Shown: one piece after another, positions 1 to 64,000 of the stretch
How the letters are laid out: each line of letters begins with the position of its first letter
How positions within the stretch are numbered: the first letter of the stretch is position 1
Assembly: GCA_943789365.1 (NCBI GenBank)
Contig: CALSTV010000001.1
Span: 1,860,001 to 1,924,000 of the forward strand
Source of the DNA: an uncultured Flavobacteriaceae bacterium
Lineage (GTDB): Bacteria > Bacteroidota > Bacteroidia > Flavobacteriales > Flavobacteriaceae
DNA: 64,000 bases
Reading direction: 5' to 3'
Translations under genes and position numbers: made by a program
The notes under the pieces: model-generated
Database searches by the model: none
What the model saw: only the letters and a program-made list of their open reading frames with translations
Told to the model about the DNA's origin: nothing

Positions 1-957
1 TTCTTCAGCAATATCCGTCGCTTTCATTTTTCCTTGTTGAATCGCTTTGGCGTCTTCAATTTTTGCAGGCACCCAAATTCGTCCATCGTTACGTAAAGAT
101 TCTGACATCAAGGTCAACTTCGATTGGTAGTCACCAGAACGAGGAATACAGGTTGGGTGAATTTGTGTATAACAAGGATTTGCAAAGAAAGCTCCTTTTT
201 TATGAATTTTCCAGGCAGCGGTTACGTTAGATCCCATGGCGTTTGTAGATAAGAAATACACATTTCCATATCCACCAGTAGCAATCACTACAGCATGAGC
301 AGAATGACGTTGAATTTCACCGGTAATCATATTACGAGCGATAATTCCTCTAGCTTTTCCATCAACCAACACTACATCGAGCATTTCATGACGGTTGTGC
401 ATTTCAATTTTACCACGTGCAATCTGACGGTTCATAGCAGAATAGGCACCTAGAAGTAATTGTTGTCCCGTTTGTCCTTTTGCATAAAAAGTACGCGAAA
501 CCAATACACCTCCAAAAGAACGGTTGTCTAGCAATCCACCATAATCACGAGCAAAAGGAACTCCTTGAGCCACACATTGGTCAATGATATTTGCAGAAAC
601 TTCAGCCAAACGGTGTACGTTTGCTTCACGAGCACGGTAGTCACCTCCTTTTACAGTATCGTAAAACAAACGGTAGGTAGAATCTCCATCTCCTTGATAA
701 TTCTTTGCAGCATTGATACCTCCTTGAGCGGCAATAGAATGCGCTCTACGCGGAGAATCTTGGTAGGCAAATGCTTTTACATTATAGCCTAATTCTGCAA
801 GTGTTGCACAAGCAGAACCACCTGCCAATCCAGTACCTACAACAATAACATCAATGTTACGTTTGTTGGCTGGGTTTACCAAGTCAATTTTATTTTTATA
901 ATCTGTCCATTTATCTTTAATTGGACCTTTTGGAATTTTTGCGTCTAATGTAGCCAT
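1..957 (-). CDS. sdhA: Succinate dehydrogenase/fumarate reductase flavoprotein subunit, C-terminus outside window
   Basis: Catalytic FAD subunit of respiratory complex II, oxidising succinate to fumarate on the cytoplasmic face of the inner membrane. The first 319 residues are visible; the rest lies beyond base 1. A dinucleotide-binding motif GTGLAGG is at residues 41-47. The segment [12 protein letters not shown] follows, and its histidine (about residue 73) matches the residue that carries covalent FAD in this family. The start codon at 955-957 lies 12 bases downstream of the sdhC stop, so the two genes are co-transcribed; an iron-sulfur subunit gene (sdhB) is expected just outside the window. 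The call is secure; choosing between succinate dehydrogenase and fumarate reductase rests on the aerobic flavobacterial context. Confidence 0.95.
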
Positions 958-969
958 AGGTACTAAATA

Positions 970-1641
970 TTAATGGTTTAAGTGATGAAAGATTGCAATA
1001 CATACGAATCCTAAGGGTATTAAGATTGCGTACAACTTACCAAATGTCTTAAGTCCTTTGGTGTACTTATTGTTCGCTCCAACCGATTGAAAAGCCGAAT
1101 TAAAGCCATGTAGTAAATGCAAGGCTAAAAAGAAGAATGCTACCACGTAAGCAATCACTCTAGCTGGGTTTGCAAACTTGTGTTGTAATTCATGGAAATA
1201 TCTCAATTCACCATCGTGCATCCCTGACCAATCGCCTTGGATAAATTTTGTGTTGATCTCAGGAAACCAAAAATCGACAAAATGCAAAACGATAAAAGCC
1301 AAAATAGCCAAACCGCTATAAATCATATTTCTTGAAGCCCAAGTAGAATTCGCTGCACCGTTATCGACAGCGTATTTTACCGTGGTTGCTTTTTTGTTTT
1401 TAATTTCTAAAATGAATCCCATGACAAAATGAAACACAACACCAAAGATTAATACAGGTTGCAATGCAAACTGCACTGCTGGGTTGGTTCCCATAAAATG
1501 AGAAATTTCGTTGAATACATCTGCGCTAAAAACAGAAGTTAGGTTGATTGCAAAATGTTGTAATAAAAAGAACATTAAGAAAAATGCTGAGAGTGCCATA
1601 GACACCTTTCTAGCAATTGATGAAGATATAAATCCGCTCAT
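970..1641 (-). CDS. sdhC: Succinate dehydrogenase cytochrome b subunit
   Basis: Membrane anchor of complex II, 223 residues, of the single-subunit dihaem type found in Bacteroidota and Bacillus, which passes electrons to menaquinone. Five hydrophobic segments are visible, starting near residues 10-35, 60-80, 105-125, 155-180 and 200-220. Histidines lie in several of them (LLQHFAINL, VFHFVMGF, VLHFVDFW, LALHLLHGF) and are candidate haem ligands. It is the first gene of the operon and precedes sdhA by 12 bases. A TAnnTTTG-type promoter element lies just upstream on the same strand. Specific haem ligands are inferred, not proven. Confidence 0.93.
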   Translation of the reverse strand: MSGFISSSIARKVSMALSAFFLMFFLLQHFAINLTSVFSADVFNEISHFMGTNPAVQFALQPVLIFGVVFHFVMGFILEIKNKKATTVKYAVDNGAANSTWASRNMIYSGLAILAFIVLHFVDFWFPEINTKFIQGDWSGMHDGELRYFHELQHKFANPARVIAYVVAFFFLALHLLHGFNSAFQSVGANNKYTKGLKTFGKLYAILIPLGFVCIAIFHHLNH

Positions 1642-1663
1642 TTTGAAAAAAGTTTTAGAAGTA

Positions 1664-1703
1664 CAAAGATAACATTTAGGTTTATTTATAGCGTATATAT
1701 ACG
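1664..1703 (-). promoter_or_regulatory. Probable sdhCA promoter with upstream palindrome
   Basis: On the minus strand TATCTTTG (complement of 1664-1671) matches the Bacteroidota -7 consensus TAnnTTTG and lies 22 bases before the sdhC start codon. No clear TTTG -33 box is at the usual 19-base spacing. Instead a perfect 12-bp palindrome CGTATATATACG (1692-1703) sits near that position and may be a regulator site. The palindrome is AT-rich, so chance is possible. Confidence 0.45.
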
Positions 1704-1719
1704 TAATTTTATACTGTAA

Positions 1720-1737
1720 ACCTGTGTTTTAACAGGT
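1720..1737 (-). terminator. Weak hairpin after the SLC13 gene
   Basis: ACCTGT and ACAGGT arms (1720-1725 and 1732-1737) form a 6-bp stem located 38 bases after the stop of the SLC13-type gene. The following minus-strand bases are only moderately T-rich. It could be a weak intrinsic terminator separating the transporter from sdhC. Confidence 0.3.
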
Positions 1738-1774
1738 CTTTTGTCTAAATGATAATTTTAGACTTTTAAATTTA

Positions 1775-3631
1775 TTAATAAGGCCAAATCATAGGTATCA
1801 AAATTATACTAATGGCAAAAAATAACAGTAGCAATCCTGAGCCCACCTTTACATAATCTTTAAAACTGTAATTCCCGGCGTTCATGACCATCATATTTGT
1901 GGTGGTTCCGAAAGGTGTTAAGAAAGCAGTGGAAGCACTTACCGCTAAAATCATCATAAAAGGCACTGGGGAATACCCCAATTGCATGGCAGCTGCAATA
2001 ACAATAGGAGCCATTAAAATGGAGGTTGCAGAATTACTCATAATCTGACTCAATGTGGTCGTAATTAAAAAGACACCAGCCAAGAAAAACGTTGGATGCA
2101 TGTCTCCTAAGAACTGCACCATTGAATCGGCGATGAGTTTGGCTGCTCCTGTTTTTTGTAAGGCAACGCCCATAGGAATCATACATGAAATAATTATGAC
2201 GACATTCCAGTTGATAGCACGATACGATTGATTCATATTGATACATCCCCCGGCAACCATAATCATGGCGGTTAACAAGACTGTCATTGCTGAAGAGAAT
2301 ACACCCGACACCAACATAATCACCATAAATACCATGGCAAAAATTGAAATGATTCCTTTTTTACTAATCTTTCCTACTTCTTTTGCCAGTTCTTCGGGGT
2401 GTCCAACAATCAAGAAATCTTTGCTTTCGTCTTGAATGGCTTTAATGTCTTCCCATTTTGCTCTCACCAATAAAGAGTCGCCTTCTTGAAGTACGAATTC
2501 TCTACCTCTAATACGTTTGTTATATCTGTTTAATGCCATTACTTGCACGTTGTATTTCGCTGCAAATCGACCCACATTTATTTTTTTTCCTCGGTAGGAA
2601 GATCTTGGGGCAATAATCAATTCAGAAATTCCAACCTCATCTGTCATTACGTTTTCTTTGACGAACTCACCATCCCCTTCTACTTTTTGAGCGGCAACAT
2701 TGAATTTATCGATAAAACGCTGGATTCTATTTTCACTACAGTTAACGATCAATTCATCATTCATATGAAGCACAGTATTCTCGTCGGGAAAATGATCTTC
2801 TTCAGCGCTTTTTAAACTAACTTTTTGAATAAGATTTGCATCTGTTGGAATAGGATGGTTGATTTTAATCAAGCTAATGCCCATTTCTGAATCGATATGA
2901 AGTTCTTTAATGGTCTTTCCAATCGCTGTCGAATTGGGGCGAATTCTCACCTTCCAAAAGCCTTCAAAAATTTGATAGGAGTCTTCAAGTGTTTGAATAG
3001 ATTCATCGATGTCTTCCATTTTATTGGAAGGGTTATTGGGAAGAATTTTTAATCCAAAGAAACGCATATAGAGTACAATAGCGATAAGCAAAGGGATTCC
3101 TATATAGGCATATTCGAAAAAATTAAAACCTTCATATCCAGCATCGACCAAGGCCTGGTTGGCAATAATATTTGGAGGGGTTCCTGTAAGTGTTAATAAA
3201 CCACCCGTATTGGCCGCAAAAGCTAAAGGGATTAACATTTTGGAAGCGGACGTTTTTAAGCGCCAAGCAGCTGCAATAGCAACTGGAATTAATGAGGCTA
3301 CGGTTCCAGTATTGCTGATAAATCCTGAAATCACTGCCGTTCCTATGATTAACAAAATCAATAATCGGTTTGACTTGTTGTTTGAAAGGGCAACAATTTT
3401 GTTTCCTAACCATGAAGTAACTCCTGTCCTGCTCATGGCTTCTCCAACAATAAACAGGGCGGTAATCATTACTACCGTAGTGTTGCTAAATCCAATAAAC
3501 GCTTCTTTTACCGTGAGGACTCCAAAAACATATAAGGAGGCCATACTTGCTAGTGCCACCACATCGGGACGCAGTTTTCCGGAGATAAATAATGCGATTG
3601 TAATGGCTAAAATGATAAATGTAACTGTCAT
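1775..3631 (-). CDS. SLC13/DASS-family anion transporter with TrkA-C domains
   Basis: Inner-membrane transporter of 618 residues, in the family that moves dicarboxylates, sulfate or other anions, usually with sodium. Two hydrophobic halves (about 1-200 and 420-618) flank a soluble middle of about 210 residues that resembles two consecutive TrkA-C (RCK_C) regulatory domains. The motif ANTGGLLTLTGTPPNIIANQ near residue 140 and its second-half counterpart TAFLTPFGTTTNMMVM are the helical-hairpin Ser/Asn-Thr binding motifs of the superfamily. It stands alone between sdhC and a secreted protein. The substrate cannot be deduced. Confidence 0.88.
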   Translation of the reverse strand: MTVTFIILAITIALFISGKLRPDVVALASMASLYVFGVLTVKEAFIGFSNTTVVMITALFIVGEAMSRTGVTSWLGNKIVALSNNKSNRLLILLIIGTAVISGFISNTGTVASLIPVAIAAAWRLKTSASKMLIPLAFAANTGGLLTLTGTPPNIIANQALVDAGYEGFNFFEYAYIGIPLLIAIVLYMRFFGLKILPNNPSNKMEDIDESIQTLEDSYQIFEGFWKVRIRPNSTAIGKTIKELHIDSEMGISLIKINHPIPTDANLIQKVSLKSAEEDHFPDENTVLHMNDELIVNCSENRIQRFIDKFNVAAQKVEGDGEFVKENVMTDEVGISELIIAPRSSYRGKKINVGRFAAKYNVQVMALNRYNKRIRGREFVLQEGDSLLVRAKWEDIKAIQDESKDFLIVGHPEELAKEVGKISKKGIISIFAMVFMVIMLVSGVFSSAMTVLLTAMIMVAGGCINMNQSYRAINWNVVIIISCMIPMGVALQKTGAAKLIADSMVQFLGDMHPTFFLAGVFLITTTLSQIMSNSATSILMAPIVIAAAMQLGYSPVPFMMILAVSASTAFLTPFGTTTNMMVMNAGNYSFKDYVKVGSGLLLLFFAISIILIPMIWPY

Positions 3632-3786
3632 AATTTTGAGGGTTTGTTAAGACAAATTTATACCAATGCGTTAGGGGTGTTTATGACATATGTCACTTCA
3701 GTTTTCAAGTAGGTATTCTCCTTCTAAATCCCTATTAAAACCTAGGCCTGTAGAAGCGAATACGTTATAGTACTTTTTTTGAATTA

Positions 3787-4407
3787 TTATTTTTTCGAAG
3801 GTATCAAACATTTTGGAGTTTCCCATATACCTTTGTATGTAGATTTTGAAATGGGTAGACCATTACAATCCAAATAATTCCCTTTTTGGTCTTTTTTTAG
3901 GATTCTCAAATCGCCATTATTTATTTTTTTGAGAATAAATACTATGAATTCTTCTTTTGTCGCTTTTTTATTGTTTTTGTATAGTTCAAGTCCAATTGAA
4001 TTGTTGAAAAGATCCATTTCTGAAGCTTGTGCATCTGGAACACTACCTTCTTCTAATTTGCCTTTTTTAAATTGTTTGTAATTTCCTTTTTCATGTGCTT
4101 TTCCAAGACTTCTAGCAGATCTTCTTCCTATTTCTTGGGCTAAGGAAGCCATCCAATAGGCGTGACGAAAAGCGTCTATCTGTCCGCCATTGGCATCGCC
4201 ATCCAATAGCTTTGTTTGTTGTATAGAATCGGTAATACGTATGGCCTCCAAAGAAGTTTTATAAGCTCTTTTTGCTTTGAAAGGATGAAAGATTACCCAA
4301 CATTTTTCGGGACCAGAAAGTTTAGAAAATGCTTTTTTTGAATTTTGACCTTGAATATTTGGCATTGACAAGATCCAAGTGATTGATAACAGGCAAAATA
4401 GTTTCAT
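3787..4407 (-). CDS. Secreted protein with DAFRHAYW motif (DUF6973-like)
   Basis: A 206-residue protein with a signal peptide (about residues 1-20, ending near QGQ). It carries the motif GGQIDAFRHAYWMA near residues 75-88 followed by conserved-looking helices (EIGRRSARSLGKAHE, ASEMDLFNNSIGLEL). This motif matches my memory of the DUF6973 family, whose function is not established. It is monocistronic, 72 bases downstream of a porin gene on the same strand, and the two may be co-transcribed. No catalytic role is assigned. Confidence 0.7.
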   Translation of the reverse strand: MKLFCLLSITWILSMPNIQGQNSKKAFSKLSGPEKCWVIFHPFKAKRAYKTSLEAIRITDSIQQTKLLDGDANGGQIDAFRHAYWMASLAQEIGRRSARSLGKAHEKGNYKQFKKGKLEEGSVPDAQASEMDLFNNSIGLELYKNNKKATKEEFIVFILKKINNGDLRILKKDQKGNYLDCNGLPISKSTYKGIWETPKCLIPSKK

Positions 4408-4479
4408 TGGGTTACATCGTAGTGCTGTACTTGCGAATGTAACACAATTGTTGAGTGATTCATAATTAGAGCAGCAAAA

Positions 4480-5115
4480 CTATTTGTGTTTGTTCCTATG
4501 ATTTATAGATTTTCCAAACTGCGCTGTAATGCCAAAGTTGTGTTGAAAATAGTCAAAATTATTTTCTAAAGGGTTGTGGTTGTAATCGGATTGAAAATGA
4601 ATTCCAATAGCCTTGTCTAGCCAAATAACAAAGCCCAAGCCAACTCCAATCTTTCCGCTGTTAGTTATAATGTTTGTCTCCGTGTTTTTAAACCTAGAGT
4701 AAGCGCCACCAAAAGCTAGAAACGGATCGAAAGACATGGTTGACGTATCTGGGTCAATCAATCGTATTTTTACTTTGAGATCTGCCGCCTGAAATTGCAA
4801 CATCGACTCTGGACTTCTTGCTCTCCGCAAAGATTTACGGTATCTATTATTTGCTGAAAGCATCAATTTAATAGAAGTTTTGTTACCGATATAGCGTTCA
4901 CCATAGAAACAAAAAGGTGTTTTAAAGAGCACTTCATTACTGTTATTTTCAATATAAGACTCTTTTAAATCTCGATAGGAATCTGTAATTGTTTGGATGT
5001 TGAGTATATTAAAGCCAAAGCCAACGGCCCAAGGCTTTTCTGAGTTTTGTGCGTTTGCTGAGAAAAGTTGTAAAAACAGGAATGCGCCCCCAAAGGCAAC
5101 TTTAAAATTTTTCAT
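4480..5115 (-). CDS. Small outer-membrane beta-barrel protein
   Basis: A 211-residue protein with a signal peptide (about 1-22, cleavage near ANAQ) followed by alternating amphipathic strands. The mature start, EKPWAVGFGFNILNIQ, resembles the N-terminal barrel of flavobacterial OmpA-like proteins, but there is no C-terminal peptidoglycan-binding OmpA domain. It is related in pattern to two other proteins in this window (18126-18719 and 26122-26736). A run of nine G (C on the coding strand) lies 48 bases before its start codon and could affect expression. Function as a pore or structural protein is inferred. Confidence 0.8.
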   Translation of the reverse strand: MKNFKVAFGGAFLFLQLFSANAQNSEKPWAVGFGFNILNIQTITDSYRDLKESYIENNSNEVLFKTPFCFYGERYIGNKTSIKLMLSANNRYRKSLRRARSPESMLQFQAADLKVKIRLIDPDTSTMSFDPFLAFGGAYSRFKNTETNIITNSGKIGVGLGFVIWLDKAIGIHFQSDYNHNPLENNFDYFQHNFGITAQFGKSINHRNKHK

Positions 5116-5462
5116 AGTGAAAAAGGTTAAATTACGTTACGAGGGGGATATGTTGTTTTTTCGGGGGGGGGATCTGACTAAGGAGGGATAAATAATAGCG
5201 TCAAATCAGGCACTAATTTACGATATTTTTAAGGAAAATCTATATAATTTGTAAAATAATTGTTTAGAAAGCCTTTAGTCTTTCAGGTCGTAAATTATTG
5301 GTTGTGTTACAAGGATTGATTGAATTCTTGAGTAGAAAAATTCTAAATGTGTTGGTTTTTTGGAAATATCTCCAAGGAATAGTTTACATTTAAATACATT
5401 TGCATTTGAATTGTTTGGCCTACTGCACCATATATTGGAGTTATCACATAAATATACTATCT
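5116..5462. other. Divergent intergenic region with G tract
   Basis: 347 bases between the divergent porin gene and the aminopeptidase P gene. It contains G5 (5143-5147) and G9 (5163-5171) tracts near the porin start and a TACATTTG element (5395-5402) that fits the Bacteroidota -7 box and would drive the aminopeptidase gene. No RNA gene or open frame with convincing content was seen. A short upstream in-frame extension of the aminopeptidase frame (from 5400) overlaps this promoter box and is judged non-coding. Confidence 0.5.
5163..5171. repeat. Homopolymeric G9 tract upstream of porin gene
   Basis: Nine consecutive G in an otherwise AT-rich intergenic region, 48 bases before the start codon at 5115 (minus strand). 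Tracts of this length are prone to slipped-strand length change and, when placed in or near promoters of surface proteins, can cause phase variation. Only the tract itself is directly seen. Confidence 0.9.
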
Positions 5463-6761
5463 ATGAAATACGACAAGATTGACAATCAGTTATTTGTGAA
5501 AAACCGAAGGAATTTCACAGCAAAGATGAAGGGTAATTCTATTGCTTTTTTCAATTCGAATGATATCTATCCTATAAGTGCAGATAGCACTTTGCCATTT
5601 GAACAACATAGGGATATATTTTATTTGTCTGGAATAGATCAGGAAGAAAGCGTGTTATTTTTGTTTCCTGACTGTCCTAAAAAACAGCACAAAGAAATTT
5701 TGTTTGTTAGAGAAACCAATGAGCATATAGCTATCTGGGAAGGTGCAAAATTAACCAAAGAAAAAGCAACACAGATTTCAGGAATACAAACCGTGTATTG
5801 GTTGCAAGAGCTTCCAAAAGTATTGGCGGAGGTGATGACACAGTGTGAAAACATGTATATCAATACCAATGAGCATTATCGAGCAAATGTAGAGACGGAG
5901 ACTCGAGAAGACCGTTTTACTAAAATGCTCAAAGATAAATTTCCAGCGCATACCGTTTCAAAAAGCAATCCAATATTGCAACGAATCCGTTCAGTAAAAG
6001 ATGCTGTTGAAATAGCCTTGATTCAACAGGCCTGCGATATCACAGAAAAAGGATTTAGACGTGTGTTAGATTTTGTAAAACCAGGTGTGTGGGAATATGA
6101 AATTGAAGCGGAGTTGATTGCAGAATTTGTAAGAAATCGTTCAAAAGGTTTTGCATATACTCCTATTGTTGCCAGTGGAAACAATGCGAACGTTTTGCAT
6201 TATATAGAAAACAACAAACAGTGCAAAGAAGGCGAACTGATTTTAATGGATGTAGCCGCAGAATATGCCAATTATTCAAGCGATTTGACCCGAACAATTC
6301 CTGTTTCGGGAAAATTTTCACCACGTCAGAAAGAAGTATATAACGCCGTACATCGCGTAAAGAATGAAGCCACTAGCATGTTGGTTCCAGGAACGCTATG
6401 GGCAGAATATCAGGTAGAAGTAGGTAAAATAATGACGTCTGAACTTTTAGGCTTAAAACTATTAGACAAAAGTGATGTTCAGAACGAAAACCCAGAGTGG
6501 CCTGCTTACAAAAAATATTTTATGCACGGAACCTCACATCATATGGGACTCGACACACACGATTACGGAATACTTACAGAGCCTATGGAAAAAAACATGG
6601 TCTTTACGGTAGAGCCCGGGATCTATATTCCAGAGGAAGGATTTGGTATTCGGTTGGAGGATGATGTGGTCATTCAAGAATCTGGTGCACCATTGAATTT
6701 GATGAAAAACATTCCCATAGTAGCAGATGAAATAGAATCGATACTACAAGATTCGAAATAA
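5463..6761 (+). CDS. pepP: Aminopeptidase P family (Xaa-Pro) metallopeptidase
   Basis: Cytoplasmic dimetal peptidase removing an N-terminal residue before proline, 432 residues. The N-terminal creatinase-like domain (about 1-160) precedes a pita-bread catalytic domain. Metal-ligand motifs are visible: LMDVAAEYANYSSDLTRTIP (two Asp), HGTSHHMGLDTHD (His) and EPGIYI...GIRLEDDVVI (two Glu). The ATG at 5463 is chosen over the frame opening at 5400 because the 21 extra residues are uncharacteristic and overlap the TACATTTG promoter box. It is first in a same-strand run with proC (49-base gap). Confidence 0.92.
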   Translation: MKYDKIDNQLFVKNRRNFTAKMKGNSIAFFNSNDIYPISADSTLPFEQHRDIFYLSGIDQEESVLFLFPDCPKKQHKEILFVRETNEHIAIWEGAKLTKEKATQISGIQTVYWLQELPKVLAEVMTQCENMYINTNEHYRANVETETREDRFTKMLKDKFPAHTVSKSNPILQRIRSVKDAVEIALIQQACDITEKGFRRVLDFVKPGVWEYEIEAELIAEFVRNRSKGFAYTPIVASGNNANVLHYIENNKQCKEGELILMDVAAEYANYSSDLTRTIPVSGKFSPRQKEVYNAVHRVKNEATSMLVPGTLWAEYQVEVGKIMTSELLGLKLLDKSDVQNENPEWPAYKKYFMHGTSHHMGLDTHDYGILTEPMEKNMVFTVEPGIYIPEEGFGIRLEDDVVIQESGAPLNLMKNIPIVADEIESILQDSK

Positions 6762-6810
6762 TAAAAGTAAAAAATATAGAAACGAAACTGAAGAAAACAC
6801 TAGAATTAAG

Positions 6811-7608
6811 ATGAAAAATATTACAGTAATAGGAGGAGGAAATATGGGGTTTACCTATGCAGCGTCAATTTATGATTCTCCATTAGAGGCGAAAATTCAA
6901 ATTTTAGAAAAGTCTAAAGAACGCATCGATGCGATTAATAGTTTAAACACAATTGTTGCAGGAGACGATTATGCTGTTTTAAGGGATTCAGATATTGTTT
7001 TTTTAGCTGTAAAACCGCAGATTGCTCCAGATGTTTTTAAAAGCGTTAAACACCTATTACACAAAGATCAATTGGTGGTGTCTATCATGGCAGGTACTAC
7101 TATTGAAACCATTCAGCAAGGTTTGGGCTTAGACAAAGTAGTTCGTGCCATGCCAAATTTGCCTGCCCAGGTAAATCTGGGAACCACTACTTATGTGAGT
7201 TCACCAGAAGTCTCTAAAGATGAATTGGAATTCATTGCTGCCATTTTAGCTTCTACAGGAGAAATAATTCCGGTTGCTTCTGAAGATCAATTGGATCGTT
7301 CAATTGGTGTTTCGGGAAGTGGTCCCGGCTTTGTTTTCTATATGATGAATGCAATGGAAAAGGCAGCTCATGACCTCGGATTTGCTCCCGATGAAGCGAA
7401 GCGAATGATTGCACAAACTGTAGAAGGGTCTGTAAAGCTGTACAAAGAAAACAACATTTCCTTGGAGGAATGGATGGGGAGAGTTTCTTCCAAAGGAGGA
7501 ACGACCATTGCTGGTTTGAATTACTTTGAAGAGAAAAAAATTGCTGAAGAAATTAAAAACGGAATTGCCGTATGTGTAGCAAGAGCCTTTGAATTAGGAG
7601 GTAAATAA
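6811..7608 (+). CDS. proC: Pyrroline-5-carboxylate reductase
   Basis: Last step of proline synthesis, NAD(P)H-dependent reduction of 1-pyrroline-5-carboxylate, 265 residues as usual for the family. The N-terminal Rossmann motif GGGNMG is at residues 8-13. VVRAMPNLPAQVNLG and the C-terminal dimer-domain signature (SGSGPGFVFYMMNAME, then GRVSSKGGTTIAGL) follow. It lies between the aminopeptidase P gene and a hydrolase gene with gaps of about 45-50 bases. Proline release by aminopeptidase P is thematically related, but a functional link is only inferred. Confidence 0.95.
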   Translation: MKNITVIGGGNMGFTYAASIYDSPLEAKIQILEKSKERIDAINSLNTIVAGDDYAVLRDSDIVFLAVKPQIAPDVFKSVKHLLHKDQLVVSIMAGTTIETIQQGLGLDKVVRAMPNLPAQVNLGTTTYVSSPEVSKDELEFIAAILASTGEIIPVASEDQLDRSIGVSGSGPGFVFYMMNAMEKAAHDLGFAPDEAKRMIAQTVEGSVKLYKENNISLEEWMGRVSSKGGTTIAGLNYFEEKKIAEEIKNGIAVCVARAFELGGK

Positions 7609-7652
7609 ACCGAAACAGCAGGATAAATAGTTACTTTAATTGTAAACAATTT

Positions 7653-8450
7653 ATGGAGGCCTTTGTAAACTATAAAAACACAAAAATACATTACCGAGCT
7701 CAAGGTAGTGGAACTACAGTTGTTTTGCTACACGGATTTTTAGAAAATATATCGATGTGGGCGACTACTGTTGATATGCTTTCACAGCGATACCGAGTCG
7801 TATGTGTCGACCTGTTAGGCCATGGGAAGACAGAAAACATGGGCTATGTACACGGTATGGTGCAAATGGCAGAATGCGTAAAGGAAGTATTGAATGTACT
7901 TAAAATTCGAAAGTCAATATTGGTAGGGCATTCTATGGGAGGTTATGTCGCTTTGGCTTTTGCAGAATTGTATCCCGACAATGTAAAAGGAATTTGCTTG
8001 ATGAATTCAACTTCTAGAGCTGACACTCCTGAAAAGCAAAAAAATAGAGATAAGGCTATTGCAATTGTAAAGCAAAATCACAATGCGTTTATTCGAAACT
8101 CGATACCGATGTTATTTCGATCAAAAAACAGAAGGTTGTTTCGAGAAGAAATTAACGAAGTAAAAAGAGAAGCATTAAACACTTCTAAACAAGGAATAAT
8201 TGCTGCATTGGAAGGTATGAAAATCAGACAAGATCGAGAAGTGCTATTGCATTTTGGTCCTTATCCTAAAATGTTAATAATAGGAGAAAAAGACCCAGTG
8301 CTAAACTTGAATGATTTGTTGAGTCAAGTCGAAAACACCAATATCGAGGTGGTAAGGCTTTCGGAAGGCCATATGTCTCACATCGAAAATAAAAAGGAAT
8401 TTAGAGCAGTCTTGACGAGCTTTATAAAAACTTGCGTGTTCAAAAATTAG
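7653..8450 (+). CDS. Alpha/beta-fold hydrolase
   Basis: A 265-residue cytoplasmic hydrolase. The oxyanion motif LLHGFLEN, the nucleophile elbow VGHSMGGYV (Ser near residue 96), the acid in IIGEKDPVL and the base histidine in SEGHMSHIEN complete the catalytic triad. The substrate is unknown; members of this group act on esters or C-C bonds. It follows proC by 44 bases on the same strand and its end is only 9 bases from the convergent SPOR-protein gene. Confidence 0.88.
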   Translation: MEAFVNYKNTKIHYRAQGSGTTVVLLHGFLENISMWATTVDMLSQRYRVVCVDLLGHGKTENMGYVHGMVQMAECVKEVLNVLKIRKSILVGHSMGGYVALAFAELYPDNVKGICLMNSTSRADTPEKQKNRDKAIAIVKQNHNAFIRNSIPMLFRSKNRRLFREEINEVKREALNTSKQGIIAALEGMKIRQDREVLLHFGPYPKMLIIGEKDPVLNLNDLLSQVENTNIEVVRLSEGHMSHIENKKEFRAVLTSFIKTCVFKN

Positions 8451-8459
8451 AGTGTCGGC

Positions 8460-9359
8460 TTATTTGATGTACAACCAAGCTTCTTTATCGATATTTCTTT
8501 TAATGATTTGAAGTTGTTTTACAGCTTCCTCACGTGTACCGTAGCTTTCAAAACTTACTTGTGTTAACCCCCATTTATTGATCCCAATAACACGTGCGTT
8601 AAACCCTCTTTTTTGAAGTTGTTTTATTTTTTTTGCCGCATTTGCTTTTTCCGAAAAAGCGCCTGCAATAAGATGGTATTTCTTTTTCGGTTGTGCTTTT
8701 ACCAGGTCTAGATTGATTTCAGGTAAAGGGTTTGCAATGGTAAAAGTGGCTTCTTGAATTTTTTTAGAAACAATTTCCTGAGCCTCCTTTTCAAGTATAT
8801 TGGCTTGATTTTGCATATGAGAATTCCAACTCAACGAACCAATAGTAAGCATTGCAGCTACAGCAGCGGCATACTTTAAATAACGAGGAGACCTCCTGCG
8901 CTCTGTAGTTTCGAGAGCAACGGTTTTTTGTTTGTATTCAAGGCGCTTTATCGCTGGAGATTGTACATTTGCCAAACCATAAGAACTGGTCAAATAATTG
9001 ATGGATTCTATAGGGCTAAAAATAATCTTTCGTTCCCTGTTCAAAGAAAGCGTACCAATTTTTTCTAGCGTAACTGCTTCTTTTTCCAGTTGAGACTTCC
9101 ATTCAATAACTGCAATTTCTATGCGGTCTACAGCTGCTTCAAAACTGCAGTTTTCCGAACTTGCAATATAGTTCGCAAGCAAGCCATCATTGTTTGTCAA
9201 CTGACTATTAAACCCTAATTTTTTTGTTGGGGGATAGAATGTATGCGTGAAATGATTTGCTCGAGATGGAATGGTATTCGAAACAAAACCTCCAAAGCCC
9301 GGAACAATCACACATTCGTACCTGTATAATAAATCGCTGATGTATGTGTTTAACTGCAT
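8460..9359 (-). CDS. HU/CCDC81-type and SPOR-domain membrane protein
   Basis: A 299-residue protein. The N-terminus (MQLNTYISDLLYRYECVIVP, about 1-125) resembles the paired HU-like CCDC81 domains common in Bacteroidota. A single transmembrane segment follows (LKYAAAVAAMLTIGSLSW, about 160-178). The C-terminus (about 225-299, KKYHLIAGAFSEKANAAKKI) is a SPOR domain, which binds denuded peptidoglycan at the septum. The ATG at 9357-9359 is preferred over a start 15 codons upstream because the domain begins there. It is divergent from dprA with about a 97-base gap. A role linking envelope and division is inferred. Confidence 0.85.
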   Translation of the reverse strand: MQLNTYISDLLYRYECVIVPGFGGFVSNTIPSRANHFTHTFYPPTKKLGFNSQLTNNDGLLANYIASSENCSFEAAVDRIEIAVIEWKSQLEKEAVTLEKIGTLSLNRERKIIFSPIESINYLTSSYGLANVQSPAIKRLEYKQKTVALETTERRRSPRYLKYAAAVAAMLTIGSLSWNSHMQNQANILEKEAQEIVSKKIQEATFTIANPLPEINLDLVKAQPKKKYHLIAGAFSEKANAAKKIKQLQKRGFNARVIGINKWGLTQVSFESYGTREEAVKQLQIIKRNIDKEAWLYIK

Positions 9360-9455
9360 AGAAACAAATATATAGATTTTCTGATTTTTTGTAGCGAAAC
9401 CCACCTATATTTTATCAACAATTATTTTGTAACTTGGTTATCAAATTGTTATGAA

Positions 9456-10556
9456 ATGAAAGAAGAAGAATTGCGCTATGTTTTGGCCTTGCAAAAGGTC
9501 AAAGGGATAGGAGATATCAATGCAAAAAAGTTGATAGCGGCCTGTGGTACTGCTGAAAATGTTTTTAGAGAGAAAAAAAATTTGCTCGCAAAAATAAATG
9601 GAATAGGTTCATATGTATTAAGGCATTTGAACGATAGTGCCTATTTAAAAGCCGCCGACATTGAGCTGAAGTTAATAAATCAACATAGAATAAAGCCCTT
9701 GTATTTTTTGGATGCCGATTACCCCACAAATTTAAAAAATTGTGTAGATGCGCCTATTTTGATGTTTCAAGATGGAGAATATTCATTCAATAGTTCTAAA
9801 ATTATTAGTGTGGTAGGTACCCGTCGAATGACGAATTATGGAAGGGATTTTTGTGAACAAATGCTTTCCGAATTGGCAAAATACAAGCCAATCATTGTAA
9901 GTGGTTTTGCTTATGGTGTAGATATTTGTGCGCATAAAGCAGCCATACAAAACAAGTTGACAACCATAGGCGTATTGGCGCATGGTTTTGGTACGTTATA
10001 CCCTAAAGCGCATAAAAAATACATGGCATCGATGTATGAAAAAGGTGGGTTTTTATCTGAGTTTTGGTACGATGAAGTTCCTTTTAAAGAGTCTTTTTTA
10101 AAACGCAATAGAATTGTGGCTGGTATTGCTCAGGCAACGGTAATCATTGAGTCAGCGAATAAAGGTGGAGCATTGGTTACTGCAGATATTGCAAATTCGT
10201 ATTCTCGAGATGTTTATGCCCTGCCTGGAAGGGCTTCAGACACCTATAGTAAAGGGTGTAATTCTTTGATAAGAGACAACAAAGCGGCGCTTATCGCTTC
10301 ACCAGATGACTTAGTTGCCATGCTTGGATGGGAAAATAGTAAGAAGGTAAAAAAAGTGCAACCACAATTGTTTGTGCAGTTGACCGAAGAAGAGGAAATA
10401 GTTAGTACGTATTTATCAGGAAGGAAAAATGAACTGTTGGATGTAATATCTCTAGAATGTAGTATTCCAGTATATCGATTGGCCTCTGTGCTTTTTCAAT
10501 TAGAAATGAAAGGTGTTGTGCGACCTTTACCAGGAAAACTGTTTGAATTGTGTTAA
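9456..10556 (+). CDS. dprA: DNA-processing protein DprA (single-strand DNA and RecA loader)
   Basis: Protects incoming single-stranded DNA during natural transformation and loads RecA, 366 residues. A helix-hairpin-helix-like N-terminus (KVKGIGDINAKKLIAACG) precedes the Rossmann-like DprA core with SVVGTRRMTNYGRDF, VSGFAYGVDICAHKAAI, FLKRNRIVAGIA and ESANKGGALVTADIA. The C-terminal winged-helix-like tail (about 310-366) is present. Its stop codon shares the tetranucleotide TTAA with the stop of the convergent oxidase gene. No other competence gene is adjacent. Confidence 0.95.
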   Translation: MKEEELRYVLALQKVKGIGDINAKKLIAACGTAENVFREKKNLLAKINGIGSYVLRHLNDSAYLKAADIELKLINQHRIKPLYFLDADYPTNLKNCVDAPILMFQDGEYSFNSSKIISVVGTRRMTNYGRDFCEQMLSELAKYKPIIVSGFAYGVDICAHKAAIQNKLTTIGVLAHGFGTLYPKAHKKYMASMYEKGGFLSEFWYDEVPFKESFLKRNRIVAGIAQATVIIESANKGGALVTADIANSYSRDVYALPGRASDTYSKGCNSLIRDNKAALIASPDDLVAMLGWENSKKVKKVQPQLFVQLTEEEEIVSTYLSGRKNELLDVISLECSIPVYRLASVLFQLEMKGVVRPLPGKLFELC

Positions 10557-11869
10557 GAAAAATAGGATTTTAAAAAATTATTTTCAAACATACCTTTTGG
10601 ATCTAGGTTGTTTTTTAATTGTTTAAAAGTATGCCATTCTGGGTAGCAAGTTTCCAACGTTTCTGGTGTGTAAAAATGCTTTTTTGCCCAATGTGGTCGT
10701 CCTTCGTACTTTTTTAAAATGGTATGTACTTGTTCAAAATAAGAATCATGAGGAATGTCTTTTCCAAAGGGCTTGTAGGATATGATGCCAATATAACAAG
10801 TTGTACGTTTATATGCCATGCTTAAAAACGCATCATTTTCTGGGGTGAATCGTAGTTCGATTGGCATATGAACCTTTAGATTTTTAGTTTGTAGAAGGGT
10901 TCTGATTTCTGAAATCGCTTTTTGCGTATGTTCAATTGGAATGCCGTATTCCATTACAGATTGTTTTACATGAATTGGAAGAACGAAAAGGTCTTTTGAA
11001 TTCCCAATAAGCTGTTGCTCTTTTTCAAAAAGCAGCCTGTACATCCAACGGTTAAGTGTTGGGATTTTTTTTGGATAAAATGAAGTGAGCCAAAGGCCAA
11101 TTTCATGTACAATGTTTCCAAATAAGATTCCTTGAATCCAATCTTTTAACCGGTTTGTTTTCGTAATCGTTTGCTCGGTTTTATCAGCTTGCCACAGTTG
11201 TACTTTATCTGTATGAGGCACCCACCAAAACCGCAGAAAGTCTGTAGTATGTATCAATGGAATACTGGTTAACATCTCATCGAAAGAAACTGTTTTAGTT
11301 TGAACTTCTAAGTTGTATTTGGGTACCGCTTTTAAAGTAACGGTTGAAATGATTCCCAATGCGCCAAGTCCAACCCTTGCTGCCAGAAAAAGTTCTCGGT
11401 TTTGAGAATTTGAAGCAGTCATTATTTCACCATCCGCAGTTATGATTTCTAAGGCTTCGATTTGCTGGTCCATAGCGCCGAATTTCAACCCGGTCCCATG
11501 AGTTCCTGTACTAATGGCTCCGGCAATAGATTGTGGGTCTATAGTACCTAAATTGCTCAATGCAGCATTGTTCTTATCTAGGAACAAACCAATAGCTTTC
11601 AAAGAAATTCCAGACTGTACTTTTAGGAGATAACGGTCTTTATCATAGGATAGTATCTTGTTGTAATTTTGTAAGGAGATTAAGGTTCCTTCATGAGTTT
11701 CTGCAATAAGCGAACACGAATGACCAGACCCAATTATCTTTATTTTGCTGCTGTTTTTGTTCGATGTATTAACAAGAGCAACTAAGTCGGTTTCAGAAGA
11801 AGGAAACTCAATAGTTTCTGGAAAAGACTGAAAAGATTGCGACCAATTGGTCCATTTGAGCTGATTCAT
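10553..11869 (-). CDS. FAD-linked sugar-lactone oxidase (D-arabinono-1,4-lactone oxidase family)
   Basis: A 438-residue FAD oxidoreductase of the VAO/PCMH fold. The FAD domain is about 15-185 with GSGHSCS (His50 is the likely covalent flavin attachment residue) and IAGAISTGTHGTG. The C-terminal ALO-type domain ends in HWAKKHFYTPETLE. Family members oxidise aldonolactones or alditols to ascorbate-like products or aldehydes; the substrate here is unknown. No signal peptide is seen. It is convergent with dprA and lies downstream of the sulfatase, with a terminator between. Confidence 0.85.
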   Translation of the reverse strand: MNQLKWTNWSQSFQSFPETIEFPSSETDLVALVNTSNKNSSKIKIIGSGHSCSLIAETHEGTLISLQNYNKILSYDKDRYLLKVQSGISLKAIGLFLDKNNAALSNLGTIDPQSIAGAISTGTHGTGLKFGAMDQQIEALEIITADGEIMTASNSQNRELFLAARVGLGALGIISTVTLKAVPKYNLEVQTKTVSFDEMLTSIPLIHTTDFLRFWWVPHTDKVQLWQADKTEQTITKTNRLKDWIQGILFGNIVHEIGLWLTSFYPKKIPTLNRWMYRLLFEKEQQLIGNSKDLFVLPIHVKQSVMEYGIPIEHTQKAISEIRTLLQTKNLKVHMPIELRFTPENDAFLSMAYKRTTCYIGIISYKPFGKDIPHDSYFEQVHTILKKYEGRPHWAKKHFYTPETLETCYPEWHTFKQLKNNLDPKGMFENNFLKSYFS

Positions 11870-11906
11870 CTAGTGAGATTGGTGTGCAAACATACGCTTT
11901 ATGTCA

Positions 11907-11945
11907 TAAAAAACCAGCCTACTCTTGTTAAGAATAGGCTGGTTT
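11907..11945 (-). terminator. Intrinsic terminator after the sulfatase gene
   Basis: AAACCAGCCTA (11911-11921) and TAGGCTGGTTT (11935-11945) form an 11-bp stem, followed on the minus strand by a T run (complement of 11907-11912). It sits 20 bases past the sulfatase stop and 38 bases before the oxidase start. This implies separate transcription of the two genes. Confidence 0.85.
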
Positions 11946-11964
11946 GTATTGTTTTATGAAATTC

Positions 11965-13509
11965 TTATTTCAGTTTTATCTGTTGCGTATTATTGTAGTC
12001 TTTTCCACGAATTGCTTCAAAACCGGCAATCATTTCGGCTAACTTTTCTGGATTGCTTTTCGCTAAATTGTTTTGCTGTCCGATGTCTTCCTTAAGATTG
12101 TATAACTGGTATTTTTTAGCGTTACCAATTTCGATGTTTACCTGTTTTATTTTTGCAGGTCCTGCATAAGGTGGAATCATTGCCCAATCACCATTGCGGT
12201 ATGCAGTTCTTGAAGTTGCTTCAATCACCAATTCTTTTCTTCCTTCATTGCTTTTTCCAAGGAATACATCCAATAACTCTTCACTGTCGCTTGTACGAAT
12301 GTCAGAGCCTACCAAATTTGCTAAAGATGACAATAAATCCATTTGACATACCATAGCATTAGAAACTGAAGGTTGAATAGTTCCTTTCCAATAAGTCACA
12401 AATGGTACATGTGTACCTGCTTCAAACAAACTGTATTTTCCACCGCGATAAGGTCCGGCAGGCGTATGGTTTCCAAGTTTTTCAACCGCATCGTCATAAT
12501 ATCCGTCGTTTAATACAGGTCCGTTGTCACTAGAGAAAACAATCAAGGTGTTTTCTAGGATGCCTTCTTCCTCTAAAGTTTTTAGGAATTCACCAATGCA
12601 CCAGTCAGCTTCCAAAATTACATCACCTCTAGGTCCCATTCCAGATTTTCCTGCAAAACGTGGATGCGGCGTTCTTGGCACGTGTGGTTGCTGCATTCCG
12701 TAGTATAAAAAGAAAGGCTCATTTTTGTGTTTTTTTACATAATCTTGAGCTCCTTTTAGGAAATGATCAGCCATATCAACATCGCTCCATTTAGCAGATT
12801 CTCCACCTTTCATATAGCCAATTCTAGGAATTCCATTTACAATAGAACTATTGTGTCCGTGATGCCATTTCATAGTAGTCAACTCAGGATTGTCTACCCC
12901 ATTTGGTTGTCCTTCGAAATTGTTCTTATAGTCTATTTCAATAGGGTCATTAGGATCTAAGCCTACAACATCGCCATTTTCTATATATACAGTTGGAACA
13001 CGGTCTTGGGTTGCAGCCATGATGTATGAGTAGTCAAAGCCAACCTCGTTTGGTCCGGGAGAAACCGTTTTATTCCAATCTACATTTCCAGTTCCTAATC
13101 CTAAATGCCATTTTCCTACAATTCCAGTATAATAGCCTTTAGACTTTAGCATTTTAGGAATTGTAATTTGGTCTGTGCCAATAATAAGAGGCGCCGTTCC
13201 CGGAAGGATTTTAGCATTTTTATTTTTCCAAGGGTACACTCCTGTTAATAAGGCGTAACGACTTGGCGTACAGGTTGCAGAGCTTGCATATCCGTTGGTG
13301 AATCTTACACCTCCGTTGGCCAATTTGTCGATGTTTGGTGTTTGAAGTTCTGTGGCACCATTTGCACTGATGTCTCCGTACCCTAAATCATCGGTATAAA
13401 TAACTATGATATTCGGTTGTACATGGTTTGTTGTTTCTTTTGTAGGTTTTGATTGACAACCTATAAGTACGCTTAACAGAAGGGCTGTAATAAAGTGAAA
13501 ATTGTTCAT
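11965..13509 (-). CDS. Type I (S1) sulfatase lipoprotein
   Basis: A 514-residue sulfatase that hydrolyses sulfate esters, probably on polysaccharides, outside the inner membrane. A lipoprotein signal (LLLSVLIGCQS, lipobox Cys18) starts the protein. The metal-binding DD at residues 40-41 and the formylglycine signature CTPSR at residues 80-84 are intact; Cys80 is the residue oxidised by a formylglycine-generating enzyme. Later motifs include GKWHLG and FSSDNGP. It stands alone with its own terminator and no SusCD pair or glycoside hydrolase beside it. Such enzymes are typical of marine algae-degrading Flavobacteriaceae; the substrate is unknown. Confidence 0.93.
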   Translation of the reverse strand: MNNFHFITALLLSVLIGCQSKPTKETTNHVQPNIIVIYTDDLGYGDISANGATELQTPNIDKLANGGVRFTNGYASSATCTPSRYALLTGVYPWKNKNAKILPGTAPLIIGTDQITIPKMLKSKGYYTGIVGKWHLGLGTGNVDWNKTVSPGPNEVGFDYSYIMAATQDRVPTVYIENGDVVGLDPNDPIEIDYKNNFEGQPNGVDNPELTTMKWHHGHNSSIVNGIPRIGYMKGGESAKWSDVDMADHFLKGAQDYVKKHKNEPFFLYYGMQQPHVPRTPHPRFAGKSGMGPRGDVILEADWCIGEFLKTLEEEGILENTLIVFSSDNGPVLNDGYYDDAVEKLGNHTPAGPYRGGKYSLFEAGTHVPFVTYWKGTIQPSVSNAMVCQMDLLSSLANLVGSDIRTSDSEELLDVFLGKSNEGRKELVIEATSRTAYRNGDWAMIPPYAGPAKIKQVNIEIGNAKKYQLYNLKEDIGQQNNLAKSNPEKLAEMIAGFEAIRGKDYNNTQQIKLK

Positions 13510-13692
13510 TTAATTGTTTTTAAGTTGAGATTATAAATGTATATAATACGTTTATAACATAATTCGTAAAGTTACTAAAAAATACGGAACTCAATTTGGT
13601 TCACGTTATATATTTGTGATGGTAAAAATACTAAAAAACACAAATGAATAAGGGGGAGTTATTGGTCATTAGTAAGGGGTGGAAAGTCAGTC

Positions 13693-14547
13693 TTAATTTT
13701 TGCTAAAACTCTCTATAAAAACAGTTGAAAGTATTAAAGTGCCTCCTAAGATATTATTAAAATTAGGTATTTCACTCAAAAAAAGAACACCTAGTAAAAT
13801 TCCAAATACGGGTTGAGAACTAGCGATGATGCTTGCTGTAGAGATGTTGAAATTCTTAAAACTCCTAATAAATAGTGTGTGTCCTATGGCGGTGGTAAAA
13901 ATTCCAAGGATCAGGATATACGGAAAAAAAGAAAGCGTATTATGAGTCTCGTGTGTCCATAAAAACGGAGAAAAAACCACAGTAATAAACAGAAATTGGT
14001 AAAACATCAAAACCGAACTATCATATTTATTAGTGTTCGACTTCATGGTTAAATTACGAAGCGCATAGAGGACAGCGGATAGGACTCCAGAGATGATTCC
14101 TTTTGTATTGTCACTAGAAAAATCAATATCTGGTGACATAATATAAAGTCCAAACAGAACAATTAGGGCCAGAATTATATGACGTTTGTTGAATTTTGTT
14201 TTAAAATAAAGGGGTTCTAATAGGGTAGTAATAGCTGGGTAGGTAAATAAGGAAAGCATACCTACAGCAACCGAAGAAACCTGCAAAGCATAGAAATAGG
14301 TGAACCAATGAGCTCCAAATAAAGCTGAAGACAGCAATAATCTTTGCATGTCTTTTTTGTTATTTATTTTAAAGGAAGACTTTTTAAAATAAGCAAAAGC
14401 ACCTAAAAGCAACACTCCTAATAAGCCTCTCCAAAAAGCAATTAACACCGGAGAAAGTTCAATATAGCGAACAAGTACGCCAGCACTGCTAATGAGGATA
14501 ATGGAAGCGTTTAATTCTAAAAGTTTTTTAAGGTCGTTTGATTTCAT
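13693..14547 (-). CDS. EamA-family (DMT) transporter
   Basis: An inner-membrane permease of 284 residues with ten predicted helices in two EamA repeats (about 10-135 and 148-280). The family exports amino acids, nucleobases or other metabolites; the substrate is unknown. Its ATG overlaps the mfd stop by four bases (ATGA), so it is translationally coupled to mfd, although no functional link is evident. Confidence 0.88.
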   Translation of the reverse strand: MKSNDLKKLLELNASIILISSAGVLVRYIELSPVLIAFWRGLLGVLLLGAFAYFKKSSFKINNKKDMQRLLLSSALFGAHWFTYFYALQVSSVAVGMLSLFTYPAITTLLEPLYFKTKFNKRHIILALIVLFGLYIMSPDIDFSSDNTKGIISGVLSAVLYALRNLTMKSNTNKYDSSVLMFYQFLFITVVFSPFLWTHETHNTLSFFPYILILGIFTTAIGHTLFIRSFKNFNISTASIIASSQPVFGILLGVLFLSEIPNFNNILGGTLILSTVFIESFSKN

Positions 14548-17500
14548 GATGAGGAAGAAATTGACTGCATTGTTTGAAGTGCCTTATGAACACTGTCTAT
14601 TCGTATAAAAGTGATGAGCAATCGGAGTCCGTTTTTCGTTTCCTTTTCTTTCATCACACACATTTTAGAATTTTTTTGCACAAATTCTAAGACAGCAGTA
14701 AAGGCAGGTGTTTGGTAAAATTCACTCTGTTGGTCAGAAACAAAATAACCAATCATTCTTTTTTGTTTGAGAATGAGTTTCTCAATACCTAAGTCTTTTG
14801 CCAACCATTTGATACGAACACTATCGAGGAGGTCAACTACTTGCGTTGGTAGTTCTCCAAAACGATCTTTAAGCATGATTTCAAATTTTTGAAGTTCCTC
14901 TTCTGATTTGAGCTCTCCTAACTCTTTGTAAAGAATGAGGCGTTCAGAAACAATATTGATATAGTCGTCAGGAAACAAGATCTCAAAATCGGTATCAATT
15001 TGAATGTCTTTTACATATGCTTTCGGAACGTCACTTTCTGCAGTGTAAAGATCTTTGAATTCGTTTTCTTTCAGTTCTTCAATAGCTTCTTTTAGTATTT
15101 TTTGATAGGTGTCAAATCCAATATCATTTATAAAACCACTTTGCTCACCTCCAAGCAAATCACCAGCGCCTCGAATTTCCAAATCTTTCATGGCAATATT
15201 GATACCCGAACCTAAATCTGAGAACAACTCCAGCGCTTCGATTCGTTTTCGCGCTTCATCAGTCATCATATGATAGGGAGGAGTTATAAAATAACAAAAT
15301 GCCTTTTTGTTTGACCTTCCTACACGTCCACGCATTTGATGTAAGTCGGAAAGTCCGAAATTATTGGCATTGTTGATAAAGATTGTGTTTGCGTTGGGTA
15401 CATCCAAACCACTTTCAATAATGGTGGTGGCTACCAAAATATCAAATTCACCTTTCATAAAAGAAAGCATCAATTCTTCTAATTTTTTACCTTCCATTTG
15501 TCCATGACCCACACCAATTTTAGCATTTGGCAAAAGGCGTTGCAACATTCCTGCAACTTCTTTGATGTTATCAACACGATTGTGGACAAAGAAAACCTGG
15601 CCTCCTCTGGAAATTTCATAGCTAATGGCATCTCTTATTGTTTCCTCTCCAAAACGTATCACGTTAGTCTCAATTGGATGTCTGTTAGGTGGCGGGGTAC
15701 TTATTACCGAGAGGTCTCGTGCTGCCATCAGAGAAAATTGAAGTGTTCTTGGAATAGGCGTTGCTGTTAAAGTCAAGGTATCCACATTTTCTTTAATGGT
15801 CTTTAGTTTGTCCTTAACCCCAACTCCAAATTTTTGTTCCTCATCAATAATCAGTAAGCCCAAATCTTTAAATTCAACTTTTTTATTGACCAATTGATGT
15901 GTGCCTACTACAATATCAATTGTACCTTCTTTCAATTCGTTAACAACTTGCGTTCGTTGCTTGGCAGTTCTAAATCGATTTAAATAATCTACCGTAATTG
16001 GAAAGTCTTTTAAACGTTCTGAAAAGGTTTTGAAATGTTGGAAAGCGAGTATGGTTGTGGGAACTAAAATTGCCACTTGTTTACCATTGTCGGCTGCTTT
16101 AAAGGCGGCCCGAATCGCAACTTCCGTTTTTCCAAATCCAACATCGCCACAAACCAAACGGTCCATGGGTTGTTCACTTTCCATATCTTTTTTAACAGCT
16201 TGTGTAGCTGTGAATTGATCCGGTGTGTCTTCATACATAAAACTAGCCTCCAATTCATGTTGCAGATAACTATCCGGACGGTACTGAAAACCTTTCTCGA
16301 GCCTTCTTTTTGCATACAACTTGATGAGGTTGAAAGCTATTTCTTTGACACGCGTTTTGGTTTTTTGTTTTAGTTTTTTCCAAGCGCCAGAACCTAGTTT
16401 ATACACTTTAGGCGGTTTACCATCCTTACCATTAAATTTTGAGATCTTGTGTAAAGAATGAATACTTATATATAAAATGTCTCGGTCTCCATACACCAAT
16501 TTAATCGCTTCCTGTTTGTTGCCTTCAACATCGATCTTTTGCAATCCTCCAAACTTACCAACGCCATGATCCATATGGGTTACATAATCTCCTACCTCCA
16601 AATTTGTCAATTCTTTTAAGGTGATTGACTGTTTTTTTGCACGATTATTTTTAAGGTGAAATTTGTGATATCTTTCAAATATTTGATGATCGCTATAACA
16701 TGCAATTTTATTATCTACATCGACAAAACCTTCATGAATAGGAAAAACGAGCGTGTTGAATTGTGTAACCTGTCCCTCTTTGTCGGCATCAATAGAAGAA
16801 AGAATATCATGAAACCTTTCCGTCTGTTTTTCATTGGTGCAACAGAGGTAGTTAGTGATGCCATTTTTTGTGTTGTTGTGCAGGTCTTCAACTAATAGGT
16901 TGAATTGTTTGTTAAAAGCAGGCTGAGGTTGTGTATTGAAGTTATGGGTATATTCAGAAGTTATGGTTTGACTTCCAGCGACAATTGATACTCTTGAAAA
17001 GGCTAATAATTCTTGTTTTATTGTATCTCCGTTGCTGAATAGTTGAGAAGGGCTGGCGTGTTTTATCGCAGAAGATAAGGTAGAAAATGCAGCTTCTGAC
17101 TTTTTAAATAACTGGTCTAATTTGCCAAATGCCAATTCTGTATTTTTAGTAAAGATGACCGTTTTATTAGAAATGTATGATAAAAAGGATTCTCTATTTT
17201 CTTGTAATGCCTTGTTTTCAACATTTGGTATTATGGATACTTTCGTAAGGGCCTTGGTGGAGCGTTGACTTTCAATATCAAATGTTCTGATGCTATCAAC
17301 ATCATCTCCAAAAAACTCAATTCTATACGGTTCGTCATTTGAGAACGAAAAAACATCTACAATACCTCCGCGTACAGCAAATTCACCAGGTTCCGTTACA
17401 AAATCTACACGATTAAATTCGTATTCAAACAATACCTCATTGACAAACTCCAAAGAAAGGTTGTCATTGACGGCAACTTTTAAAGTGTTTTTTTCAAGTT

Positions 17501-17909
17501 CTTTCTTTGTCACAACCTTTTCAAATAAGGCGGTTGGATAGGTGACAATTAGAGCGGGTTTTTTTTGAGAATTTATGCGATTTAATACTTCTGCACGCAA
17601 TAAAATATTGGCATTGTCCGTTTCTTCTATCTGATATGGTCTTCGATATGACCCAGGGTAAAAGAGAACATGGTTGTTCGGGAGTATTTGTTCAAGATCG
17701 TTTAAAACATAGGCAGCTTCTTCTTTGTCGTTTAGAATGAGTAGAAAAGGTTTTGCTGATTGTTTGAATATTTCGGCAATCTGAATGGCAAACGAAGTTC
17801 CATTGAGATTTGATAACTGGACATGGGTCTTCTCTTCAGATAACTGTTTCGTTATCTTTTTAAGTAGGTTAGATTGCCCAATTTTATCGACAATTTGTTG
17901 CTTCGTCAA
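14544..17909 (-). CDS. mfd: Transcription-repair coupling factor
   Basis: Removes stalled RNA polymerase from lesions and recruits UvrA, 1121 residues. An N-terminal UvrB-like region (about 1-330) is followed by the CarD-like RNA-polymerase-interaction domain (YVTHMDHGVGKFGGL, about 435-500). The SF2 translocase has Walker A GDVGFGKTEVA (about 590) and the DEEQ box IIDEEQKFG. The RG-rich motor segments LHQMRGRVGRSNKKA follow, and the TRCF domain is C-terminal (about 960-1060). Length and domain order are normal. It is first gene of a two-gene unit with the EamA permease. Confidence 0.97.
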   Translation of the reverse strand: MTKQQIVDKIGQSNLLKKITKQLSEEKTHVQLSNLNGTSFAIQIAEIFKQSAKPFLLILNDKEEAAYVLNDLEQILPNNHVLFYPGSYRRPYQIEETDNANILLRAEVLNRINSQKKPALIVTYPTALFEKVVTKKELEKNTLKVAVNDNLSLEFVNEVLFEYEFNRVDFVTEPGEFAVRGGIVDVFSFSNDEPYRIEFFGDDVDSIRTFDIESQRSTKALTKVSIIPNVENKALQENRESFLSYISNKTVIFTKNTELAFGKLDQLFKKSEAAFSTLSSAIKHASPSQLFSNGDTIKQELLAFSRVSIVAGSQTITSEYTHNFNTQPQPAFNKQFNLLVEDLHNNTKNGITNYLCCTNEKQTERFHDILSSIDADKEGQVTQFNTLVFPIHEGFVDVDNKIACYSDHQIFERYHKFHLKNNRAKKQSITLKELTNLEVGDYVTHMDHGVGKFGGLQKIDVEGNKQEAIKLVYGDRDILYISIHSLHKISKFNGKDGKPPKVYKLGSGAWKKLKQKTKTRVKEIAFNLIKLYAKRRLEKGFQYRPDSYLQHELEASFMYEDTPDQFTATQAVKKDMESEQPMDRLVCGDVGFGKTEVAIRAAFKAADNGKQVAILVPTTILAFQHFKTFSERLKDFPITVDYLNRFRTAKQRTQVVNELKEGTIDIVVGTHQLVNKKVEFKDLGLLIIDEEQKFGVGVKDKLKTIKENVDTLTLTATPIPRTLQFSLMAARDLSVISTPPPNRHPIETNVIRFGEETIRDAISYEISRGGQVFFVHNRVDNIKEVAGMLQRLLPNAKIGVGHGQMEGKKLEELMLSFMKGEFDILVATTIIESGLDVPNANTIFINNANNFGLSDLHQMRGRVGRSNKKAFCYFITPPYHMMTDEARKRIEALELFSDLGSGINIAMKDLEIRGAGDLLGGEQSGFINDIGFDTYQKILKEAIEELKENEFKDLYTAESDVPKAYVKDIQIDTDFEILFPDDYINIVSERLILYKELGELKSEEELQKFEIMLKDRFGELPTQVVDLLDSVRIKWLAKDLGIEKLILKQKRMIGYFVSDQQSEFYQTPAFTAVLEFVQKNSKMCVMKEKETKNGLRLLITFIRIDSVHKALQTMQSISSSS

Positions 17910-18069
17910 TGCGGAAATGTTTTTGACAAAGATAATTTTTTAGAATTAGATTGGGATTGTAGCTAAGGAATTTTTTGACTAGGGTAATTTGAGTTGTAAC
18001 TGTTTTAATAATATAGAAGATTTAAATACTCACAATAGTGATAATTTTTTGAGAACATCAGCTAATAAA

Positions 18070-18100
18070 TTTGAGATTGCACTGCTTAATCTTATATTTG
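18070..18100 (+). promoter_or_regulatory. Bacteroidota sigma-A type promoter
   Basis: TTTG (18070-18073), a 19-base spacer and TATATTTG (18093-18100) match the TTTG-N17-20-TAnnTTTG consensus. The start codon at 18126 is 25 bases downstream, which leaves a short leader for the porin-like gene. Confidence 0.75.
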
Positions 18101-18125
18101 CTCGCTGAAAACTAAGTGTATTTGT

Positions 18126-18719
18126 ATGAGGATTAGGTGTACGTTATTAATATTGGTATTGAGTTTGGCTACAAATTCAAGTTTTGCACAATCTGAAAGC
18201 TCGAATTGGGCTTTGAATGTAGGTGGAAGTTTTATTAATTTTTCCGGAAAACCGCCATTTCAGGGGGAAGGAGTTAATTTTCAAATTCCGAACGTTTCAA
18301 TAACTCGATATATAGATAAAGGATTTTCTGCTGGGGGAAAATTAACTGCTACAGGAATCGATCAAATAGATGGGTTTTATACAAATACCTACGATTTACT
18401 TTTAATAGATATTTATGGACGCTATGACTTTAAAAGGTCTGAAGAAACTTGGGTTCCCTACCTGATGTCTGGGTTTGGGATGTTGGTAAAAGACAAGTAC
18501 GGAAGAGGCTTGTCCTTCAATGCTGGGGTCGGACTTACTTATTGGCTATTTCCTTCCGTAGGATTGAATGCAGAAATTGCACACCGTTTTGTACCTTCTA
18601 AGTATGAAGGGAGTTTTATTTCTCATACTCAGTTTTCTGGAGGCATTGTTATCTTGTTCGGAGCAAGAACTGGATCTAGAAGTAATAAAAGGTTGGGTGC
18701 AGGTTTTTGTAGTTACTAA
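18126..18719 (+). CDS. Small outer-membrane beta-barrel protein
   Basis: A 197-residue protein with a signal peptide (about 1-21, cleavage near SFAQ). The mature region starts SSNWALNVGGSFINFSG and contains SITRYIDKGFSAGGKL, close in pattern to the protein at 26122-26736 (LSVTRYLNNGFNVELGA). It appears to be an OmpA-type barrel without a C-terminal peptidoglycan-binding domain. It is transcribed alone from the promoter just upstream and converges on the TonB receptor gene 49 bases away. Function is unknown beyond outer-membrane location. Confidence 0.8.
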   Translation: MRIRCTLLILVLSLATNSSFAQSESSNWALNVGGSFINFSGKPPFQGEGVNFQIPNVSITRYIDKGFSAGGKLTATGIDQIDGFYTNTYDLLLIDIYGRYDFKRSEETWVPYLMSGFGMLVKDKYGRGLSFNAGVGLTYWLFPSVGLNAEIAHRFVPSKYEGSFISHTQFSGGIVILFGARTGSRSNKRLGAGFCSY

Positions 18720-18768
18720 TATCAGAAGCGTTTTAAAAACCCAATTCGATTAGGAAATTAGTTGCTTC

Positions 18769-21084
18769 CTAGATACCGAATTTCAATCCCATAAAGAAAG
18801 TACGAGGGCGCTGAGGTCCATAGACATAGGTAACATCTCTTAAAGCGCCTTGGTCGAAGTCGCTTTGGTAAGCATTAAAAATATTTTGAATACCACCGGC
18901 AAGCTCGACAAAGCTATGTTGGTGATCGTCGATATAGAACTGGTAGGCACTTTTCCAATTCAATTCGAAAAAAGATGGTGACTTTTCCAAGGTGTCACTT
19001 GGTATATAACCTGCTAAATGTTGCACATGCATAGGCCCAGTGTAAACTGCTGAAAAACTATTCTGAAACTCTTTAGTCGGTGCATAGGTAATGATACAAT
19101 TTCCATACACGTTTGGTGTTTTGTTGAATTCTTTGGTGGCTTGGTCTGGCGCTTCTTCAGACCATTCAATAGCCTCTTTATACAAAGAGCGTTGCAGGGT
19201 TGCTCCAGTTTGTAGGAGCCATTTTTCATTGGGTGCGTATTTTAATTCGAAATTTGCCCCATATACATTTGCCCCTGTAGAATTCACTCGAATCCATTCA
19301 AAAACACCTGATTCTGGAGCTGTTTCCGGCCCTTTTTCCAAGGCAAAAGCATCGTTTAAAACCGTATAGAACAACTCTGAGACAAAGGAAAAATCACCAT
19401 CCTTTAGCTCTTGTGACCAGTCCAATGAGGTTAAAAAACTATGCGATGTTTCAGAGATTAAGTCGTCTGAATTTCTGATACGGCTTATTTCTCCTGCTGC
19501 CAATCCAGCATGTACGTCTTCGCCATACACTTGAGGTGCTCGAAAACCTTTAGCATAGCTAGTTCTCCAACGTAAATTTTTATGAATGCTATACAGTATG
19601 TTTGCCCTAGGGTTTATGATAATTGATTCGTCTACCAAATTGTGGATATCACCCCTAATACCTCCAAGAATTCTTAACCTAGTATTCACAACCCATTCTT
19701 GTTGCGCATAGATTCCTGTGATATGTGTAATTTGTGCAATAGGTTCGTAATCCGGATTTTCTTTTCTGTCGTTTATATCATTATATCTGTATTCAATACC
19801 TCCCGTAAATGTTCCTTTATTGTTTAAGAATTTCTTGAATTTATGTGTCATTTGAGCACCAGACACAAATGTTATGTCTTTCGATTTTCCAAAACCTTCA
19901 ATGCTTTCGACTATATTTTCTTCTGTTGGTTCATTTCCAGCCAAGCCACCATAAAAATTATTGTTTTTAGTTAGCGAGGCAGAACTGTAGATACTGTAGT
20001 CATTAGCGAGGCTTGGACTTAGGTATTCATAGGTCAATCCACCGGAGACAACGGTTGAAGTAATCTCTTCAGAGACATCTGATAAAAAAGAAAGTTCGTT
20101 TAGTTTATTTCCACCGCGACGATATTCGTTAACCGTATTAAATTCTGCAACTATCTTTTTTCTTTCGGCGGGTCTATTAAAAGCTTTAAAACCGAAAGAA
20201 GTCATTTCTAGCTTTGGAAGTTCAGTGTAGGAATCCTTGTCTGCATCGTAGGCATCTCGATTGCGCTTCATTCCAAATAATGCAATTCCTGAATCGTAGT
20301 CTTCAGTAACGATTGTACCATTAAATAACAGTGTTTTGTCTTGTGCTTCACCCCCAATCGAGCCAAAATTACTTCCAATAGTAAACGCGTTTTCAGTAGG
20401 GTCTTTGGTGATGATATTGATGGTTCCAGCAATGGCATTGGATCCATAAAGAGCTGATCCGCCACCGCGCACAACTTCAATTTGCTTAATGATATTCGCC
20501 GGAATTTGATCCAGACCATAGACACTATTCAATGCGCTATAAATAGGCCGACTGTCGATTAATATTTGTGAGTAAGAACCATTTAGCCCATTCATTTTTA
20601 CCTCGGAAGTACCGCAGTTCTGACAGTTGTTTTCCATACGCAATCCTGGTTGGAAATTTAAGCCTTCAGACAAACTAATGGCTTGTGTAGCTTCCAAGAC
20701 CTTTGCATCCGTTACAGTCACGATTACGGGTGCTTTTTTCCGATTTAAATAACCCCTAGTTGCAGAAACGACTACCTGATCCAGGCCTAAAACATCTTCC
20801 CTTAACTTAATGTTTAAAGTTTGAGTTTTTCTGATAGTTGGATTTACTGCGATTTCTTTTGTCTTATATCCTATAGAGCTCACCACGAGAACTTGATCTT
20901 CTGGATGTACAGAAATCGTATAAGCACCGTCAAAATCGGACAAAGTTCCATTCTCAGTGTTTTTTACAAAAATATTAGCCACAATGGGAGTCCCTTTGGC
21001 GGTAACTACGCCATTAATATTTGTTTTTTGCGCAAGTATTGCATTGCAAAGTGTACTTATGACTATGAAAATTAGCGTTCTCAT
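18769..21084 (-). CDS. TonB-dependent receptor, probably for a metal chelate
   Basis: A 771-residue outer-membrane active transporter. A signal peptide (about 1-18) precedes a carboxypeptidase-regulatory-like domain (INGVVTAKGTPIVANIFVKN, about 22-100). The plug is about 115-225 (VVRGGGSALYGSNAIAGTIN), followed by a 22-strand barrel ending in the aromatic-poor FFMGLKFGI. A CxxC pair in MENNCQNCGTSE lies in the plug. It is divergent from an MntR-type regulator with a shared palindrome in between and close to a ZIP transporter gene. Uptake of manganese, iron or zinc complexes is the likely role, inferred from context. Confidence 0.9.
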   Translation of the reverse strand: MRTLIFIVISTLCNAILAQKTNINGVVTAKGTPIVANIFVKNTENGTLSDFDGAYTISVHPEDQVLVVSSIGYKTKEIAVNPTIRKTQTLNIKLREDVLGLDQVVVSATRGYLNRKKAPVIVTVTDAKVLEATQAISLSEGLNFQPGLRMENNCQNCGTSEVKMNGLNGSYSQILIDSRPIYSALNSVYGLDQIPANIIKQIEVVRGGGSALYGSNAIAGTINIITKDPTENAFTIGSNFGSIGGEAQDKTLLFNGTIVTEDYDSGIALFGMKRNRDAYDADKDSYTELPKLEMTSFGFKAFNRPAERKKIVAEFNTVNEYRRGGNKLNELSFLSDVSEEITSTVVSGGLTYEYLSPSLANDYSIYSSASLTKNNNFYGGLAGNEPTEENIVESIEGFGKSKDITFVSGAQMTHKFKKFLNNKGTFTGGIEYRYNDINDRKENPDYEPIAQITHITGIYAQQEWVVNTRLRILGGIRGDIHNLVDESIIINPRANILYSIHKNLRWRTSYAKGFRAPQVYGEDVHAGLAAGEISRIRNSDDLISETSHSFLTSLDWSQELKDGDFSFVSELFYTVLNDAFALEKGPETAPESGVFEWIRVNSTGANVYGANFELKYAPNEKWLLQTGATLQRSLYKEAIEWSEEAPDQATKEFNKTPNVYGNCIITYAPTKEFQNSFSAVYTGPMHVQHLAGYIPSDTLEKSPSFFELNWKSAYQFYIDDHQHSFVELAGGIQNIFNAYQSDFDQGALRDVTYVYGPQRPRTFFMGLKFGI

Positions 21085-21128
21085 TTGTATGGAGTTCTCT
21101 TAAATATTTTTGCAAATATAAACTAAAA

Positions 21129-21144
21129 TTTAGATTAGTCTAAA
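21129..21144. promoter_or_regulatory. Palindromic metalloregulator operator
   Basis: TTTAGATTAGTCTAAA is an inverted repeat with perfect TTTAGA/TCTAAA arms, placed 45 bases before both the TonB receptor start (21084) and the regulator start (21191). It resembles DtxR/IdeR/MntR boxes in having a TTAG...CTAA core. The likely binder is the regulator encoded next door, repressing both directions when metal is replete. Confidence 0.7.
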
Positions 21145-21175
21145 AAATATTTTTCGTAATTATAAATATTGTCTA

Positions 21176-21183
21176 TATCTTTG
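21176..21183 (+). promoter_or_regulatory. -7 element of the regulator/ZIP operon
   Basis: TATCTTTG matches TAnnTTTG and ends only 7 bases before the ATG at 21191. With a transcription start 5-8 bases past the element, the mRNA would be leaderless or nearly so. No clear -33 TTTG is at the usual spacing. Confidence 0.55.
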
Positions 21184-21190
21184 CGCTATC

Positions 21191-21865
21191 ATGAATTTAG
21201 ATTTATCACAAACAGAAGAAAATTACTTGAAAGCTATTTTTAGTTTGTCTTTGGTTGTTAGTAAAGCCGTTAGTACAAATTCTATAGCACAAAAACTGGA
21301 AACCAAAGCGTCTTCGGTAACAGATATGGTAAAAAAGTTATCTGAAAAGAAGTTGGTAGATTATAAAAAGTATCAAGGTGTTTCATTGACAGTTGAAGGA
21401 AAAGAAATTGCCGTTCGGATTATTAGAAAACACAGGTTATGGGAAGTTTTTTTAGTAAAACATCTCGATTTTAGTTGGGATGAGGTGCACGAAGTAGCTG
21501 AACAATTGGAGCATGTGAAATCTGTAAAACTGACGCAACAATTGGATGCCTATTTAGAGTATCCAACACATGATCCTCATGGAGACCCAATTCCAGATGC
21601 AGATGGAAACATAGCACACCATACGGAAATTATGTTATCATCACTGCAGATAGGAGATACTTGTATGGTTCTAGGGGTAAAAGATTCCTCAAAGTCTTTT
21701 CTGAAATACTTGGATAGTTCGGGAATAAAACTCGGCACCGATGTACGTGTTCTCAATAAAGAAGATTTTGACAATTCAATGATTATAGAGGTTGGGACGA
21801 AAGAATTGTCTGTTTCTCAACAAATTTCAAAAAACTTATTCGTAAAAAAACAACAAAATGATTGA
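21191..21865 (+). CDS. DtxR/MntR-family metal-dependent repressor
   Basis: A 224-residue transcription regulator. The N-terminal winged helix is about 5-65 (SIAQKLETKASSVTDMVKKL) and the dimerisation/metal domain about 66-140. The ligand motif reads HEVAEQLEH, with Glu at the place of DtxR Cys102; this matches the Glu, Glu, His set of manganese-type MntR proteins. A FeoA/SH3-like domain (about 150-222) follows, which many MntR proteins lack. It overlaps the ZIP gene by 8 bases and faces the TonB receptor across a palindrome. Manganese or iron sensing is inferred. Confidence 0.9.
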   Translation: MNLDLSQTEENYLKAIFSLSLVVSKAVSTNSIAQKLETKASSVTDMVKKLSEKKLVDYKKYQGVSLTVEGKEIAVRIIRKHRLWEVFLVKHLDFSWDEVHEVAEQLEHVKSVKLTQQLDAYLEYPTHDPHGDPIPDADGNIAHHTEIMLSSLQIGDTCMVLGVKDSSKSFLKYLDSSGIKLGTDVRVLNKEDFDNSMIIEVGTKELSVSQQISKNLFVKKQQND

Positions 21866-22676
21866 TCAAATAATCGCCTATTTTGAATCTATAGATCCTA
21901 TATTAGCTGCCTTGTATGCAACTCTGTTTACTTGGTTTTTAACAGGGTTGGGAGCTTCCTTAGTTTTCTTTTTTAAATCGATGAACAGAGCTGTACTAGA
22001 TGGAATGCTAGGATTTACTGGTGGAGTAATGGTGGCCGCGAGTTTTTGGAGCTTGTTAGCGCCTGCTATTGAAATGAGTGGAGGAGAAGGCTTTGAAAAG
22101 GTAATGCCAGCCGCCGTTGGGTTTTTCTTTGGTGCGCTGTTTTTGTTTGGACTTGATAAGGTCTTACCTCACATACACATTAACTTTAAAGAAGCAGAAG
22201 GAATCAAGACGCCTTGGCACAAAACAACATTATTAGTTTTAGCAATTACCTTGCATAATATTCCAGAAGGGCTCGCTGTAGGTGTACTTTTTGGTGGTGT
22301 AGCGGCTGGTTTCGACGGTGCTACTATTGGTGGTGCGGTTGCCTTGGCAATTGGTATTGGGCTTCAGAATTTCCCGGAAGGTTTTGCAGTGGCAATGCCG
22401 TTAAGAAGACAAGGTGTAAGTAGAAAAAAAAGCTTTTGGTATGGACAGTTATCTGCAATTGTAGAGCCAATCGCAGGTGTATTAGGTGCATGGGCTGTGT
22501 TGTCTTTTGAACCGATATTGCCTTATGCTCTTGCTTTTGCCGCTGGTGCTATGATTTTTGTGGTTATTGAAGAAGTAGTTCCCGAAACTCAACAAGATAA
22601 ATATACAGATATTGCTACAATGGGCTTTATTGCCGGGTTTATCATTATGATGAGCATGGACGTTGCTCTAGGTTAG
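21858..22676 (+). CDS. ZIP-family metal transporter
   Basis: Inner-membrane divalent-metal transporter of 272 residues with about eight helices. The binuclear metal site motifs are clear: ITLHNIPEGLAVG in the fourth helix and GIGLQNFPEGFAVAM in the fifth. This places it in the ZupT/GufA branch, whose members import zinc, iron or manganese. It overlaps the regulator gene, so uptake and sensing are translationally coupled. Confidence 0.92.
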   Translation: MIDQIIAYFESIDPILAALYATLFTWFLTGLGASLVFFFKSMNRAVLDGMLGFTGGVMVAASFWSLLAPAIEMSGGEGFEKVMPAAVGFFFGALFLFGLDKVLPHIHINFKEAEGIKTPWHKTTLLVLAITLHNIPEGLAVGVLFGGVAAGFDGATIGGAVALAIGIGLQNFPEGFAVAMPLRRQGVSRKKSFWYGQLSAIVEPIAGVLGAWAVLSFEPILPYALAFAAGAMIFVVIEEVVPETQQDKYTDIATMGFIAGFIIMMSMDVALG

Positions 22677-22807
22677 CCTTTGCAATTTTTAATTTTGAGT
22701 TTTAGTGTTAAGTTTTTTATTTTGTTACTCAACACTCAACATTGGGCACTCAATACTTAGATTCTTTGTATCTTTCGGAAGAATTATTGTATACCTAGCT
22801 ATTGTCT

Positions 22808-25800
22808 ATGAATCAAGCAGCTTCTTTTAGTGTTTATAATGCTTCTGCAGGAAGTGGGAAGACCTTTACATTGGTCAAAGAATATTTGAAAATTGTTCTG
22901 ACTGCCGATAGTGTCTATTATTTTCAAAAAATACTAGCCATTACCTTTACGAATAAAGCTGCGGCTGAAATGAAAGAACGAATTTTAGAAAATTTGCGCG
23001 CTTTCACCACCGAAGAAAACAATGATATGTTAATCATGCTTTCGGAGGAAACTGGAATTGAGACAGCGAAAATTCAATTGCATTCCAAGAGAATTCTGGA
23101 TACGATTTTACAAAATTATGCGGCGTTTAACATTACGACTATTGATAGCTTTACGCATAAATTGATTCGGACATTTGCCTATGATTTGGGATTGCCGTTG
23201 AATTTTGATGTAGAAATGGACGGGGCTAAGCTAATTAGTGAAGCTGTCGATGTATTGATTTCAAAAATTGGTACAGATACAGCGCTTACAGAGGTGTTAA
23301 TTGCTTTTTCACTGCAAAAAGTGAGTGAAGATAAATCTTGGGATATCACCAAAGAATTGAATACCATTGCAAAGATGTTATTGAATGAAAGTGATGGCGC
23401 TCAGTTGCAAAAACTTCAGCTAAAATCATTAGAAGATTTTAAGTCCCTCGAAAAACAGTTAAAAGGGCAAAAAGAAAAAATTGCCGAGCTGTTTGTGGAA
23501 AAAGGGAAAGAAGGAATGTCTATAATCGATGGATTAGGAATACCGTACAATAGTTTTTCGTATTCCGATCTTCCAAATTTCTTTAAAAAATTGATGAATT
23601 TTAAAACCCTTAAGGTTGAAGATTTGAAATTTGAAGGAAGACTTTCTAAGGCTATTTTAAATGAAAGTTTGTATGGTAAAAAAGTAAGTCCTCAAATAAA
23701 AGAGAAAATAGACGAAGTTGCGGTACAATTAATTGCATTGTATAGAGATGTCGAACATAAGTATACAGAAAATTATGGCAGTTATGTATTGATGGATCTG
23801 GTGTTGAAAAGCTTGATTCCTTTGGCTGTTTTGAACCATGTTCAACGTGAATTAAATAGTATAAAGGAGCATAATAATATTTGTTTGAGTGCTGAATTCA
23901 ATCAATTGATTAGCGACAAGATAAAACGAGAACCGGCTCCTTTTATATATGAACGCCTAGGAGAGAAATTTCAGCACTATTTTATTGATGAAATGCAGGA
24001 TACCTCTTTGTTACAGTGGCAAAATTTAATACCATTGATAGACAATGCTTTGTCGCAAGAAAAAGGTAGTTTGCTATTGGTTGGAGATGCTAAACAGGCA
24101 ATATATAGATGGAGAGGAGGAGAGGCAGAGCAATTTATCAATTTGTCATTGAATAAAGGTGGTAAGGAGAACAACCCGTTTGTAGTACAAAAAGAAAATC
24201 AGCAGCTCGAGGTCAATTATAGAAGTTTTAGTGAAATCATTCAATTTAACAATGCCTTTTTTTCGCATATAGCTCAGTATTTAAGTAATTCAGTATATGC
24301 AGAATTATATAAGGTCGGTAATCAGCAGCAATTGAATGCCAATATTGGAGGGTACGTACAAATAGATTTTTTAGACACCAAAGAACTGGAAAAAGAAGCA
24401 GCGGAAAATTCAAAACCGAAGAAGGTTTTAGAATTGCTCTTAAATCTGGATAAAAACTATAATAAGAGTGATGTTTGTGTGCTCGTCCGAAGAAAAAAAG
24501 ACGGGGTAGCCATCGCGAATTATTTATCAGAAAATGGAATAGAAATTATTTCTTCTGAAACACTATTATTACAAAACAGTGCCAAAGTTCAATTTCTCAT
24601 AGAGCTACTTAGATACATTCAAAATCCGTTGAACAGCAATGCAAAATTTGAATTACTTTCGTATTTATATCATTTTTTAAAGATAGAGAAGACCGCTCAT
24701 GTTTTTTACAAAGAAATGATGGGTTGTTCGCAAATCGAATTTTTTAGTGCTCTTAAAACTTATGGCATTGATTTGCATTTAGAACACTATGTACAACTTC
24801 CTTTTTACGAGGGAGTGGAGGCCTTAATTAGAGCATTTAAATTGTTGAGAACAGCAGATGCTTATGTGCAATTTTTCTTGGATTTTGTTTTGGATTTTCA
24901 AAGAAAAAACGCCAATGATTTGTCTGCTTTTTTAGTGCAATGGGATGCAAAAAAAGAAAGCCTGAGTATTGCGGCTCCAGAGTCTGAGAATGCCGTACGA
25001 ATTATGACCATTCACAAGTCCAAAGGACTCGAATTTCCTGTGATTATTTTTCCATGTGATGTAGATATTAACTCAGAAATAGAACCTACCGTATGGTATG
25101 AAGACCTCAATCCTGCTATCTATGGAACATTTACAAATGCTTTGGTTCCTTGTTCAAAAAAAATCACCTATACGGGTGAAAAAGGAGTTGAGCTTTACGA
25201 GGAGCGAAAAGAAGCGTTGGCTCTTGATAATTTTAATTTGTTGTATGTAGCCATGACAAGAGCGGTGGAACAGCTTTATGTGGTAACAGACTACTCAATA
25301 GACAAAAATGGTCATGAAAAATTAAATTTATTTTCAGGGTTGTTCGTCAATTTTTTAAAATCTTTACCAGAAGAAAGTAGTTGGGATTCGAATAGGTTGT
25401 CCTATGCTTTTGGAAACAGTAGGCGAACGGTACCGCTTAAAACACAAACGCTTACGAGGGAAGTCGAAATACAGGATCAGTTTATTTCTACACCTTGGGA
25501 TAGTCATAATATTGAGATAGTTTCAAACGCCTCCGTAAATTGGGGAACCAAACAAGAAGCAGCAATAAAATTTGGATTGCTCGTGCATGAGATGTTGTCG
25601 AAAATCCATACAAATAAGCAAATAGAATCTGTAGTACAGTCCTATTTTCGTGCAGGAATTATTTCAAACGAGGACATACCTTATATTCTTGAGTTGTTAC
25701 ATATGGTAGTGCATCACCCCGAGTTGGAGTCTTACTTCCAAGAAGGAAAGACAATTGTAACGGAGCGACAAATTGTAAATAAAGATAGACAAATTCTCAT

Positions 25801-25984
25801 TCCCGATCGTTTGGTTTTTGAGGGAAATACAGTCGTCATAATGGACTATAAAACGGGTGCTAAATCTTCTGCTCATAAGGAACAGATCGACAAATATGCC
25901 GCTGTTTTACAAGTCATGGGTTACCAAGTAAAGGCTAGAGTTCTAGTTTATATATCAGAAAACATATCCATTTATTCCTGTTAA
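22808..25984 (+). CDS. addA: AddA/RecB-like UvrD helicase-nuclease
   Basis: Motor and nuclease subunit of a double-strand-break resection complex, 1058 residues from the ATG at 22808 (a TTG two codons earlier is not favoured). The Walker A YNASAGSGKTFTLVKEY is near residue 15. Further UvrD motifs include YFIDEMQDTSLLQW, LLVGDAKQAIYRWRGGE and VRIMTIHKSKGLEFPV. The C-terminal PD-(D/E)XK nuclease has VVIMDYKTGAKSS. The AddB-like partner gene starts 870 bases downstream, after a porin gene. The complex would act with RecA in recombination repair. Confidence 0.88.
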   Translation: MNQAASFSVYNASAGSGKTFTLVKEYLKIVLTADSVYYFQKILAITFTNKAAAEMKERILENLRAFTTEENNDMLIMLSEETGIETAKIQLHSKRILDTILQNYAAFNITTIDSFTHKLIRTFAYDLGLPLNFDVEMDGAKLISEAVDVLISKIGTDTALTEVLIAFSLQKVSEDKSWDITKELNTIAKMLLNESDGAQLQKLQLKSLEDFKSLEKQLKGQKEKIAELFVEKGKEGMSIIDGLGIPYNSFSYSDLPNFFKKLMNFKTLKVEDLKFEGRLSKAILNESLYGKKVSPQIKEKIDEVAVQLIALYRDVEHKYTENYGSYVLMDLVLKSLIPLAVLNHVQRELNSIKEHNNICLSAEFNQLISDKIKREPAPFIYERLGEKFQHYFIDEMQDTSLLQWQNLIPLIDNALSQEKGSLLLVGDAKQAIYRWRGGEAEQFINLSLNKGGKENNPFVVQKENQQLEVNYRSFSEIIQFNNAFFSHIAQYLSNSVYAELYKVGNQQQLNANIGGYVQIDFLDTKELEKEAAENSKPKKVLELLLNLDKNYNKSDVCVLVRRKKDGVAIANYLSENGIEIISSETLLLQNSAKVQFLIELLRYIQNPLNSNAKFELLSYLYHFLKIEKTAHVFYKEMMGCSQIEFFSALKTYGIDLHLEHYVQLPFYEGVEALIRAFKLLRTADAYVQFFLDFVLDFQRKNANDLSAFLVQWDAKKESLSIAAPESENAVRIMTIHKSKGLEFPVIIFPCDVDINSEIEPTVWYEDLNPAIYGTFTNALVPCSKKITYTGEKGVELYEERKEALALDNFNLLYVAMTRAVEQLYVVTDYSIDKNGHEKLNLFSGLFVNFLKSLPEESSWDSNRLSYAFGNSRRTVPLKTQTLTREVEIQDQFISTPWDSHNIEIVSNASVNWGTKQEAAIKFGLLVHEMLSKIHTNKQIESVVQSYFRAGIISNEDIPYILELLHMVVHHPELESYFQEGKTIVTERQIVNKDRQILIPDRLVFEGNTVVIMDYKTGAKSSAHKEQIDKYAAVLQVMGYQVKARVLVYISENISIYSC

Positions 25985-26060
25985 TCATTTTTTTTTAAGT
26001 GTATTTATGAGAAATTCATAAAAAAAAGAGGATACTTAATATTTTTTTGTAGATTTGTTT

Positions 26061-26090
26061 CTATTGTACATGTATTATTCTGTACAATAG
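26061..26090 (+). promoter_or_regulatory. Perfect 10-bp inverted repeat before a porin gene
   Basis: CTATTGTACA (26061-26070) and TGTACAATAG (26081-26090) are exact inverted repeats separated by 10 bases, with the second arm 31 bases before the ATG at 26122. One helical turn separates equivalent positions of the arms by 20 bp, which suits a dimeric repressor. Alternatively it forms a 5' untranslated stem that stabilises an abundant porin mRNA. No U run follows, so it is not a terminator. Confidence 0.65.
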
Positions 26091-26121
26091 TACCAAAACA
26101 AACTAATCTAAATTACGAAAA

Positions 26122-26736
26122 ATGAAAAAATTAAAAATTGCCGTAATGGCGTTGATGTTATTTGCTGGAGTAAGCAATGTTAAAGCACAGGATGCTGACA
26201 ATCTTTGGGCATTGAGCTTTGGAGTTAATATGGTAGATATTAACAATGGTGGCTTTTCTGATATTGGAGGTATGGTGAAAGATTACCTTGGCTTGAGTGA
26301 TTTGAATACCATTCCTGCGGTCTCTCATTTGTCTGTGACGCGTTACCTTAACAACGGATTCAATGTTGAATTAGGAGCGGCCCTTAATAAAATAGATCAA
26401 GCTGCTCTTGCAGGAGAAGTTGATGGATTATCTTTCTTTTCTATCGATGCTGCTTGTAAATACGATTTGAACGCTTTAGGCTTTATAGGTGAAACAGGTT
26501 GGTTCGATCCTTATATCAAATTTGGTATAGGTATGACTTGGGTAGACGGTGATGATTCATTGACTATGAACCCAGGAGCAGGTTTTAATACTTGGTTCAA
26601 CGATAACGTAGGTATGAATTTTGCGAGTTCTTTTAAAACAAGTTCAGGTATTGGGAAAGAATTTCCTTCTATCGAAGCAAGTAACTATTTCCAACACACC
26701 ATCGGATTGATGATTCGTTTTAATGGTGACGAATAG
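26122..26736 (+). CDS. Barrel-only OmpA-like outer-membrane protein
   Basis: A 204-residue protein with a signal peptide (about 1-22, cleavage near VKAQ) and an eight-strand-type barrel. DNLWALSFGVNMVDINNGG and LSVTRYLNNGFNVELGA match the N-terminal domain of flavobacterial OmpA-family proteins, but the frame ends where the peptidoglycan-binding domain would start. It sits between addA and addB and is closed by a strong terminator, so it is transcribed apart from addB. Function in the envelope is presumed. Confidence 0.82.
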   Translation: MKKLKIAVMALMLFAGVSNVKAQDADNLWALSFGVNMVDINNGGFSDIGGMVKDYLGLSDLNTIPAVSHLSVTRYLNNGFNVELGAALNKIDQAALAGEVDGLSFFSIDAACKYDLNALGFIGETGWFDPYIKFGIGMTWVDGDDSLTMNPGAGFNTWFNDNVGMNFASSFKTSSGIGKEFPSIEASNYFQHTIGLMIRFNGDE

Positions 26737-26805
26737 TAAGAGTGCCAAAAGTTTATTTGAGTTTTTCATATAATGAAAGCTTAACTTTAAAAATATAATA
26801 GTTAG

Positions 26806-26846
26806 ATTAGCCGTTCTCAATACTTTTGAGAACGGCTAATTTTTTA
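26806..26846 (+). terminator. Strong intrinsic terminator abutting the addB start
   Basis: ATTAGCCGTTCTCAA (26806-26820) pairs fully with TTGAGAACGGCTAAT (26826-26840) around a 5-base loop and is followed by a T run to 26845. The T run ends 8 bases before the addB ATG at 26854. It closes the porin transcript and leaves no room for a separate promoter downstream of it. Confidence 0.92.
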
Positions 26847-26853
26847 TCATCAC

Positions 26854-29610
26854 ATGAAAACATTTTTAACCGAGGTAGTTCAGGACTTATTGAAAAATGG
26901 TCATCCATTGGCGCAAACAATTTGTGTGCTCCCAAGTGAACGAGCGGGTGTGTTTTTAAAAGAGTCGCTGAAGAAGCAAGTTTCTGAAACGACATTCTTG
27001 CCCGAAATTCTAAGTATAGAAAACTTTGTCGAACGCGTTTCTAAGTTGCAAAAAATAGATGCTGTTCCCTTGTTGTTTGAGTTTTATCAAGTGTATTTAG
27101 AGCAGGCTCCAGAACCAAAGGAAAGCTTCGATAGCTTTGCGCAATGGGGAGCCATTGCACTACAAGATTTTAATGAGATTGATCGTCATCTAGTCAAGGC
27201 AAATGAACTTTTTTTGTATTTGAAGGATATAAAAAGAATTGAATCCTGGGAGCTCAATACAGATATTGCTGAAACTGATATGATGGCAAATCATTTTGCT
27301 TTTATGGAGCGTCTAGGTCAATATTACAAAGCCTTTACAAATTATTTGCTTGAGAATAAAAAAGGGTATCAAGGTTTATTGTACAGAGAAGCTACTAAAC
27401 AGTTAGATGACTATATTCGTGAGAATGCAACGAAAAGCATTGTACTTATTGGTTTCAATGCACTGAACAAAGCAGAGGAATATCTGTTTAAGGAATTGTT
27501 GAGCAGTGGAATTGCCAAGACATATTGGGACACGGATTCATATTATATGAACAATGCGAAGGAAGCAGGATTTTTCTTAAGAAAATACAAGTCGGAATGG
27601 GCGTATTTTGAAAAGCATTCCTTTTCCTCAATCGCTTCTAATTTTTCCAAGGAGAAATTGTTGGTGCAAATTGCCGCTTCAAAAAATGTCTCTCAGATCA
27701 AAGCTGTAGGTGCCTTACTCGCTTCCAAAGAAAATTTGGACAATACAGCACTAGTTTTAGCGGATGAATCTTTGCTTTCCCTTACCTTGAATTCATTGCC
27801 TGACAATGTTGATAAACTCAACATTACAATGGGTTATTTTTTAAAAGATATGCCAATTGCTGGTTTTTTTGAAGCCTTGTTTGAAATGTATAACAATCAG
27901 GTGAAACTCGATAAGGTACATCGAAATGAATTTTATTACAAAGATGTGCTTCGGGTTTTAGAACATCCTTTTTTGTACAAAATACTTGGCAGTAGCGATG
28001 AAATATCGCTGCTTAAAACCTATATTGTTGAGCACAATCAGATTTTTGTTTCTTCTCAAAAATTGTTGAAATTAGCAAACATACATACTGGAGAATTGTC
28101 AATTTCAGGTTTGTTTTTAATGACCCAAAATGTGGATCAATTCACTAAAAAATGTATTCATTTCTTAACCTACAGAAAAGATGCATTCGAAGGCTTCGAA
28201 CGCGAATGTTTGTATCGCTATTTCAATTTGTTTTCGCAGCTTGAGAATTTGAATGGCAAATACAAACACATTCAATCTCTTAAGACCTTACAGTCGATAT
28301 ACAAGCAATTAGTAAGCTCTGAAAAATTGTCATTTCAAGGAGAACCACTCAGCGGGCTTCAGTTAATGGGGATGTTAGAAACAAGGGTTTTAGACTTTGA
28401 AACCGTAATTATAACGTCCTTGAATGAAGGAATACTGCCCGCAGGAAAAAATGAAAACTCTTTCATCCCTTTTGATGTCAAAAAAGAATATGGATTGCCA
28501 ACCTATCAAGAAAAGGATGCAATTTTTGCCTATCATTTTTATCGTTTGATTCAACGTGCAAAACAAGTGTACCTTTTATACAATACTGAAACGGATGCGT
28601 ATGGGGCTGGAGAAAAGAGTCGTTTTTTAACACAACTGGAAATAGAGGGTATTCCTATGGTTAAAAAAACCATAGCACCGCTTGTGGTTTCTGAAAAGTT
28701 ACCAGAAACTCAGGTGTCAAAAACTAAAGAGGTGCTTCATACATTAAAGGCGATTGCTGGTCGGGGGTTTTCTCCTTCAGCGCTGTCTACCTACATAACA
28801 GATCCTATGAGCTATTATAAGAGGTATGTTTTGGGAATAAAAGAAATTGACACGGTAGAGGAAACCATTGCAGCAAACACATTAGGAACAGTCGTTCATG
28901 AAGTACTAGATCTGTTTTATAGGCCTTTGGAAGGAAAATATTTGAAGGTGCAGGATATTGAAGCCATGCTTCCAAAGACGGAAGCGACAACCCTATTGCT
29001 TTTTGAAAAACATTATAGTAAGGGAGGTATGCTAAAGGGAAAGAATCAACTAATTCTAAAAGTAGCAGAACGTTTTGTAAAAAACTTTTTACATGCTGAA
29101 ATTCAACTTTTAAAAAGTGGAAAGGAGTTACAATATTTAGGAGCTGAGAAGCAATTAGAAGCCTCAATAGCTGTTGATGGTCTCGATTTCCCCATCAAAA
29201 TTAAAGGAACTGTTGATAGAATTGACAAACTAGATGGTGTAGTGCGGATTATAGATTATAAGACAGGATTGGTAACTGCAAGTCAACTTAAAATGAATGA
29301 TTTTGAAAAAACAAGACAAGATTACAAATATACCAAAGCCCTGCAAGTCATGTTATACGCATTTCTATATGCTAATGAAAATAAAAAAGTGTTAGGGGCA
29401 GAATTACATGCAGGAATTTATTCCTTCCGAAATACAAAAGGAGGATTTTTACAGATGAACTTTGGAAACGGAAATAGCAAGGATTTTAATATTACAGAAG
29501 ACAGGATTATCGAATTTATGGAGGTGGTAAAAGGATTGATTTCAGAATTGTTCGATCATAATATTCCTTTTATAGTAAATCCTGATCGTCCAACATTTTT
29601 GAATAAATAA
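26854..29610 (+). CDS. addB: AddB-like PD-(D/E)XK nuclease subunit
   Basis: A 918-residue partner of the AddA-like helicase. It has a degenerate helicase fold in the first two thirds (TICVLPSERAGVFLKESL near residue 25 replaces a true Walker A). A RecB-type nuclease domain is C-terminal (FSPSALSTYITDPMSYYKRY, then GTVVHEVLD and VRIIDYKTG). This architecture fits AddB, which recognises recombination hotspots and degrades one strand. It follows directly on a terminator hairpin, so its transcription must start upstream of or within that hairpin or occur by read-through. Confidence 0.85.
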   Translation: MKTFLTEVVQDLLKNGHPLAQTICVLPSERAGVFLKESLKKQVSETTFLPEILSIENFVERVSKLQKIDAVPLLFEFYQVYLEQAPEPKESFDSFAQWGAIALQDFNEIDRHLVKANELFLYLKDIKRIESWELNTDIAETDMMANHFAFMERLGQYYKAFTNYLLENKKGYQGLLYREATKQLDDYIRENATKSIVLIGFNALNKAEEYLFKELLSSGIAKTYWDTDSYYMNNAKEAGFFLRKYKSEWAYFEKHSFSSIASNFSKEKLLVQIAASKNVSQIKAVGALLASKENLDNTALVLADESLLSLTLNSLPDNVDKLNITMGYFLKDMPIAGFFEALFEMYNNQVKLDKVHRNEFYYKDVLRVLEHPFLYKILGSSDEISLLKTYIVEHNQIFVSSQKLLKLANIHTGELSISGLFLMTQNVDQFTKKCIHFLTYRKDAFEGFERECLYRYFNLFSQLENLNGKYKHIQSLKTLQSIYKQLVSSEKLSFQGEPLSGLQLMGMLETRVLDFETVIITSLNEGILPAGKNENSFIPFDVKKEYGLPTYQEKDAIFAYHFYRLIQRAKQVYLLYNTETDAYGAGEKSRFLTQLEIEGIPMVKKTIAPLVVSEKLPETQVSKTKEVLHTLKAIAGRGFSPSALSTYITDPMSYYKRYVLGIKEIDTVEETIAANTLGTVVHEVLDLFYRPLEGKYLKVQDIEAMLPKTEATTLLLFEKHYSKGGMLKGKNQLILKVAERFVKNFLHAEIQLLKSGKELQYLGAEKQLEASIAVDGLDFPIKIKGTVDRIDKLDGVVRIIDYKTGLVTASQLKMNDFEKTRQDYKYTKALQVMLYAFLYANENKKVLGAELHAGIYSFRNTKGGFLQMNFGNGNSKDFNITEDRIIEFMEVVKGLISELFDHNIPFIVNPDRPTFLNK

Positions 29611-29625
29611 TCAACTACAATTACA

Positions 29626-30483
29626 ATGATGGAACAATTAAAAAACATAAGGATTAATGGGAAACATGCTAGAGATATCCTAGCCGATTTGTGTTTTGAG
29701 AAGACGAAACGTAAAAAACCATTGGTTATTTTTTGCCATGGATATAAAGGGTATAAGGATTGGGGTGCTTTCGATTTGATGTCTGAATCATTTGTGGAAA
29801 ATGATATCGTGCTGTTAAAATTTAATTTTTCTCATAATGGAGGAACCTTTGAACAACCCATAGATTTTCCGGATTTAGAGGCTTTTGGTCAAAATAATTA
29901 TAGTAAAGAACAAGACGATTTGTCATCAGTGATCGACTGGGTTTTTAAACGTAAGGAATTCGACTCAGAAATTGATTTGAATGATATTACGCTGATAGGA
30001 CACTCAAGAGGGGGAGGGACTGTGGCGCTAAAAGCAGCCCAAGATGCTCGAATTTCTAGATTGATTACTTGGGCATCGGTTTCTGATTTTGCCATACGAT
30101 TTCCAAAAGGACCTGTATTGGAGGTGTGGAAAAAAGAAGGTGTTGCCTATATCGAAAACGCTAGAACCAAGCAGCAAATGCCTCATTATATTCAGTTTTA
30201 TAACGATTTTGTTGACAATGAAGAAAGGTTGACCATCAAAACGGCGGTACAAAGTTTAGGCATTCCACATCTTATAATCCACGGAACAGCAGATGCTTCT
30301 GTTCCAGTTAAGGAAGCTGAAAACTTGCATAGGTGGAACCCAAAAAGTACATTGGTATTACTTCCAGAGGCAGATCATGGCTTTGGAAGTAAACAACCCT
30401 GGGAAGCGCCTTTTCTACCGTCAGATTTTCAAAATGTCCTTTCTAAAACATTTGAGTTTGTAAAATCTAACGAATTGCTATGA
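29626..30483 (+). CDS. Alpha/beta hydrolase (dienelactone-hydrolase-like)
   Basis: A 285-residue cytoplasmic hydrolase. The oxyanion segment VIFCHGYKGYKDWGAF, the nucleophile elbow LIGHSRGGGTV, the acid in IIHGTADASVPV and the base in PEADHGFGS are present. The start could be 29626 or the adjacent ATG at 29629. It lies 15 bases after addB and its stop overlaps the MATE start (ATGA), suggesting one operon. Substrate unknown. Confidence 0.87.
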   Translation: MMEQLKNIRINGKHARDILADLCFEKTKRKKPLVIFCHGYKGYKDWGAFDLMSESFVENDIVLLKFNFSHNGGTFEQPIDFPDLEAFGQNNYSKEQDDLSSVIDWVFKRKEFDSEIDLNDITLIGHSRGGGTVALKAAQDARISRLITWASVSDFAIRFPKGPVLEVWKKEGVAYIENARTKQQMPHYIQFYNDFVDNEERLTIKTAVQSLGIPHLIIHGTADASVPVKEAENLHRWNPKSTLVLLPEADHGFGSKQPWEAPFLPSDFQNVLSKTFEFVKSNELL

Positions 30484-31817
30484 CAACCAATAAGCGTATC
30501 GGATTCAAACAAATAAACGCATTGGCAATTCCTTCCATTATTGCCGGTGTGTCCGAACCGCTACTTTCAGTTGTGGATACTGCTATTGTAGGAAATGTTG
30601 AAGTCAATTCCATTGAAGCGTTGGCTGCGGTGGGAATTGCGGGGTCATTTATTGCTGCAATTATTTGGGTGTTAGGTCAAACCAAAGCTGCGATTTCTGC
30701 TGTTATTGCGCAATTCGTAGGGTCGAAAACGCTGGGAATAATACAAGAAGTACCTGCCCAAATGATTGCAATTAACGTATCCTTGAGCCTGGTTCTGTAC
30801 CTATTGACCCTTTTGTTTACAGAACAAATATTTGAATGGTACAATGCGGATGGGATAATTTTAAATTATGCCGTTTCTTATTATAAAATACGAGCCATTG
30901 GACTGCCATTTTCGTTATTTGTCTTTACCGTTTATGGTATTTTTGCGGGACTTCAGAATACATTTTGGCCCATGATGATAAGTATTATTGGTCTTGTGTT
31001 GAATGTCGTATTCGATGTGTTATTTGTTTACGGCTATGAAGATGTAATTCCTGCCATGCACGTTGAAGGGGCGGCCTATGCAAGTGTGTTGTCTCAGGCT
31101 GTTATGGCAATTATAGCTTTATATCTGTTTCTTAAAAAAACACCGTTCAAATTGGTTTCAAGAGCTCCCATTCACCCTGAAGTAAAACGCTTGGTGGGTT
31201 TGAGTGTTAACTTATTTATAAGAGCATTGGCGTTGCATGTAGCCTTATATCTTGCGAATTCTTACGCGACAAATTATGGGAAGCAATACATTGCAGCCCA
31301 AACGATTTGTTTTCAAATTTGGTTGTTTTTCTCCTTTTTTGTCGATGGCTTTGCCAGTGTTGGTAGTATCGTGTCTGGAAAACTAAAAGGAGCAGGTAGC
31401 ACATTGCATTTAAAACAGTTGGTCGTGGATTTGACAAGATACGCTGTAATTGTGGCATTTGTACTTATGTGTGTTTGCTTTCTTTTTTACAAACATATAG
31501 GACTGTTGTTTACAGCGGACAAGGAAGTGCTTTCGGTTTTTTATGCCGTTTTTTGGGTGGTGCTGGTTTCTCAACCTTTAAACGCGATCGCTTTTGTATA
31601 TGATGGTGTATTTAAAGGCTTGGCTGAAGTTATTGTCCTTAGAAACACAGTAGTTGTTGCAACTTTTTTAGGATTTGTACCCGCACTGTTGATCTGTGAT
31701 TATTACGATTTAAAACTATTTGGGATATGGATTGCTTTTAGTGTTTGGATGTGTTACCGTTCCGGAATACTATTTGTCTATTTGAAGAGAAATCTTGCTA
31801 AGATGTTGGAACGCTAG
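30480..31817 (+). CDS. MATE-family efflux transporter
   Basis: A 445-residue inner-membrane multidrug/toxic-compound exporter with about twelve helices in two MATE halves. Typical segments are SIIAGVSEPLLSVVDTAIVG in the first helix and FDVLFVYGYEDVIPAMHVEGAA in the first half. It probably uses a Na+ or H+ gradient. It is translationally coupled to the preceding hydrolase by a four-base overlap. Substrate unknown. Confidence 0.92.
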   Translation: MTTNKRIGFKQINALAIPSIIAGVSEPLLSVVDTAIVGNVEVNSIEALAAVGIAGSFIAAIIWVLGQTKAAISAVIAQFVGSKTLGIIQEVPAQMIAINVSLSLVLYLLTLLFTEQIFEWYNADGIILNYAVSYYKIRAIGLPFSLFVFTVYGIFAGLQNTFWPMMISIIGLVLNVVFDVLFVYGYEDVIPAMHVEGAAYASVLSQAVMAIIALYLFLKKTPFKLVSRAPIHPEVKRLVGLSVNLFIRALALHVALYLANSYATNYGKQYIAAQTICFQIWLFFSFFVDGFASVGSIVSGKLKGAGSTLHLKQLVVDLTRYAVIVAFVLMCVCFLFYKHIGLLFTADKEVLSVFYAVFWVVLVSQPLNAIAFVYDGVFKGLAEVIVLRNTVVVATFLGFVPALLICDYYDLKLFGIWIAFSVWMCYRSGILFVYLKRNLAKMLER

Positions 31818-31850
31818 TTGACAAAATCTATTAAATTATCCAAAATAATG

Positions 31851-31858
31851 TACCTTTG
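31851..31858 (+). promoter_or_regulatory. -7 element close to the crotonase start
   Basis: TACCTTTG fits TAnnTTTG and ends 6 bases before the ATG at 31865, predicting a very short or absent 5' leader. A TTGAC at 31818-31822 is too far away (28 bases) to be a standard -33 box. Confidence 0.45.
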
Positions 31859-31864
31859 AAAACT

Positions 31865-32620
31865 ATGAATTCAGGAACTTTAGACATTGCAATAGCAAAC
31901 AGAATTGCAACACTTACTTTTTCGCATCCAGCAAGTAACTCACTTCCTGGAGACTTATTGTATAAAATGACCTCGGCATTTAATGATTTAGCTGCAGATT
32001 CTGAGGTACAAGTAATTGTATTGAAGAGTGATGGTGATCGCGCATTTTGTGCAGGTGCTTCATTTGATGAATTATTGGCAATCAATAACAGTGAACAAGG
32101 AACAAAATTCTTTATGGGATTTGCGCATCTTATTAACAGTATGCGGACTTGTGGTAAAATCATAATTGGCGCCGTTCAAGGAAAAGCTGTTGGTGGAGGC
32201 GTGGGACTTGTAGCAGCATGTGATTATGTAGTTGCTAGCGAAGAGGCTTCCGTAAAGCTCTCGGAACTTTTTATTGGTATTGGTGCTTTTGTGATTGAAC
32301 CTGTTGTAAACAGAAAAATAGGAAAAGCGGCCTTCTGTAACTTAACCTTAGAAGCAACAGAATGGCACTCGGCGACTTGGGCACATAGTAATGGACTATT
32401 TTCTAAAATAACGGATACAAAGGAACACATGTTAGATGAAGTAGATGCCTTGGCAAATAGGCTAGCGAGTTATCACCCCGAAGCATTGTTTGAAATGAAA
32501 AAGGTGTTCTGGGAAGGCACGGATCACTGGGATATTCTGTTAGCGGAACGCGCAGAAATAAGTGGAGCTCTGGTTTTAACCGATTTCACGAAAAACACAC
32601 TTTTAAAGTGGAAGAAATAA
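31865..32620 (+). CDS. Enoyl-CoA hydratase/isomerase family protein
   Basis: A 251-residue crotonase-fold enzyme acting on acyl-CoA thioesters. The CoA/oxyanion segment AFCAGASFDELLA, the glycine-rich GKAVGGGVGLVAACDYVVAS and LSELFIGIGAFVIEPV are visible. It resembles the PaaG-like branch, but the reaction (hydration or isomerisation) cannot be told. The ATG at 31865 is chosen over an in-frame TTG at 31856, which overlaps the promoter element. It precedes queD by 57 bases. Confidence 0.87.
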   Translation: MNSGTLDIAIANRIATLTFSHPASNSLPGDLLYKMTSAFNDLAADSEVQVIVLKSDGDRAFCAGASFDELLAINNSEQGTKFFMGFAHLINSMRTCGKIIIGAVQGKAVGGGVGLVAACDYVVASEEASVKLSELFIGIGAFVIEPVVNRKIGKAAFCNLTLEATEWHSATWAHSNGLFSKITDTKEHMLDEVDALANRLASYHPEALFEMKKVFWEGTDHWDILLAERAEISGALVLTDFTKNTLLKWKK

Positions 32621-32665
32621 AGTTGGATCTTGTCTTTGATTCAAGAAAACTATACAGAAATAAAG

Positions 32666-32673
32666 TATCTTTG
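32666..32673 (+). promoter_or_regulatory. -7 element immediately before queD
   Basis: TATCTTTG matches TAnnTTTG and ends 4 bases before the ATG at 32678. If used, transcription would begin at or beside the start codon and give a leaderless mRNA. No -33 TTTG at 17-20 bases was found. Confidence 0.45.
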
Positions 32674-32677
32674 CAGC

Positions 32678-33130
32678 ATGAATAAAATTAGAATTACCAA
32701 ACAGTTTGATTTTGAAACCGGGCACGCCTTATATGGGTATGATGGAAAATGTAGAAATGTACATGGGCATAGTTACAAGCTATCTGTGACTGTAATTGGA
32801 ACACCGAGTACTGATTCAAATGATGTAAAATTTGGAATGGTGATTGATTTTAAAGATTTGAAATCTATAGTAAAAGAGGAAATTGTAGATGTCTTTGATC
32901 ATGCCACCGTTTTTAATAAAAACACACCACATGTTGAACTCGCAAACGAACTATCTTCTAGAGGTCATTCTGTAATTTTGGTTGACTACCAACCCACCAG
33001 CGAAATGATGCTGGTCGATTTTGCGGCAAAAATAAACGCTAAAATTCCGAAAACGGTACAACTCTACTCATTGCGATTGCAAGAAACCGCAACTTCCTAT
33101 GCCGAATGGTTTGCAAGTGATCACAACTAA
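32678..33130 (+). CDS. queD: 6-carboxy-tetrahydropterin synthase (QueD family)
   Basis: A 150-residue T-fold enzyme that makes 6-carboxy-5,6,7,8-tetrahydropterin in the queuosine/7-deazaguanine pathway. Zinc ligands are in FETGHALYG and CRNVHGHSY, where the C-x3-HGH motif also supplies the catalytic cysteine. DHATVFN and the C-terminal LQETATSYAEW (substrate-binding Glu) are intact. The ATG at 32678 is preferred over an in-frame TTG 48 bases upstream, because the fold begins at KIRITKQFDFETGH and the promoter box lies between. No other queuosine gene is adjacent. Confidence 0.92.
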   Translation: MNKIRITKQFDFETGHALYGYDGKCRNVHGHSYKLSVTVIGTPSTDSNDVKFGMVIDFKDLKSIVKEEIVDVFDHATVFNKNTPHVELANELSSRGHSVILVDYQPTSEMMLVDFAAKINAKIPKTVQLYSLRLQETATSYAEWFASDHN

Positions 33131-33173
33131 ATTTCTGTAAAAACGAGTTTGTTTTCTTAAATTATCATGTGTA

Positions 33174-35999
33174 TTAATGTGCTTCTAGCCAATTAGTACC
33201 TTGGTCTATTTCAACATCTAGGGGTACGCTTAATTTGAAAGCATTTTCCATTTCACTTTTGATAATAGGTCGTAAAACTTCGATTTCATCTTTGTGCATG
33301 TCAAAAACCAATTCATCGTGTACCTGTAATAGCATTTTTGATTTGTATGTATTCGTATCAAAATGTTTTTGGATGTTGATCATGGCAATTTTTATAATGT
33401 CTGCGGCAGATCCTTGAATAGGTGCGTTTACCGCGTTACGCTCATCTCCAGAACGGACCATGCCATTTTGAGAATTGATATTCTTTAAATAACGTCTCCT
33501 GCCCAATACCGTTTCTACATAGCCATTGTCTCTAGCAAAATCTACTTGCTTTGCCATATAGGCTTTCAAAGTAGGATAGGTTTCATAATATGCGGCAATC
33601 AATTCTTTAGCTTCTTTTCTTGTAAGCCCCGTCTGATCGGCAAGTGCAAAAGCCCCCTGACCGTATAGAATTCCAAAATTTACCGCTTTGGCATTGCCTC
33701 TTTGTTCACGAGTTACTTCCTCTAATGGGATGTTATACACTTTGGCTGCAGTCGTAGCGTGGATGTCTTGACCGTTTTTAAAAGCCTGCATCATATTTTC
33801 TTCTTGACTCAAAGCAGCGATAATTCGAAGTTCAATTTGAGAGTAGTCGGCGGCTAATAATATATATTCTTCATTTCTAGGGACAAAAGACGCGCGTACT
33901 TGTTGTCCACGTTCCGTTCTAATTGGAATGTTTTGTAGGTTGGGATTGTTCGAACTCAAACGCCCTGTGGCAGCTACAGTTTGAGCATAGGTAGTATGTA
34001 CTCTTTGTGTTTTTGAATTGACTTCGTTTGGCAGCGCATCGATGTAGGTGCTTTTTAATTTTACCAAGCCTCTCCATTCCAAAATCTCTTTTATGATTTG
34101 ATGCTTTGGTGCTAATTTAGATAGCACATCTTCATTGGTTGCATATTGTCCTGTTTTTGTCTTTTTGGGTTTTTCAACCAATTGCATTTTTTCAAATAAA
34201 ACAATTCCCAATTGTTTTGGAGAAGCTAAGTTAAAGTCTTCACCGGCTTGACTGTAAATATTTTTTTCCAATTCCGCAATGTCCTTGGTAATGGTTGTGG
34301 AAAGACTCGCTAAATATTCAGTGTTCAAATTGATCCCTTCTAACTCCATTTTTGCGAGTACTTTAAGCAATGGGATTTCGATTTCTTGATAAAGTTTTGT
34401 CAATCCATTTTCATGCAATTCTTTTTCGAAAAAGGGTTTTAATTGAAAAATCAAATCTGCCTTTTCTGTTATGAATTGGGTTTGTTTTTCCAACGCTACC
34501 GCTTGCATTTGAATGAGATTTCTTCCTTTTCCAACCACCGTTTCTTCGGCAATAGGTTGGTGTTTTAAATAGGTTTCAGACAGTACATTTAGGTTGTGTC
34601 TCATGTCGGGGTTTATCAAATAATGCGCAAGCATCGTGTCGAATAATGGGCCTTTTATGTGGATGTTGAATTGCCCCAATACTTTGAGGTATGTTTTTAC
34701 ATTTTGAGCTATTTTTTCAATGTTTTCATTTTCAAAAAAGCCTTTAAATTCTTGTAATTGTTCTAGTGTTTCCGCTTCGTTTTCGGGGAAATTTACATAG
34801 TATCCTTTTCCTGCCATATAAGAGAAAGCAATACCGACAACTTTGCTGTCTAAGCTGTTTTCTGTTGCGGTAGTAATTGAAAAACTAACAGATTTTTGTT
34901 GTGAGAGTTTTTCAATAAGAAATTTTCTAGCCAATGCGGTGTTTACGAATTGATAGAGATGATCATTGTTTTCTGAAGTATTATATCCAGTTTGAATTTG
35001 GACTTCATCTTCAGCGGGTGTTGCAAAGAGATCTAATTGAGCAGTGCTTGTTGAGGATTTTATAGTTTTTTCCTCTTGTTTAGGCGTTTCATTCTTTTCT
35101 GTGGCGGGTTCAGGTTGTTTGAACAACTTGTGAACCATATCTAGCGATCTTCTAAATTCGAGTTCTTGAAAAACATCGGTAACCTTTTGAAAATCGGGTG
35201 TAGACAATTTGAAGTCTTCGGCATGAAACGTAACAGGGCAATCGAGTAAAATAGTTGCTAATTGCTTTGAGAGTAATCCTAGTTCTTTATTAGCTTCTAC
35301 TTTTTCTTTCATTTTTCCTTTCAGCTCATGGGTGTTTTCAAGCAGTACTTCCATGCTTCCATATTGCTTAAGAAATTTCTTGGCGGTTTTATCACCTACT
35401 CCAGGCAGACCAGGGATGTTGTCTACGGCATCTCCCATCATTCCTAAATAATCGATTACTTGAAGCGGGTCTTGGATTTCAAATTTTTCTTTGACTTTTT
35501 CAACGTCCCAAATTTCAATACCGTTACCCATCCTTGCAGGGCGGTACATAAAAATATTTTCAGACACTAATTGCGCATAATCCTTATCAGGAGTTACCAT
35601 ATACACTTGAAAGCCTTCTTTTTCAGCTTGTTTAGATAGTGTACCAATTAAATCATCTGCCTCTATTCCTTGGTGTTCAATAATTGGAATATGCAATGCT
35701 TTTAGAATTTCTTGAATATAGGGTACAGCAATTTTTATGGCCTCAGGTGTTTCTTGTCGATTCGCCTTGTATTCAGGAAAGGCTTCCGTTCTTACCGAGG
35801 AGCCTCCTTTGTCAAAAGCAACCGCCAATAAATCTGGTTTTTCACGACGAATCACATCGAGCAACGAATTAGTAAATCCCAAAATCGCAGAAGTGTCCAT
35901 GCCTTTTGAATTGATTCTTGGGTTCTTTATCAAGGCATAATATCCTCTAAAAATCAATGCAAAAGCATCTAATAAAAATACGCGTTTTTGAGCTGCCAT
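33174..35999 (-). CDS. polA: DNA polymerase I, proofreading site degenerate
   Basis: Gap-filling and primer-removing polymerase, 941 residues. The 5'-3' exonuclease/flap domain (about 1-290) has an intact acidic set (VFLLDAFALIFRGYYAL, AFDKGG, GIEADDLIGT, GDAVDNIPGLPGVGDKTA). The polymerase domain has motif A DYSQIELR, motif B RGNAKAVNFGILYGQ and motif C QVHDELVFD. The central 3'-5' exonuclease domain keeps the fold but has lost the metal ligands: motif I reads FSITTATENSLD, motif II AQNVKTYLKVL and motif III FITEKADLIFQL, against Asp355/Glu357, Asp424 and Asp501 of E. coli. It probably cannot proofread. Confidence 0.96.
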   Translation of the reverse strand: MAAQKRVFLLDAFALIFRGYYALIKNPRINSKGMDTSAILGFTNSLLDVIRREKPDLLAVAFDKGGSSVRTEAFPEYKANRQETPEAIKIAVPYIQEILKALHIPIIEHQGIEADDLIGTLSKQAEKEGFQVYMVTPDKDYAQLVSENIFMYRPARMGNGIEIWDVEKVKEKFEIQDPLQVIDYLGMMGDAVDNIPGLPGVGDKTAKKFLKQYGSMEVLLENTHELKGKMKEKVEANKELGLLSKQLATILLDCPVTFHAEDFKLSTPDFQKVTDVFQELEFRRSLDMVHKLFKQPEPATEKNETPKQEEKTIKSSTSTAQLDLFATPAEDEVQIQTGYNTSENNDHLYQFVNTALARKFLIEKLSQQKSVSFSITTATENSLDSKVVGIAFSYMAGKGYYVNFPENEAETLEQLQEFKGFFENENIEKIAQNVKTYLKVLGQFNIHIKGPLFDTMLAHYLINPDMRHNLNVLSETYLKHQPIAEETVVGKGRNLIQMQAVALEKQTQFITEKADLIFQLKPFFEKELHENGLTKLYQEIEIPLLKVLAKMELEGINLNTEYLASLSTTITKDIAELEKNIYSQAGEDFNLASPKQLGIVLFEKMQLVEKPKKTKTGQYATNEDVLSKLAPKHQIIKEILEWRGLVKLKSTYIDALPNEVNSKTQRVHTTYAQTVAATGRLSSNNPNLQNIPIRTERGQQVRASFVPRNEEYILLAADYSQIELRIIAALSQEENMMQAFKNGQDIHATTAAKVYNIPLEEVTREQRGNAKAVNFGILYGQGAFALADQTGLTRKEAKELIAAYYETYPTLKAYMAKQVDFARDNGYVETVLGRRRYLKNINSQNGMVRSGDERNAVNAPIQGSAADIIKIAMINIQKHFDTNTYKSKMLLQVHDELVFDMHKDEIEVLRPIIKSEMENAFKLSVPLDVEIDQGTNWLEAH

Positions 36000-36261
36000 A
36001 GTAAGTGATTTATTGATGATTGTAAATGTACTGAAATTAGTTAATAATTTGTCTGAATACAGTCAAATCCTAAGGCAATATTTAGGCAGATATAGGGTTT
36101 ACTATTGGAAGATTATGGGATAAAAAAAAGGCTAAAACATCGGGTATAAAAAATATTTTCATAAATAACATAAATACAGTATATTGCAAGAGAAGTTTTG
36201 ATTTATATTCATGTTTTATGTGTCAAAACTAACAATAGTATAAAATGAATGCAATTCTATT
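36000..36261. other. Divergent polA/thioredoxin-fold intergenic region
   Basis: 262 AT-rich bases between divergent starts. No convincing TAnnTTTG promoter, hairpin or small frame was recognised, so the promoters for polA and the thioredoxin-fold gene remain unassigned. Confidence 0.5.
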
Positions 36262-36558
36262 ATGACAAAATTTGGTGAACTTATAAACTTAGATATTCCC
36301 GTATTGATTGATTTCTATTTTGAATGGGATAAAACAGGTGAAAATCCACATGAAGTTTTGCGCGATGTTGTAGCCGCTTTGGGCGATAAGGCCAAGGTGA
36401 TAAAAATTGACATTGAAAAGAATGAAATATTAGCGGATGCCTTGAAAGTAAAGGCAAACCCTACTTTTATTATCTACAAAGGAGGTACAATGAAATGGAG
36501 ACAATCGGGAGATTTGGACGCCAATACATTGATTAACCTTGTTCAAAAATACGCTTAA
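36262..36558 (+). CDS. Thioredoxin-fold protein lacking the CxxC active site
   Basis: A 98-residue cytoplasmic thioredoxin-like protein with no signal peptide. The fold landmarks are clear: LIDFYFEWDKTG at the active-site strand, VIKIDIEKN, VKANPTFIIYKGG with the cis-proline at about residue 67, and a C-terminal helix. In place of WCxxC the sequence reads EWDKTGENPH, and the protein contains no cysteine at all. It therefore cannot catalyse disulfide exchange and may be a binding partner or chaperone. Its stop shares TTAA with the convergent deacetylase gene. Confidence 0.85.
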   Translation: MTKFGELINLDIPVLIDFYFEWDKTGENPHEVLRDVVAALGDKAKVIKIDIEKNEILADALKVKANPTFIIYKGGTMKWRQSGDLDANTLINLVQKYA

Positions 36559-37196
36559 AGAATTCCACTAAACGTATAGCCTTTTTGTGAAAAATGTGCC
36601 AATACTTTTGGTAAAGATGCCTTCATGTTTTTGGCAGCTTTTAGACTGTCATGAAATACGATAATAGATCCCTTTCCACTATAATTAAGGACGTTTTTAG
36701 TACAAGTTTTTGGAAGAATTTTCTTGTCAAAATCGCCGCTTAAGACATTCCAAAGAACAATCTGGTAATTTAGCCTATTTAGTTTTCGAATTTGAAAAGG
36801 TGAAATCTTACCGTAAGGTGGTCGAAATATTGGTGTTTTATTCGGGAGTTTATAGGTGGTGATTAAGCGTTGTGTTTTTTCGATGCTATTCAGGTAATTT
36901 TGTGCGCTAACTTTCCATCCGTTTAGGTGATTAAATGTGTGGTTTCCGATGTGGTGACCGGCAGCAATAATTTTCTCGAATAATTCGGGATGCGCCTGAA
37001 TGTTTTTTCCAATACAAAAGAAAGTGGCCTTTGCGTTGTACATTGCCAATTGGTCTAAAACCCAATCGGTTATTTCTGGTGTAGGGCCGTCGTCAAACGT
37101 TAAAAATAATTCTTTCTTTTCTGTATCGATAGACCAGGTAACTTCAGAAAACAATTTTTGAAACCATTTTGGAATGTGAACAAATAATGAATGCAT
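36555..37196 (-). CDS. Polysaccharide deacetylase (NodB-like) family protein
   Basis: A 213-residue carbohydrate esterase 4 fold. The catalytic/metal motifs are LTFDDGPTPEIT (Asp-Asp), HHIGNHTFNHLNGW (HxxxH metal pair) and FRPPYGKIS. It probably N-deacetylates peptidoglycan or another amino sugar polymer. No clear signal peptide is seen, though the N-terminus HSLFVHIPKWFQKLF could be membrane-associated. The ATG at 37194-37196 is preferred; an in-frame start at 37265 would add 23 residues encoded by a repetitive CAGGTAG-rich stretch. It follows the GT117-like gene on the same strand. Confidence 0.86.
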   Translation of the reverse strand: MHSLFVHIPKWFQKLFSEVTWSIDTEKKELFLTFDDGPTPEITDWVLDQLAMYNAKATFFCIGKNIQAHPELFEKIIAAGHHIGNHTFNHLNGWKVSAQNYLNSIEKTQRLITTYKLPNKTPIFRPPYGKISPFQIRKLNRLNYQIVLWNVLSGDFDKKILPKTCTKNVLNYSGKGSIIVFHDSLKAAKNMKASLPKVLAHFSQKGYTFSGIL

Positions 37197-37276
37197 CAAT
37201 TTTATGGTTGTTTCTTTGTATTGGTATTCAACTTTGCTACCTGCTACCTGCTTACTATTTACCATCTTCCGAGGTC

Positions 37277-40200
37277 TTATTCTGCCAATAAATTTTGAAA
37301 CAATTTGATATGTTCTACAAAAGCATCTTCAGTGTTTGTCAAATACATTTCGTCTTTTTCATGGGTGTCTATGTCTCTGAGGACACTTCTATACATGTTT
37401 AATGTTCGTTCAATTTCGTCAAAAATTAAATCGAGATCTCTTTCCTCAAACAAACTATAGTAGACCAGTTTCTCTTGAAAAATACGGATGAGTGTTTCGG
37501 ATACGGCTCTTGCTTTTTCTACAGCACCAATTCTGTAATAATATTCAGTATATCCTAAACAAATTCCATAATGGCCGTACAGCTCTATTGGCATTTCCTC
37601 AAGGCTTAAGTCTAAAATTTCTTCCGCCTTTTCAAGCTTTTCTTCGGCAATAAGAACCTCGGTGAGACGCATCATATTGTTACGGAAAGAAATAGAATTT
37701 TTTCGTGACTCTACATCTAGGTAAATTGAGCGAGAATTCATTTCGTCCCAATCCCAACTGAGAATCTTTTTATACATGGTTTCCGTATCAATACGCCCCA
37801 TATCAAACATACTACCTCTATTTTCTGTTTTTATCGGTATGAATTTATACGAAAGTCCATCGAGTTGTAAATAGTCTTTTAACCAGATATACTCTTCATC
37901 TGCGTTCGCACCACCTGTAAAATATAGGGGGTGTTTCCAGTTGTTATTTGCCAATACATCGAGCATTAATATTCTGTTTTTTGTCAATCCTTGTGCATCA
38001 ATGTCTATATCGATATGAGATACAATTAATGCAGAATCTTTAAGGGCCACCAGACCACTTTCCAGTACTTTTTGTTTGTCAACCTGCAATCGGATTTTAT
38101 TGGTAGGGTAAAATTTTTCTTTGTGGTTGTTTTCAGTTTCAAAATAGGTTCTATCGTCATCAGAAGAAATCCATGTCATAAAATCTTTGATGTCCCAACG
38201 CGATTCCGTTTGTGGAAAGTGATAGGCAACATCTAAGGTTCCATGTTTGTATTGCTCATGTGTCAATTGAGATGGAATAGGAGGTGCTTTATAGGTTGCT
38301 CTCTTCATTTGGTCTATATACCAATCGGTGGCAAATAAACTGGTATTGACTAATTTGATGTCGGTTCTGTAATTTTCTACTTCTTGCAGGTACCAAAGCG
38401 GAAAAGTGTCATTGTCTCCAATGGTAAACATGATGGCATTTTCGTCGCAAGAATCTAAATAAGCTTTGGCATTGAAATGTGCAGTGTATTGTCCAGATCT
38501 GTCATGGTCGTCCCAATTTTCAGCAGCCATTAGCGTAGGTACTGCTATTAGGGAAACGACAGATATAGCAAGCGCTATGGTTTTTGGGTTTACGTAGGCT
38601 TTCAAATATTCATACAAGGCATATACACCGAAACCTATCCAAATGGCAAAAATATAGAAGGAACCTACAACCGCATAGTCGCGCTCTCTAGGTTCAAATG
38701 GTTTTGGATTGGTATAAAAGATAATGGCAAGCCCAGTAAAGGCGAAAAACAAAAAGAGTGTATAGAAATTGTTTTGATCTTTTTTAAGCTGAAAGACAAG
38801 GCCAATAATCCCCAAAATTAAAGGAAAGAAAAAATAGGTATTACGTCCTTTGTTGTTCTTTACATCAGTAGGTAAATTGGACTGAGGGCCTAAGCGTATT
38901 TCATCTATAAAATCAATACCGCTTAACCAGTTTCCGTTGTGAATGTCTAAATTGCCTTGTTCATCATTTTGACGTCCTACAAAATTCCACATCAAATACC
39001 TTCCATACATATAGCCGAATTGATAGTCGAACATAAAGGTGAGGTTCTCCAAGAAGGTTGGTCTTTTTTTACTGTCGGCAGGTATGCCTGCAATGGCCTT
39101 GTAGTTGTCGATAACTGCTGGGTTTGGCATTCTAGGAATAAACCCTTTATGTTCATCGTTATAAACAGGTGTTACGTTTTTGTAATTGTTTACAATGATG
39201 TATTTACCTGTTTTGTAGTCTTTTTCGTATTTAGGTTTTTCATCTTTGTAGATAGGATTGTTCTTACTGTCTACTTTTTGTTCTCTGTTGTATACAATTG
39301 AGTAATACGTGTCGTAAAACACATTGGCATCACCATATTGCTCACGATTGTAATAGGCTAACAGTTCTCTAGCACTTGACGGGTTATTTTCGTTGATGGT
39401 TGTATTCGCATTTGCTCTTATTGGGAGCATTAGCCAGCAAGAAAAACCAATCATGATAAACAATACGGATAGGCTTAAGGTGTTTGCCAAATACAATTTG
39501 TTTTTTCGAGTGTAATTGAGTCCAAAATAAAATGCGGCAGCTAATACAAGTCCGGCAATAATACTCCCCGAGTTAAAGGGCATGCCTACGGTATTTATAA
39601 AGAAGAGTTCAGAAATACTAAAAAACTTCAGTGTAAAAGGGAATAAAAATTTAAAAACAAAAGCCAACACAGAAATGGCTACAACATTGGCAATAATAAA
39701 TTTTTTGGGGTCAATGTCGCTGTAGTTTTTATAAAAATAAACAAAAACAATCGCAGGAATTACCAATAAAGATAAAATATGTACACCAAAAGAAAGGCCT
39801 ACCACGTAGGATATTAACAGCAACCATTTATGCCCCCTAGGTTTGTGCATTTCGTTTTCCCATTTTAAGGCGAGCCAAAAGAGGAGTGCCATTAAAAAGG
39901 AAGACATAGCGTATACTTCAGCCTCTACTGCCGAAAACCAAAAACTATCGGAAAAGGTATAGGCCAAAGAACCTACCAATCCACTTCCCAACACCGCTAT
40001 TGCTTTGCTGTCAGAAAAGTCACCTGATTTAAGCGCCAATTTTTTTGCCAAATTCGTGATGGTCCAAAACATAAATAAGATAGTAAATGCGCTGGCAAGT
40101 CCAGACATAAAGTTTACCATTTTGGCAATTTCAGTAACTTCTGAAGTGAACATGGCAAAGAAAGCTCCAAGCATTTGAAATAAAGGAGCTCCTGGTGGAT

Positions 40201-40354
40201 GTCCTACTTCTAGTTTTACGGAGGTAGCAATATATTCTCCACAATCCCAGTAGCTCACTGTGGGTTCTAAAGTTAAAGTATAAGTAACCAGGGCAATGGC
40301 AAATACGAGCCATCCTAGTGTGATGTTTAGTTTTTTATAATTTGTAAGGAACAT
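37277..40354 (-). CDS. DUF2723 membrane protein (GT117/TMEM260-like)
   Basis: A roughly 1025-residue multi-spanning protein. About a dozen helices occupy the first 600 residues, including the family hallmark EPTVSYWDCGEYIATSVKLE and VGHPPGAPLF, with the acidic pair in the first periplasmic loop typical of GT-C glycosyltransferases. The C-terminal third is soluble and TPR-like. DUF2723 proteins are thought to be protein O-glycosyltransferases, so a role in the Bacteroidota general O-glycosylation pathway is plausible but inferred. The ATG at 40352-40354 is chosen; a start at 40507 would add 51 residues lacking family character. Confidence 0.85.
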   Translation of the reverse strand: MFLTNYKKLNITLGWLVFAIALVTYTLTLEPTVSYWDCGEYIATSVKLEVGHPPGAPLFQMLGAFFAMFTSEVTEIAKMVNFMSGLASAFTILFMFWTITNLAKKLALKSGDFSDSKAIAVLGSGLVGSLAYTFSDSFWFSAVEAEVYAMSSFLMALLFWLALKWENEMHKPRGHKWLLLISYVVGLSFGVHILSLLVIPAIVFVYFYKNYSDIDPKKFIIANVVAISVLAFVFKFLFPFTLKFFSISELFFINTVGMPFNSGSIIAGLVLAAAFYFGLNYTRKNKLYLANTLSLSVLFIMIGFSCWLMLPIRANANTTINENNPSSARELLAYYNREQYGDANVFYDTYYSIVYNREQKVDSKNNPIYKDEKPKYEKDYKTGKYIIVNNYKNVTPVYNDEHKGFIPRMPNPAVIDNYKAIAGIPADSKKRPTFLENLTFMFDYQFGYMYGRYLMWNFVGRQNDEQGNLDIHNGNWLSGIDFIDEIRLGPQSNLPTDVKNNKGRNTYFFFPLILGIIGLVFQLKKDQNNFYTLFLFFAFTGLAIIFYTNPKPFEPRERDYAVVGSFYIFAIWIGFGVYALYEYLKAYVNPKTIALAISVVSLIAVPTLMAAENWDDHDRSGQYTAHFNAKAYLDSCDENAIMFTIGDNDTFPLWYLQEVENYRTDIKLVNTSLFATDWYIDQMKRATYKAPPIPSQLTHEQYKHGTLDVAYHFPQTESRWDIKDFMTWISSDDDRTYFETENNHKEKFYPTNKIRLQVDKQKVLESGLVALKDSALIVSHIDIDIDAQGLTKNRILMLDVLANNNWKHPLYFTGGANADEEYIWLKDYLQLDGLSYKFIPIKTENRGSMFDMGRIDTETMYKKILSWDWDEMNSRSIYLDVESRKNSISFRNNMMRLTEVLIAEEKLEKAEEILDLSLEEMPIELYGHYGICLGYTEYYYRIGAVEKARAVSETLIRIFQEKLVYYSLFEERDLDLIFDEIERTLNMYRSVLRDIDTHEKDEMYLTNTEDAFVEHIKLFQNLLAE

Positions 40355-40539
40355 ATGCTTTTCGTAGTATATCTGTGCGAATTTAACAATTATAAACGAA
40401 GTGTTCTTAACTATTTTTGCTAAAAATGGAAAGGGGCTTTGTTTTGCTGAGGTTTTGTCAACTATTTTGCCAGAATGAAGGTTTGGATTTGTATTCCAGA
40501 GTTTCAAAATAAAGGAAGAATAAAAAAACGATAAAAATG

Positions 40540-40570
40540 TTTGTAAAATTGAAACTTTCCCTTAAATTTG
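40540..40570 (+). promoter_or_regulatory. tRNA-Gln promoter
   Basis: TTTG (40540-40543), a 19-base spacer and TAAATTTG (40563-40570) give a full match to the Bacteroidota consensus, 17 bases before the mature tRNA. Confidence 0.85.
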
Positions 40571-40587
40571 CACCCGCAATAAGCAAT

Positions 40588-40658
40588 TGACCCATGGTGT
40601 AATGGTAGCACTCCGGTTTTTGGTATCGTCAGTCAAGGTTCGAGTCCTTGTGGGTCAA
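40588..40658 (+). tRNA. tRNA-Gln (anticodon TTG)
   Basis: A 71-nt cloverleaf. Acceptor arms TGACCCA (40588-40594) and TGGGTCA (40651-40657) pair fully, followed by discriminator A. The D arm is GTGT...GCAC, the anticodon loop TTTTGGT gives TTG, and the T arm is CAAGG-TTCGAGT-CCTTG. No CCA is encoded. The outermost anticodon-stem pair (C27-T43) appears mismatched. The gene has its own promoter and terminator. Confidence 0.96.
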
Positions 40659-40669
40659 CATCAATTGTA

Positions 40670-40699
40670 AAACGCCAGCTGAAAAGCTGGCGTTTTTTT
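40670..40699 (+). terminator. Intrinsic terminator after tRNA-Gln
   Basis: AAACGCCAGCT and AGCTGGCGTTT form an 11-bp stem around a GAAA tetraloop, followed by a T run to 40698. It lies 11 bases past the tRNA. Confidence 0.95.
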
Positions 40700-40722
40700 G
40701 TTTAAAAGGTCGTTTATTTAAT

Positions 40723-41028
40723 TTAGCTGAGAAGAAGGGCTTTTTCTCTAAGGGAAACAGCAGCGTTCACTAGATTTTCTAAAGCGTCTTTTGTTTCAGG
40801 CCATTCTCTGGTTTTTAATCTGCAATCTAGATGTACTCAAATGTTTAATTTTAGATATTTAAGTCAACAAAAGACTTGAGAAATTCCATTTCGGATCGCG
40901 ATGTTTCTATAGTGTTGACATCTGGGTCCCTATCTGCAATGTTTTTTATGATGTCATTAAATTTGGATCTCGTCATGAACATCACTAGCGGAAATTCTAA
41001 AAGCCTTAACCGCCCAATTCAAATAATG
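40723..41028 (-). pseudogene. metE: Decayed 3' end of metE (B12-independent methionine synthase)
   Basis: Reading the minus strand from 41028, three fragments match the C-terminal part of MetE in order. First is [20 protein letters not shown] frame change near 40967 with loss of about ten codons (the HTHMCYS zinc-site region is gone) leads to [12 protein letters not shown]...[18 protein letters not shown], which ends in TAA at 40851-40853. After a further deletion HLDCRLKTREWPETKDAL runs to a TAA at 40723-40725. The last fragment corresponds to the VNPDCGLKTR-type motif. Everything upstream of YLNW is absent, so the gene is dead. It fills most of the 419-base gap between the tRNA terminator and putA. 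Confidence 0.88.
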
Positions 41029-41118
41029 AGCCTATTCTTTTGTAATTGATCGACTTGGAGTAATCATTAATATTGGTAGTGCACACAATACCTTTGTAAT
41101 GGGATTTATAAAGCATTT

Positions 41119-44100
41119 TTATTCGATTTCTTTGTCATTTGTTGCTTCCTCATTCCAGGTTTCGCCCATCAAATTACCATAGCGGTGGTAGTTAATCGAG
41201 ATGTTTTGTTCTGATAAATACACAAGCCATTCATAGGATCCGTGGTTGCTTGGTTTTTCCGAATAGACGTTTACAGCTCTGTTGTGACAATGTCTTAGGA
41301 AGTTGAAGTCGATTCTACTAGGGTTCAAAACACGTACGATGGTATCATGATCAATCAAATCGTAAATTTCATTCCAGGAACTTAGTTTTTTGTAGGTTGT
41401 AAGTTTGGCAATGTTTTCTGTGCTAAAACTATGTACGGGCACGTCGATAATTTTTCCAATTGCCTCAATCTTTGTGAGGTGATCTATGGAGACTTTAGCA
41501 TCGAAACAAACAACAATACGTTTTGGCTTCAGGTAACGATTCTTGTTGTGTTGCCCTCGCAGATTTGCATAATCCATCGTTTGAGAAAAATGTTCATTGT
41601 AGGCAGTGGTATAGTTTTCAATAACTTTATTTAAAACCATCTTTTTCTCTTTTCTTTTAAGAAACTGACGGACATAATTGAAACCACCTGCCTTCATGCC
41701 AAATCCAAAACACGAAGCCTTCATACCTCCAAAAGGCTGTCTTTCTACAATGGCGCCTGTTGTAGGTCTGTTGGCGTATAAATTTCCTGCTTTGATTTGG
41801 TCTGCCCACACGTTTATTTCATTAGGGTCTAAAGTTTCAATTCCAGAGGTAAGACCATAATCCGTGCTGTTTACGAGGCCAATAGCTTCTTTTAGATTTT
41901 TTGCTTTCATGACCGATAATATGGGGCCGAATAACTCGTTTTGAAAAGCGAAATCCTCCGTGTCAATTCCCCATTTAATTCCTGGAGACATCATGAAATT
42001 ACCGTTTAATTTAGGTTTTAGTAACCATTGTGATTCTTCTGTGTTATCAAGCACAGTTCGTAAATTTTCATTGATAGGAACTGCTAGCGGTCCAATGTCT
42101 GTTTCTAAATTCCAAGGGTTGCCATGTGTTTTACTTTCGGCACAGTCTTTTAGTAGGTTGCGAAAATGTACATCATTAAATACTTCTTCTTCTAAAATCA
42201 ATAAGGAAGTAGCTGAGCATTTTTGTCCGGCATTACCGAAGGCAGATTGTACCACATTTTCAATGGCTTGTTCTCTGTCTGATAATGCAGTAACGATCGT
42301 GGCATTTTTACCTCCAGTTTCAGCAAACAGAGGAAGATAGGGTGTTCTGTCTAAAAGGTATTTTGCCGTATTTGTACTTCCTGTTAATAGGATTGCATCA
42401 AATAGTTTAGGTTTGGTCAACAAGGGATCCAAAGTGTGTTCATGTGCCGGAAGAAATGCAAAAGCATTTTTGGGGATTCCAGCCTCCCATAGTGCTTTCG
42501 AAATAAGATATCCACAAGCCGCAGCATTTTGAGAAGGCTTTAAAATGACTCTCTTTCCTGCCGCCAGTGAGGCTAATACACCGCCAATGGGGATGGCAAT
42601 TGGAAAATTCCATGGCGACAATACTAGATGTACACCTTCATTTTTATATTCAAGGTTTTCATGCAAAGCAATGTCTAAGATGTTTTGAGCATAGTAGTTC
42701 GCAAAGTCAACTGCTTCCGAAACTTCTACGTCGACTTCTGCAATTGTTTTTCCTAGTTCACTGACGGCAACACCTATGAGATCTCCTCGATTTTTTTCAA
42801 TTTCAACAGCCGCTAATTTTAGAAATTTAGCTCTTTCTTCATTGGAGTAGGTTGTCCATGGTGAATCTGAGCTTAAAAAGATGCGATAGTCATCGAGATC
42901 TGCCAGTTCATAGTTCCATGGATGTGTACCATTCCATGAATCTAGTTGAATGCGTTCTCTTTCTTTTTTTGTCAAATCACCAACGACAGGAATTGTGTTT
43001 CCAAGGATTGATATGGGGTCATTCCAGCGGGTTTTTAGCATTGAAACCCAACTTCGATTTGCAGGAAGAATCCAGTCGGTATTTGCTACGTTCTTAAAAG
43101 CATCTTGCGTTGAGAAAGTTTGTGTAGTTCTGTCTTGATTTCTGTTTGGTGTTGTGGGAACGGATTCCAATCTTTCAACAGATTTGATAAATTGTTCCTG
43201 TAATTTATTCCATTGTAAACTGCCAACTTCAAGTTGAAAACCTTCTCTTAAAAAGTTACCTTCTTGGGTGCCTTCATCCAGTCTTCTTACCAAATAGGCA
43301 ATCGCATTATTGTAATTTTCTTCTTTGACAATAGGTGTGTATAACAGCACAGAAACTTTTCTTTTTAAAAGTTCATATACGGTTTCATCGGCCATACCTT
43401 CGAGCATTTCGAAATCGACAAAATTTTGAATTTTTTCTTCTTGTACCCGTTGTAATGCAAAGGCCAAGTCGAATATATTGTGTGAAGCAATTCCAATGTT
43501 TACTGCCTTTGCGGTATCTGCATGGAGCATTTCTAGCAATACTTTTTTGTAGTTAGCATCGGTGTCTAATTTTGAGTGATAGGTGGTTAATGGCCAGTCT
43601 TCAATGGAAGCTTCTGTTTTTTCCATTTCCAAATTTGCTCCTTTTACCAATCGAATTTTAATAGGAGCTCCACCGTTAGAAATGCGCTGAACCGCCCAAT
43701 TCTTGAGTTTTTGAAATATGGCATAGGCATCTGGTAAATAAGCTTGCAATACAATACCAGCACGTAGGTTTTTAAATTCTGGAAGGTCTAATGTAGTCAT
43801 AAAGACGGCTACAGTAATTTCTAGATCACGATAGGCTTCCATATCTAAGTTTACAAATTTCAAAACCCCAGTTTCTTTTTCAATGACTAGCAATTCTCTG
43901 TAAATTACGGTGAGTTTTGTCACTAAATGTTCAACAGTCACATCAAAGGCTAATGGTTTGATCTGCGATGAAATGGTAGAAATTTTTATTGAGATATAGT
44001 CTACATCTTTTTGTCGTAGCAGTGCGCAGTATGCTTCAATTCGCTCTTCGGCAGCGCTTTCACCAATTAAGGCTTCTCCAATAGGGTTTACATTCAATTG

Positions 44101-44523
44101 AATGTTCTCATTTTTCCTCTTTTGTAAGTGTTTTTTGAATTGATTGCTGTTTTCAAAATACAATGCCGGACTGGTAACACGTTTTATCTGTCCTAGAAGA
44201 ATGGGGATACTTATACTTGGTAACCGAAATCCAATGCTTTGAAATATACTGATGAGGATTTTTTCAGTACTTGTAAAAAGAGCGAGGGAGGTTGAAGGTG
44301 TTTTTAAGAGTTTTACAATATAGTTGGCAATCCTTTTTCGATTCAAGGATCGAAAGGAGGTGTCGAGCATTCTAATTAAAAAAACTTTTGCCTCTGGCGC
44401 TTTAATAATCGGCCCCATACGCCTAGTAAACAGAGTAGCTTTGGCTTGCTGCTGTGGTTTTTGCAGAGCTTCAGCAAGTGCGGTGCTTTTTGCGACGAGT
44501 TCGTTTAAGTAATCTTTTTTCAT
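41119..44523 (-). CDS. putA: Bifunctional proline dehydrogenase / P5C dehydrogenase
   Basis: Converts proline to glutamate through P5C in one 1134-residue polypeptide. The proline dehydrogenase barrel (about 125-450) shows KIRLVKGANLEMEK and the helix IASHNIFDLAFAL. The aldehyde dehydrogenase domain (about 480-990) has SPWNFPIAIPIGG, LFAETGGKNATIV (Glu) and the nucleophile in NAGQKCSATS. A C-terminal region of about 140 residues follows. No N-terminal DNA-binding domain is present, so it is not an autogenous repressor like enterobacterial PutA. It is divergent from a thioesterase gene. Confidence 0.93.
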   Translation of the reverse strand: MKKDYLNELVAKSTALAEALQKPQQQAKATLFTRRMGPIIKAPEAKVFLIRMLDTSFRSLNRKRIANYIVKLLKTPSTSLALFTSTEKILISIFQSIGFRLPSISIPILLGQIKRVTSPALYFENSNQFKKHLQKRKNENIQLNVNPIGEALIGESAAEERIEAYCALLRQKDVDYISIKISTISSQIKPLAFDVTVEHLVTKLTVIYRELLVIEKETGVLKFVNLDMEAYRDLEITVAVFMTTLDLPEFKNLRAGIVLQAYLPDAYAIFQKLKNWAVQRISNGGAPIKIRLVKGANLEMEKTEASIEDWPLTTYHSKLDTDANYKKVLLEMLHADTAKAVNIGIASHNIFDLAFALQRVQEEKIQNFVDFEMLEGMADETVYELLKRKVSVLLYTPIVKEENYNNAIAYLVRRLDEGTQEGNFLREGFQLEVGSLQWNKLQEQFIKSVERLESVPTTPNRNQDRTTQTFSTQDAFKNVANTDWILPANRSWVSMLKTRWNDPISILGNTIPVVGDLTKKERERIQLDSWNGTHPWNYELADLDDYRIFLSSDSPWTTYSNEERAKFLKLAAVEIEKNRGDLIGVAVSELGKTIAEVDVEVSEAVDFANYYAQNILDIALHENLEYKNEGVHLVLSPWNFPIAIPIGGVLASLAAGKRVILKPSQNAAACGYLISKALWEAGIPKNAFAFLPAHEHTLDPLLTKPKLFDAILLTGSTNTAKYLLDRTPYLPLFAETGGKNATIVTALSDREQAIENVVQSAFGNAGQKCSATSLLILEEEVFNDVHFRNLLKDCAESKTHGNPWNLETDIGPLAVPINENLRTVLDNTEESQWLLKPKLNGNFMMSPGIKWGIDTEDFAFQNELFGPILSVMKAKNLKEAIGLVNSTDYGLTSGIETLDPNEINVWADQIKAGNLYANRPTTGAIVERQPFGGMKASCFGFGMKAGGFNYVRQFLKRKEKKMVLNKVIENYTTAYNEHFSQTMDYANLRGQHNKNRYLKPKRIVVCFDAKVSIDHLTKIEAIGKIIDVPVHSFSTENIAKLTTYKKLSSWNEIYDLIDHDTIVRVLNPSRIDFNFLRHCHNRAVNVYSEKPSNHGSYEWLVYLSEQNISINYHRYGNLMGETWNEEATNDKEIE

Positions 44524-44683
44524 TCGGTGTTTTTAGCATAAACATTAAACAACTAAGTGGCATAATTTTTTTTTTTGAATGTAAGACAATTTGAGAAAAT
44601 ATCGAATAAATAAATGTTGTCAATTTGAAGCGTTGTTTCTCTTTTTTGTATCTTGATAATTGAATATTAAAAACCTGTATTTT

Positions 44684-45193
44684 ATGAAGTCTAGAACAGC
44701 GAAAGAATCATTATCCATTGCAACAGATTTGGTCTTGCCAAGTGACACAAATGCCTTGAATGGGATGTTTGGAGGTGAATTGTTATCGCGGATGGATCGA
44801 ATTTGTTGTATTGCTGCACAACGACATTCGGGACATATTGCGGTTACGGTTTCCGTGAATCATGTCGCTTTTACCAATCCTGTTCCTTTGGGGAGTACAG
44901 TGACTATTGAAGCAAAAGTTTCTAGAGCCTTTGGGTCTTCGATGGAAATATATGCCGATGTTTGGATAGAAGACCGCCTATCGGGTAAAAGAACCAAGGT
45001 AAATGAAGGGATTTATACGTTTGTTGCTTTGGATAAGGATCGGAATAAAGTAGCTGTTCCTGAACTGATTCCTGAAACACCACTCGAAAAGCAACGCTAC
45101 GGAGCAGCTTTGAGAAGGCGCCAATTAAGTTTGGTATTGTCGGGGAAATTAGAGGCAAAAGAAGCTACGGAAATACGGTCTTTGTTTGACTAA
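44684..45193 (+). CDS. Acyl-CoA thioesterase, hotdog fold
   Basis: A 169-residue cytoplasmic enzyme hydrolysing acyl-CoA to free acid and CoA. The single hotdog domain shows LPSDTNALNGMFGGELLSRMDR, with the catalytic-region Asn and Asp, and the strand VTVSVNHVAFTNPVPLGSTV. This fits the BACH/YciA-like family. The ATG at 44684 is preferred over a TTG 24 bases upstream. It ends 7 bases before the convergent EnvC-like gene. Confidence 0.88.
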   Translation: MKSRTAKESLSIATDLVLPSDTNALNGMFGGELLSRMDRICCIAAQRHSGHIAVTVSVNHVAFTNPVPLGSTVTIEAKVSRAFGSSMEIYADVWIEDRLSGKRTKVNEGIYTFVALDKDRNKVAVPELIPETPLEKQRYGAALRRRQLSLVLSGKLEAKEATEIRSLFD

Positions 45194-45200
45194 AAAAGTA

Positions 45201-46418
45201 TTAAAGACGCAATAGCCAAGACTTAGGGTTTTCTTTATGGGTGTCTCTCCAAATCTGGAATTTTAAGATGGTTTTGCCCGTGACCTTATCGCTATATATT
45301 TTACCGATACTTTGTTTTAAACGAACCTTGTCTCCTTTTTGAACCGAAATGGTTTCTAGATTGCTATACAAAGAAATATAATTTCCGTGTTGTATATACA
45401 CGGTTTTCACTCCGTTTGAACTCACTTGAATGGCGAGGACTGTTCCTTCAAAAATGGCTCTTGCCGTAGCTCCCTTGTTTGTGGCAATATGAATTCCATT
45501 ACTTTGTATGGTGATACCTCTTAGAGTTTTATGTGGGATTTTTCCAAAATTACGTACCACCAAAGCATTGGTTACCGGCCATGGTAGTTTGCCTTTGTTT
45601 TGTGCAAATTTTGTGGCCAAGACTTTAGCTTCTGGCGTCAGCACAAAACCTTTTGCTGTGCTTTTACTTTTCTTTTTAGATGCAGCAATGGCGTCGCGAA
45701 TAATTTTTTCTATTTGCTTGTCTATTTTGCGCTCCTCTTCTTGTTTCTTTTTAATCTCTGCTCGGTATTTCTTTTCCTGTGTTTTTACTTCAGCAACTAA
45801 TGCTTCCTGTTCTTTCTTTTCTATTTCAATAGTGGCCTGTACTTCTTTCTGTGTAGCGAGTAGGTTTTCTTTTTGGATTTTTTGCACCTGCAAATCACTG
45901 TTCAATATTTTTATCTTTTCCGTTTGTACTGCAATCGCTTCCCCTTGTTTTTTACGGTATTCTGTATACTGACTCATATACTGAAGTCGTTTGTATGCCT
46001 GCTGGAAGCTTTCTGCGGAAAGGATGAACATCATCCTACTTTGCATGGATTTACTTTTATAGGATTGGTAAACCATTGCGGCATAATCGTCTTTCAATAG
46101 TTGCAATTCTTTTTCAAGTGCATTAATCTTGTTTTTATTTTTAGTTATTTTTCCATTCAGCAAACGAGTTTCTTGATTTAAAACAGCAATAAGTTCTGCC
46201 TGAACTTTTATTTTTTTGTTTAGATCACTAATTTGAGAGAGTATATTTGTTTCTTCTTTTTTAGTGGCAAACAAAAGAGAATTTACCTTTTTAATCTCTT
46301 GTTGCAAACGCGCTCTTTTGGCTTCCAATGATTTTTGCGTAGGGTTTTGTCCGAAAGTAGTATTAGAAATACAAGTCAAAAACAGGAGAAGGAGTAGTTG
46401 TACTCCACGAGTTTTCAT
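45201..46418 (-). CDS. EnvC-like murein hydrolase activator (LytM/M23 domain)
   Basis: A 405-residue secreted protein. A signal peptide (about 1-24) precedes a long coiled coil (about 25-250, rich in Lys, Glu and Gln heptads). The C-terminal LytM-type domain is about 285-405 (IQSNGIHIATNKGATARAIFEG). The zinc-binding His and Asp of active M23 peptidases look altered (GIHIATNKG rather than GIDIAAPxG), as in EnvC-type activators that regulate amidases. The ATG at 46416-46418 begins at the signal peptide; an upstream ATG at 46448 would add ten residues. It follows the DUF4292 gene on the same strand. Confidence 0.87.
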   Translation of the reverse strand: MKTRGVQLLLLLFLTCISNTTFGQNPTQKSLEAKRARLQQEIKKVNSLLFATKKEETNILSQISDLNKKIKVQAELIAVLNQETRLLNGKITKNKNKINALEKELQLLKDDYAAMVYQSYKSKSMQSRMMFILSAESFQQAYKRLQYMSQYTEYRKKQGEAIAVQTEKIKILNSDLQVQKIQKENLLATQKEVQATIEIEKKEQEALVAEVKTQEKKYRAEIKKKQEEERKIDKQIEKIIRDAIAASKKKSKSTAKGFVLTPEAKVLATKFAQNKGKLPWPVTNALVVRNFGKIPHKTLRGITIQSNGIHIATNKGATARAIFEGTVLAIQVSSNGVKTVYIQHGNYISLYSNLETISVQKGDKVRLKQSIGKIYSDKVTGKTILKFQIWRDTHKENPKSWLLRL

Positions 46419-46450
46419 AGTTTTTGAGAAAAGAGGGAAATCAGACATTT

Positions 46451-47224
46451 TTATTTTTTTGAAATGTTTTTATAACCGCTTGGTATTTTATAGGGGAAAG
46501 ACAAGGGTTCATCGAGCCGAATGTTTTTATAAGAAATTGACAAGTTTGCATTGTTTTTGTTGTCTTTTACAACAATTTCCATACGACCTGGAATATTGGT
46601 TTTTTCCACTTCCTTAAAATCGGAATAATTGATTGCTAAAAAGCGTCCCTGATCATAGCTTCGAATTTCTTGTTTTTCTATTTTATAATTAATAGGATGT
46701 ATCCAAAGTAAAATATCCGCGATTCCGTTGGGCGTATTTGGGCTCAACAAATGTGCTAATTGGTCGATACTGGCTTCGTAATCTTTTGGGTTCAGTTTGT
46801 AGAGGGCATCACCTAGGATTAAGTTTTGTAACATGGTGAAATTGAGGTCGGCACCCAATATTTCATTGATTTTAGAAAAGTCCCCTTCGTAATAAGTCTT
46901 GGTCAATTTGGTATAATAACTCACTCTAGTTGGTGTGATTATAGCTTTTGCAACGGAAAAACCAAATACAGATCCGCTCATCCAAATAGTTTTATCTTTT
47001 TCAAGTCTCAAGGATACATTTAAGGTTTGCGATTGCCCCGATTTTTTAAAGCTTACCTTTAAATCGGTTGAGAGCGTCTTGTTTTTAAAATTGCTCTTTT
47101 CATGTCCCCTTACCACTTTCTTCGCAGAAAGGGCTTCAATATCAGAACGATCTGTAATTGGTTTTGAAGTGCCACAGGAAATAAGAATGAGTAGAATGGC
47201 TGTTGCAAAAATGCGAAATTTCAT
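46451..47224 (-). CDS. DUF4292 lipoprotein (LolA-like fold)
   Basis: A 257-residue lipoprotein with a lipobox ending in LLILISCGTS (Cys17). The body has alternating strands typical of DUF4292, a LolA/LolB-like lipid-binding fold found in Bacteroidota (RLEKDKTIWMSGSVFGFSVAKAIITPTRV). It is upstream of the EnvC-like gene by about 30 bases, a pairing that suggests an envelope-maintenance operon. In the pre-island chromosome tex probably lay just upstream. Function unknown. Confidence 0.82.
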   Translation of the reverse strand: MKFRIFATAILLILISCGTSKPITDRSDIEALSAKKVVRGHEKSNFKNKTLSTDLKVSFKKSGQSQTLNVSLRLEKDKTIWMSGSVFGFSVAKAIITPTRVSYYTKLTKTYYEGDFSKINEILGADLNFTMLQNLILGDALYKLNPKDYEASIDQLAHLLSPNTPNGIADILLWIHPINYKIEKQEIRSYDQGRFLAINYSDFKEVEKTNIPGRMEIVVKDNKNNANLSISYKNIRLDEPLSFPYKIPSGYKNISKK

Positions 47225-47319
47225 AGAATGAGGTATTCAAATTTTGAGTTTGCAAGATACGTTTTTTAGAGCGTTATAGAATTTAAGTTTCGTTAATTTT
47301 TGAACCTTTATGTTTCTCG

Positions 47320-47363
47320 AAAATTCATAGCCAATTGAATGCGTTTTCGTTGTAGGTCTACTT
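47320..47363. repeat. 44-bp direct repeat, outer copy (tex 3'-end remnant)
   Basis: Identical over 44 bases to 57831-57874 inside tex. Read on the minus strand it encodes the tex C-terminal VDLQRKRIQLAMNF, and the bases beyond the repeat continue in frame as Arg-Glu-Thr-stop (TAA at 47309-47311). It is thus a detached alternative tex end placed between the exporter gene and the DUF4292 gene. Confidence 0.95.
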
Positions 47364-47383
47364 TATTTAAAAAAGGAATTGAG

Positions 47384-49540
47384 CTAATAAAGACCTTGCT
47401 GTTTCCAAAGTTTCTTATACAATTCGCTGTTTTTTAGAAGTTCCGGGTGATTTCCTTGTTCAGTGACTTTCCCTTTATCTAAAACGAAAATTTTGTCGGC
47501 GTTTTTTACAGTACTCAATCGATGGGCAATAACCAAAATTGTTTTTCCTTCTGAAACAAGTCTTTGCACCGCCTTTTGAACAAAAGTCTTAGAAACAGTA
47601 TCCAATGAAGAAGTTGCTTCATCAAAAATAAGGATTTCAGGATTTTTGTACAAGGCTCTTGCAATGGCTATACGTTGTTTTTGTCCCCCGGAAAGCATGG
47701 CTCCATTTTCTCCGATTGGTGTTTCAAAACCGTTCGGTAGTTGTTCAATAAGATCTAAAAACCCTAGTTCTTTTGTAAGTTCAAGAACTCTCTTTAAATC
47801 ACATTTATATTCACCGACTGCAATATTTTCAAGGATATTACCAGAAAATAATTCAATGTTTTGTGGTACAGCCGCTACCAAATTTCTGAGACTTTTATTG
47901 TTGATGTATTTGATGTCATTTTTTTTGATACTAATACGACCCGAGTTGATTGTATATAAGTTTTGTAATAAGGACGCTAAAGTGCTTTTGCCTGAGCCAC
48001 TTTCACCTACAATTGCAGAAACTTTACCTTTTTGAAAAGTGATATTAAAATCCGTAAAGATGTCGGTACGTGTTCCATATGAAAAAGAGACATTTTTAAA
48101 ATTAATGTCTCCAATCATATCTTTTGTTAATTCCATTTTTTCACTGATTTCTTCCCGTTCTAAGTCCATAATTTCAAAAAGACGATCTGCGGCAATCAAT
48201 GCATTTTGCATAGATTTATTGGTTTCTATTAGTTGTGCTACAGGCCCGGTAAAATAGCCTATCAATGCATAGAAGGACATGAGTTCTCCGGGGGTTATTT
48301 CATTTTCAAGTACGTAATATGCTCCGGTCCACATTAATATTATAGTAAACAGCATTGCTAAAAAACCTGTTGAGGAATTGGCAAATATATCGTTGAGCGC
48401 GGAAGAAAATACGGTGTTCAGTAATTTTACAAATCGATTTTCTGTTTTAGTATTGGCGTATTCCTCTATTCCGAATTGCTTGATTGTTTTCATGGAGTTT
48501 AATGATTCAACCAATTGACTTTCAAGATTGGCAGCATTTTCCATTAGTTTGCGTTCGTTCTTTTTGTTCAATCGATTTACTATTGTGTAAATGACTATAT
48601 ATATTGGGATTACAGCCAAGATTATTAAGGCTAGTTTCCAGAAATAGGTAAACATTAGGGTAAAAGAAAAAACTACGATAAATGTGTTGACAACAACGTT
48701 GATAGCAACGTCATTAATAAAAGCCCGAATTTTTACAGCATCATTAATTCTTGAAGTTATCTCCCCAATTTGCATGGTGTCAAAAAATCGCTGAGGTAAT
48801 GTCAACAAATGTTTGTAATACCCTAAAATTAATTTGGCATCCATCAATTGGCCTGTTCGTAAAATAAGAAGGCTTTTATAGGATCCTATGAATGTTTGCA
48901 ATACAAGGATTAATAACATTGTAATGCTTAAAAGGTTTAACAATTTAGTGTTTCCACCTACCAATACGTAATCTGTTATTTTTTCAATGTATATTGAAGT
49001 TGATAAGCCTAGTAGTGTGTAAATAACAGCGCCAAATAGAGCTTGTATAAGCACTTTTTTATGCGGAAGTAGTAATTCTTTGAACCGTGTAACAATCGCA
49101 ATTTTTTTGTTTTCAGGTCTGAAGTTTTGAGAAGGTACCAGCAATACAATAACCCCTGACCATATTTTCAGAAAATCTTCTAAGACATATTTCACAATCT
49201 CTCCAATTGCAGGGTCCATTATTTCAATGGTTGTAGTATTCACTTTATATATAACCACAAAATGATGTAATGGATTTTGTTGATCACCCATAATGACATG
49301 GGCAATTGCCGGAAGTGGAATTAGGGATAGGGATTCACTACTACCTTTCACGCCTTTGGCATTGAAACTCATTTTTTCGGCGGCATTTAATAGTCCCAAA
49401 ACATTAGTTCCTCTTTTGTCTGTGGATGCATATTGCCGAATTTTGGCGATGGGAACACCTAATTTAAAGTGTGCCGCAACCGATGCCAGACATGCCGCCC
49501 CACAGTCTCGAATATCATGTTGTTTGATTTTAATCTTCAC
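47384..49540 (-). CDS. C39-peptidase-containing ABC transporter (leader-cleaving exporter)
   Basis: A 718-residue inner-membrane transporter that cuts double-glycine leaders and exports the mature peptide. The C39 protease domain (about 1-125) has Cys13 in RDCGAACLAS, His93 in PLHHFVVI and Asp109 in IMDPAIG, a complete catalytic set. Six helices span about 165-430. The nucleotide-binding domain (about 475-718) has VGESGSGKST, LSGGQKQRIAIARAL and ILIFDEATSSLD. It is last in the island operon, 7 bases after the HlyD gene. Its likely substrates are the two short peptides encoded at 54797 and 57035. Confidence 0.95.
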   Translation of the reverse strand: MKIKIKQHDIRDCGAACLASVAAHFKLGVPIAKIRQYASTDKRGTNVLGLLNAAEKMSFNAKGVKGSSESLSLIPLPAIAHVIMGDQQNPLHHFVVIYKVNTTTIEIMDPAIGEIVKYVLEDFLKIWSGVIVLLVPSQNFRPENKKIAIVTRFKELLLPHKKVLIQALFGAVIYTLLGLSTSIYIEKITDYVLVGGNTKLLNLLSITMLLILVLQTFIGSYKSLLILRTGQLMDAKLILGYYKHLLTLPQRFFDTMQIGEITSRINDAVKIRAFINDVAINVVVNTFIVVFSFTLMFTYFWKLALIILAVIPIYIVIYTIVNRLNKKNERKLMENAANLESQLVESLNSMKTIKQFGIEEYANTKTENRFVKLLNTVFSSALNDIFANSSTGFLAMLFTIILMWTGAYYVLENEITPGELMSFYALIGYFTGPVAQLIETNKSMQNALIAADRLFEIMDLEREEISEKMELTKDMIGDINFKNVSFSYGTRTDIFTDFNITFQKGKVSAIVGESGSGKSTLASLLQNLYTINSGRISIKKNDIKYINNKSLRNLVAAVPQNIELFSGNILENIAVGEYKCDLKRVLELTKELGFLDLIEQLPNGFETPIGENGAMLSGGQKQRIAIARALYKNPEILIFDEATSSLDTVSKTFVQKAVQRLVSEGKTILVIAHRLSTVKNADKIFVLDKGKVTEQGNHPELLKNSELYKKLWKQQGLY

Positions 49541-49547
49541 AGCGTTG

Positions 49548-50705
49548 CTATTGATTAACTAAAGTTATTTCTTCGTTCAATAATTTGGGGTTAAGCCAAT
49601 CATCTACTTTGTCAAATAATAAATTCCAGAGACTTCGTTCAGTTAACGAGAACCTTGCTGTACAAGTCATTCCTTTTTTTAATTGGGCTTTAAACCCTTT
49701 TTTTAATAGGAGTTCATGGGTTTTCAATTTGCATCGTACTTTGAAGTAGTTCTGCGATCCGTTAATTGTTATATTTCTGTCAATTTCATGGACAATTGCG
49801 TTTCCAAATCCCCATTGATTGTAATTGAATGCATCTAGTTGCAATTTTACCGGCTGACCTGTTTTTATAAATCCAATATCTTTTGGTTGTATATAGCATT
49901 CTACAATTATTTCATCATCTGGTGAAATTTCTCCAATGGTTTCATTGGTCTTAAGGTAGACTCCCTGTTTTACGCCCGAATAGTTTATTATCGTTCCGGA
50001 GATGGGGGCTCTGATTGTGTAATTTTTCTTTTTCTCCATAAGTTGAGCAATTTCACCTTCTTGATTCTTAATTTGTTCTTCTATCTCCTCTTTTTTAGAG
50101 TGCCATGAACTGACTGTTTTATTTTTGTAGGTAGCAATTGTTTTGTTCGAAACTTCAAGCTCATATCTTGCCTTTTCATAATCAGATTTGGAGATGACGT
50201 CTTCCTTATAGCCTTTTTCGAATCGTTTGTAATTGTATTCAAGCTGGTTTCTTTGAGTTTCCAGCTCCTGGATTTTTTCTAAAAAATGTATTTTCTCTTT
50301 AATATATAGGTCTGTCTTCAATAGTTCGTATTTTTCTTCGCAGAGCAAGGATAGGTCGTTATGCTGTTCGATTAGGTTGATTAGTGTTTTTTCTTTTGTT
50401 TGGGCTTCGATAGATTCTATTGTGGAATCGATTTTCAATAACAGTTCTCCTTTTTGAACAATTAGGTTGTTTTTTAAATTGACATGGCTTACTTTTCCTT
50501 GTACTAAAGAGGAGATAATTACATTTTCTTTTTGAGATCTTAACATGCCCCGTGCCTGACTATCAACAGTTATGTTAATAAAGGGCAAAGCAGCAAAACA
50601 TATTACAATAACGGCTAGCACAATTAGGTATATTAAATTTGATGATTTGTTGTGTTTGTAATCTAAAGTTAAAACGCTGTTTTTTATGTCTTCTGAGTAA
50701 TTCAT
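49548..50705 (-). CDS. HlyD-family membrane fusion protein
   Basis: A 385-residue periplasmic adaptor linking the ABC exporter to TolC. One transmembrane helix is at about 25-48 (LIYLIVLAVIVICFAALPFI). A lipoyl/barrel-sandwich hybrid is split by a long coiled coil (about 100-220), and beta-barrel segments (TIRAPISGTIINYSGVKQGVYL) follow. It sits between the TolC and C39 ABC genes with gaps of 6-7 bases, forming a type I secretion unit. Confidence 0.92.
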   Translation of the reverse strand: MNYSEDIKNSVLTLDYKHNKSSNLIYLIVLAVIVICFAALPFINITVDSQARGMLRSQKENVIISSLVQGKVSHVNLKNNLIVQKGELLLKIDSTIESIEAQTKEKTLINLIEQHNDLSLLCEEKYELLKTDLYIKEKIHFLEKIQELETQRNQLEYNYKRFEKGYKEDVISKSDYEKARYELEVSNKTIATYKNKTVSSWHSKKEEIEEQIKNQEGEIAQLMEKKKNYTIRAPISGTIINYSGVKQGVYLKTNETIGEISPDDEIIVECYIQPKDIGFIKTGQPVKLQLDAFNYNQWGFGNAIVHEIDRNITINGSQNYFKVRCKLKTHELLLKKGFKAQLKKGMTCTARFSLTERSLWNLLFDKVDDWLNPKLLNEEITLVNQ

Positions 50706-50711
50706 CTGTAC

Positions 50712-52049
50712 CTAATTAGTAAACGGAATGTTTTCGTTTTTTGATTCGACAATGTAACTTTCAATTATTTTTTGCTTATAAAGTAGTTCGTATTTGATTT
50801 GGGTCTTTTTTAGTTGTGAAAAGACATACTCGTTTTTCTTTCCGGTAAACTCAAAGGTGTTTATTTCTCCTATTTCATAAAGTTTTGCTGAGAATTGATA
50901 AACCTCTTTAGTTTGCTTTTCTGTTTTTGTTGCTGCCGCATAATTTTGTTTAGCAGCCATGATATCAAAGTATAAGGTTTCTACTGTGTTTGTGATGTCT
51001 TGCTTTTCCTGAGCCAATTTTATTTTTTGAAGTTCTCTTTTTAATTTCGACTGGTGGATTTTGGTTTTGGTGTTTCCTTGATTGAAAACAGGAATTTGCA
51101 AACCGACACTTCCGTATTGATAAAGATTGTTGCGAAATTGTTCGTTAAAAGACAGGTTTTGGTTGTCAAAAATTTGTTGAGCAGATGTTCCTAAACTATA
51201 ATCGAAGGTAATTTTTGGAAAATATTGGGTTTTGTAATTTGCAATTTCGTTTTCTGAAAGTTTTACCTTTTGTTTTGCTATTTCAACACTTATGCTGTTA
51301 GATAGAGCAAGTGAAATAAGCTCCTCTAGATTTATTTCTTTTTTTAGAGTTTCATTTGAGTTGTCAATGATTTCAAAATGTTGCTTGTCAGGAACTTGAA
51401 GTAAAACAGCCAACTCAAACAAGGCTCTTTTATAGTTGATTTTTTCAGTTTGGTATGTTTGCCAATCTTGTATCCAATTGGATTTTTCTTCACTTAGCTC
51501 ATTTTTGGCAATGTTTCCTAATTCGAAAAGTTTCTCTTTACTTTTTATAAATTTTTCTCGGTTGGCGAAAATGTTTTTTGCAAGCTGTAGTCGCTCTTTT
51601 GCAATTAAAACAGAGTAGTACTTTGCAATAATTTCCAACTTCAATTCAAACTTATTTTGTTGGGCAGTTAACAGCGTAGTTTTTAATTTAATTTCCTGAT
51701 TTTGGATGTTGATTTTTTGAGCGTTGTTGTTCCACAGTGTGACAGATGCATTGATTCTTGCATCATTTCTGTAACTTCTTATTTCTTTGTACTGTCCGAT
51801 AAATTCTCCTGAAAACATCTGTTGGAATCCATAGGAAAGACTATTGTTGAGTGTCGCGGATAATACGGGCAGCCTTTTGTTTTTTTGAAATTTCAATTCC
51901 TTTGCTTGAATTTGATGTTGGAAGTTCGCTTCCATTATTTGTAGGTTGTTGAGAAAGGCAAATGAAATACAATCATCTAAGGTCCATTTTTCTTGGGAAA
52001 ACAAGTTAAGGCTCAGAAATAGGAACAGTTTGTTTATTAAAAAATTCAT
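50712..52049 (-). CDS. TolC-family outer-membrane efflux protein
   Basis: A 445-residue outer-membrane channel. A signal peptide (about 1-19) is followed by two TolC repeats of long amphipathic helices with short barrel strands. NLQIMEANFQHQIQAKELKF is the typical first helix and FDYSLGTSAQ marks the second half. It completes the exporter with the HlyD and C39 ABC genes downstream. The upstream 32-residue membrane protein gene ends 36 bases before it. Confidence 0.92.
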   Translation of the reverse strand: MNFLINKLFLFLSLNLFSQEKWTLDDCISFAFLNNLQIMEANFQHQIQAKELKFQKNKRLPVLSATLNNSLSYGFQQMFSGEFIGQYKEIRSYRNDARINASVTLWNNNAQKINIQNQEIKLKTTLLTAQQNKFELKLEIIAKYYSVLIAKERLQLAKNIFANREKFIKSKEKLFELGNIAKNELSEEKSNWIQDWQTYQTEKINYKRALFELAVLLQVPDKQHFEIIDNSNETLKKEINLEELISLALSNSISVEIAKQKVKLSENEIANYKTQYFPKITFDYSLGTSAQQIFDNQNLSFNEQFRNNLYQYGSVGLQIPVFNQGNTKTKIHQSKLKRELQKIKLAQEKQDITNTVETLYFDIMAAKQNYAAATKTEKQTKEVYQFSAKLYEIGEINTFEFTGKKNEYVFSQLKKTQIKYELLYKQKIIESYIVESKNENIPFTN

Positions 52050-52084
52050 AGCTTAAATTTTTATTATTCAATTGACGGCTATTT

Positions 52085-52183
52085 TCACCGGAATAAGGCA
52101 TAACCAATGAGAATTCCTATTAAAAAAAGAAGGATGAGTTCTATTGAAACGTTTTGAGTGAATGGATTCTTTTTCTTGTTCAT
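52085..52183 (-). CDS. 32-residue single-helix membrane protein
   Basis: The minus-strand ATG at 52181-52183 overlaps the stop of the upstream 135-residue gene in the arrangement ATGA, and the frame stops at 52085-52087. The product has a basic start, MNKKKNPFTQ, and one hydrophobic helix (IELILLFLIGILIGYALF), predicting an inner-membrane peptide with its N-terminus inside. The coupling and position inside the exporter operon argue it is a real gene. A role as immunity peptide or exporter accessory subunit is possible, but nothing shows it directly. Confidence 0.75.
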   Translation of the reverse strand: MNKKKNPFTQNVSIELILLFLIGILIGYALFR

Positions 52184-52587
52184 GATGTCAATAAATTTAA
52201 TTCGAGGTTGATTTGAGTGAGTTTGTTTTGCGTTTCAAAAGAATATTCTTTTGATTCATTTAAATAGTATTCAAACAACGATTTAGATGCATTAAGGATT
52301 TTTATTTTTGTAGCAATATCAGTTTGTAGTTCCGCGTCCAGAAATAATAGTTCCGCAACAATGTGAATTTTTTTTAAAGAGCCATTCTCTTCTAATTGAA
52401 TGAATGTAACCAGCTCATCTTTAGTGCCGGTTCTAAAAAACTGTGCATCTATTCCTAAAAGCGCGTAGCTATCGGTAAGCTGTTGCTTGGCTTTTTCTGT
52501 TTCATTGGTGTCAATATTATTTGCGATCCTTTGAATGGCATCAAATAACTGTTGTATCAATCGGATGAAATAATCTTTTTCAATCAT
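52180..52587 (-). CDS. Hypothetical 135-residue helical protein
   Basis: No family recognised. The protein is soluble, acidic and predicted all-helical (FIRLIQQLFDAIQRIANNID, AELLFLDAELQTDIATKIKI), with no signal peptide, cysteine or obvious catalytic motif. Its start overlaps the DUF3267 gene by 8 bases and its stop overlaps the small membrane-protein gene by 3, so it is made stoichiometrically with both. An immunity or chaperone-like role in the peptide system is a guess from context. Confidence 0.8.
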   Translation of the reverse strand: MIEKDYFIRLIQQLFDAIQRIANNIDTNETEKAKQQLTDSYALLGIDAQFFRTGTKDELVTFIQLEENGSLKKIHIVAELLFLDAELQTDIATKIKILNASKSLFEYYLNESKEYSFETQNKLTQINLELNLLTS

Positions 52588-53128
52588 GATTTTCTTTTTT
52601 ATCTATTATATAAAATCCACATTCTGTAGGATGGTCTAAAAGCAGTTTGTTTTTTGGAATCTTTAAACTCAATAAGTAAATGATAATGTCTCCTCCGGCA
52701 GAAAACAACATAAAAGCGCCAAAAAAAAACGTAAAAAATTTGCCAAATACCATTCCAGCTATCATTGGTACTAAACCCAATATTATACCTGGCATTAATA
52801 ACGCAATTCTGTACTGAAAAACTAGTAATGGTTTTCTACAATGTGCATAGGGTGTGAGTTTTCTCCATAAAATTCCAATTTTCACGTCACACCAGCCGTT
52901 TTCAGAAAATGCGGCAAAGAATATTGCATGAATTAACTCATGAATAAAAATTGAAAACAAGGCAAGTAAGACTAAATAGAATAATCTTAAAGGAGAGTCA
53001 ATATAGGCATCAAAATTTGGGAATTTCCAAATATAAAAATAGGCTATAAAAAAAATAGATAATACTGGCAGAAAAAGTAATCCTAATAGATTTACTTTTG
53101 TTATTTCTATCGTTCTCTTATCTTTCAT
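52580..53128 (-). CDS. DUF3267 zincin-like membrane protein
   Basis: A 182-residue protein with four or five helices. The motif HELIHAIFFAAF (HExxH, about residue 65) and a later SAGGDIIIYLLSL segment match the DUF3267 family, described as putative membrane-embedded zinc metallopeptidases. The location in a peptide-secretion island suggests processing of a peptide, signal or immunity factor. The upstream 71-base region is a duplicated module also found before the first peptide gene. Activity is inferred from the motif only. Confidence 0.85.
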   Translation of the reverse strand: MKDKRTIEITKVNLLGLLFLPVLSIFFIAYFYIWKFPNFDAYIDSPLRLFYLVLLALFSIFIHELIHAIFFAAFSENGWCDVKIGILWRKLTPYAHCRKPLLVFQYRIALLMPGIILGLVPMIAGMVFGKFFTFFFGAFMLFSAGGDIIIYLLSLKIPKNKLLLDHPTECGFYIIDKKENHD

Positions 53129-53143
53129 TTTTTCTAGTTTGAA

Positions 53144-53213
53144 ATAAAATTATTGTTTTGAATTTTCGAAACAATTATCGACAAATCATTCACTCTGAGT
53201 TTTATACAATTTT
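53144..53213. repeat. Duplicated intergenic module, copy 1
   Basis: Two blocks shared with 55064-55167: 53144-53167 (22 of 24 identical) and 53171-53213 (41 of 43 identical), separated here by 3 bases against 37 in the other copy. It lies between the ABC ATPase stop and the DUF3267 start, so it may carry a promoter or RNA signal for the DUF3267 group. Confidence 0.85.
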
Positions 53214-53859
53214 ATTTTTCATCCATTTTAAATAAAATACGTTCAATTTCATCAAATTCTGTTTTTTTAAACTCTTTGAGCTTTGTGTCTTGAATAAGGA
53301 GAATTGATTCACAAATACTATATAGAGAATCCAAAATGTGAGAAGAAATAATGACAATGCCATTTTTTACTTTTTCTTTCAGGTAATTTGTCAACCTATA
53401 GTTCGATTCAATATCTAAACCATTGAACGGTTCGTCTAAAAGATATATTTGAAAATCCTTTTGGAAGATGGCATTCAAGTATATTTTTTTTTTCATTCCT
53501 GTGGAAAATTCCTTTATCAATTTGTTTTGAGGGATTTCAAATAAATCCTTTTCATCGGTTTTTTCGATTTCCAATAATTCTGCATAAAATTCCTTGAACT
53601 CAGAAGAGGTCAATTCACCATAAACATGAGGTTCTGTAGGGCACCAAGCAACTTCACTTATATTTAGTTTGTGACCCTTAAATTCGGTATTACCTTTGTA
53701 TTTCACCAATCCTAAAATGCACTTAAAAAAAGTTGTTTTCCCTTGGCCGTTTTTACCCACAAGGCCATAGAGACTTCCTTTTTCAAAGGGATATTCTATG
53801 TTTTTGATAACGGTTTGTTGTCCATATTTTTGTTCTTCAATTCTAAGGTTTAAAGTCAT
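53212..53859 (-). CDS. ABC transporter ATP-binding protein
   Basis: A 215-residue ATPase with Walker A VGKNGQGKTTFF (about residue 35), signature FSTGMKKKIYLNA and Walker B IYLLDEPFNGLD, followed by the H-loop VIISSHILD. It resembles the BcrA/SkfE-type ATPases of bacteriocin immunity or export systems. It overlaps the permease gene by four bases and would power it. The pair is separate from the C39 exporter, so it probably has a different job, such as self-protection. Confidence 0.9.
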   Translation of the reverse strand: MTLNLRIEEQKYGQQTVIKNIEYPFEKGSLYGLVGKNGQGKTTFFKCILGLVKYKGNTEFKGHKLNISEVAWCPTEPHVYGELTSSEFKEFYAELLEIEKTDEKDLFEIPQNKLIKEFSTGMKKKIYLNAIFQKDFQIYLLDEPFNGLDIESNYRLTNYLKEKVKNGIVIISSHILDSLYSICESILLIQDTKLKEFKKTEFDEIERILFKMDEK

Positions 53860-54743
53860 GATTTGAGTTTTTTTAAATTTTTGTTTCCCGAATAAATCAA
53901 AAATGGTATGGCCACAAAAGGTAAAAAGTGGTCAAAACCGGCAAGAATGATAACATATAAGAGTTGCTGCTGAAGGGGTCTGTTAAAAAAAGAGTATTTA
54001 ATCAGAATATTTATCATTACCGGAATAATTAGTAATGGAATCCATTTCAACAATGCAAACTTCCCTGAAATAAATATTATTATTCCTGTTGGAATTAATA
54101 AAAAAAGACTATTGTAAATAGCTGATTTAAATTGTTCAACAAGGTAGTTTTTGCTTTTGTTAACTTTAATAAAATAGATTTTCTCTCTGTAAAAGGATGG
54201 GATACTGAGTGTGAAGGCTACCATCAAAATAGCGAATAATATCAGGTTATTATTATCGTACAACAAACCAAGAATAATAAATAATGCAATCGCGACCAAA
54301 ACTGAAAAAAGTTTGTATTTTCTAAAACAAATCACCCAAAAAGGGTCGAATAATTTAAAAGGATATTTATTTATACGAGCGTTGTAACGGGGTAAGTTCA
54401 GGTATAACATTAGTACCAGTTGATACAATAAAAATGAAACCCATTGTCTGGCTAAGACTAGCGGTATGGTAAATGGTAGACTGTAAATTGAATATTCCAC
54501 ATAATAGATACGCTTATAATGTTTATTGTATCTCAATAAGTCGCAATCTTCTCTTTTCAAGTGTCGGACTAATATATCTAAAGAAAATAAAAGAAAATAA
54601 AAGTGATATTCCTTTGTGTATTGTAGTAAAAGATAATCTGTAATGCCTAAAAAAAGCAATACGGTCAAATAAACAGAAAAGTCTACTTTTCCAAATAGTT
54701 TTCTCAATCGAATTAAAATAAAATACCAAATTATTTTGATCAT
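53856..54743 (-). CDS. ABC-2-like membrane permease subunit
   Basis: A 295-residue polytopic membrane protein with about seven or eight helices (FSVYLTVLLFLGITDYLLLQ, LFSVLVAIALFIILGLLY, LLYVIILAGFDHFLPFVAIP). Family assignment is weak by eye, but the four-base overlap with the ABC ATPase gene shows it is the cognate permease. It starts 54 bases after the first peptide gene, beyond a hairpin. Immunity by peptide removal is the favoured inference. Confidence 0.78.
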   Translation of the reverse strand: MIKIIWYFILIRLRKLFGKVDFSVYLTVLLFLGITDYLLLQYTKEYHFYFLLFSLDILVRHLKREDCDLLRYNKHYKRIYYVEYSIYSLPFTIPLVLARQWVSFLLYQLVLMLYLNLPRYNARINKYPFKLFDPFWVICFRKYKLFSVLVAIALFIILGLLYDNNNLILFAILMVAFTLSIPSFYREKIYFIKVNKSKNYLVEQFKSAIYNSLFLLIPTGIIIFISGKFALLKWIPLLIIPVMINILIKYSFFNRPLQQQLLYVIILAGFDHFLPFVAIPFLIYSGNKNLKKLKS

Positions 54744-54760
54744 ACTGCTCTGTTAAAATT

Positions 54761-54791
54761 AGCACTTAGAACTTGTGAAATTCTAAGTGCT
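54761..54791 (-). terminator. Hairpin between peptide 1 and ABC permease (attenuator)
   Basis: AGCACTTAGAA (54761-54771) and TTCTAAGTGCT (54781-54791) form an 11-bp stem with a 9-base loop, just past the peptide 1 stop. On the minus strand it is followed by AATTTTAAC, a weak U tract. It could stabilise the peptide message and let only part of the transcripts continue into the ABC genes. Confidence 0.7.
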
Positions 54792-54796
54792 ATTTG

Positions 54797-54934
54797 CTAA
54801 TACGCTTTATGGGTTCCCATAGGACCTAATAGATACCATGCGACCACTATTGCCAAAGGTAAAATTCCCCCTTCAACCTCACGTACTTCTTGGGGATTCA
54901 ATTCCAGCACCCCATAATTTTCTAAATTTTTCAT
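54797..54934 (-). CDS. Double-glycine leader peptide precursor 1
   Basis: A 45-residue precursor too short for usual gene finders. The leader begins MKNLENYGVLELNPQE and ends VREVEGG; the hydrophobic positions and Gly-Gly match bacteriocin-type (ComC/GG) leaders cleaved by C39 peptidases. The 22-residue core starts ILPLAIVVAWYLLG and ends GTHKAY; it is hydrophobic and has no cysteine, so a lanthionine or disulfide is excluded. It has its own promoter-operator block and lies between the MutS-like and ABC permease genes. Antibacterial or signalling activity is inferred. Confidence 0.87.
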   Translation of the reverse strand: MKNLENYGVLELNPQEVREVEGGILPLAIVVAWYLLGPMGTHKAY

Positions 54935-55061
54935 AATCTTAAAATTTTAATTAAACATTTAAATTTTGTCAAAATCTTCAAATGTGCACCTAAAAAAACT
55001 TTGACAGCTATCAAATATAAATGCGCCCACTGCCAAACACTGGCAGTTTGCTGTTTTTTTG
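54866..55061. repeat. 196-bp duplicated promoter-leader block, copy 1
   Basis: Aligned without gaps to 57110-57305 (offset 2244) with about 15 differences by eye. It covers the peptide leader codons, a roughly 65-base 5' leader, the promoter and operators. At its far end it contains an in-frame relic of the regulator C-terminus (QKNSKLPVFGSGRIYI then stop, against QKNSKLPSYGSGCIYI in the intact gene). Homology stops abruptly at both ends. Confidence 0.93.
55000..55046 (-). promoter_or_regulatory. Promoter and operators of peptide 1
   Basis: On the minus strand TATATTTG (complement of 55012-55019) is the -7 box. No TTTG is at the -33 spacing; instead a CTGCCA-N5-TGGCAG palindrome (55030-55046) covers that area. 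A second inverted repeat TTTGACAGCTATCAAA (55000-55015, one mismatch) covers the expected transcription start. The layout suits an activator site upstream and a repressor site at the start. Confidence 0.65.
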
Positions 55062-55063
55062 TG

Positions 55064-55167
55064 ATAAAATTATTATTTCGAATTTTCCAGTTTTCATAAT
55101 TGAATTATCATTCCTCATTTTACAACAACTATCGACAAATCAGTCACTCTGAGTTTTATACAATTTT
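55064..55167. repeat. Duplicated intergenic module, copy 2
   Basis: Second copy of the module at 53144-53213, here with 37 bases between its two blocks (55064-55087 and 55125-55167). It starts inside the last codons of the MutS-like gene and leads into the peptide 1 promoter block. Confidence 0.85.
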
Positions 55168-56928
55168 CATATTTTTTAGTAAAAAGGAAGCATTTCTATT
55201 TTTTGAAATACCTTGTTTTAATTTATAATCGAAATGAAGTTCATCTTCTAAAATATCGCCATCGAAATACGCATTTTGAATTTGTTCGTACTTATCTGTT
55301 AGCGTACAAAGGCTTAAATCATGAGTTGCAATCAATCCGGTTGTATTTAATAGCAACAATTTTTCAAGAAACTGTTTAGAGCCTTCTGCTTTATCTATAC
55401 TGTTCGTTCCTTTTAGGATTTCGTCTAAAACAACAAAATAATGTTCTTGTTGTAAGGCTTCAACAATTAATTTCAATCTCTTTAATTCAGAGAAAAAGTA
55501 AGAGGTGTCTTTAGCTAAAGAATCAACAGTTCTCATACTTGTGATTAATTTTACCGGACTGTATTTCATTTCGGAAGCGCAAACCGGTAATCCTATGTTT
55601 GCCATTACAATACTCAAAGAAACAGTTCTTAAAAATGTGCTCTTTCCAGCCATATTGGAGCCAGTTACAATTGTAATCGTTTTTGAATTTATTAGGCAGT
55701 CATTTGTAATTCTCTTTTCGATATCCAATAATGGGTGTCCTAAGTCTTTTGCATGGATCACTGTGTCAGTGTCGGTAATTTCAGGAAAGGTATAATTGGG
55801 ATGATTGAAAGCAAAGTTGGCCAAACTGTTTTGTGCGTCAAAGAAAGAGACAATTTCAAAACACTCTGAGACGTAATGCTTGTATGAAAGAATCCACTTT
55901 TCAATTTTGTATGCTTGCCATAAATCCCATAAAAACAAAGAGTTTCCTATAAAAGCAAAGAGTAAATTATTTCGTTGGTCCAAAGCATCTAGCGCTTTAG
56001 AGAATTTTTGAAAGATTAAAGATGCGTTTTTGTTATTCCTTCTTAATTTTTCTTGCATCGAGATCAAAATTCTGGAATGATACGTTTCATTTTCTATCAT
56101 CTCTAAAAGCTTGTAGTATAGCTCTATATTAACCCTTGATTTGGAAGAATTGTCATAGATTTTATTAACTTTAGATACAAAAAGACTAGAAATACCCAGT
56201 CCAACAAAAATCCAAACCACTAAATGTGAGAATATTAAATAGTCAAAAAAGATACCAAAGAAAATTGAAATTGTAAAGGAAGAAAAAACGAGTACAATCT
56301 TCAATATATGTTTTGGCAAGAGAGCTTGATGATTCTGAATCCATTTTAAGGTTAGTAAAATAGGTGTCGTGTTTTTTACTAAATTGGCTGTTGTTGAAAA
56401 ATTTTGTCTCCATGTGACTTTAGTGGATAATTCTTTGATGATTTCCTGCCTATGTTCAATGCCCTTTTCGTTGTTTTTATTTATTAAATTAGAAAGATGT
56501 AATTTTCCTGCTATTGTGCAAGTTCTATTGATAGATTGAAAAAAGGAATCCTTTCCAAACAAGTCAATATCATTACTATAGAAATGCATTAAATCTGAAA
56601 ATTCATGGCCTGAATCAAGTAGAATAAAATTTCCATGAAGCGCGTTTATTTCAATATCGTTAAGTTTAACTAGTTCCGTAAGTTTTCTTTCTCTATGTTT
56701 TAAATTGAGTGAAATAAAGAAAACAATAAAAAAAATGAAGGTTCCAATTATTCCTGAAAGTAGCATTAGATAATGAGAAGTCAAATAATAATAAACAAGA
56801 AATAGAGTTGCCGAGAAAATTGCAAGTCTAAGTAGACCTATCCAAAATAAATATTTTTGAATTTTTCGCAAAGTGTTTGCATATCGATCTCTGTTGAGTT
56901 TATAGGTCAGTATTGGGTCGTTTACCAT
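55156..56928 (-). CDS. Membrane-anchored MutS-like ATPase
   Basis: A 590-residue protein with the MutS ATPase domain at its C-terminus: Walker A GSNMAGKSTF (about 423), STS-like region MRTVDSLAKDTSYFFSEL, Walker B VVLDEILKGTNS (about 500) and IATHDLSL. Upstream it has a MutS lever-like helical region but no mismatch-recognition domain. Four transmembrane helices are predicted, two near residues 28-75 and two near 205-255. Such proteins occur in Bacteroidota and have no known role; they are unlikely to do mismatch repair. Here it is enclosed by two peptide genes, which points to a function in the peptide system. Confidence 0.88.
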   Translation of the reverse strand: MVNDPILTYKLNRDRYANTLRKIQKYLFWIGLLRLAIFSATLFLVYYYLTSHYLMLLSGIIGTFIFFIVFFISLNLKHRERKLTELVKLNDIEINALHGNFILLDSGHEFSDLMHFYSNDIDLFGKDSFFQSINRTCTIAGKLHLSNLINKNNEKGIEHRQEIIKELSTKVTWRQNFSTTANLVKNTTPILLTLKWIQNHQALLPKHILKIVLVFSSFTISIFFGIFFDYLIFSHLVVWIFVGLGISSLFVSKVNKIYDNSSKSRVNIELYYKLLEMIENETYHSRILISMQEKLRRNNKNASLIFQKFSKALDALDQRNNLLFAFIGNSLFLWDLWQAYKIEKWILSYKHYVSECFEIVSFFDAQNSLANFAFNHPNYTFPEITDTDTVIHAKDLGHPLLDIEKRITNDCLINSKTITIVTGSNMAGKSTFLRTVSLSIVMANIGLPVCASEMKYSPVKLITSMRTVDSLAKDTSYFFSELKRLKLIVEALQQEHYFVVLDEILKGTNSIDKAEGSKQFLEKLLLLNTTGLIATHDLSLCTLTDKYEQIQNAYFDGDILEDELHFDYKLKQGISKNRNASFLLKNMKIV

Positions 56929-56983
56929 TTGAATAAGATTAAATTATTTTGCTTTGATTTGAATAATTCACTTCCGAAAACTC

Positions 56984-57017
56984 AAAAAAGAGACCATTTT
57001 GTAAAAAACAGTCTCTT
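56984..57017 (-). terminator. Intrinsic terminator after peptide 2
   Basis: Minus-strand AAGAGAC and GTCTCTT arms (complement of 57011-57017 and 56988-56994) form a stem that runs straight into six T. It lies 18 bases past the peptide 2 stop, so most peptide 2 transcripts should end before the MutS-like gene. Confidence 0.8.
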
Positions 57018-57034
57018 CATAATTCATTAATATA

Positions 57035-57178
57035 TCACGCCATAATGATATAATCTGCCATTCCTGTATTAAACCATCCACTTGATATGGTTACCCATGG
57101 AAACCATCCTCCCCCTTCAACTTCACGCATTTCTTGGGGATTCAATTCCAGGACCCCATAATTTTCTAAATTTTTCAT
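57035..57178 (-). CDS. Double-glycine leader peptide precursor 2
   Basis: A 47-residue precursor. Its leader is identical to that of precursor 1 except Val17 to Met, ending MREVEGG. The core after Gly23 starts GWFPWVTISSGWF and ends ADYIIMA: 24 residues, rich in Trp and Phe, without cysteine and unrelated to the first core. A third Gly follows the Gly-Gly, so cleavage is expected after residue 23. It lies directly downstream of the regulator gene and upstream of a terminator, with its promoter inside the regulator 3' end. Confidence 0.87.
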   Translation of the reverse strand: MKNLENYGVLELNPQEMREVEGGGWFPWVTISSGWFNTGMADYIIMA

Positions 57179-57305
57179 AATCTTAAAATTTTAATTAAAC
57201 ATTTAAATTTTGTCAAAACCTTCAAATGTGCACCTAAAAAGATTTTGACAGTTGTCAAATATAAATGCATCCACTGCCATAGCTTGGCAGTTTGCTGTTT
57301 TTTTG
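57110..57305. repeat. 196-bp duplicated promoter-leader block, copy 2
   Basis: Partner of 54866-55061. Here the block overlaps the last 16 codons of the intact regulator gene, then gives the promoter, 5' leader and leader-peptide codons of precursor 2. This copy is probably closer to the ancestral arrangement because the regulator is complete. Confidence 0.93.
57244..57290 (-). promoter_or_regulatory. Promoter and operators of peptide 2
   Basis: Minus-strand TATATTTG (complement of 57256-57263) contains the regulator stop codon. The perfect inverted repeat TTTGACAGTTGTCAAA (57244-57259) covers the expected start of transcription, and CTGCCA-N5-TGGCAG (57274-57290) covers the -33 region. The palindrome arms equal those of copy 1 while four of the five spacer bases differ. 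Confidence 0.68.
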
Positions 57306-57587
57306 AAAATGACGACTTCCGGCATTGATTTTTATTAGTTCGTCGCCTTTTAAAATTTCAATTTGAAAATGCATACGAAAATCGAAATCCGTGCTATAAT
57401 AATAGGTAAATGACTTCCTGCTATAACATAGAGGAGCCTCCATTTCTTTTAAGCTGTCAAGCAAACGAAACAAAGAGCGTTCGCTGATTTGCATTCTTCT
57501 TGCAAACTCTATGGGCATTCCTGTTTTTTCTTGTTTGATTAAATTGTGTGCTTTACGCAATTTCACCAACCGACTTATATTTTTCAT
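57255..57587 (-). CDS. Helix-turn-helix regulator of the peptide system
   Basis: A 110-residue protein. An N-terminal helix-turn-helix is about 20-50 (IEFARRMQISERSLFRLLDS), followed by a short strand-rich region (DFDFRMHFQIEILKGDELIK). Small HTH_11-like proteins of this kind stand beside GG-peptide genes in Flavobacteriaceae, from memory. It is the first gene of the island and its own 3' end carries the promoter of peptide 2, so translation of the regulator could interfere with or be coupled to that promoter. It is the natural candidate to bind the palindromes before both peptide genes. Confidence 0.82.
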   Translation of the reverse strand: MKNISRLVKLRKAHNLIKQEKTGMPIEFARRMQISERSLFRLLDSLKEMEAPLCYSRKSFTYYYSTDFDFRMHFQIEILKGDELIKINAGSRHFQKNSKLPSYGSGCIYI

Positions 57588-57694
57588 ATCACAGCAGTTT
57601 ATATATTTTAAAAATGTCGGGGGGAAGTCCTGTAAAAAAGACCGGAGGGGAAAGGCTCATCAATGTAAATAAGAACAGTTCCGAGCACGAAAAA

Positions 57695-57741
57695 CAAATA
57701 TAGGATAGAAAATCGTAAAAGTCAATCCCTAAATCTAGGGA
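57695..57741 (-). promoter_or_regulatory. Promoter of the regulator with upstream inverted repeat
   Basis: Minus-strand TTGAC (complement of 57721-57725), about 18-19 bases, then TATATTTG (complement of 57695-57702). Immediately upstream is the inverted repeat TCCCTAAATCTAGGGA (57726-57741), a possible operator. Between promoter and gene (about 57617-57655) the leader has unusual C-rich runs on the minus strand. Confidence 0.6.
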
Positions 57742-57818
57742 TATTTGTTTTTCATCAAAAATAGTGATGCAGACAGAAGGTGAATTCTAGGGGACTTGTA
57801 AAACGCGTAGGAAATCTA

Positions 57819-59948
57819 TCATTCTTCCCTAAAATTCATAGCCAATTGAATGCGTTTTCGTTGTAGGTCTACTTCTTCCACACGTACCTTTACCTGTTGG
57901 TTAAGTGCTACTACATCACTTACATTACTCACGTATCCGTTGGAAAGTTTGGAAATATGTACCAAACCACTTTCTTTGATACCGATGTTTACAAAACAAC
58001 CAAAATTGGTCACGTTGTTTACAATACCCGGTACAATCTGACCCACTTTTAGATCTTCAATCTTTTTAATATTCGGGTCGAATTGAAACAGTGCTGCTTT
58101 TTGTCTAGGGTCTAACCCGGGCTTTTCCAATTCTTTGACGATGTCTTTTAAGGTAGGCAAGCCAATAGTGTCGGTACAATAATCGTCGAGCACCAGAGAA
58201 GCTAACAAATCCTTATTTCCAATCAGTTTGGAAAGGTCTACTCGTAAGGCATTCGCCATTTTTTTAACAACGCCATGACTTTCCGGATGTACGGCAGAAT
58301 TGTCGAGTGGATTTTCTGCGTTGGGAATACGCAAAAACGCCACCGCTTGTTCATAAGCTTTGGCTCCCAAACGAGGGACGTTTTTGATGGCAACTCTACT
58401 AGGAAAACCACCGTTTTCATTTCTGTAATTCACAATGTTTTCTGCTAATTTAGGCCCAATTCCTGAAACATAACTCAATAAAGAGCTGCTGGCAGTATTA
58501 AGATTTACACCTACACTATTTACGCAGCTTTCTACAACTACATCTAGTTTTTCTTTGAGTTTGGATTGGTCAACATCGTGCTGATATTGGCCAACGCCAA
58601 TAGACTTTGCATCTATCTTCACTAACTCCGCCAACGGATCTGCCAAACGCCTTCCAATGGAGACGGCACCTCTTACGGTCACATCGTAATTGGGAAATTC
58701 ATCACGGGCAATTTTGGAGGCAGAATAAATAGAAGCACCGGCTTCATTTACGACATACACTGGAATTTTACGGTCGAATCGTACTTTTTTTACCAAAGCT
58801 TCAGTCTCTCGGGAGGCAGTTCCGTTACCGATAGCAATGGCCTCAATTTGATAGGCATTTACCAAAGAACTCAGTTTACCCATAGCTTCTTTCTCTTTGT
58901 GTAGGTAAATGGTTTCGTTGTGTTGTAGGGCACCGTAGGTGTCGAGACAAACCAGTTTGCATCCTGTTCTAAAACCTGGGTCTAAAGCCAAAATAGCCTT
59001 TTCTCCTAAAGGTGCTTGTAAGAGTAGTTGTTTTAAGTTTTTGGCAAATACATCTATGGCATTGGTGTCTGCTTTTTCTTTGGCTTTTGTAAGCGCTTCA
59101 TTGGAAAGTGAGGGAGCCAAGAGTCGTTTATAGGCGTCATTTATGGCCAACTGTATGTGTGTTGCACAATCGTTTTGAGAACGGATGATTCTATTTTCAA
59201 TTTTTGAAATAGCCTCTTCTTTGTCAATACTTATTTTTACACGAATAAAACCTTCGTTTTCTGCACGTAGAATGGCAAGTAAGCGATGCGAAGGACAACG
59301 GCTCAGGCTTTCTGACCAATCGAAATAATCGCGGAATTTTTGGGCTTTTTCAGCTTGAATGCCCTCTGTACCTTTTTTATTTTCTTTGGAGTTGATGATT
59401 GCATTTCTTTGGAAATTAAAGCGCAGTTGATTGCGCACATCCAAACGTTCACTGATCCATTCGGCCATGATATACCTTGCGCCTTCGAGCGCTTCTAGTC
59501 CATTTTCAATACTTCCTTTTACAAATTTTTGTGTTGTGTATTCCAAATCTTGCACATTCTGAGCCATGATCATTTTGGCAAGGCCCTCTAAACCTTGTTC
59601 ACGAGCGGTATCTGCCTTTGTTTTACGCTTTTTTTTGTAAGGTAGGTAGAGGTCTTCCAAATCGCTAAGTAGGGAAGCATTTTTTATTTTTCCCTCTAAA
59701 ATTGCATCCAACGCCCCTTGTTCTTGAATGGATGTAAGGATGGTCTTTTTTCTCTTTTCCAGTTCGTCGAAGTTCTTTTTATGTGCTAAGATGGCACCAA
59801 TTTGAACTTCGTCTAAATTTCCAGTTCTTTCTTTACGATATCGCGAAATAAAAGGAACAGTACAATCTTCAGAAAGTAATTTTAAGGTGTTTATGATACT
59901 GATGTCTCGTATATCAGTATGTGATTTTATATAATCGAGTACTTGCAT
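57819..59948 (-). CDS. tex: Tex-family RNA-binding transcription accessory protein
   Basis: A 709-residue cytoplasmic protein of the Tex/YhgF family. The N-terminal helical domain leads to the YqgF/RNase H-like domain (ILALDPGFRTGCKLVCLD, about 325). Helix-hairpin-helix repeats (LLSYVSGIGPKLAENIV) and a C-terminal S1 RNA-binding domain (VGQIVPGIVNNVTNFGCFVN) follow. It is an essential-type housekeeping gene and the apparent target of island insertion. Its last codons (Arg-Glu-Glu-stop) come from the incoming DNA, whereas the original end (Arg-Glu-Thr-stop) remains at 47309-47363. Confidence 0.95.
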   Translation of the reverse strand: MQVLDYIKSHTDIRDISIINTLKLLSEDCTVPFISRYRKERTGNLDEVQIGAILAHKKNFDELEKRKKTILTSIQEQGALDAILEGKIKNASLLSDLEDLYLPYKKKRKTKADTAREQGLEGLAKMIMAQNVQDLEYTTQKFVKGSIENGLEALEGARYIMAEWISERLDVRNQLRFNFQRNAIINSKENKKGTEGIQAEKAQKFRDYFDWSESLSRCPSHRLLAILRAENEGFIRVKISIDKEEAISKIENRIIRSQNDCATHIQLAINDAYKRLLAPSLSNEALTKAKEKADTNAIDVFAKNLKQLLLQAPLGEKAILALDPGFRTGCKLVCLDTYGALQHNETIYLHKEKEAMGKLSSLVNAYQIEAIAIGNGTASRETEALVKKVRFDRKIPVYVVNEAGASIYSASKIARDEFPNYDVTVRGAVSIGRRLADPLAELVKIDAKSIGVGQYQHDVDQSKLKEKLDVVVESCVNSVGVNLNTASSSLLSYVSGIGPKLAENIVNYRNENGGFPSRVAIKNVPRLGAKAYEQAVAFLRIPNAENPLDNSAVHPESHGVVKKMANALRVDLSKLIGNKDLLASLVLDDYCTDTIGLPTLKDIVKELEKPGLDPRQKAALFQFDPNIKKIEDLKVGQIVPGIVNNVTNFGCFVNIGIKESGLVHISKLSNGYVSNVSDVVALNQQVKVRVEEVDLQRKRIQLAMNFREE
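57831..57874. repeat. 44-bp direct repeat, inner copy within tex
   Basis: Last conserved coding stretch of tex, identical to 47320-47363. The repeat ends at the codon for Phe in AMNF; beyond it the two copies diverge but still both encode Arg-Glu and a stop within three codons, as expected for related tex ends from two lineages. Confidence 0.95.
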
Positions 59949-60014
59949 TTTATGTCTTTGTAGAAAGGGCTAAAATACGATTTCGACTTGTAGAAAAAAA
60001 GCCTTACCGGGCTA

Positions 60015-61163
60015 TTAGTTCGAATATTTAAATTGTGTTTCTAAAGGAACTCCGTAGTTGGATTCTAATTCTGTTTTAATTTTTTTGTAAAAAGCAGTTT
60101 CAGGAGGTAAGCTATAGTTTGCCCAAAATTCAGGGTGATAAGGTATTTTGATATCCCCCATATCTTGTCCATGCCCTCCGAACGATTTCATTTTCATCTT
60201 CTTTTTATCAGATTCAATACCGGTAACAAACACTTCATGTCGATAAGCAGTTTGTACCTTAGGACTTTTTAGTTTGAGTGCTTTTTGAGTTTGAGGATCA
60301 ATTTTTCTGCTACTAATCCACTCTCTGTTGTGATAACTTAAATAGAGCTTTCCTGCTTCGTTTTTCTTGTAGACAAAGACGGCATTTAAATCGGAGTTTT
60401 CAATACGATAAATAGCATTGGTTTCGATACCGATGTACATTTTTATTTTAACATGACCTTTGGTACCCTGAACAATAAGCACACCTTCATTATCGTAGTT
60501 GGTGTCTCCAATTTTTTCCCATTCCATACGTTTTAAAAAGCTAGGATCGGCCAAAGGATTAATGTCAAGCATGATATTGATGGCATGTTGGTTTTGTTTT
60601 ACTTTTACAAAACGATAATCAGCGGATTTTCGAGATTCTGTAACGGCAATTTTTTTAGCGTAGTAGCCAGGCCCTTTATAGAGTAACAAGATGTATTGCT
60701 CTACAAAAAACTTCGATATGTTTTGTTCGACAGAGGAGCGTCGGTACAATAATTTTAGTTGATGCGTGTCGCTTATAAAATTTTCTTCTGCCGATTTTAG
60801 GCTTTCTTTTAGGATTTCTTTCGCATCGCTTACTTCAACAACATCCAAAGCTGTAACATTTTCTTTAAGAACAATGGTGTTTAATTTTTTATCGACATAT
60901 TCTTGAACGCAGATATTGTAAGTTTGAAATCCCATACTAGAAACTACCAGGGTGTCTAACAAATTTTCTTTAGAAATGCTCAAATAATAGGTTCCTTCTT
61001 CGGTGCTTGTTGTTCCAATGTTTTTAGAAGGGATTGTAATGGCAGCATAGGGAATTGTATCGCCAAATTCATCTTGTAAGGTTCCTGTAATGACTATTTT
61101 TTCCTGCTGAGCAAATAATTTAATAGTTGCAAGAAAGATGAAAAAGCAAAGTGAATTTTTCAT
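60015..61163 (-). CDS. Exported protein with carboxypeptidase-regulatory-like domain
   Basis: A 382-residue protein with a signal peptide (about 1-18, LFAQ) and an N-terminal carboxypeptidase D regulatory-like beta-sandwich (ITGTLQDEFGDTIPYAAITI, about 23-105). The C-terminal 270 residues are strand-rich and uncharacterised. Such proteins occur in Bacteroidota as periplasmic or surface proteins of unknown function. It stands alone between tex and the acyltransferase-like gene. Confidence 0.8.
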   Translation of the reverse strand: MKNSLCFFIFLATIKLFAQQEKIVITGTLQDEFGDTIPYAAITIPSKNIGTTSTEEGTYYLSISKENLLDTLVVSSMGFQTYNICVQEYVDKKLNTIVLKENVTALDVVEVSDAKEILKESLKSAEENFISDTHQLKLLYRRSSVEQNISKFFVEQYILLLYKGPGYYAKKIAVTESRKSADYRFVKVKQNQHAINIMLDINPLADPSFLKRMEWEKIGDTNYDNEGVLIVQGTKGHVKIKMYIGIETNAIYRIENSDLNAVFVYKKNEAGKLYLSYHNREWISSRKIDPQTQKALKLKSPKVQTAYRHEVFVTGIESDKKKMKMKSFGGHGQDMGDIKIPYHPEFWANYSLPPETAFYKKIKTELESNYGVPLETQFKYSN

Positions 61164-61213
61164 AGGATGCTAAAAGTGGTTTACGTTTGGTTGACCAAAG
61201 ATAAGCAATGAAA

Positions 61214-62305
61214 CTAAACTTTTATTATCCATTTCCTACGGTACATAAAATAACCTGCATACAAATAAAATCCTATCACGGTAAGTGCATAAAGCAGTGA
61301 GGCTAATTTTTTATCTGGAATCACTGTAAGAAGGTTTTCATACAAATACTCATGCAAACTTGTATTGGGATGTAGCTCTATAAGATAGAAACATTTCGAA
61401 AGCAAACTCGATAAGAAATAGATGGTAATTGCATTGGTACCCAAGTACTTAAAAATATTTCCAAATTTGATCTGTTGTACATCAGTGCAATAATAGACAA
61501 GTGCTAGTAAGACGCAAGCCCAACCACTAGTTACCAAAACAAAGCTGCTACTCCAAATAGCTTTGTTTATTGGGAAATATAGATTCCAAGCTTCTCCGCT
61601 TATAAGTAGTAATAGGCCAACGGCAAAAAGAAGAAGAAAATTTTTGTTTTTGTCAATTCCCGAAAGCAGTTTTCCAACGAGTATACCACTTATTGTAGTA
61701 GCGATAGAAGGCAAGGTACTTAAAAAACCTTCCGGGTCGTAGTCAGCCTTATAATTGTGTTTCCCAAATAATTGAACGTCGATATAATTTGCCCAGTTGT
61801 TTGGACTTCTTTCAAAAGTTGGAAGACTGCCATCTGGTAATGGGACAAAACCTAAAAAGAGCCAATAAGCGATAAGAATTCCAATCCCAGTGGCAAATAG
61901 GATTTTCCAATTGAAATTTAAAAACAATAAAGCGCTGATAAAAAACACCAATCCAATACGCTGTAACACCCCAGGAATTCTCAAAGTGCTTAGCTCATCT
62001 ATAAAAGGGTAATAAGGTAGAAAAGCATTTAGGAACAAGCCCAACCCTATAAGTTTAGCACTTCGAATAGCTATCTTTTTATACGTAGTCCTATTGTTTT
62101 GTGCATTTTTATAGGCAAACGAAATTGAAATACCTACAATAAAAAGAAAGAATGGGAAAATGAGATCGGTAGGTGTCAAACCGTGCCAATTGGCATGTAG
62201 TAATGGGGGATACACATGACTCCAACTTCCCGGAGTGTTTACCAAAATCATTGCGGCAATCGTAATGCCTCTTAAAAGATCAACGGATTCAATTCTTTGT
62301 GCCAT
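61214..62305 (-). CDS. HGSNAT-like membrane acyltransferase (DUF1624/DUF5009)
   Basis: A 363-residue polytopic protein with about ten helices. The opening QRIESVDLLRGITIAAMILV and HANWHGLTPTDLIFPFFLF are hallmarks of the heparan-alpha-glucosaminide N-acetyltransferase family, where the His/Asp region faces the transferred acetyl group. It would acetylate an amino sugar across the inner membrane, possibly during cell-wall or glycan recycling. It is separate from the LytTR genes upstream by about 90 bases. Confidence 0.87.
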   Translation of the reverse strand: MAQRIESVDLLRGITIAAMILVNTPGSWSHVYPPLLHANWHGLTPTDLIFPFFLFIVGISISFAYKNAQNNRTTYKKIAIRSAKLIGLGLFLNAFLPYYPFIDELSTLRIPGVLQRIGLVFFISALLFLNFNWKILFATGIGILIAYWLFLGFVPLPDGSLPTFERSPNNWANYIDVQLFGKHNYKADYDPEGFLSTLPSIATTISGILVGKLLSGIDKNKNFLLLFAVGLLLLISGEAWNLYFPINKAIWSSSFVLVTSGWACVLLALVYYCTDVQQIKFGNIFKYLGTNAITIYFLSSLLSKCFYLIELHPNTSLHEYLYENLLTVIPDKKLASLLYALTVIGFYLYAGYFMYRRKWIIKV

Positions 62306-62396
62306 ACATTAGTTATTAAGTTGGTCCTAAGCTAAATGAAATACGAACGATTTCCTCAAAAAAACGCTAAATAACATAAAATCGAAGACGAACAGC

Positions 62397-63107
62397 CTAT
62401 GATTGGTTCAAAATTATCTTTTTGGCGATGGAAACATACTTCCTTCCAATAGGTACTCTTTTGCTGTTTATTTCTACCAAATTACCTTCTACGCTATCTA
62501 CTTTATCAATGGCAATGGTAAAAGAACGATGAATGCGTAAAAACAACTCTTTTGGTAGCTCTTCACTGATACTCGTTAAAGAACGATGCACCATATAATC
62601 TCCGGTAGTTGTGAAAACTTTGATATAGTCTTTAAGGCTCTCGATATACAGAATTGTGTCGAATTTCACTTTGACCAGTTTCTTGTCAACTTTTAAAAAG
62701 ATAAAAGCTTCCGAACTCGCACCATCTTCTTTTGAAAGGCCTCGTTGCAGATGCACTCTTTGTGTAATTTTATTAATAGCTTTTAAAAAACGTGTAAAAG
62801 GAATGGGTTTTACCAAATAATCGAGTACATCCAAATCATAACTATCCACAGCGTACTCTCGATAAGCGGTTGTAATGACAATATTGGGTAACTTTTCCAT
62901 GCTCCTTACAAATTCCAGTCCGTTCATTTTAGACATATTGATATCTAAAAAAACAACATCTATTTCCTGCTCTTTTAAAATTGAAATGGCATCAATAGGG
63001 TTGTTGAAAGTAGCCACAACTTCAAAGTTCTGAAACGAACTCAAATGATTTTCAATGACTTTTATTGCCAAAGGTTCATCGTCAATAAGGATACATTTAA
63101 TATTCAC
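62397..63107 (-). CDS. LytTR-family response regulator
   Basis: A 236-residue regulator. The receiver domain (about 1-120) has the acidic pair at residues 9-10, the phospho-acceptor Asp55 in VVFLDINMSKMNG and TTAYREYAVDSY. The C-terminal LytTR DNA-binding domain (about 140-236) has FLKVDKKLVKVKFDTILYIE and FLRIHRSFTIAIDKV. It follows the sensor kinase gene by about 30 bases and forms a pair with it. Target genes are not evident here. Confidence 0.93.
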   Translation of the reverse strand: MNIKCILIDDEPLAIKVIENHLSSFQNFEVVATFNNPIDAISILKEQEIDVVFLDINMSKMNGLEFVRSMEKLPNIVITTAYREYAVDSYDLDVLDYLVKPIPFTRFLKAINKITQRVHLQRGLSKEDGASSEAFIFLKVDKKLVKVKFDTILYIESLKDYIKVFTTTGDYMVHRSLTSISEELPKELFLRIHRSFTIAIDKVDSVEGNLVEINSKRVPIGRKYVSIAKKIILNQS

Positions 63108-63136
63108 TTGGTTTGGTTTGGGGGTTGAAAAGACAG

Positions 63137-64000
63137 TTAGTAGCCTTCTAAAGGGAAACTCATTTTTACTTTATAGTTGTTTTTTTCTACGTTAGCCTCG
63201 AGTTTGTATTGATTACCATATAAAAGCTCCAAACGCCTTCTTACATTTGAGTTTCCAATTCCGTGCTTTGTAGTTTTAACCAGTTTATTAAAATTGTTTT
63301 CCACGGTAAATATAAGTTTTTTATTTTCTTTAATTTTAAATCGGATCTGTACGTTTAAATGTGGGTTGTCTACCCTTCCGTGTTTAAAGCAATTTTCTAT
63401 AAAAGGAAGAAAAAGTAGCGGGGGTACTTCAACGCCTTCTAAGTTTCCGTTGAGTTCAATTTTCGATTCAATTTCATCGTCTTTACCCAATTGCTCCAAA
63501 TCTAAAAAATTTTTAATATAGTTGATTTCGGTGAGTAAACTTATTTTTGGTGCTTTTACCTCATACAAAACATATTGCATGATGTCTGAAAGCTTTAGAA
63601 CTACAGAAGAAGCTACATCCGACTTTTCGAGTGTCAAGGCATACAAATTGTTGAGTGTATTAAAAAAGAAGTGGGGTTGTATTTGAGATTTTAAAAAATT
63701 CAATTCAGTACGCAATTGCAGTTTCTTTAGGTTGTCTGCTTTTTGCTTTTCATGCACCCATTCAACAGTTAGTTTAATAGCAGTAACAAAAGCCACCACA
63801 TAAAACTCTCCCAACATTACAGCTAGAATATGATTGAACTGAAAAGCATTTTGAACGCCTTCAGCCTCTGGCCAAATATTTTTGGTAACTAGAAGGTAGT
63901 TCAATCCAGTACGTACGCAATAGATAAACGTAAGAGCTCCCATAAAAAACACAAAGAACTCGGCGTAACGTTTATTTAGAATGTACTTGGGAATCAAATG
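63137..64000 (-). CDS. LytS/YehU-type sensor histidine kinase, N-terminus outside window
   Basis: At least 288 residues; the open frame runs to the last base, and the only local start is a TTG at 63997, so the true start probably lies beyond the window. Two or three helices (about 10-80) precede the His_kinase domain with QIQPHFFFNTLNNLYAL, whose His is the phosphorylated residue. A C-terminal HATPase domain (LLFLPFIENCFKHG, GIGNSNVRRRLELLYG) follows. It phosphorylates the LytTR regulator encoded next. Confidence 0.9.
   Translation of the reverse strand, partial: HLIPKYILNKRYAEFFVFFMGALTFIYCVRTGLNYLLVTKNIWPEAEGVQNAFQFNHILAVMLGEFYVVAFVTAIKLTVEWVHEKQKADNLKKLQLRTELNFLKSQIQPHFFFNTLNNLYALTLEKSDVASSVVLKLSDIMQYVLYEVKAPKISLLTEINYIKNFLDLEQLGKDDEIESKIELNGNLEGVEVPPLLFLPFIENCFKHGRVDNPHLNVQIRFKIKENKKLIFTVENNFNKLVKTTKHGIGNSNVRRRLELLYGNQYKLEANVEKNNYKVKMSFPLEGY

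Follow-up and report, generated by a model that had tools for sequence, protein, structure and literature searches.

The window, a stretch of 64,000 nucleotides from an uncultured Flavobacteriaceae bacterium, contains a horizontally acquired bacteriocin-type gene cluster that lies behind the housekeeping gene tex, where insertions recur. Most likely, this cluster arrived through recombination without an integrase, which displaced the tex tail. A repeat pair around the cluster, a relic of the tex end beyond it, a deviant base composition of the island, a sporadic distribution of its cargo and the recurrence of insertions at tex in other genomes were observed directly. The tex end has been used for insertion more than once in Flavobacteriaceae.

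The island is bracketed by a direct repeat, with positions 47,314-47,363 and 57,825-57,874 of the window matching in 48 of 50 nt (96%) at a spacing of 10,511 nt. The repeat core is identical over 44 of 44 nt (E = 2.9e-19 against the 64,000-nt window), far above chance, which bears out the perfect 44-bp repeat around about 10.5 kb described in the first-pass annotation. One copy (57,825-57,874, minus strand), including the perfect core, forms the attached tail at the 3' end of tex, a whole open reading frame of 709 amino acids on the minus strand (57,819-59,948), the C-terminus of which reads MNFREE-stop (VDLQRKRIQLAMNFREE before the stop codon). The other copy lies in a detached tex tail on the minus strand (47,308-47,363), where translation of 47,361-47,308 yields the relic VDLQRKRIQLAMNFRET followed by a stop codon, so that the detached end with Arg-Glu-Thr-stop noted earlier was found as claimed. 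Outside the perfect core, both copies extend to the stop codon, the attached one as R-E-E and the detached one as R-E-T; since both end as plausible tex C-termini, they appear to be two tex alleles. When the source genome was searched with 47,225-58,000, no extra copy of the tex tail was detected at E ≤ 0.001 among the 40 of 85 candidates that were scored. The neighbour on the far side of the relic is a DUF4292 gene (46,451-47,224, minus strand; Pfam match). Comparison of the window's tex with that of G001 and G002, both too distant for the purpose, revealed no clear shift of divergence at the 3' end.

Between the repeats, 11 genes were recognised, all of them on the minus strand. The functions proposed for this single-orientation interior (peptide genes, regulator, C39 exporter, ABC pair, DUF3267 protein) hold, and a 590-aa MutS-type ATPase as well as TolC-like and HlyD-like proteins are also present. 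Starting from tex, the genes encode a small HTH-type regulator of 110 aa (57,255-57,587; HTH recognised by eye, no Pfam match); peptide 2, with 47 aa, a GG leader and a mature part of 24 aa (57,035-57,178); the MutS-type ATPase (55,156-56,928; Pfam/NCBIfam); peptide 1, with 45 aa, a GG leader and a mature part of 22 aa, ILPLAIVVAWYLLGPMGTHKAY (54,797-54,934); a 295-aa ABC permease-like protein (53,856-54,743), assigned via the adjacent ATPase and its homologues as there was no Pfam/NCBIfam match; a 215-aa ABC ATPase (53,212-53,859), whose best NCBIfam match, below cut-off, is a lantibiotic-protection ATPase; a putative DUF3267 zincin of 182 aa (52,580-53,128; Pfam); a 135-aa protein without Pfam/NCBIfam match (52,180-52,587); a TolC/OEP-type outer membrane protein (50,712-52,049; Pfam/NCBIfam); a HlyD-type adaptor (49,548-50,705; Pfam/NCBIfam); and a C39 peptidase/ABC exporter of 718 aa (47,384-49,540).

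The adjacency of GG-leader peptides to a C39 peptidase/ABC exporter and an adaptor conforms with a double-glycine peptide export system, although the exporter scored narrowly below the cut-off of TIGR01193 (518.6 versus 523.85 bits). With TIGR03949 (class IIb bacteriocin, lactobin A/cerein 7B family), peptide 1 reached 21.8 bits at a cut-off of 21.5, and peptide 2 stayed under it with 13.0 bits. From these assignments, the C39, HlyD and TolC proteins would cut and export the peptides, the ABC pair would provide self-protection, and the product would be peptides acting on, or signalling to, other bacteria.

The two peptide genes have a 196-bp repeat in common (54,866-55,061 and 57,110-57,305, minus strand; 92% identity), which spans the upstream region with the promoter and the leader and contains, in each copy, a TTGACA/TAAAAT pair and an inverted repeat. 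The mature parts are unlike, as if one gene had been copied and its mature part then replaced. A further repeat of 44 nt with 95% identity (53,170-53,213 and 55,124-55,167) is situated just behind the ABC ATPase and MutS-type genes, with the DUF3267 operon and peptide 1 downstream of it, and is possibly a regulator site. Flanked by the two peptide genes, the MutS-type gene is part of the peptide cluster itself, and a search of 21 C39 loci of other genomes yielded no homologue for it within the blastp limit applied. An Rfam search of 44,000-62,000 returned no family, and PADLOC, with 8 of the 11 proteins of the island as input, returned nothing beyond weak, partial ATPase-type matches.

The base composition, which the first-pass annotation had proposed to test, sets the island apart from its surroundings: the G+C content is 0.321 (32.1%) versus 0.357-0.377 in the flanks (86 overlapping windows of equal size), and GC3 of the island genes is slightly lower than that of the flank genes (p = 0.037; 9 versus 36 genes). 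Counting the source genome itself, 3 of 397 genomes of the family encode the permease, and 23 of 395 genomes of the order have the C39 exporter at E ≤ 1e-220; the permease had no match in three genomes of the same genus (G001, G002, G005). A MutS-domain match of some kind occurs in 6/6 genomes of the genus and the source genome encodes a 49% identical paralogue elsewhere, which speaks against the island being wholly foreign. A related cluster was identified in G343 (L168), with identities of 37% for the regulator, 62% for the C39 exporter, 39% for HlyD, 42% for DUF3267, 35% for the permease and 49% for the ABC ATPase. Its peptide is 70% identical to peptide 1, and the conservation of the mature part, FLPLAVVVAWYLIGPYGTHKAY, argues for peptide 1 being a real product. 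No match was obtained in plasmids for peptide 1 or in plasmids and phages for the permease. The cluster is a double-glycine-peptide export cluster of Bacteroidota type that was acquired horizontally and is sporadic in the order. Together with the recurrence at tex, composition and sporadic occurrence support the earlier view that a housekeeping gene received a foreign cluster at its end and remained whole.

That the cargo itself carries the bracketing repeats was rejected on the basis of 268 gene ends at the 21 C39 loci of other genomes. By eye, no end of a neighbouring gene brackets a whole cluster there; the matches were internal leader/operator repeats, duplicated segments or short matches. 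One C39 cluster (L272, 7043-10,398, of G626) has a tandem array of more than 12 short GG-leader peptide genes.

Copies of the tex end past unrelated cargo, for which the first-pass annotation had advised looking, were found at four other loci upon scanning the last 90 nt of tex plus 30-40 nt against the downstream DNA in sets of 110, 58 and 60 loci. At L076 (F. saliperosum), a copy of 88-98 nt lies 2.6 kb away, past one T9SS beta-propeller gene; at L337, 86 nt at 83% identity (about 110 nt by eye) recur 0.7 kb away, past a DUF433/DUF5615 pair; at L332, 37 nt at 89% recur 2.2 kb away, past PtuA/PtuB of Septu; and at L179, the 26-nt tex terminator is repeated 2.1 kb away, past genes for a serine hydrolase and a LytTR protein and ahead of an ssb-like gene. 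The duplicated stretch varies, comprising the tail only (window, L337, L332), the tail and terminator (L076) or the terminator only (L179).

For the window, we propose that the cluster was imported with tex as anchor and without an integrase of its own, and that its far end was joined illegitimately, displacing the old tail; to this reading we give about an even chance. The incoming peptide-secretion cluster would have recombined next to tex, anchored in the tex 3' end. On the near side, the incoming DNA would have carried, or paired with, a tex end, leaving tex whole; on the far side, illegitimate joining within the resident tex tail would have severed this tail and pushed it downstream, where it would now be the RET relic. 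The one-sidedness of the mechanism is our inference, and so is the assignment of the resident tail copy in this genome. An old 3' end kept past new cargo is seen as the detached tail of the window and also at L076, L337 and L332. At L332, the tex body (0.924) and the detached tail (0.944) are closest to the sister genome G847, whereas the attached tail is closest to L082 (0.944; G847 0.917), the tail comparison covering 36 nt; this pattern implies that the old tail was displaced and a new one imported. Of the three loci at which tails were phased, L332 is clear, L337 leans the same way and L076 is mixed; in the window, the 44 nt are identical in both copies and hence do not allow phasing. Counting against displacement are the lack of an empty tex-DUF4292 site in 201 loci, the perfect and hence att-like 44-nt core, the single clear outcome among the three phased loci, the absence of significant similarity among the tails of Septu carriers, the modest and threshold-dependent excess at tex, and the small share of enlarged tex-tatA gaps in Flavobacterium that have a tail copy (3 of 25).

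We favour displacement over an island that has lost its integrase. The island could also be the remnant of an integrative element, or one mobilisable in cis by an integrase encoded elsewhere, with the tex end as attachment core and the 44-nt repeats as attL and attR; we consider this possible but less likely. It keeps its standing chiefly because the repeat of the window is perfect over 44 nt, one copy keeping the tex end intact. At L076, moreover, identity extends over the stop codon and the terminator but not over the coding tails, which would fit an exchange within a common core. Elements residing at gene 3' ends are known, such as SGI1 at trmE (PMC8409611), and the 14 PF00589 matches of the source genome might provide an integrase in trans. 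Against this, the window contains no match to PF00589, a profile of tyrosine-type rather than serine-type recombinases, and the nearest match is about 82 kb from the island; the statement that no integrase remains thus stood for PF00589 within the window. No recombinase motif match was obtained in the 201 regions downstream of tex, with a motif that recovers no more than 4 of 9 known integrase loci. A bracketing gene-end repeat, as judged by eye, is likewise absent from the 21 other C39 loci. The limits of the repeat vary among the tex cases, without a constant core, which fits illegitimate joining better than a single integrase core, even if the cases could be different elements. Of the attachment-like site proposed at first pass, the repeat and the intact tex were retained, and a constant core and a PF00589 integrase in the window were not found. 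Separately, two integrase pairs in opposite orientation occur in the source genome (G000:C1:447090-448479 and 3685307-3686696); their equal scores and lengths suggest a duplicated mobile element.

A second alternative is that tex is nothing special, gene-end copies past inserts arising at many genes via ordinary duplication and insertion, and that its prominence stems from the window having been selected for it; this, too, we regard as possible but less likely. In a unified pass over 195 unique loci, from which 6 were dropped for short downstream sequence and the window was left out, a copy of at least 45 bits located 300-12,000 bp downstream was detected at 4 of 189 tex ends and, in accordance with this alternative, also at 10 of 1853 other gene ends, L198 among them (Fisher one-sided p = 0.034). 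All ten were kept, though some resemble paralogues or repeat families (L036, L173, L180). The excess fell short of p < 0.05 at the two other thresholds (40 bits: 4 tex versus 14 other ends, p = 0.078; 50 bits: 3 versus 8, p = 0.074), and is modest, threshold-dependent and suggestive rather than firm. At L051, the end of a 696-aa gene (8263) is copied 1.5 kb downstream at 9785-9880 (96 nt, 93%), which means that tail copies occur beyond tex.

Data from Flavobacterium weigh against this alternative. In 60 loci, a copy of at least 40 bits more than 300 bp downstream was present at 2 tex ends and at 0 of 620 other ends, the tex match of L314 (39.1 bits) falling under the limit. The tex-tatA gap was enlarged, by over 400 bp relative to the median, in 25 of 67 loci and the following interval in 0 of 65, although convergent and divergent intervals are unequal controls; tatA was not found in 2 of the 69 loci counted. 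The enlarged gaps included a recognisable tail copy in three cases (L076, L332, L337), and L284 and L303 hold relatives of the L076 cargo without a tail copy. In L072, L342 and L338, sisters of L076, L337 and L332, respectively, tatA lies 58-100 nt behind tex. With varied cargo at one interval and empty sites in sisters, tex-tatA constitutes a hotspot in Flavobacterium; the Flavobacterium label of genus g146 was inferred from the exact tex match between L076 and G899. Some inserts hold metabolic genes (an arginine-type operon in L286-L289, by eye), so that not every insert is a cassette.

The cassettes recurring behind tex in 200 loci were PtuA (4), DUF433/DUF5615 (3) and relatives of the L076 propeller (3), their near ends being located 19-105 nt from the tex stop codon. 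PtuA of one Septu clade (E ≤ 1e-80) was found in 4 of 150 genomes (G964, G883, G864, G460), and in 4/4 it is directly behind tex (L332, L347, L304, L287), L347 having been included because of its PtuA; this placement, too, argues against an unexceptional tex. Between L304 and L332, PtuA is 63% but PtuB just 26% identical. The four hosts are scattered over a tree of 31 tex sequences, and their tex tails show no significant resemblance to one another, equally high values being reached in 499 and 785 of 5000 random sets. A tentative reading, which we place somewhat short of even, is that in Flavobacteriaceae the tex 3' end serves as a port for the exchange of cargo. Small cassettes with Septu defence genes, the DUF433/DUF5615 pair, secreted propeller proteins or the bacteriocin exporter would each be attached to a tex tail and replace one another through homologous recombination, no recombinase encoded by the cassette taking part, and displaced tails would be footprints of the history of each swap.

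The first-pass annotation had looked to relatives for tex directly before the DUF4292 gene; none of the 201 tex loci, covered as far as downstream sequence was at hand for each, has DUF4292 downstream, so that this central check failed. The two genes are about 72 kb apart in G001, about 189 kb apart in G002 and on separate contigs in G005, in a genus sample of six genomes, none close to the source genome; the empty site of this lineage was thus never seen. By eye, the gene behind tex resembles an Lrp-type regulator in G001 and G002, and in G004 a 423-aa gene separates tex from this regulator. The differing neighbours of tex and DUF4292 in the genus point to a region rearranged in this lineage, but that a local duplication or rearrangement both created the tail copy and put DUF4292 behind tex, with the cluster an old resident, is improbable in view of the deviating interior composition and the permease lacking a match in G001, G002 and G005.

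The enterobacterial homologue of tex is yhgF. A 2010 list of the sites at which plasticity regions reside in Photorhabdus and Xenorhabdus includes yhgF (PMC3091717). As an insertion site, the locus is therefore not entirely without precedent, and the assertion that the tex 3' end is not a described hotspot needs restricting. It stood for Flavobacterium, where no paper on the displacement of a tex tail or on tex as a site was found in the open-access literature. Common to both is a recurrent island site at a tex homologue; the cited section on yhgF concerns another phylum and does not mention tail displacement (PMC3091717).

For T6SS effector genes, displacement of the 3' end by homology-facilitated illegitimate recombination was proposed, with Rhs cited as precedent (Kirchberger 2017, PMC5361080). 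There as here, cargo is found at the variable end of a conserved gene, with the old 3' end shifted downstream and no integrase; the displaced end there is that of the toxin/effector gene itself, whereas in the window it comes from tex, a housekeeping gene with no relation to the cargo, and there, too, the mechanism is a proposal (PMC5361080). With SGI1, the tex case shares gene-end direct repeats flanking an insert and a gene left whole, but differs in that no integrase was found in the window, the repeat limits vary and no transfer genes are among those identified (PMC8409611). The core defence hotspots of Pseudomonas aeruginosa, for which exchange via conserved flanks by homologous recombination has been suggested, likewise have differing cargo between fixed core genes (PMC10250203); unlike these, the tex inserts mostly comprise one to a few genes, and a few show displaced tex tails as footprints. 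Bacteroidetocins resemble the window's cluster in combining a GG-leader peptide with a peptidase/ABC exporter on horizontally acquired DNA in Bacteroidota (PMC6671954). Mature bacteroidetocins A and B comprise 42 residues, and members of the family contain two or more cysteines and are mostly accompanied by a thiol oxidoreductase gene (PMC6671954). The mature peptides of the window, with 22 and 24 residues and no cysteine, lie outside this definition.

Some defence and antagonism hotspots show no single kind of mobile element, and the question arises by which route their cargo enters. A displaced housekeeping tail is a footprint of entry at the sequence level, which makes the question testable by counting and phasing tails across genomes. 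For Flavobacteriaceae, the tex site is a simple place to seek defence and peptide systems. Other cargo occupies it in some relatives, so that it may serve for docking independently of an integrase of its own.
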